The translations under genes were made by a program, and so were the position numbers. This document shows, in pieces, positions 1 through 21,735 of a stretch of DNA of 21,735 nucleotides. The notes under the pieces were generated by a model. The model saw only the letters and a list, made by a program, of their open reading frames with translations. It was not told the DNA's origin and ran no database searches. Positions within the stretch are counted from its first letter, which is position 1. Every line of letters begins with the position of its first letter. The stretch comes from a virus, in IMG/VR virus record IMGVR_UViG_3300027741_002057, positions 1 to 21,735 of that record; one strand, written 5' to 3'.

Positions 1-14
1 TTTTAATCCGTACC

Positions 15-46
15 CAAAGTACTTAAAATTTTGTTAAAAAAACAAA
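15..46 (-). promoter_or_regulatory. Possible Bacteroidota-type promoter, weak
   Basis: On the minus strand a TTTG (46 to 43) is followed after 21 bases by TACTTTG (21 to 15). This resembles the Bacteroidota promoter pattern of TTTG near -33 and TAnnTTTG near -7, but the -7 box has one spacer base too few. It would drive a gene beyond the left edge. The region is so AT-rich that chance is a serious alternative. Confidence 0.18.
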
Positions 47-55
47 TAAATATAT

Positions 56-616
56 TTATAGTACAAAATTACCATATAATTCCCGATTATTTAGTAAATA
101 ATCATAATTTTCTTCTTTTCTAGTGTTTGAAGAGAATCCATTGTATTGAATTGCAGCAAAAGGATTGCATACTTTAAACTCACCTAACTCAGATAAAGCC
201 CTATCAATATGCGCATCGGTTGGTGTAGATAAAAACTTTTCATAGAACTTAGAATGTACTATGTAGCAATGAAGTCCTGAGAATGTTTTTACCGTATTAT
301 CAGGTAGTATTTCCCCCATGTAAATGCCTGCTAAATAAATATCAAATGATTCAGGCTTGTTTTGTAAGAAATATTCAAATGAACCTTCACCACAGAATCT
401 AATATCATCTTCCATTATTAGTACCTCATCCCACTTAGCTAATTGTGCGTATTCTACTATTTGTTTGTGGCTTTGATTGATACCTTTTTGACTTGACTTT
501 TGGTCAATTATACCTTCCCATAATTCATAATCAGTTATACCATTACTAGACAATTCGTTTAATAATCTAGGTAATCGTTCTTGATAATATATGCTATGAA
601 TAATATTAGATTTCAA
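56..616 (-). CDS. GT25-like glycosyltransferase, compact, TTG start
   Basis: A 186-residue protein resembling the GT25 (LPS biosynthesis) glycosyltransferase family, probably transferring a hexose onto a glycan in the cytoplasm. Two landmarks are visible: INQSHKQI at residues 46-53, matching the family's conserved Ser-His element where the acceptor is sensed, and LIMEDDIRF at 66-74, the DxD-like metal and nucleotide-sugar site. It is slightly shorter than the GT25 gene at 5823-6443 and only distantly similar to it. The start is a TTG: an in-frame TGA lies only two codons upstream, and the next ATG is inside the EDD motif, so a TTG or a rarer start must be used. The gene overlaps the end of the exostosin-like gene by 11 bases, which suggests coupled translation. 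It is the last gene of the glycan block. The family call is good; donor and acceptor are unknown. Confidence 0.72.
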   Translation of the reverse strand: MKSNIIHSIYYQERLPRLLNELSSNGITDYELWEGIIDQKSSQKGINQSHKQIVEYAQLAKWDEVLIMEDDIRFCGEGSFEYFLQNKPESFDIYLAGIYMGEILPDNTVKTFSGLHCYIVHSKFYEKFLSTPTDAHIDRALSELGEFKVCNPFAAIQYNGFSSNTRKEENYDYLLNNRELYGNFVL

Positions 617-1409
617 GATATTTCATAATTTTGTTTAAAGCCCCTGCATATGTATAATATTCTTGATAAACTTGCTTACACTTATCTTGCATATCAATTA
701 TTTGCAACGGGGTGTAACTTTTCAGTATTCTTTCAATGTTATCAGCATCGCATTCAGGTATTAATATCCCGTATTCTGAGAAATCTAAATCGAGTGGTAT
801 AACAAACTCATCTGATATATAAACCGGTATTGTACCATACTGCATACATTCCCCTATTCTAAAGCTATTAAGTCCATATCCACGAGGACACAAACCAAAA
901 TCAGACTCTGATATTATTTTACAAAATTCTTTTGTATTATGTGCTGCATCAGATATGTAATAACCCTTGCTAGTTATGTTAAATATTTTTTCTCTTATTG
1001 GATGCGTATGTGTGCCTATAAATGATGCGATGTAATTCTTTTCTTTAATGGGAACATAAGAATGTGGCATAGATAATAAAGGAATTGGAATACCTATATT
1101 TTTACTCATACTAAACTGTAACAAATCTATTCTTGAAACATCTACTAAAATACCATCATCATACTGAACAATTGTCCAATACTTTTTGTCCTTTGGTAGT
1201 TCGTTTATAAAATTCTGAAGTCTTACTAGTGCTTCTACATCATTTCCATAATTATTATTTACTTGATAAGATGTCCACATTACAGGTAGATATTCACGAT
1301 TGGTTTCAGGCAATGATTGCATTATTACCCACTCTTCAAAAATTAATAAATTTTCGTATGGATATACAGTAAAAATTTGAGGTTTTGCCCAATCAGGTAC
1401 GTCAATCAT
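606..1409 (-). CDS. Exostosin-like (GT47-type) glycosyltransferase
   Basis: A 267-residue protein with the hallmarks of exostosin-family glycosyltransferases. ASFIGTHTHPIRE at residues 128-140 resembles the family's F-x-G segment followed by an R-containing helix. The stretch at about 169-200 (SDFGLCPRGYG, then SFRIGECMQYGTIPVYISD) is the conserved nucleotide-sugar binding core, with the usual acidic residue followed by G-IPV. These enzymes use a GT-B fold and an NDP-sugar donor; bacterial and viral members are usually shorter than animal exostosins, as here. No signal peptide or membrane segment is visible, so a cytoplasmic location is likely. Only three bases separate the start from the stop of the upstream homing endonuclease gene. 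In ancestral order it probably followed the FkbM methyltransferase directly. Donor and acceptor cannot be read from the sequence. Confidence 0.82.
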   Translation of the reverse strand: MIDVPDWAKPQIFTVYPYENLLIFEEWVIMQSLPETNREYLPVMWTSYQVNNNYGNDVEALVRLQNFINELPKDKKYWTIVQYDDGILVDVSRIDLLQFSMSKNIGIPIPLLSMPHSYVPIKEKNYIASFIGTHTHPIREKIFNITSKGYYISDAAHNTKEFCKIISESDFGLCPRGYGLNSFRIGECMQYGTIPVYISDEFVIPLDLDFSEYGILIPECDADNIERILKSYTPLQIIDMQDKCKQVYQEYYTYAGALNKIMKYLEI

Positions 1410-1412
1410 AAA

Positions 1413-2168
1413 TTATGATTTTTGATTAAAATTAAAAGACCATATATATTTATATGCTTTTTTATAAATACCATGACAACATTTATTTATACCAACAACA
1501 CTTCCATTTACATATATCGCAGCATCATTTACAAAATCCCATTTTTTAATAAATTCTCCATTTAATGAATATTGATAAACAGGTATTCTTTGTTTCATTC
1601 CCATACGCATTGTATTATATGTTTTTTCTTCATCTATATACGACCATCTATAACCATATGCGGAATAACATTTTCCTTTACAAGCCTTACATATATTGCT
1701 TCTATAAAAACCTAATTCATTTTCTACTTGAGAGATATAATCCCATGTTCTTATAAAAACATTATCTATTGTATATTGATTTATTTTTCTTGCAGCATTA
1801 TGTAATTCTTTAGATTTATTTGTCCTTTTCCCGTTTTCCCAAGATTTAGACATTTTTTCTTTAGTTATTTCTGATACTTTAGAAGTAGAACTGCCACCAC
1901 TTCTTAAATTTAATCCATTTTTTGTATTAAAACTATTATAAAATTTAATATAAAATTTTTCTAAATAATTTAATTCATTAATCATGCATTCTTTTACTAT
2001 TTCAAATTTATGATTATTCCAACCATATTTTTTTATAGAATTATAAAGAAATATTTGATTTTTACATAATCCTTTACTATAATTTTTTTTAACTCTATTT
2101 TCTATATCAATACTTTGCCCTATATATATTTTATTATTAGGAGAAGTTATTTTATAAATACCTATCAT
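1413..2168 (-). CDS. GIY-YIG homing endonuclease with NUMOD domains
   Basis: A 251-residue free-standing homing endonuclease. The nuclease domain is at the N-terminus: GIY at residues 3-5, YIG at 15-17, the expected catalytic Arg25, a Glu near residue 70 and Asn87 in GLNLRSGG. A NUMOD3-like segment follows at about 97-113 (SEITKEKMSKSWENGK). Two NUMOD1-like DNA-binding modules come next, at about 129-177 and 196-245, each running from a QY motif to a C-terminal W-S-F/Y. Such enzymes cut a target in alleles lacking the gene and spread by repair. The gene is visibly more AT-rich than its neighbours and has no role in glycan synthesis, which supports later insertion. Its ATG overlaps the FkbM stop as ATGA. 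There is no sign that it sits inside an intron, because the genes on both sides look complete. Confidence 0.93.
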   Translation of the reverse strand: MIGIYKITSPNNKIYIGQSIDIENRVKKNYSKGLCKNQIFLYNSIKKYGWNNHKFEIVKECMINELNYLEKFYIKFYNSFNTKNGLNLRSGGSSTSKVSEITKEKMSKSWENGKRTNKSKELHNAARKINQYTIDNVFIRTWDYISQVENELGFYRSNICKACKGKCYSAYGYRWSYIDEEKTYNTMRMGMKQRIPVYQYSLNGEFIKKWDFVNDAAIYVNGSVVGINKCCHGIYKKAYKYIWSFNFNQKS

Positions 2169-2797
2169 AACAAATTATTTTTAATCCAAACTGCATCACC
2201 CCAAGAATGGTAGTCAGAAGCCCATTTTGTTTCTACCCTTGTAAATTTATATTCTTTTAAAAACTCATCTAATTCTTCTACCATAGGGCATCCTTTATAT
2301 GTTTCTTCCCTATTTACTTCTAGATATAATAAATCAAATTGATTCAATACAGAAGTAGAACCTTTTAAAACTTCTAATTCATACCCTTGCGTATCTATCA
2401 TTAATAAGTTCAAGTTCTTAGAAATGTTTAATGAATCTAGTGTCACAACTTTTACTACTTCAGGTTCTCCATTAAATATTACTTCTTTGTGTTGTTCTAG
2501 GTGTACTAATGGTTCTAATAAACTATTGCTTTGCCCTTGATTTGTGGTATCAACATACATTACCCCTATTGATGGAGTACTTCCTATTGCAAAGTTTTTA
2601 AGTATTACATTATCGTTATCCTTAAACTTTTCTACTAAAATATTAAACGCTTGTTTAACAGGTTCGACATATAAAAACTCCTTACATCCGCATTCGATAT
2701 AAGTAGAATTCTCTTGCGCCCAATGTGCGCCAATATGTGCAACACCATTAAGTTTAATATTATATTTCTCTAGTATTGGTTGTAATGGTATTAGCAT
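2165..2797 (-). CDS. FkbM family SAM-dependent O-methyltransferase
   Basis: A 210-residue class I methyltransferase of the FkbM family, which typically O-methylates hydroxyl groups on sugars or polyketides. Visible motifs are the SAM-binding loop VAHIGAH at residues 19-25, the acidic EP pair at 45-46, TLDSL at 119-123, the family signature LMIDTQGYELEVLKG at 132-146, YLEVN at 158-162 and a C-terminal HSWGDAVW at 197-204. The domain is complete, from the N-terminal helix to the final strand. It overlaps the upstream epimerase gene by 7 bases and the downstream endonuclease by 4. Its place among sugar-transfer genes suggests that it methylates a sugar of the glycan built by this cluster. The exact position methylated is unknown. 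Confidence 0.88.
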   Translation of the reverse strand: MLIPLQPILEKYNIKLNGVAHIGAHWAQENSTYIECGCKEFLYVEPVKQAFNILVEKFKDNDNVILKNFAIGSTPSIGVMYVDTTNQGQSNSLLEPLVHLEQHKEVIFNGEPEVVKVVTLDSLNISKNLNLLMIDTQGYELEVLKGSTSVLNQFDLLYLEVNREETYKGCPMVEELDEFLKEYKFTRVETKWASDYHSWGDAVWIKNNLL

Positions 2798-3786
2798 GAT
2801 ACTTGTTTATTAATCCATGAATAAAGACTTTCCATTCCTTTTCTAAGTGGTTGTGTTGGAGTCCAATCTAATACTTCTTTTATAAGTGTATTGTCGCTAT
2901 TTCTACCCCTAACACCAATAGCATTTGATTCTACATTTTTTATTGTAAGATTTTTGCCACTAATTTCAATAACCATTTTTGCTAAATCATTAATTGAAAT
3001 CATTTCGTCAGAACCAATATTGATAGGATGCACATAATCGCTATCCATTAGTTTTCTGATTCCATCCAAGCATTCTTCTATCCATAGAAATGACCTTTGT
3101 TGCAATCCATCTCCCCATATTTCAATCGAATCTCCATCTTTTGCTTCGGCAACTTTTCTACATACTGCTGCAGGTGATTTTTCTCTTCCTCCTTTGTATG
3201 TACATTCTGTTGAAAATATATTATGAAATCTGCCTATTCTTACATCTAATCCATAATTTCTGCGATAAGAATCATATACTTGTTCTGATATTAATTTTTC
3301 TATTCCATAAACAGAATCAGGTTTTCCTTCCCATGCACTACTTTCTTTTAATGCTGCACTATTTAAATCTTCTTGTAATCTTTCTGAATAACAACAAGCT
3401 GAACTACTAAAAAATAATTTTTTGATACTTAATTTAGCTGCTATTGATGCTACATGAAGATTCATTATAGCTGAATCATGTATAATATCTGCATCATTTT
3501 CTTTACTGAATACATACAAAGCACCGCCCATTTGCGCTGCCAACATATACACTTCATCAAAAGAATTTTCTTTATCTGAAATATTTAATTGATTTGGTGA
3601 AAATAAAACTTTAGACATATTAAATTCACTTCTTAAATCTAATATTAAACTTTGGTCTGCTTCTGACTTACTAAATTCAGGTTGTTTTATATCTACCGAC
3701 CTTACCCAAAATCCTTCTTTTTTAAGTCTTTTGACAAGTTGCATTCCTATCATTCCATGTCCACCTAAAACTAATGCTGTTTTCAT
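2791..3786 (-). CDS. GDP-mannose 3,5-epimerase-like NAD-dependent sugar epimerase
   Basis: A 331-residue extended short-chain dehydrogenase/reductase. The NAD-binding GxxGxxG is at residues 8-14, the catalytic Y160-x3-K164 is in SVYGIEK, and Cys131 and Lys203 lie in SSACCY and KGGREKSP. From recollection of the Arabidopsis GDP-mannose 3,5-epimerase (C145, Y174, K178, K217), the spacings 29, 4 and 39 are identical here. Many other stretches follow that enzyme, such as RIGRFHNI, IGSDEM and GVRGRNSDN. The expected reaction converts GDP-D-mannose to GDP-L-galactose, with GDP-L-gulose as a side product. No gene for making GDP-mannose is in the window, so the host probably supplies it. The start overlaps the upstream methyltransferase stop as ATGA. 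Another NDP-sugar substrate remains possible, but the spacing match favours GDP-mannose. Confidence 0.88.
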   Translation of the reverse strand: MKTALVLGGHGMIGMQLVKRLKKEGFWVRSVDIKQPEFSKSEADQSLILDLRSEFNMSKVLFSPNQLNISDKENSFDEVYMLAAQMGGALYVFSKENDADIIHDSAIMNLHVASIAAKLSIKKLFFSSSACCYSERLQEDLNSAALKESSAWEGKPDSVYGIEKLISEQVYDSYRRNYGLDVRIGRFHNIFSTECTYKGGREKSPAAVCRKVAEAKDGDSIEIWGDGLQQRSFLWIEECLDGIRKLMDSDYVHPINIGSDEMISINDLAKMVIEISGKNLTIKNVESNAIGVRGRNSDNTLIKEVLDWTPTQPLRKGMESLYSWINKQVSC

Positions 3787-4400
3787 TTTATTACTTTTTT
3801 AGTTTGCCAATTAATTGTGTATTCCCAAATACCCCAATTATTATCTGTTATAATGGATTCTAATATTTTAGTTGGAGTTTGTTGGTTAACATATACCGTA
3901 AATGTAGGTAGTACTTCATCTACTGCATTTCTTACATCTGTTGCATTGTAATCGTGTCCTGAAAGAAATCCGTCTCCTTTTACTTTTCTGTGCCAAAGTC
4001 TTATATCTGCTTTTGTTAATTCGTATTCGTGTGATGCATCTATAAAAACATAATCAAAATAATCATCAGGGAATTCGCAACTAGCATCAAGGCTTCCTTT
4101 TATAATAAGTTCACAACTTTCCCCTACACCACTTTTTACTAAGTGATTTACTATTGTTTGTATCTGTACATTACCACCATATTGCATAGAATCTATTAAT
4201 ACAAATCTGTCTATTTTTTTACCTAAAGACAATATTTTTTCTGCTAGGTATATGGCTGATTTACCATTAGCTATTCCTACTTCTGCAATCTTACAGTTAT
4301 CAGGTAGTCTTTCTGCTACCATATCATAGTATAATGCAAAGTCAAACATTACACTATCGGGTTCAATTGTTAATGCGTACATATTTAAAGTTTTATCCAT
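3783..4400 (-). CDS. Class I SAM methyltransferase (Methyltransf_24-like)
   Basis: A predicted SAM-dependent methyltransferase of 205 residues. Motif I is IAEVGIANGKSAIYLA at residues 38-53, the acidic ribose contact is Asp70 in VLIDSM, and DYVFIDASHEYE at 116-127 and GFLSGHDY at 144-151 are typical of the Methyltransf_24 group, often found with sugar-modification genes. The reading frame extends to an ATG at 4451, but that adds 17 residues unlike the family and a 67-base overlap with the GT11 gene. The ATG at 4400 (16-base overlap) is preferred; 4382 would also work and leaves no overlap. Neither has a Shine-Dalgarno sequence. It is the second methyltransferase in the cluster, so the glycan may be methylated twice. 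The acceptor is unknown. Confidence 0.8.
   Translation of the reverse strand: MDKTLNMYALTIEPDSVMFDFALYYDMVAERLPDNCKIAEVGIANGKSAIYLAEKILSLGKKIDRFVLIDSMQYGGNVQIQTIVNHLVKSGVGESCELIIKGSLDASCEFPDDYFDYVFIDASHEYELTKADIRLWHRKVKGDGFLSGHDYNATDVRNAVDEVLPTFTVYVNQQTPTKILESIITDNNWGIWEYTINWQTKKVIK
3784..3795 (-). promoter_or_regulatory. A-rich translation start region, shared 12-mer copy 2
   Basis: The epimerase start lies in AGTAATAAAATG, identical to the start at 19872-19883, with AAAAA just upstream and no Shine-Dalgarno sequence. Part of it is also the coding end of the upstream methyltransferase gene, so the identity could be partly chance in AT-rich DNA. Confidence 0.4.
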
Positions 4401-5137
4401 GATGGGTCTAGTAAATCGGTTGTATCTAGATGATATCCTTCCACAAACCATAGTTTAGGGAATATACAAATTTTATTTGGGTTTCTGTTAAGCCAAGCAA
4501 TCCAAAACGAGAATGTACTAGAACAACAAATGTTAAATGCACAACATGATGCTTCAACCATATCTTCTAATTCGTTTCCTGTTTCAATTATTTTAATGTT
4601 TGGTATGTGGTTTAAATTTTCCAAACACCATGCTGTATCATCTGAATAAACTTCAAAGTTTTCTACTCCTGTATTGTTTATTAAATAATTAATGGCATCG
4701 TTTAGGTATTCTAATGTGTATGGTGGATGCTTATCGGTTAAATGTAAGTAGTCACCTCTGCGAATATGTATAGATGCAGTCTGTGGCTTTAGTTTCCATC
4801 TTAAATCAAATAGGTATAATATTTCCTTTCTGTATTCTTCTAGGTACTTCCATGACTGCCAATAACCATTTAAGACTATTTGTTTTCCCCTCCAATATTC
4901 GTCAAATGGAATGTCTTGAAATCTAAATCCGTTTTCGTTTACAAGTATGTCTTCTATGCCATTAACCCATTTGTCGTTATGTAAGTGTTGTAAGTATAAT
5001 GGATTCCAATATTCATCATTAGTTTCATTTGGTACAGAAAATTCTAGGTTATGTTTTAATGCGTAAGATGCAGCAGCAGCTATTTGAAACAATACGTTCC
5101 CAAGTCTCCCGTAACTTCTTGATTGAACTATTGACAT
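4385..5137 (-). CDS. GT11 family glycosyltransferase (alpha-1,2-fucosyltransferase-like)
   Basis: A 250-residue GT-B enzyme of family GT11. The N-terminal GRLGNVLFQ at residues 10-18 matches the family's G-G-x-G-N-x-x-F-Q opening. HIRRGDY at 124-130 is the conserved GDP-sugar binding motif shared by alpha-1,2 and alpha-1,6 fucosyltransferases, and SSTFSFWIAWLN at 206-217 is the third GT11 motif. The length is close to that of compact bacterial members, and no membrane anchor is visible. Known members transfer L-fucose from GDP-L-fucose. Here the only GDP-sugar enzyme in the cluster is the GDP-mannose 3,5-epimerase-like protein, so GDP-L-galactose (L-fucose with an extra 6-hydroxyl) is a possible natural donor. 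That donor assignment is inference. The start is an ATG overlapping the GT2 gene by 10 bases. Confidence 0.88.
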   Translation of the reverse strand: MSIVQSRSYGRLGNVLFQIAAAASYALKHNLEFSVPNETNDEYWNPLYLQHLHNDKWVNGIEDILVNENGFRFQDIPFDEYWRGKQIVLNGYWQSWKYLEEYRKEILYLFDLRWKLKPQTASIHIRRGDYLHLTDKHPPYTLEYLNDAINYLINNTGVENFEVYSDDTAWCLENLNHIPNIKIIETGNELEDMVEASCCAFNICCSSTFSFWIAWLNRNPNKICIFPKLWFVEGYHLDTTDLLDPSWIKL

Positions 5138-5826
5138 ATATTTCTTATTTTGGTTTCTACTTCTTCGTAAAAGTTTCCTGTTCTAGAAACATTATTTACA
5201 TAATGACTTCCTGAATGTACTAAGTGTTTGTATTCCATTCCTTCTACTACCTTTATTTTATTTCCTGTTGCTAACCAACAATAATTAAAATAAATACTAT
5301 CTGCTGTCACAGGGTTTACCTCGCCATCCCAAATGTCTAAGTATTGTTTTCTATTTATAAAAAAATTCATTGTGTTAAGCATCGTAGAAAACATTGGTTT
5401 ATCAAAGTATTCGTTTATATTCTCTTTTGTTATTGTCAAACCTGAAAATGCACGATAATCAAATGTTGGTTTAGCAAATGAAGGGGCAAAAATTACTTTC
5501 TCATCCCATTCTTCATTATAAATCGCATCTAAATATGCTTTATTCAATTGGTTATCGCTATCAAATATAATTATAAATTCTGACTTACACAAACTTGCTG
5601 CTATACATTTGTTCTTATAGCAATCTTGGTTTTCTTTGTTTCTAAATATCTTTATTTTAGGCATAGAACTTACTGCTGCCTTTAGTGTATAATACAAGTC
5701 TATGTCACTTGCATCATCTGAAATAATTATTTCTTCTATTCTTTCGTCATCCATTACAGATGCAAAGGATTCTAATGTCATTTCGTACCTATTCCATGAT
5801 GGAATTGCGATGGATATTTTTTTCAT
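5128..5826 (-). CDS. GT2 family glycosyltransferase
   Basis: A 232-residue GT-A glycosyltransferase. The N-terminal strand and loop ISIAIPSWNRYEMTLES (residues 4-20) and IIISDDASD (33-41) are the classic GT2 nucleotide-binding elements. IIIFDSDN at 85-92 holds the DxD metal-binding site. It has only the catalytic domain: no C-terminal membrane helices are visible, so it is probably a soluble transferase rather than a processive polysaccharide synthase. It starts at an ATG that overlaps the GT25 stop as ATGA and overlaps the GT11 gene at its 3' end. Within the block it could add one of the first sugars to the acceptor, but the order of action cannot be read from the sequence. Confidence 0.88.
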   Translation of the reverse strand: MKKISIAIPSWNRYEMTLESFASVMDDERIEEIIISDDASDIDLYYTLKAAVSSMPKIKIFRNKENQDCYKNKCIAASLCKSEFIIIFDSDNQLNKAYLDAIYNEEWDEKVIFAPSFAKPTFDYRAFSGLTITKENINEYFDKPMFSTMLNTMNFFINRKQYLDIWDGEVNPVTADSIYFNYCWLATGNKIKVVEGMEYKHLVHSGSHYVNNVSRTGNFYEEVETKIRNICQ

Positions 5827-6443
5827 TTTAATTCTGCTAATTTTTGATTATACCTACCAATTAAAAACGGATGCCAATCTATAAATGTATTACCTATGTC
5901 ACTTACCCCTGCCCTCTGTGTTGTCAAAATTGGATACGTTATGAAGCACCTTTGCATTGGTTGAACCTTATCAACTATTGAGTTATCGATAGGGGCTTCT
6001 AGCCCTACTGCAATGATTTCTTTCATACCTTGTAATGATATAGCCCAACTATGTGTAGCAAAAGCCTTATCTAGTTGTAGTAATGCGGATGAATGTCTTC
6101 TTTTAAAACCATCTGTAGCTTGTGCAGATAGGTATAATATGTGCCAATATTCAGGTAAGTCTTTTATGGCATCTTCCATTGTCCTATCTACTACATCCTT
6201 TGGTTCTACGAATAAACAATCATCTTCAAATATCAATATTGCTTTGTGCTTCTTTTGTATAGAATCTTTTAGTATGTTTTCTACTGTTTGTCTTAACCCT
6301 TCTGCGCCTTTTTCATGTTCTATTCCATCAACTAAGTCAAATTCAATTCCGTAATTGTCAAGTTCTTCTGATACTTCTATTAGTCTATCTACTCTTTTGG
6401 GTAGATTTATTACTACTATACGGTCAAAAAAATCTGTCCACAT
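5823..6443 (-). CDS. GT25 family glycosyltransferase
   Basis: A 206-residue protein with clear GT25 (LPS biosynthesis glycosyltransferase) features: VINLPKRVDRL at residues 11-21, the ILIFEDDCLF metal and nucleotide-sugar site at 69-78, YLSAQ at 104-108, ATHSWAIS at 129-136, and a C-terminal part with IDNSIVD and PILTTQRAG that matches the family's acceptor region. Members usually transfer galactose or glucose onto LPS or glycoproteins. The length is close to complete for a compact member. Its ATG overlaps the terminase stop by one base (TAATG on the coding strand), so the glycan block is physically joined to the packaging genes and probably read from the same late transcript. The acceptor is unknown. 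Confidence 0.87.
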   Translation of the reverse strand: MWTDFFDRIVVINLPKRVDRLIEVSEELDNYGIEFDLVDGIEHEKGAEGLRQTVENILKDSIQKKHKAILIFEDDCLFVEPKDVVDRTMEDAIKDLPEYWHILYLSAQATDGFKRRHSSALLQLDKAFATHSWAISLQGMKEIIAVGLEAPIDNSIVDKVQPMQRCFITYPILTTQRAGVSDIGNTFIDWHPFLIGRYNQKLAELK

Positions 6444-8476
6444 TATACTATTTTTTTCTTTTTGAAGAAATCTCCTACTTGAATAGCTTTTGTATCTGTT
6501 TTTATGTTGTATTGCTTATAATAAGATGCTACAAGTGTCCACATAGCTGCCATTGATAAATTAGATTTCTCTGTTTCGTTTACATTAAAACGTATCAAAT
6601 CGTATATTAATTCAGAAAAGTATATTTTGTTGTCTCTTCCTTCCCTTTCTATGTGTTGTTCTAGTAAGTTTACTCCTAGTGATTTATTTGATTCTGATGA
6701 TGGGATTCCATAGTCAGGATATTGGTCTAGCTTCATCATAAATGCTTCACAACCAAAGTTTTTGAAGTCATTTCTTATACCACCCTCTCTGTTATTTTCT
6801 ATTAATAATTGGCATCCAAAAAAGAAACATTGTTTAATCATATCCTCATTCTGCAAGGATGTTGTGTTAGGTCTTGCATGGTACTGCCATATGAACGATT
6901 TATCAAAAGTCTTAGACATTACACTATTATCATGTCTATTGTATACATAGCTTGCTGCCTTACTATTTATAGAATCTACTGTAATGTTATTTGCGAATGG
7001 GTCAATAGCACTCGTGAATCTGATATAATTTTTAGGTATAAATATGTTACCTCTTTTTTCTATTATATCATCAAATTTTCTAGTTTCTAGCCAATGTGTT
7101 AAGAATGATTTAGGTACTTTAAATTTAGAATCCCTGTCACCATCCTTCCATTCTACATCAGACATCATTTTGTTGTCCTTCCATATTAGATTCCCATAAC
7201 ACATTACTTCTTTTTCTATTGCAGTAATATTTGAATATGCATCTTCTAATAGTAGCTGATTAAAATGGCATTCGTTGTTAGATACTTTAAATGCTTCTTC
7301 TTCTGTTAGTGGTTCTTTTCTTATCTCTGCAATTAAATCTCTAGGGCTGTCTCTTAGTCTTTCTCTCTCTTCTAGTATGGACTTCCGATTTTTTAGTATG
7401 TGTGGTTCACCATATACATTAAACTCTCCTGACCTATCTGCAGGAATAAATAATTTATATAGCCCACTTTTTGTTCTTCCGTCTTCTTGTCTTTTTCTTT
7501 GGTCACTCCACTTCCACAACTCATCATATCTATATTTAATACCCAATTCCTCTACTGTAGTAGTAATAAGCATCTTACCTATAATTCTTCTTTGGATGTC
7601 TACAAGACACTTCCTTATCATAATATGTCCTTGTATTACATCAAACTCTACCTTACCCCTTTCATCACCTACATATCTTTTAAGTCTTTTACCATCGTAT
7701 GCTTTAGGATTGCTTTCTTTATAGTCTATTACAGAACGTAATTGTTTTCCCCTAAAGTTAGACGATGAATCTCTACCCTTAACAGATGTAAGTTGAAATA
7801 GCAATTCTTTTTTAGGTGTACTACCCCTTGATTTATCGTATACAGGTATAAAAAAATCAGGTAATTGTTGGAATGCAGGTACAATATGGTAGTCAAATAT
7901 TTCTGCTGCATCTTCTAATGTCTTGGATTGCATACCTCCTAAAGCCCTTGTACTCCTAGAAATACATTCGTAAATCATACAAGATGAAATTGCCGTCTTA
8001 CCGTTCCGCCTTTTACAGGTATAAAGCAATCCAAAACAATCAGGGTCTTCAACACAATACATCCACATATAAAATACCTCTAAGTCAATCATCCTAAATA
8101 AAGGTAATCCTGTATCTAGCTGCCAACAAGTAAGGTAAAACCAATGCAGTCCTGTAAGGTATATTTCCATCCCATTATTGTAAAACCATACCCCGTATAT
8201 TCTTCTATGCCACCATTTAGCCCTTATTTCTTCTAAGATTGGGTCAAAATAGTCTTCATCTATCTCTTGTTTTTGCTTTTCTTGATATCTTAAATCTTCC
8301 CAATTGTCAGGTAATGCATCTACTTCCCAATATTGTTCTGAATCTACATTACTTCTTTTAAATACCTCTACAGATTTTACATCCCCACTTTCAGATATAC
8401 CATATCCTAATGACGGAATATTCATGGTTAACCCATGCAATTCAATTACTGATGCGCCATCAATTTTTTTAAACAT
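6443..8476 (-). CDS. terL: Phage terminase large subunit (TerL)
   Basis: The DNA-packaging motor, 677 residues from the chosen start. The ATPase part carries Walker A CKRRNGKT at residues 154-161, a probable Walker B around 266-275 (KRYVGDERGK, acidic pair Asp271-Glu272) and a coupling motif ITTTVEE at 304-310. The C-terminal RNase H-like nuclease part shows SAIDPFA (Asp492), LLIENN (Glu560) and a late acidic DLIRF near 626. Together these fit a full two-domain terminase of the kind seen in Bacteroidota phages. The frame extends to an ATG at 8515, but the extra 13 residues (a Leu-rich stretch) lie inside the upstream gene and look like an out-of-frame artefact. The ATG at 8476, four bases after that gene's stop, is preferred. 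It packages genome DNA into procapsids with the portal, which is not in this window. Confidence 0.93.
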   Translation of the reverse strand: MFKKIDGASVIELHGLTMNIPSLGYGISESGDVKSVEVFKRSNVDSEQYWEVDALPDNWEDLRYQEKQKQEIDEDYFDPILEEIRAKWWHRRIYGVWFYNNGMEIYLTGLHWFYLTCWQLDTGLPLFRMIDLEVFYMWMYCVEDPDCFGLLYTCKRRNGKTAISSCMIYECISRSTRALGGMQSKTLEDAAEIFDYHIVPAFQQLPDFFIPVYDKSRGSTPKKELLFQLTSVKGRDSSSNFRGKQLRSVIDYKESNPKAYDGKRLKRYVGDERGKVEFDVIQGHIMIRKCLVDIQRRIIGKMLITTTVEELGIKYRYDELWKWSDQRKRQEDGRTKSGLYKLFIPADRSGEFNVYGEPHILKNRKSILEERERLRDSPRDLIAEIRKEPLTEEEAFKVSNNECHFNQLLLEDAYSNITAIEKEVMCYGNLIWKDNKMMSDVEWKDGDRDSKFKVPKSFLTHWLETRKFDDIIEKRGNIFIPKNYIRFTSAIDPFANNITVDSINSKAASYVYNRHDNSVMSKTFDKSFIWQYHARPNTTSLQNEDMIKQCFFFGCQLLIENNREGGIRNDFKNFGCEAFMMKLDQYPDYGIPSSESNKSLGVNLLEQHIEREGRDNKIYFSELIYDLIRFNVNETEKSNLSMAAMWTLVASYYKQYNIKTDTKAIQVGDFFKKKKIV

Positions 8477-8480
8477 AAGA

Positions 8481-9053
8481 TTAGTTAGTAGCAGCCATAT
8501 CTTCAGGAGTAGCACGTTTTACAACAAACTTACTCGCATCTTCATCACCATACAATTTTCTATATGCTGCATCAATTCTCAATTCGATTTTTTCCATTTC
8601 TTCGCCAAGTTTACCCTTACTTAGAAATGCATCTACATTTGCTTTATCCCTGCCATCTGTACTATCTTCAATTGGCTTTGTCATTCTCTTAAATGTTTGC
8701 CAATAGAATTCTTCATCTGCCATTATTCTAGCCCATAATCGGCTATTAATAAACTCCTTAATAAATCTATCTATACAGTCTAATGCATCATTGTCCTTTA
8801 AGCTAAATAAAGACTCTAGGTAACTGCCATCCGAAGATAGGTTATATCCTGCAAATTCTGCTGCTTGTTGCTTTCTAATTCTTAAATCCCTATATTCCTT
8901 TACAATAGGAGAATTATAATCATATACCGCTATGATATATCTTATAAGTTTCTCCTTTACATTTTTTATAGTCATCAATCTAGGATATACTACAAATAAA
9001 TCTTTTTTGCATGGGTTAAATAGGCATTTGTTAAAGTCTTTTTCGGTGTACAT
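8481..9053 (-). CDS. Conserved phage protein in small-terminase position
   Basis: A 190-residue soluble protein I do not recognise with certainty. It is rich in charged, helix-forming residues and has no membrane segment. Visible stretches are FVVYPRLM near 20-27, YIIAVYDYNSPIVKEYRDLRIRKQ at about 39-62, split by a conserved-looking YD-x-x-SP, and AAEFAGYN. The C-terminal third is likely helical with many acidic residues. It lies four bases upstream of the large terminase and just after the giant virion protein. That is where T7-like phages place the small terminase subunit, so a role in DNA recognition for packaging is a reasonable inference from position alone. No helix-turn-helix is evident by eye. 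A head or tail accessory protein is the alternative. Confidence 0.8.
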   Translation of the reverse strand: MYTEKDFNKCLFNPCKKDLFVVYPRLMTIKNVKEKLIRYIIAVYDYNSPIVKEYRDLRIRKQQAAEFAGYNLSSDGSYLESLFSLKDNDALDCIDRFIKEFINSRLWARIMADEEFYWQTFKRMTKPIEDSTDGRDKANVDAFLSKGKLGEEMEKIELRIDAAYRKLYGDEDASKFVVKRATPEDMAATN

Positions 9054-9057
9054 TGGT

Positions 9058-12000
9058 TTATTTTTTCTTTTTTGGTTCGTTCCCTAATTTAGCACCTGTA
9101 AATCCTTCTACTGTAAAATATAAAGTACCCATTAATACATCTTCTATTTGAAGATTTGTCATTCCTCTTTCTTTCATACTTCCAATAGCTTCTCTAACAC
9201 CTGCTGAAACAGGTATAGGTGCTTGTTGTTGTACTATATAGCTTCCAATAGTATATTGAGTTTCTCCTTTTTTAGGTTTAACATGAGAATATGGCAATGG
9301 TCTACCCATAGCATCTGTAGTTTCTACTATATCTGCTATTGTACTTGCAAAAGGAGATAGTTTATATCTTGCTTGAGTTAAAATTGTTTGATAATCTTTT
9401 TCAGCAGGTTTTTTCCATAATTGTTTTTTATTACCTGTATAACCTATAACTGTATTATCAAGTAAAGTACCTAATAGTTTCATAGATGCTAATGTTCCAC
9501 CTGTTACATCTAATGTTTTACCGCCACCTGTTTTAAATTTAAGCCAATCAGAACTTAATGGATTAGTATAATTAATTTTTTGTTTAGAACCCATTAATGA
9601 TAACAATGCTGAATTAGCTGCTAATAAAGCTACATAAGTAGCAATTTTTTCTCCTGCATTTCTAGCAACTAATTTAGCACCTGCTTTTTCTGCAGGACTA
9701 GCTTCTTTCCAATTTGTAAATGTTTTGGCTGCTTTTACAGGGTCTCCAATTAATCCTTGCCATCTTGATGCTTCTAATTTAGGTGCAAAAAATGTAGTAT
9801 TAACAATTTTAGATATTCTACCTCTTCCTAAATCTAATTCACTTGTGCCTGTAGAATGATTTACTAATTTAGCTATTTCTTTTGCTGTATTAGGGTCAGC
9901 CTTTTCTTCATTAGATAATCTATCATAAAATCCTTTGGCTAAATCAAGTCTATATACTTTTAAAGCATTAAATCCTCTATCACCTGTAACTCCCAATCTA
10001 TTAAACAATTTTTTAATACCATTTATTTTTCCTTCTGCATCTACATAATTTCCTTGATAATCATCATATTTAATTTTAGGGTCAACCGCTAATCCTGCCC
10101 TTTGCCAAAAAGTAAATTGTGGGTCATTTTTTAAATCTTCCATTGCCATTTCATATTTGGCAGTATCACCAAATGCATACTTGAATTGTTTAGCAAAAAA
10201 AGGTAAATAACTTTTCCATTTTGATGGTTGAAATATATTAGTACCTGCGTGAGTAATTCCTCCTACAGTTCCATGTCCAAATGTTTTTAATTTAAAAAAT
10301 GCACTAGGAATAGATTTTCTAAAATTTTTAATTTTAGAATTACCCTGTTCTTCTACCCATTGTTTTGCTTCATTAATAGCATTATTTCTTTTGTTTATAT
10401 TACGATACATTTCATCTGTTATTTCTTTTGCACCTTTTGGCTGAGAAATAGCAGTTCTTACTTGGTCTCTATTTAATCCTAAGTCTTTTGAAACTCCATT
10501 AAGCATTTCTCTATAGTCACTTCCTTTGTCTAAATATTCTTCTTTAGCATATTCCCATATAGATTTTGCTTCTTCTGTTGTAAACTTATTGTCTTTCTTT
10601 TCTGCAAATTTTATTTTTATATCTTGATTTTGTACAAAATCTCTAAAGGCTTTTTGTGCTGCTTTTTGTTTATCGGAATCAGAATTTTTATACCAATCAC
10701 TATTTTTAATATGTTCTAATCCATCTGCAATAGCTTGTGCAATATCACCACTTACTTCTACTGTTTTAGCCGTAATTTCTACTGCTGCATCCCAAACTAA
10801 TGAAGCAGGACTAGCAGAAGAAAATATATCAGGTCTTGATAATTTACCTTTTCTAATAACATTAGCAATTTCTTTTGATTTTTCTTTTATTCCTTCTTTT
10901 GCTTTAGGTTCAGTTTTTTCACCTTTGCTAATAGTATCAGTTAATTTTTTTTCTAAATCTTGTATTTTGTTATTTAAATCACTAACATTTTTTGTTAATC
11001 TTTCTACTTCTTTTGTTTGTTCTGTACTTAAATCTTTTCCTGTCTTTTCTTGCACAGCCATTGATACACTAACAAAATTACCTGTATCTAAATCAACTTG
11101 CCCTTGTAATGAACGACCTATTTCACCAAAAGCAGTTCCCATTGGCTTAACGACATTTTTAGCCCAATCATTTGCTTCTTTAATTGATTTTTTATATTCT
11201 TCACTACCAATGCCAAATTTTATTCGTGCATCATTAGCATCCCTTATTAATTCATTAAAATGCGCCCTAGCAACAGATATTATATCAGAATTTACTTTAT
11301 TATCTTTTTTAAATTCTTCTGCTGCTTTTATTGGGTCTGCACCATTTTTAATAAGTAACTTACCTCTTTCAGAATATTCTTCAGGTGTTAAAACATCACC
11401 TGTTTGAGGTTGTTCTAATCCTAATTTATCAGCTAATTCAGTTAACGATTTATGGGAGATACCAACCCTTTGCCCATTCCCATTTTCTTCTCCGTTTTTC
11501 TCGGTGGTAGTTTCATTCCCTTGCTCTCCTTGTTCCATTCCTCCACGTTTACCCCCTTGGCTTCCATCTCCTTCCTGTTTGCGTTGAAGTACTTCTCCTG
11601 CGCCTGACTTTTGTATGGCATCTATTTTATCTTTAATTGTTTGTAAATCTGTGTTGTTTTTTACTATATCAGATAGTTGTTCATCAGATACTTCTCCAAA
11701 ATTCTTTGTAATGAATTTTTTCTTTGCTTTTTCTGATTTAATACTATCGTATTGGCTTTGTAAATCGCCTTTTTCTTTTACTTTAGGAGTAGACATTAAT
11801 TCATCTATCTTAGCCTTATCTATCCCTATCTTTTCAGATGCTTTTTCTAATCCTGCTTGTATGTCTTTATCTGAAATACCTTTTTGTCTTTGTATTTCTA
11901 TAAAGTCTTTTATTTTAGAATCTTGGTCTTCTTTAGAAAATTGTTGTTTATTTTCTAAAATTGGTTGCTCTAAATATTTATCTAATGTTTTTGGAGATTT

Positions 12001-15000
12001 TCCTTCATTGCCATTATCCCATTTAGATTTATTAGCAGCATCTACTTTATCTTTAAAATTAGTAATATCTTTTCTAAATTCACTATCTGTAAGTTTTGAT
12101 TCTGAATCTAAAAATGCTTTATAATATTTATTACTTAATTCTTCTGCTTGTATTTTTAATGATTTTGGAACATTAGGGTCTCTATGTATTTCATAAAAAT
12201 AATGTCCTACACCATCAGGTATATCCCATCCTAATTTATTTCTAACTTCTTTTAAAGATTCTTTTGCTTTTGATTTTGCATCTTCAGGAAAATGCGAAAT
12301 ACCATCTTTTGCTAAATAGCCTTGAGGTGTCATTACCTGTATTTCGGCTATTTTACCACTTTTAGTTCTTAATTCAATAAGTCTTTTAGGATAACCTAAA
12401 TTAGTGGTTTCTCCCTCATTTCTATTTAATGTGGAATTAAATCTTCTTTTTATTTCATTAAATAAAAAATCTGCATCAGCATTTGTATTAACAATTACAT
12501 TTGCCCTAGCACCATCTGCCAATAAATTAGGTTGAACATCGTACCATCTAACTACTTTTACAGCAGCCCTTGAAGGTCTTTTAATACCAAATTCAGATTT
12601 AAATCCACCTGCTACCAATGATGCAACATCATTAGCTATAGTGTCTATTTCTTTTTTAGCTTTTTCGTATTGTTTTTTATCAGATGATATTATTGATGCT
12701 AATGGCTCAGATAATTTGCCTTCTAATTCTTTTATTCTAGCATCATCTTTATCAGAAAGTGATTCACCTTTATCAGCTAATTCTAATTGTTTTTGCCTTA
12801 AATCTCTATATTCTATAGCAGCATCAGATTCATTTATTTTCTTCCAATTTAAGAAGTTTTCGTTTCTTTCTTTGGCATTTTCCAATTCATTACGAAGCCC
12901 TGTCCTATCTTGCTCTCGCTGTAACCCTTCTCCATCAATCTTTGATATAATGGCTTTTCTTCTTTCAGCATCGATGTATTCACTTCTGACTGCGTGGTAA
13001 TCTTCTCTTGTAATTTGTCCTCCATATTCTTTGTATTTAGATTCAAAGATATTAATTTTTTCTTCAAAACCATCTATTTTAAATTCATGTATGTTAAAAA
13101 ATGATATTTCATCGTTTAAAAGAGTATAACCATTTTCATCAAATCCTGCATCTTTTACAGCCCTCATAGCAGCTTTCATATCATTAATACCAACCTCTAT
13201 CTTATCTGCATTATGGTATTTGCTACCTTTTTCTACATACATACCTGCAATGGTTGATTCCTGAACTTCAGGAGTTAAAGAACCATTAATTGCTGCATAT
13301 TTAACAATATCTTCAAACTTTCCTGTTACATTAACTACTGTAGTTACTTCACTTACACCTGCAAATCCTCCTATTCCATCTTTTTGATTATCAACTTTTA
13401 AATTAAAATAACCTGCTAATTTTTCATTTTTATTTTTAAATTCTTTATAAAATTCAGAATTTTGTAATAAAGCAGCTTGCTCAGGACTATCTACTCTAGT
13501 AGAATATAATGGGGCAACATTTACAGATGCAGAAACTATATCTTCATTTTCATTTTCTTCTCTTGAAAATTGTGGTTTTGCTTTTTCTGCTAATGGAGAA
13601 ACCCCTTCTGTTTTAGTTGGATTTAAATTTACAACCGAACTAATACCTGCTGATGCAGGAAGCATAGATGCTTGTTTTTCTTTATTACTTGCTATCGAAT
13701 TGCCATTCTCATCATTTACATGATTATACCAATAATCTCTTTGAGATAAAATGTGTATAGTTGGCTTTTCGTTGGCATCTGTAGACCTTAATGTATAAGG
13801 GTATGATTCATGTTCAGAAGTTTTTACAGGCTTAACATCTGCCCCTAATTCAATTATGGCATACATTTTACCTGACTGTTCACCCCTTAATGTAGGTTCA
13901 GCTAAAATATTAGAAAAACCTTGAGTTAAATTAGCCCTTGAAAGTTTTCCTCCTGTGCTTTTAAGTTTTTCATTAAAAGTTCCTGCCCCAAGAAATTCAG
14001 CTAATTGTTTAGCTACTTTTGGAGATGATGAATAAGATGCAATTCCTTCTAGTATATTTTGATTTAAAGATTTTCTAACGGGAAAGTCAGAATTTTCAGC
14101 AGGATAAAAATCTTTTAATTTTATATGTAAATCAGCCATAGTTTCATTACCTGTTATTTTAGGTAATGGTTTTTGAGATGGTTTCATGCCATCTTTGTTT
14201 TCATTCTTTAGTTTTTCAGTAGTTTTTATGCCTTTTATTATAGCTTTTCTTAATTGCTCAGGAGTAATACCTGATTTTTCACTAAAAGCCTTTGATGTTA
14301 AAATATCTACCAACCCAATGCCATTCAAAGATGAAGACATTAATTTATCAATTGGGGCAGAAATTAAAACCATTCTAACTTTACCATCAGGAGATTTTTT
14401 TCTAGCTTCATTTAATGTTTCTGCTAATTTAGATGCACCTCTTGATGTAGCTGCCCAAAAATCACCATTTTCATGAAACACCATAGGGTAATACATTCCA
14501 CCCTTACCATTAGCAATTAATTGTCCATCTTTTAATATTTGTCCTGAGAAACCTGCATCGGGCGCATGAAGTACGACTGCCCCTTTAAAATCATCTATAT
14601 TTTTATCAAAAGTTACATAACCATCATCTACTAATTTTTTAAATTCTTTTGAATTTTTAAAATATTTCCACTCTATTCCACTTTCTTGATGTTTAAAATC
14701 TGATTGAAATTGTACTCTTTCACTTGAATTTGCTTTTGAACCATTTTTAATTTCTATTTCTTCTCCTTTGGTAAATTTCTCAGAAACTAATTCTGCTAAT
14801 TTTTTAAGGTCAGTAATAGTATTTATATCTTTTCCTAATTCAAATCCTAACTTATTTACAGCATTTACAAAAAAGTCTTTTACTTTTTGAAAATTTGTTT
14901 TATCTATTTTAATTGTTCCATCTGCTACTTTTGCTATAAAATCAGTAATTGCTTCTTTTTTTATAGTTGTTGCATCTGAACCTTCATAAAGTTTGTTTGC

Positions 15001-18000
15001 GTTATCTATGACTTCTTTACCACCTTTTAAACCTTCTAATTGACTATGTAGGTTGTCAATTATATCAGGTCTATTTTTAGCCATATAATCTAAAACAGGA
15101 TGAAACCCTTCATGAAGCATAGTATCTGTAGTAACTCTTTCCATGTTTAGATGGATAGTTCCATCAGCATCTAAATAAAATCCTTTTGTAGTAGAATCTT
15201 GTTTTGTTCCACCTGCATCTATTACTGCTTTTTCATAACTAGATGGTGTTTCGTGTATGTTTACTTCTAATGGGTTTCCTGTAGTTTTTTCTACTAATTT
15301 AGAAACAGCTTTAACTACATTTTTAACATCTTTAACTACTTTCTTTTGTGTGTCATTTAATCCTTCTTCTGTTATTGTATCTATATTTTTAGAAGTATAT
15401 TTTTTAGCAGGTTTTGTTTCACCTTTAGGTTCTTCTATTATTCCTAAATGAGTTAATAAATCATCATGTACTGTATCTGCTGTTGTTTTTTCTTCTTTTG
15501 GTTTTAATTGTTCTTTAGCACCTTCTAATTGTGGGTATGTACCCGTAAGTTGTTTTAATTGGCTTTTCTTTTCTGATTCAGGTAATAAATCTAAAAATGG
15601 TTTCAATAGCCCAATAGCTTCATTTATTTGCATTGATGCTTCTTTTGGGTATTCGCTTAATCTAGCTTCTGCCGATTTTATAACTTGTAATAGGCTTTTT
15701 ACAGTTTCTATTACTTGCTCATTATCATTATCCTTTACTTTTTTAGTTTTATTTTTAGCTACTGCATTTACTTGTTCTTTAGGTGTTTCTGATTTAGGTT
15801 TTGATATTGGCTCTAGTGCATCTTTATTTACTACAAAGGCATCTACTCCGTCTATTGTATTTCCAATTACAATATCAACTCCTGCTTTTTTTAATTTTTC
15901 TTGGGCAGATTTATTATCCCAAAGCCTTGTTGTGATATCAGATGGATTTTCTCCTGTAGCCCATTCAGAACCTTTTTTTCTTTCCTTTTCTCCGATTATC
16001 CTATAAAATTCATCAATATCTTTTGCATTGTCAGAATAGTTTTCACTATCGCCACTTACTAATTTTAATATTTTTGCATCTTTTTTAATTGTAGAAGATG
16101 TCGTTTTACCCTCATCGCCTGCATATCCTTCTGCACCAATTTTATCTATTGAATGAAATCCTTTATCTAAAACTTCTTGACCTCCTCTATGCAATACAAA
16201 TCCTTCTCCAATATCATCTATATTAATTGGAGTATCATTTCTATCGTAAACTTCTTTGACAGGTTTAACTTCTTCTTTTGCTATTGTAGGTTTAACTTCT
16301 TCAACTACAGGAGTTACTTCTTCTATTGTTTTAGTTTCTGTTTTTTCTGTTGTTGGCTTAACTTCAGTAATTGCTTCAACTGTAGGCTTTTGAGTTTCTG
16401 TGGGCTGCTGTACTTCAGGGGCTTGTTTTTCAAGTTTAGTTTCAGTTTTAATAGGTTCTACATTTATTTTAGGTTCTACACCTGCTTCAATACCTGTTGC
16501 ATCATCTATTTCTTTTGGTTCTACTCCTTTTTTAGCTGCTGTATTTACTTCTTTATTTATACCATCTATTTGCTTTTGAATATCTGATATTTCTTCATCT
16601 ATTTTATTTTGAACAAATTCAGGTTTGCCTATTTTATCTAATTGTTTTTGTGTTATATCGTCTTGTAGTTTATTTGATTTTTCTATTTTACCTGCAAATG
16701 ATGCTAAATGTTCATCAGGTACATATCCTTCTACATTAGATGCAGCATTTTTATAATCTGCTATTGATTGTTTTATTTTTTCTCCTGCATCACCATATTG
16801 CTCTGATTTTAATTGTATTAGTTCTTCGGGTACATTTTTTAACCAATTCTTAGCTGCTGCTTTTAAATAACCTGCTGCAGGAATTATTCCTCCTATAATT
16901 CTAAATCCTAAATCCATTTTACCCCACTCTGCTGTACTTCCCCAAACTCTACCAATAGCATTTGGAAGTGTTTCCTTATATCCTCCTAATGATTCAACAC
17001 CTATTTTACCTATTTCAGATGCACCACCTAATGCTGCAATTTTTAATACACTTTTACCTGATTTTATTAATGCATTTTTAAATGTATTATCTGCTACTGC
17101 AGGTACTGTCTTAGGTAAATTTCCTAATTCACCTGACATTACAAAAGCCATAGCAGCATCAGGTAATGCCGTATATGTAGCAACATCCATTGCTTTTTTT
17201 GCAGCATCTACATCACTTAATCCTTGTTGTTTTCCTGCTATATATAATTTTCTTTTTTCATTTGCTAATGCACTATAATATGCTTCAGCTACCATAGCAG
17301 TAGTTCCCATTCCACCTGCTACAGCATTTAATGCTAATAATGATATAGGTTTAACTACACCCCCTATTAATTCAGCCCCACTACCCAATATTTTAGATGG
17401 TTTAGATGATTCTTCTTCTGTTTGTTCATTCATTTTTTGAACAAACTGATTCGGGTCGCTTATTTTATTTACATCATATGCATCTATAGGTGCTTTAAAA
17501 CTATTGTAAATTGTTTTACCTAATGTTTCCGCAAACCCTTCACTTCTAAATAATTTTGGTTCTCCACTATTATCTTTATCTACAACTAAATTATCATTAG
17601 ATAATTGATTATTTAAATCTCTTTCTTTTTGTAAATATTGTTGTGTATTAGGTTTTATTCCTTGATTTAAAAGAGAATTTTTTATTGCAGTTTGTTTATC
17701 ATCTTCCCTTTTTTGTAATTTTTGTTGTAATTCTCCTTCTTGTTGTGGTTCTGCAACTATTCCAAATTGTCCACCCTTTAATGTTGTTGGTAATTGTAAA
17801 TTAGTACTTGTTCCTTCTGCTGCTGCTTTTTCTTCTGTTGCTATTTTTCTAACAGGTTGTGTAGATGGTTTTCTAGAAACTTCAGTTGCTTTTGCTTTAG
17901 AAACCATTTCTAATGGCGCACTTGTATAGTCTGTTAGTTTTGAAGGTCTTTTAATTTCTTCTGTAGGTATTGTTTTTTGTCTTGAATCACTATATGCTGT

Positions 18001-18279
18001 TAATCCTCCAACTTGTTCTGTATTTTTTTGTGATGATAAATTTGGATAATATTTAGAATAAAAATCTCCTTTAGATTTTGTATATAATCCTTTATCTGAA
18101 ACAACTTGAAATAATTTATCTACACTTTCAGGTGTACTATACTTTTGAATAAATTCATCTTTAGACTTAGTATATAATCCTTTACTTGAAACTACATTAA
18201 ATAATTTATCAATTTCACCTGTTTTAGGTGCTTCTTGATTAACATCTTGAACTTCGGGTTGAACTGATTCTTCTGCCAT
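9058..18279 (-). CDS. Giant polyvalent-type putative ejected virion protein (3073 residues)
   Basis: One uninterrupted frame of 3073 codons, some 42% of the window. From the N-terminus it has a tandem repeat (residues 24-77), hydrophobic segments (about 300-335, 365-385, 455-476), a coiled-coil-prone stretch (500-590), a Lys/Glu/Pro/Thr/Val spacer (597-680), an ART-like region (685-822), a zincin-like site (HEGFH 1056-1060), two unrecognised conserved-looking blocks (1200-1560 and 1640-1740), a RelA/SpoT-like region (1895-2035), a Gly/Glu/Asn linker (2234-2275), a coiled coil (2417-2450) and a C-terminal domain (about 2660-3060) with NHSTGTSELDLGRGR at 2807-2821. Such mosaics match the 'polyvalent proteins' of phages and conjugative elements, thought to enter the cell with DNA and protect it. 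Position after gp14-like and 530-residue genes also fits a T7 gp16-like ejection protein. No internal stop or frameshift is seen. The enzymatic roles are predictions. Confidence 0.93.
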   Translation of the reverse strand: MAEESVQPEVQDVNQEAPKTGEIDKLFNVVSSKGLYTKSKDEFIQKYSTPESVDKLFQVVSDKGLYTKSKGDFYSKYYPNLSSQKNTEQVGGLTAYSDSRQKTIPTEEIKRPSKLTDYTSAPLEMVSKAKATEVSRKPSTQPVRKIATEEKAAAEGTSTNLQLPTTLKGGQFGIVAEPQQEGELQQKLQKREDDKQTAIKNSLLNQGIKPNTQQYLQKERDLNNQLSNDNLVVDKDNSGEPKLFRSEGFAETLGKTIYNSFKAPIDAYDVNKISDPNQFVQKMNEQTEEESSKPSKILGSGAELIGGVVKPISLLALNAVAGGMGTTAMVAEAYYSALANEKRKLYIAGKQQGLSDVDAAKKAMDVATYTALPDAAMAFVMSGELGNLPKTVPAVADNTFKNALIKSGKSVLKIAALGGASEIGKIGVESLGGYKETLPNAIGRVWGSTAEWGKMDLGFRIIGGIIPAAGYLKAAAKNWLKNVPEELIQLKSEQYGDAGEKIKQSIADYKNAASNVEGYVPDEHLASFAGKIEKSNKLQDDITQKQLDKIGKPEFVQNKIDEEISDIQKQIDGINKEVNTAAKKGVEPKEIDDATGIEAGVEPKINVEPIKTETKLEKQAPEVQQPTETQKPTVEAITEVKPTTEKTETKTIEEVTPVVEEVKPTIAKEEVKPVKEVYDRNDTPINIDDIGEGFVLHRGGQEVLDKGFHSIDKIGAEGYAGDEGKTTSSTIKKDAKILKLVSGDSENYSDNAKDIDEFYRIIGEKERKKGSEWATGENPSDITTRLWDNKSAQEKLKKAGVDIVIGNTIDGVDAFVVNKDALEPISKPKSETPKEQVNAVAKNKTKKVKDNDNEQVIETVKSLLQVIKSAEARLSEYPKEASMQINEAIGLLKPFLDLLPESEKKSQLKQLTGTYPQLEGAKEQLKPKEEKTTADTVHDDLLTHLGIIEEPKGETKPAKKYTSKNIDTITEEGLNDTQKKVVKDVKNVVKAVSKLVEKTTGNPLEVNIHETPSSYEKAVIDAGGTKQDSTTKGFYLDADGTIHLNMERVTTDTMLHEGFHPVLDYMAKNRPDIIDNLHSQLEGLKGGKEVIDNANKLYEGSDATTIKKEAITDFIAKVADGTIKIDKTNFQKVKDFFVNAVNKLGFELGKDINTITDLKKLAELVSEKFTKGEEIEIKNGSKANSSERVQFQSDFKHQESGIEWKYFKNSKEFKKLVDDGYVTFDKNIDDFKGAVVLHAPDAGFSGQILKDGQLIANGKGGMYYPMVFHENGDFWAATSRGASKLAETLNEARKKSPDGKVRMVLISAPIDKLMSSSLNGIGLVDILTSKAFSEKSGITPEQLRKAIIKGIKTTEKLKNENKDGMKPSQKPLPKITGNETMADLHIKLKDFYPAENSDFPVRKSLNQNILEGIASYSSSPKVAKQLAEFLGAGTFNEKLKSTGGKLSRANLTQGFSNILAEPTLRGEQSGKMYAIIELGADVKPVKTSEHESYPYTLRSTDANEKPTIHILSQRDYWYNHVNDENGNSIASNKEKQASMLPASAGISSVVNLNPTKTEGVSPLAEKAKPQFSREENENEDIVSASVNVAPLYSTRVDSPEQAALLQNSEFYKEFKNKNEKLAGYFNLKVDNQKDGIGGFAGVSEVTTVVNVTGKFEDIVKYAAINGSLTPEVQESTIAGMYVEKGSKYHNADKIEVGINDMKAAMRAVKDAGFDENGYTLLNDEISFFNIHEFKIDGFEEKINIFESKYKEYGGQITREDYHAVRSEYIDAERRKAIISKIDGEGLQREQDRTGLRNELENAKERNENFLNWKKINESDAAIEYRDLRQKQLELADKGESLSDKDDARIKELEGKLSEPLASIISSDKKQYEKAKKEIDTIANDVASLVAGGFKSEFGIKRPSRAAVKVVRWYDVQPNLLADGARANVIVNTNADADFLFNEIKRRFNSTLNRNEGETTNLGYPKRLIELRTKSGKIAEIQVMTPQGYLAKDGISHFPEDAKSKAKESLKEVRNKLGWDIPDGVGHYFYEIHRDPNVPKSLKIQAEELSNKYYKAFLDSESKLTDSEFRKDITNFKDKVDAANKSKWDNGNEGKSPKTLDKYLEQPILENKQQFSKEDQDSKIKDFIEIQRQKGISDKDIQAGLEKASEKIGIDKAKIDELMSTPKVKEKGDLQSQYDSIKSEKAKKKFITKNFGEVSDEQLSDIVKNNTDLQTIKDKIDAIQKSGAGEVLQRKQEGDGSQGGKRGGMEQGEQGNETTTEKNGEENGNGQRVGISHKSLTELADKLGLEQPQTGDVLTPEEYSERGKLLIKNGADPIKAAEEFKKDNKVNSDIISVARAHFNELIRDANDARIKFGIGSEEYKKSIKEANDWAKNVVKPMGTAFGEIGRSLQGQVDLDTGNFVSVSMAVQEKTGKDLSTEQTKEVERLTKNVSDLNNKIQDLEKKLTDTISKGEKTEPKAKEGIKEKSKEIANVIRKGKLSRPDIFSSASPASLVWDAAVEITAKTVEVSGDIAQAIADGLEHIKNSDWYKNSDSDKQKAAQKAFRDFVQNQDIKIKFAEKKDNKFTTEEAKSIWEYAKEEYLDKGSDYREMLNGVSKDLGLNRDQVRTAISQPKGAKEITDEMYRNINKRNNAINEAKQWVEEQGNSKIKNFRKSIPSAFFKLKTFGHGTVGGITHAGTNIFQPSKWKSYLPFFAKQFKYAFGDTAKYEMAMEDLKNDPQFTFWQRAGLAVDPKIKYDDYQGNYVDAEGKINGIKKLFNRLGVTGDRGFNALKVYRLDLAKGFYDRLSNEEKADPNTAKEIAKLVNHSTGTSELDLGRGRISKIVNTTFFAPKLEASRWQGLIGDPVKAAKTFTNWKEASPAEKAGAKLVARNAGEKIATYVALLAANSALLSLMGSKQKINYTNPLSSDWLKFKTGGGKTLDVTGGTLASMKLLGTLLDNTVIGYTGNKKQLWKKPAEKDYQTILTQARYKLSPFASTIADIVETTDAMGRPLPYSHVKPKKGETQYTIGSYIVQQQAPIPVSAGVREAIGSMKERGMTNLQIEDVLMGTLYFTVEGFTGAKLGNEPKKKK
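9100..10302 (-). other. C-terminal large-polyvalent-protein-associated domain
   Basis: Residues about 2660-3060. The core NHSTGTSELDLGRGR, followed by NTTFFAPKLEASRWQ, resembles the conserved NHxTG and FFxPxxxxSR pattern that ends many very large phage polyvalent proteins (an LPD-type domain). A hydrophobic helix near 2876-2896 (IATYVALLAANSALLSLMG) could insert in a membrane. Its role is unknown; association with the virion or injection is commonly assumed. Confidence 0.6.
12175..12597 (-). other. RelA/SpoT-synthetase-like region of the giant protein
   Basis: Residues about 1895-2035. RPSRAAVKVVRWYD and ARANVIV are followed by NEIKRRF, a GYPKRLIELRTKSGK strand pair, IAEIQVMTP and a late GHYFYEIHR. 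The order of an arginine-rich start, a central strand, G-Y, E-I-Q-V and a final H-Y resembles the nucleotidyltransferase fold of (p)ppGpp synthetases. No proven catalytic set can be assigned by eye, so it may be an inactive or divergent relative. Confidence 0.4.
14935..15282 (-). other. Zincin-type metallopeptidase domain of the giant protein
   Basis: Residues about 1000-1115. TMLHEGFHPVLDYM contains HEGFH at 1056-1060, a direct HExxH zinc-binding signature. It is preceded by a strand-like DADGTIHLNMERVT, as in many metallopeptidase domains of polyvalent proteins. A helix with EAITDFIAKV (Glu1109) about 50 residues later could supply the third ligand. The motif is seen in the sequence; peptidase activity is inferred. 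Confidence 0.68.
15814..16227 (-). other. Possible ADP-ribosyltransferase-like region of the giant protein
   Basis: Residues 685-822 of the giant protein. They begin with GFVLHRGG, continue with GAEGYAG and TTSSTIKKDAKIL, and end with VDIVIGNTIDGVDAFVV. The order of an early R in a hydrophobic strand, a following A-x-x-Y-A-like helix and a Ser/Thr strand recalls ART domains described in polyvalent proteins. A final catalytic Glu is not obvious by eye. This is a weak fold-level guess; the segment could be another small alpha/beta domain. Confidence 0.35.
18049..18210 (-). repeat. Tandem 24-residue protein repeat at N-terminus of giant protein
   Basis: Two copies of a 24-residue unit occur at residues 24-47 and 54-77 with a 30-residue period. 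The shared pattern is DKLFxVVSxKGLYTKSKxxF, ending in KY. The copies are also similar at the DNA level, which suggests a duplication. The unit may be a small helical module for docking in the virion or binding DNA; its function is not known to me. Confidence 0.85.
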
Positions 18280-18281
18280 TA

Positions 18282-19874
18282 TTAGTCTAATTCTCCTGTT
18301 TTTGTATTTTTATTGTCTTTTTTTGTAGCTACTTTAGTAGTTGTTTTTGTTTTAGGTTTTTCAGTTACACCTAATACTTCATTTACATTATTTTTAACTA
18401 CTTCTGCCCTATACTTTTGTGGTGTAGATTTTTCAAATAATCTTTCAGCATATCTTTCTAATGGTATTTCTTGTTTTTGTTTAACATCATCTGATATTTC
18501 TCCTGTTGGTGTTCTTTTATAATAAACACCATATATTTTATTATCAGGAGATACAAAGTAATCATCAAAAGAAACTACTTTAGTTATTGTTTGTTTATCT
18601 TGTTCTTTTTCCTCTACTTTTATAGTAAATGGAGTTGTTATATCTGAATGTCCTAAATTACCCCATGTTTGAGTTCCTGTTCCTCCTCCTTTTATAGGCA
18701 ACCTAAATGTTACAGGATTATTTGTAAATGCATTTTCTAAATGAGATTTTAAAGTTCCTGCATTATCATCTATTACATCTTCTTTATGCCTATTTTCTAT
18801 ACTTAATTTATTGACAATTGTAGGAGTTACTTGTTTCTCAATTGGATTAACTTGATGTGGTAAATATTGCTCTGCTAATTTATATCTATAATTTTCTTTT
18901 AAAACATCAAGTGCGTGTGGGTCTTGATTAGTAGCAGCTTCTAAATTATGTTGTTGTACATAATCTTGCCATTGTTTATTGAATGCAGCTTCTACTTTTG
19001 GATTTCCTGCCATTGAATTTTTAAGTTCTTCTGAAGCTACTCTTATAGGTTCTCCATTATCAGTAACCATTGCAACTTCAGATTTAGGTCTTACTGCTAC
19101 TTTACCTGATTCGTTTGTATACATTTCAGAATGAGGAGTAACCATAGCATTATATCCTCTAGAATCAATATTACCTGATAAATTTTTAAAATGACTTTCA
19201 GATGTTTTTTCTTTAGGTATTTTAGCAAAAAATTCAGGCAATGGTGTAGTATCATTAGTTACACCTGCTAAAACTTTAGGGTCTGCAAATGCACCAAAAT
19301 AATTTACATTTGGTTTGATTTGATTTAATGGTTTAATTGATATTATATTTCCGTTTTCATCTAAATTTGCGACATTTTGTAAAAAATCTTTTGTTACTCT
19401 TCTATCTACTCCTGTTTGGTCTGTATTTGGAAGTACTTTAAAAAAATCTGCTCTTTGTGTTCCTATAGTCCTCAATTGGTCTTTAACATTTCCATTCCAT
19501 TGAACTAAATCACCTAATTTTCCTTTTAGCATTTGCTCAAATTCCATTGGGTCTAATCTTGTTCCTTTTATTCCTTCGTTATATATATCTGCTAATGTTT
19601 TTCTAGTTAAATTATTAACCTGTTCATCAGCAGTTTCGTATTGTTTTGCTTCTGTTTGTTTATTTAGGGCAGCTAAATTATATAATTCATTTTGTCTAGT
19701 GCGTTCTTGTTGGGCAGCAGCTATTTTCTGCTTTTGTTCTTGTTGTCTTTCATCTAAAGCAGCTTGTTTTTCTTGCTGTCTTTCTTTAGATTGAATTAAA
19801 CCTTGAAGTGCTTGCCCCGGACTTGGAAATTGATTTGGCAACACTGTTGCGTAACCTTGAGTATCATCTGCCAT
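18282..19874 (-). CDS. Putative internal virion protein, 530 residues
   Basis: A 530-residue protein of unknown family. Residues about 25-75 are strongly coiled-coil-prone and Gln/Glu/Lys/Ala-rich (runs such as ERQQEKQAALDERQQEQKQK). A helical part follows to about 120. The middle is mixed alpha/beta with PLPEFFAKIP near 210-219, and the C-terminal tail is basic and Thr/Lys-rich (PKTKTTTKVATKK). No signal peptide, transmembrane segment or catalytic motif is evident. It lies between the gp14-like gene and the giant gene, two bases upstream of the latter, the position held by internal virion protein gp15 in T7-like phages. A structural or ejection role is therefore inferred from context, not from similarity. 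The start at 19874 is preceded by the A-rich leader shared with 3786. Confidence 0.85.
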   Translation of the reverse strand: MADDTQGYATVLPNQFPSPGQALQGLIQSKERQQEKQAALDERQQEQKQKIAAAQQERTRQNELYNLAALNKQTEAKQYETADEQVNNLTRKTLADIYNEGIKGTRLDPMEFEQMLKGKLGDLVQWNGNVKDQLRTIGTQRADFFKVLPNTDQTGVDRRVTKDFLQNVANLDENGNIISIKPLNQIKPNVNYFGAFADPKVLAGVTNDTTPLPEFFAKIPKEKTSESHFKNLSGNIDSRGYNAMVTPHSEMYTNESGKVAVRPKSEVAMVTDNGEPIRVASEELKNSMAGNPKVEAAFNKQWQDYVQQHNLEAATNQDPHALDVLKENYRYKLAEQYLPHQVNPIEKQVTPTIVNKLSIENRHKEDVIDDNAGTLKSHLENAFTNNPVTFRLPIKGGGTGTQTWGNLGHSDITTPFTIKVEEKEQDKQTITKVVSFDDYFVSPDNKIYGVYYKRTPTGEISDDVKQKQEIPLERYAERLFEKSTPQKYRAEVVKNNVNEVLGVTEKPKTKTTTKVATKKDNKNTKTGELD

Positions 19875-19883
19875 TTTATTACT
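19872..19883 (-). promoter_or_regulatory. A-rich translation start region, shared 12-mer copy 1
   Basis: On the coding strand the start codon is embedded in AGTAATAAAATG, preceded by further A/T bases and no Shine-Dalgarno sequence. The same 12 bases occur at the epimerase start (3784-3795). A-rich leaders of this kind are typical for Bacteroidota translation starts. It supports the chosen start of the 530-residue gene. Confidence 0.45.
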
Positions 19884-19898
19884 ATTTGTATTTTATTA

Positions 19899-20531
19899 TT
19901 AACCGCCTATTAATTGTCCAAGTTGTTTGCCTGCGCCTGCAACTTTATTTGCTGCGCCAAAACCTGACTTAAAACTTCCTACATTTCCTAATTGCGCACC
20001 TTGTAATGCCATACCTGCTAAGTCACTTCCTGCACCATATATATTACTCATACCTGCTTGTCCTAGTGCTTGTTTAGCTTGTGTATCCATTTGATATTTC
20101 TGAAGTTTTGATTGATATACCTGTCTTTCATCTTCAGTCATTTTATTATAAGCATTTTGTAGATTATCTAAAATACCTGCTTTATTTTGTCCTTCTCTAG
20201 CTGCTAAATCAACTGATGCTTGGTCTGCAGTACCTTCTGTAGAAGCACCTAATGCAAGTAATTGAGAAGCATCTGTAGCACCTCTTGATGCATTTGCTAA
20301 TGTATTAGCTTGTGATTGAAGTATTCTATCTGATGCAGATACTGCGCCTGCCATTCTACCTTGATACGCATTTTGTACAGTTCCTAATTGTTGTTTTACT
20401 GCATTAGAAGCTGTATATGGGGTATATACGGGATTTATTTTATTGGCTTGTCCAACTTGTTTAATTCCTGAGTATAATTTATACCCTGCTGATGCTGCTC
20501 CTAATCCTGCTCCAATGGCTACGAAACTCAT
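19899..20531 (-). CDS. gp14-like internal virion protein, Ala/Gly-rich
   Basis: A 210-residue protein with a hydrophobic, Ala/Gly-rich N-terminus (FVAIGAGLGAASAGYKLYSG at residues 3-22) that could insert in a membrane. A long helical region with many Ala, Gln and Ser residues follows (QGRMAGAVSASDRILQSQA), and a Gly/Ala-rich C-terminal half (SDLAGMALQGAQLG) ends in GQLIGG. This composition and size match T7 gp14-type ejectosome proteins, which leave the head and form the outer-membrane end of the DNA channel. The gene order, with two larger proteins following, supports that. The similarity is of type and composition rather than clear sequence identity. The start at 20531 follows an A-rich leader; the gap to the next gene is 24 bases. 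Confidence 0.85.
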   Translation of the reverse strand: MSFVAIGAGLGAASAGYKLYSGIKQVGQANKINPVYTPYTASNAVKQQLGTVQNAYQGRMAGAVSASDRILQSQANTLANASRGATDASQLLALGASTEGTADQASVDLAAREGQNKAGILDNLQNAYNKMTEDERQVYQSKLQKYQMDTQAKQALGQAGMSNIYGAGSDLAGMALQGAQLGNVGSFKSGFGAANKVAGAGKQLGQLIGG

Positions 20532-20542
20532 GATATTTTATT

Positions 20543-21016
20543 TTAATCTTTTAATAAATCTTGTTCTTTATATAAAAGCAAATTTTCGTATTTGCTTAAT
20601 ATTTCATCTTCTATTTTCTCTACTAATTTTAACTTTTCATCATCACTAAATTCATTTTCATCACCTGTTATATAAGGCAATGGATGAAATGTAATCCAAG
20701 TTGTATCTTCAAGTATAATTAATACTCTTCTAGTTCCTGCTTGTGTTATTCCTGTATATGGTGCTTGTATTTCTTGCCAATTATCTCCATCTATTGCTAC
20801 TGCTACTGTGCCTTGTGAAACGACAAAAGGATGGTTAGTATTGTGTATTTTAGATGTTATTAGAGAATCTTTAGGCATAAATATTTCTCTTATATACATT
20901 CCTTTGGTAAACCTATGTATTAATGGACATTCTACGGGTGGGAAATTATTTACCATTGTCGATTCTAACTCGTCAATTCTATCGTCATTTACCCTATGTA
21001 TAATGCTATTTACCAT
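20543..21016 (-). CDS. Cupin-fold phage protein
   Basis: A 157-residue protein whose central part (about 36-115) reads as a small cupin beta-barrel: YIREIFMPKDSLITSKIHN, then HPFVVSQGTVAVAIDG with the Gly-rich turn, then YTGITQAGTRRVLIILEDTTWITFHP. Histidines at 58, 62 and 111 could bind a metal, but a full cupin metal site is not certain. The C-terminal 40 residues are acidic and probably a helix. Small cupin proteins of this type recur among virion genes of environmental phages without a known role; a structural, decoration or assembly function is the usual guess. Its ATG overlaps the stop of the upstream gene by one base. An enzymatic role cannot be excluded. Confidence 0.83.
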   Translation of the reverse strand: MVNSIIHRVNDDRIDELESTMVNNFPPVECPLIHRFTKGMYIREIFMPKDSLITSKIHNTNHPFVVSQGTVAVAIDGDNWQEIQAPYTGITQAGTRRVLIILEDTTWITFHPLPYITGDENEFSDDEKLKLVEKIEDEILSKYENLLLYKEQDLLKD

Positions 21017-21735
21017 TATTTTGTTAATATTTTGGTTTGACCATAACTTTCTGCAAAATCTATATCAATAAATGAAATATACACTAAGTTAGTATATTGT
21101 TGGAACTCTACCATAATTAATGGTGTTTTTGATTTAACTATGTCTCCGTAATATAATTTATTAATTGCTGTTCCTGTTGTGTTTGGAGAAAGTCTATCCC
21201 TAAATAATGATGAGTACATTACCCCTTCTTGGTTTCTAAAATCTTCATTTATTAAATCTGTTATTTGTTCCCAAGGGTATACACTATAGCATACAGAATA
21301 ATCAGGTATTACACTTCCTTCTACTGTTATTCCAACTACATCTTTTATTGATGATAATGGTTGGTTAGGGGTAAGGCAATATCTAATAGGATACTGAGTT
21401 CCGTAGAATGTATTTAAATTGGTTGTATTTGTTTCGTGAGTATATATTGCACCATTTTTAAAACCAATCATTTGATTTTCAAAATAATCATACCATTCTC
21501 CTGCGTATTCAAATACTTCTTTCCATCTATTTTCTATGATATCAAGACATACTGTTTGCGATAATTTAGTATATGGATTGAACCTATTAATAATAGAACT
21601 AGCATAATCAGGTGTTACTCCATCATAACTAGGTAGTACGGCTGCAGTATTTGTTGCTATTAATGCAGGTGTTGTTACTTGAAATCTTTTTGTAAATGGA
21701 TTTATTGCTGTTGGTATATGATGAAACCCATTAAG
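21016..21735 (-). CDS. Structural-type phage protein, 5' end outside window
   Basis: The frame from the stop at 21016 stays open to the window edge at 21735, giving at least 239 residues, so the true start lies outside. An internal ATG at 21471 would give only 151 residues and drop a coherent upstream part that includes FEYAGEWYDYFENQ directly before MIGFKNGAIYTHETN. The mix of aromatic and beta-strand segments (LNTFYGTQYPIRY, VMYSSLFRDRLSP, LIMVEFQQYTNLVYISFIDIDF) is typical of phage tail or connector proteins. I do not recognise the family with confidence. The position upstream of the cupin and ejection proteins suggests a tail tube or stopper protein such as T7 gp12-like, which is inference from order only. 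Confidence 0.78.
   Translation of the reverse strand, partial: LNGFHHIPTAINPFTKRFQVTTPALIATNTAAVLPSYDGVTPDYASSIINRFNPYTKLSQTVCLDIIENRWKEVFEYAGEWYDYFENQMIGFKNGAIYTHETNTTNLNTFYGTQYPIRYCLTPNQPLSSIKDVVGITVEGSVIPDYSVCYSVYPWEQITDLINEDFRNQEGVMYSSLFRDRLSPNTTGTAINKLYYGDIVKSKTPLIMVEFQQYTNLVYISFIDIDFAESYGQTKILTK

Follow-up and report, generated by a model that had tools for sequence, protein, structure and literature searches.

The window, the whole 21.7-kb (21,735-nt) stretch of DNA analysed here, is a fragment of an uncultured tailed phage. Positions 56-6443 on the minus strand, directly 3' of the large terminase gene, are filled by nine tightly packed open reading frames. They encode five glycosyltransferases (GTs), two methyltransferases, one nucleotide-sugar epimerase and one GIY-YIG homing endonuclease. 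As transcribed, the order is GT25a, GT2, GT11, Methyltransf_24, epimerase, FkbM, GIY-YIG homing endonuclease, GT47 and GT25b. The features and their best evidence are:

6443..8515, minus strand: terL, large terminase, upstream border (PHROG 6681, E 5e-57); probable start 8476
5823..6443, minus strand: GT25a, glycosyltransferase family 25, EDD motif (PF01755, E 2e-6)
5128..5826, minus strand: GT2 glycosyltransferase, soluble, DSD motif (PF00535, E 7e-14; no TM segment)
4385..5137, minus strand: GT11, alpha-1,2-fucosyltransferase family (PF01531, E 5e-19; PHROG 2644, E 2e-31)
3783..4451, minus strand: MT24, Methyltransf_24 SAM methyltransferase (PF13578, E 6e-14)
2791..3786, minus strand: GME, GDP-mannose 3,5-epimerase homologue (Pfam Epimerase, 1e-32; PDB profile match 2c59)
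2165..2797, minus strand: FkbM-family O-methyltransferase (PF05050, E 1e-16; TIGR01444 above cut-off)
1413..2168, minus strand: GIY-YIG/NUMOD1 homing endonuclease (PF01541, PF07453; PHROG 314, E 6e-27)
606..1409, minus strand: GT47, exostosin-family glycosyltransferase (PF03016, E 2e-14)
56..616, minus strand: GT25b, GT25-like transferase (fold by AlphaFold model; EDD motif)
1..55, minus strand: leader ahead of the portal gene, which begins about 11 nt beyond the window end (position 44970 of contig G001)

The preliminary description had counted five glycosyltransferases, two methyltransferases and one epimerase. Pfam matches for seven of these and a modelled fold for GT25b bear this out. Of the nine genes eight are glycan genes, and the ninth (1413-2168) is a homing endonuclease. 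This gene is an invader, and comparison of positions shows it to be missing at the same place in relatives. GIY-YIG and HNH homing endonucleases are inserted at places in the block which differ between phages; HNH assignments beyond the window come from reading the sequences.

The FEDD sequence of GT25a is invariant among relatives. GT11 scores 69 bits against PF01531 (cut-off 23.9) and carries HIRRGDY, which agrees with the HxRRGDY pattern of the family; in one relative (L018) the motif is degenerate, HCRFGDY. A PDB search with GT11 returned no match. The true start of MT24 is probably an internal ATG at 4400, which gives a 16-nt overlap with GT11, the commonest overlap among relatives. FkbM is predicted to act in glycan capping. 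GT25b has no match to PF01755, the GT25 profile, or to any other Pfam family. Its AlphaFold (AF2) model has a pLDDT of 93.9, and the best Foldseek matches are mimivirus R655 (1e-8) and human COLGALT1 (6e-7); it also resembles bacterial beta-1,4-galactosyltransferases. EDD is invariant across 20 homologues. With the GT25 fold of the model and an EDD-type motif, GT25b is classed as GT25-like, by fold only. It should be noted that its fold likeness to COLGALT1 and mimivirus R655 is a likeness to protein-glycosylating GT25 enzymes. No cassette protein has a membrane-type hydrophobic segment.

The epimerase matches PDB profile 2c59 at E 5e-101; the next solved SDR, which is not a GME, is at 5e-28. 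Alignments show that the equivalents of C145, K217 and YxxxK of Arabidopsis GME, which we take to be the catalytic residues, are retained. Judged by best-matching family and by these residues, the enzyme is a GDP-mannose 3,5-epimerase, and it is predicted to supply GDP-L-galactose/L-gulose. GME converts GDP-mannose to GDP-L-galactose. GT11 enzymes are alpha-1,2-fucosyltransferases, and L-fucose is 6-deoxy-L-galactose; L-galactosyl transfer by GT11 is thus a natural suggestion, and GT11 is a candidate user of GDP-L-galactose.

The terL gene is as the preliminary description had named it. Its stop codon overlaps the GT25a start by one nucleotide (TAATG), also as described; of 27 readable loci, 20 have precisely this overlap, in a set in which some loci are duplicate views of one contig. 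GT25b never overlaps the portal gene in this set, and the spacing is mostly 51-76 nt. The same phage is carried at 100% identity by a 72.4-kb contig (G001), in which 65 nt separate the end of the block from an 803-aa portal gene (PHROG 6547, E 1e-55). A 375-aa protein and then a 450-aa protein follow; the latter is assigned as the major capsid protein (MCP) by size and place and has no PHROG hit. Besides terL and a weak candidate for terS, the right part of the window encodes proteins of 530 and 3073 aa and an internal virion protein like T7 gp14, whose Pfam match (E 0.002) is below cut-off. By terL and portal, the nearest cultured phages are those of Flavobacterium, Cellulophaga, Tenacibaculum and Maribacter, at 21-27% identity. 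In Elemovirus the portal gene directly follows terL with nothing between. Because the block lies between terL and portal, which are neighbours elsewhere, and runs into portal, it is placed inside the head/packaging operon. Its G+C content is close to that of the remainder of the phage. Promoter and terminator scans gave no signal above chance; late expression of the block is suggested by its position. The clade appears to be podophage-like, and its distant cultured relatives point to a host among the Bacteroidota. A scan of genome contigs for the host turned up a single phage contig, from a metagenome bin, which was not taken as host evidence.

A scan with an MCP alignment found 55 related contigs, all metagenomic and possibly incomplete. 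Presence was counted in the 43 contigs with a readable region upstream of portal, each counted once. The cassette is present in 38 of these, which reduce to about 20 distinct phages when grouped at 95% portal identity, so the block does recur after terL in related genomes, where the preliminary description had proposed to look for it. Two carry GT25b only and three have no cassette. Wherever readable, the order is the same (TerL-GT25a-GT2-GT11-MT24-GME-FkbM-GT47-GT25b-Portal), and it recurs in this metagenomic clade of aquatic phages down to approximately 55% MCP identity. Variations on it include fusions, extra methyltransferases and the absence of GME from three related phages. These three encode a protein of about 224 aa whose HxD...H pattern might be that of a 2-oxoglutarate dioxygenase; its structure model is of low confidence (pLDDT 39). 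GT25b is the cassette gene kept most widely and is the sole one in L058 and L059; outgroups have GT25b alone or no cassette. Glycosyltransferase genes are therefore stably linked to structural genes, a feature which supports but does not strictly define a phage virion glycosylation system. A tblastn search of 50,697 phage records with GT25a, GT25b, GT47 and GT11 gave only distant matches (cyanophages, marine viruses and huge metagenomic phages) and no cultured phage with the block. No account of this clade turned up in the literature searched.

Purifying selection acts on the cassette genes as it does on MCP: their median dN/dS in close pairs is 0.03-0.09, as against 0.056 (MCP) and 0.023 (portal). 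In pairwise identity, GT25a, GT2, GT47 and GT25b follow MCP and portal (rho 0.79-0.93), whereas against TerL rho is only 0.06-0.66; FkbM, GME and GT11 track MCP and portal less well (0.51-0.75). These rho values are descriptive, as the pairs are not independent. Linkage alone could give co-divergence with portal, yet terL is equally close and does not show it. A tree of portal, MCP, gp56 and gp58, rooted on a cassette-free phage, is nested in the order none, GT25b only, full; the GT25b-only phages branch outside every full-cassette phage. This suggests that the cassette grew from a single GT25b, with loss in the GT25b-only branch as the alternative.

Alleles of GME and FkbM pass from phage to phage. 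For GME this is seen in two close pairs, L034/L067 and L030/L029: it alone falls to approximately 55-75% nucleotide identity while flanking genes are at approximately 84-99%. Both swapped alleles are GME by PDB match (for the second, 2e-88 versus 7e-25 for the next family). The decoration genes are therefore being exchanged, and the backbone transferases mostly stay. The homing endonucleases may promote this exchange.

Several roles can be considered for such a block. The best supported is a core module of the clade which would build a short methyl-capped glycan in the cytoplasm late in infection and place it on a virion protein from the same operon; this is judged probable, if modestly so. 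It is favoured because TM segments, GtrA, lysogeny genes and a DNA hydroxymethylase were not found, and because the block co-diverges with portal and MCP. The preliminary description had preferred virion glycosylation on the grounds of late timing, a reading that is supported in part. Its picture of a donor-converting enzyme with several transferases, methyl capping and late co-expression also fits the sequence, and is strengthened by the conservation of the block inside the terL-portal operon.

During infection the cassette might instead alter the glycans of the host surface (LPS, capsule), blocking superinfection or keeping progeny from sticking to debris. GT25, GT2, GT11 and FkbM enzymes are known in LPS/O-antigen pathways, soluble transferases could still supply a host flippase, and a late surface change would help released progeny. 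Against this, the cassette proteins have no TM segments, the GtrA family is absent from all 16 relatives searched, and no integrase or resolvase was found in the same 16, so nothing points to a lysogenic phase that would need protection. A surface-conversion set would also not be expected to lie between terL and portal or to diverge in lockstep with portal and MCP. Authors have interpreted cyanophage sets of GME, fucosyltransferase and other transferases as modifying the host cell wall or LPS (PMC9602691). Taken by itself, the set of enzymes is thus not new, and a surface role is retained as the main rival, unlikely but deserving of serious attention. Lysogenic conversion was rejected (no integrase, resolvase or GtrA in the 16 relatives), as was a gtr seroconversion cassette, there being no GtrA flippase in those relatives and no membrane transferase in the cassette.

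A further alternative is that the acceptor is a host protein or small molecule, such as a defence factor. The enzymes are soluble and cytosolic, and the acceptors of GT47 and GT11 are not readable from sequence. The late-operon position and the tracking of portal and MCP favour a virion substrate, and a host-molecule acceptor is considered improbable. Glycosylation of phage DNA (hypermodified bases) for restriction evasion is more improbable still. To our knowledge, GT47, GT11 and FkbM are not DNA-base enzymes, and a thymidylate-synthase-type hydroxymethylase was found in 0 of 16 records, which may be incomplete; a DNA-glucosylating system was rejected for want of this enzyme. The phage does encode a DNA methyltransferase, and viral glycosyltransferases act in DNA hypermodification according to work cited in PMC12619734. 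A passenger island, a host gene cluster caught beside terL or a misassembly can scarcely be credited: homing endonucleases have entered the block at more than one place and GME and FkbM alleles are mobile, but the terL-cassette junction is identical in four assemblies (100% matches in the 72.4-kb contig and in 13.1- and 11.4-kb contigs, from three other assemblies), which means that it is not an assembly error, and the conserved order, low dN/dS and matching G+C argue likewise, so that the misassembled host island which the preliminary description had named as a possible refutation is itself refuted as far as sequence allows.

For virion glycosylation, a pathway can be proposed. GME would turn GDP-mannose of the host into GDP-L-galactose. 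GT25b, which persists in phages that lack every other cassette gene, would place the first sugar on the protein; GT25a, GT2 and GT47 would extend the chain. GT11 would add L-galactose or host L-fucose, and FkbM and MT24 would O-methylate the sugars. Exchange of GME and methyltransferase alleles would alter the outer decoration, and perhaps change adsorption or evade glycan-binding defences. The virion protein would thus be variably decorated, possibly with L-galactose. The fuller version is tentative and, on balance, doubtful: an L-galactose-containing, methyl-capped virion glycan made by a vertically kept, self-contained pathway, which arose stepwise from a GT25-like gene beside portal and in which GME and methyltransferases are swapped like serotype genes. 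If true, phages would have their own counterpart of the capsid glycosylation of chloroviruses, antigenic variation included. Few phages have so far been shown to glycosylate their virions with phage-encoded enzymes. With a whole pathway fixed in the head operon of many uncultured phages, routine particle glycosylation becomes testable, as do the identity of the sugar and whether a one-gene swap yields a new surface type.

Phage gtrABC seroconversion cassettes combine phage-borne glycosyltransferases with membrane proteins in temperate phages; unlike these, the present block comes with no TM protein, GtrA or integrase that could be found. In mycobacteriophages such as Che8 and Rita, phage glycosyltransferases glycosylate capsid and tail proteins (Freeman et al. 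2023, as relayed in PMC11256854 and PMC12619734). The likeness lies in the phage-encoded transferases, for which the virion target here is predicted. In Maravista, a temperate phage, the transferases are placed near the genome 3' end, whereas the present block fixes eight genes, donor synthesis and two methyltransferases included, between terL and portal.

In chlorovirus PBCV-1, viral enzymes make the MCP glycan and a viral methyltransferase caps a terminal sugar (PMC7019647); antigenic variants differ in glycan (PMC7019647, PMC4691112). The two systems share an ER/Golgi-independent virus-encoded pathway with its own GDP-sugar enzymes, several glycosyltransferases and methyl capping. PBCV-1 is a eukaryotic virus, however, with GDP-L-fucose/D-rhamnose enzymes rather than GME, and no homology is claimed. 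The combination of genes had been called unusual for a phage. This holds only in part, as GME, fucosyltransferases and many glycosyltransferases are also encoded by cyanophages, S-SCSM1 among them (PMC9602691). Compared with S-SCSM1 and S-SM2, GME is approximately 50% identical and GT11 approximately 31%, and in S-SM2 GT11 adjoins a gene named GT25. The cyanophage genomes are T4-like, and in S-SM2 the neighbours of the set are sugar genes and auxiliary metabolic genes, not those of a packaging operon. In architecture the block resembles flagellin glycosylation islands of Enterobacteriaceae, in which GT, sugar and FkbM genes lie beside the gene of the decorated protein, and modifying enzymes (FkbM) can vary while glycosyltransferases stay (PMC4875605). 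Those islands occupy a bacterial flagellar locus and are poorly conserved, whereas the present block has the same order across its phage clade. Phages with these enzyme types are already known; what is new is that the location is fixed, the conservation deep and the alleles swapped.

The large terminase gene (terL, window 6443-8515, minus strand) is only 31-34% identical to the terL of relatives (metagenomic loci L017/L156 and L018/L158). In one of these relatives, the portal and the major capsid protein (assigned by size and place) are 78-81% identical to those of the window phage; terL and the structural module differ in their histories. Within 8476-8515, terL probably starts at the ATG at 8476 rather than at the GTG at 8515. 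This ATG comes directly after the stop of the weak small-terminase candidate (terS candidate) at 8481, and the corresponding residue is also the first one of the homologue in L018.

Related glycan genes are also found elsewhere. A distant 78-kb phage (L095/L165, IMGVR_UViG_3300021138_000016) carries relatives of GT2-GT11-MT-GT47-GT25a (MT, methyltransferase) upstream of terL on the same strand; this is a second association of these families with packaging genes. Adjoining relatives of GT25a, GT11 and FkbM are present at 9992-12000 of L102 (IMGVR_UViG_3300037502_003770), a jumbo-size contig of 313 kb. Where relatives lack the GDP-mannose 3,5-epimerase homologue (L163, L164 and L090), the block encodes a protein of ~224 aa that shows an HxD...H pattern and is a possible 2OG-Fe(II) dioxygenase. 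The block of L163 includes a GT8 gene.

The 72.4-kb contig of the same phage (G001, IMGVR_UViG_3300027749_000093) has a perfect inverted terminal repeat of 4,495 bp (1-4495 and 67933-72427), and a ~160-bp near-palindrome closes each end. Since four relatives share the left end alone and do not have the long repeat, it may be assembler hairpin read-through or a genuine hairpin end. G007 has a perfect one of 127 bp.

One further gene of the window:

9058-18279: one protein of 3073 aa, flanked by the 530-aa protein and the terS candidate

Family searches with this protein gave no match above chance. Its gene contains a ~69-bp imperfect direct repeat (18052-18210), and the protein occupies the position expected for a T7 gp16-like internal virion protein.
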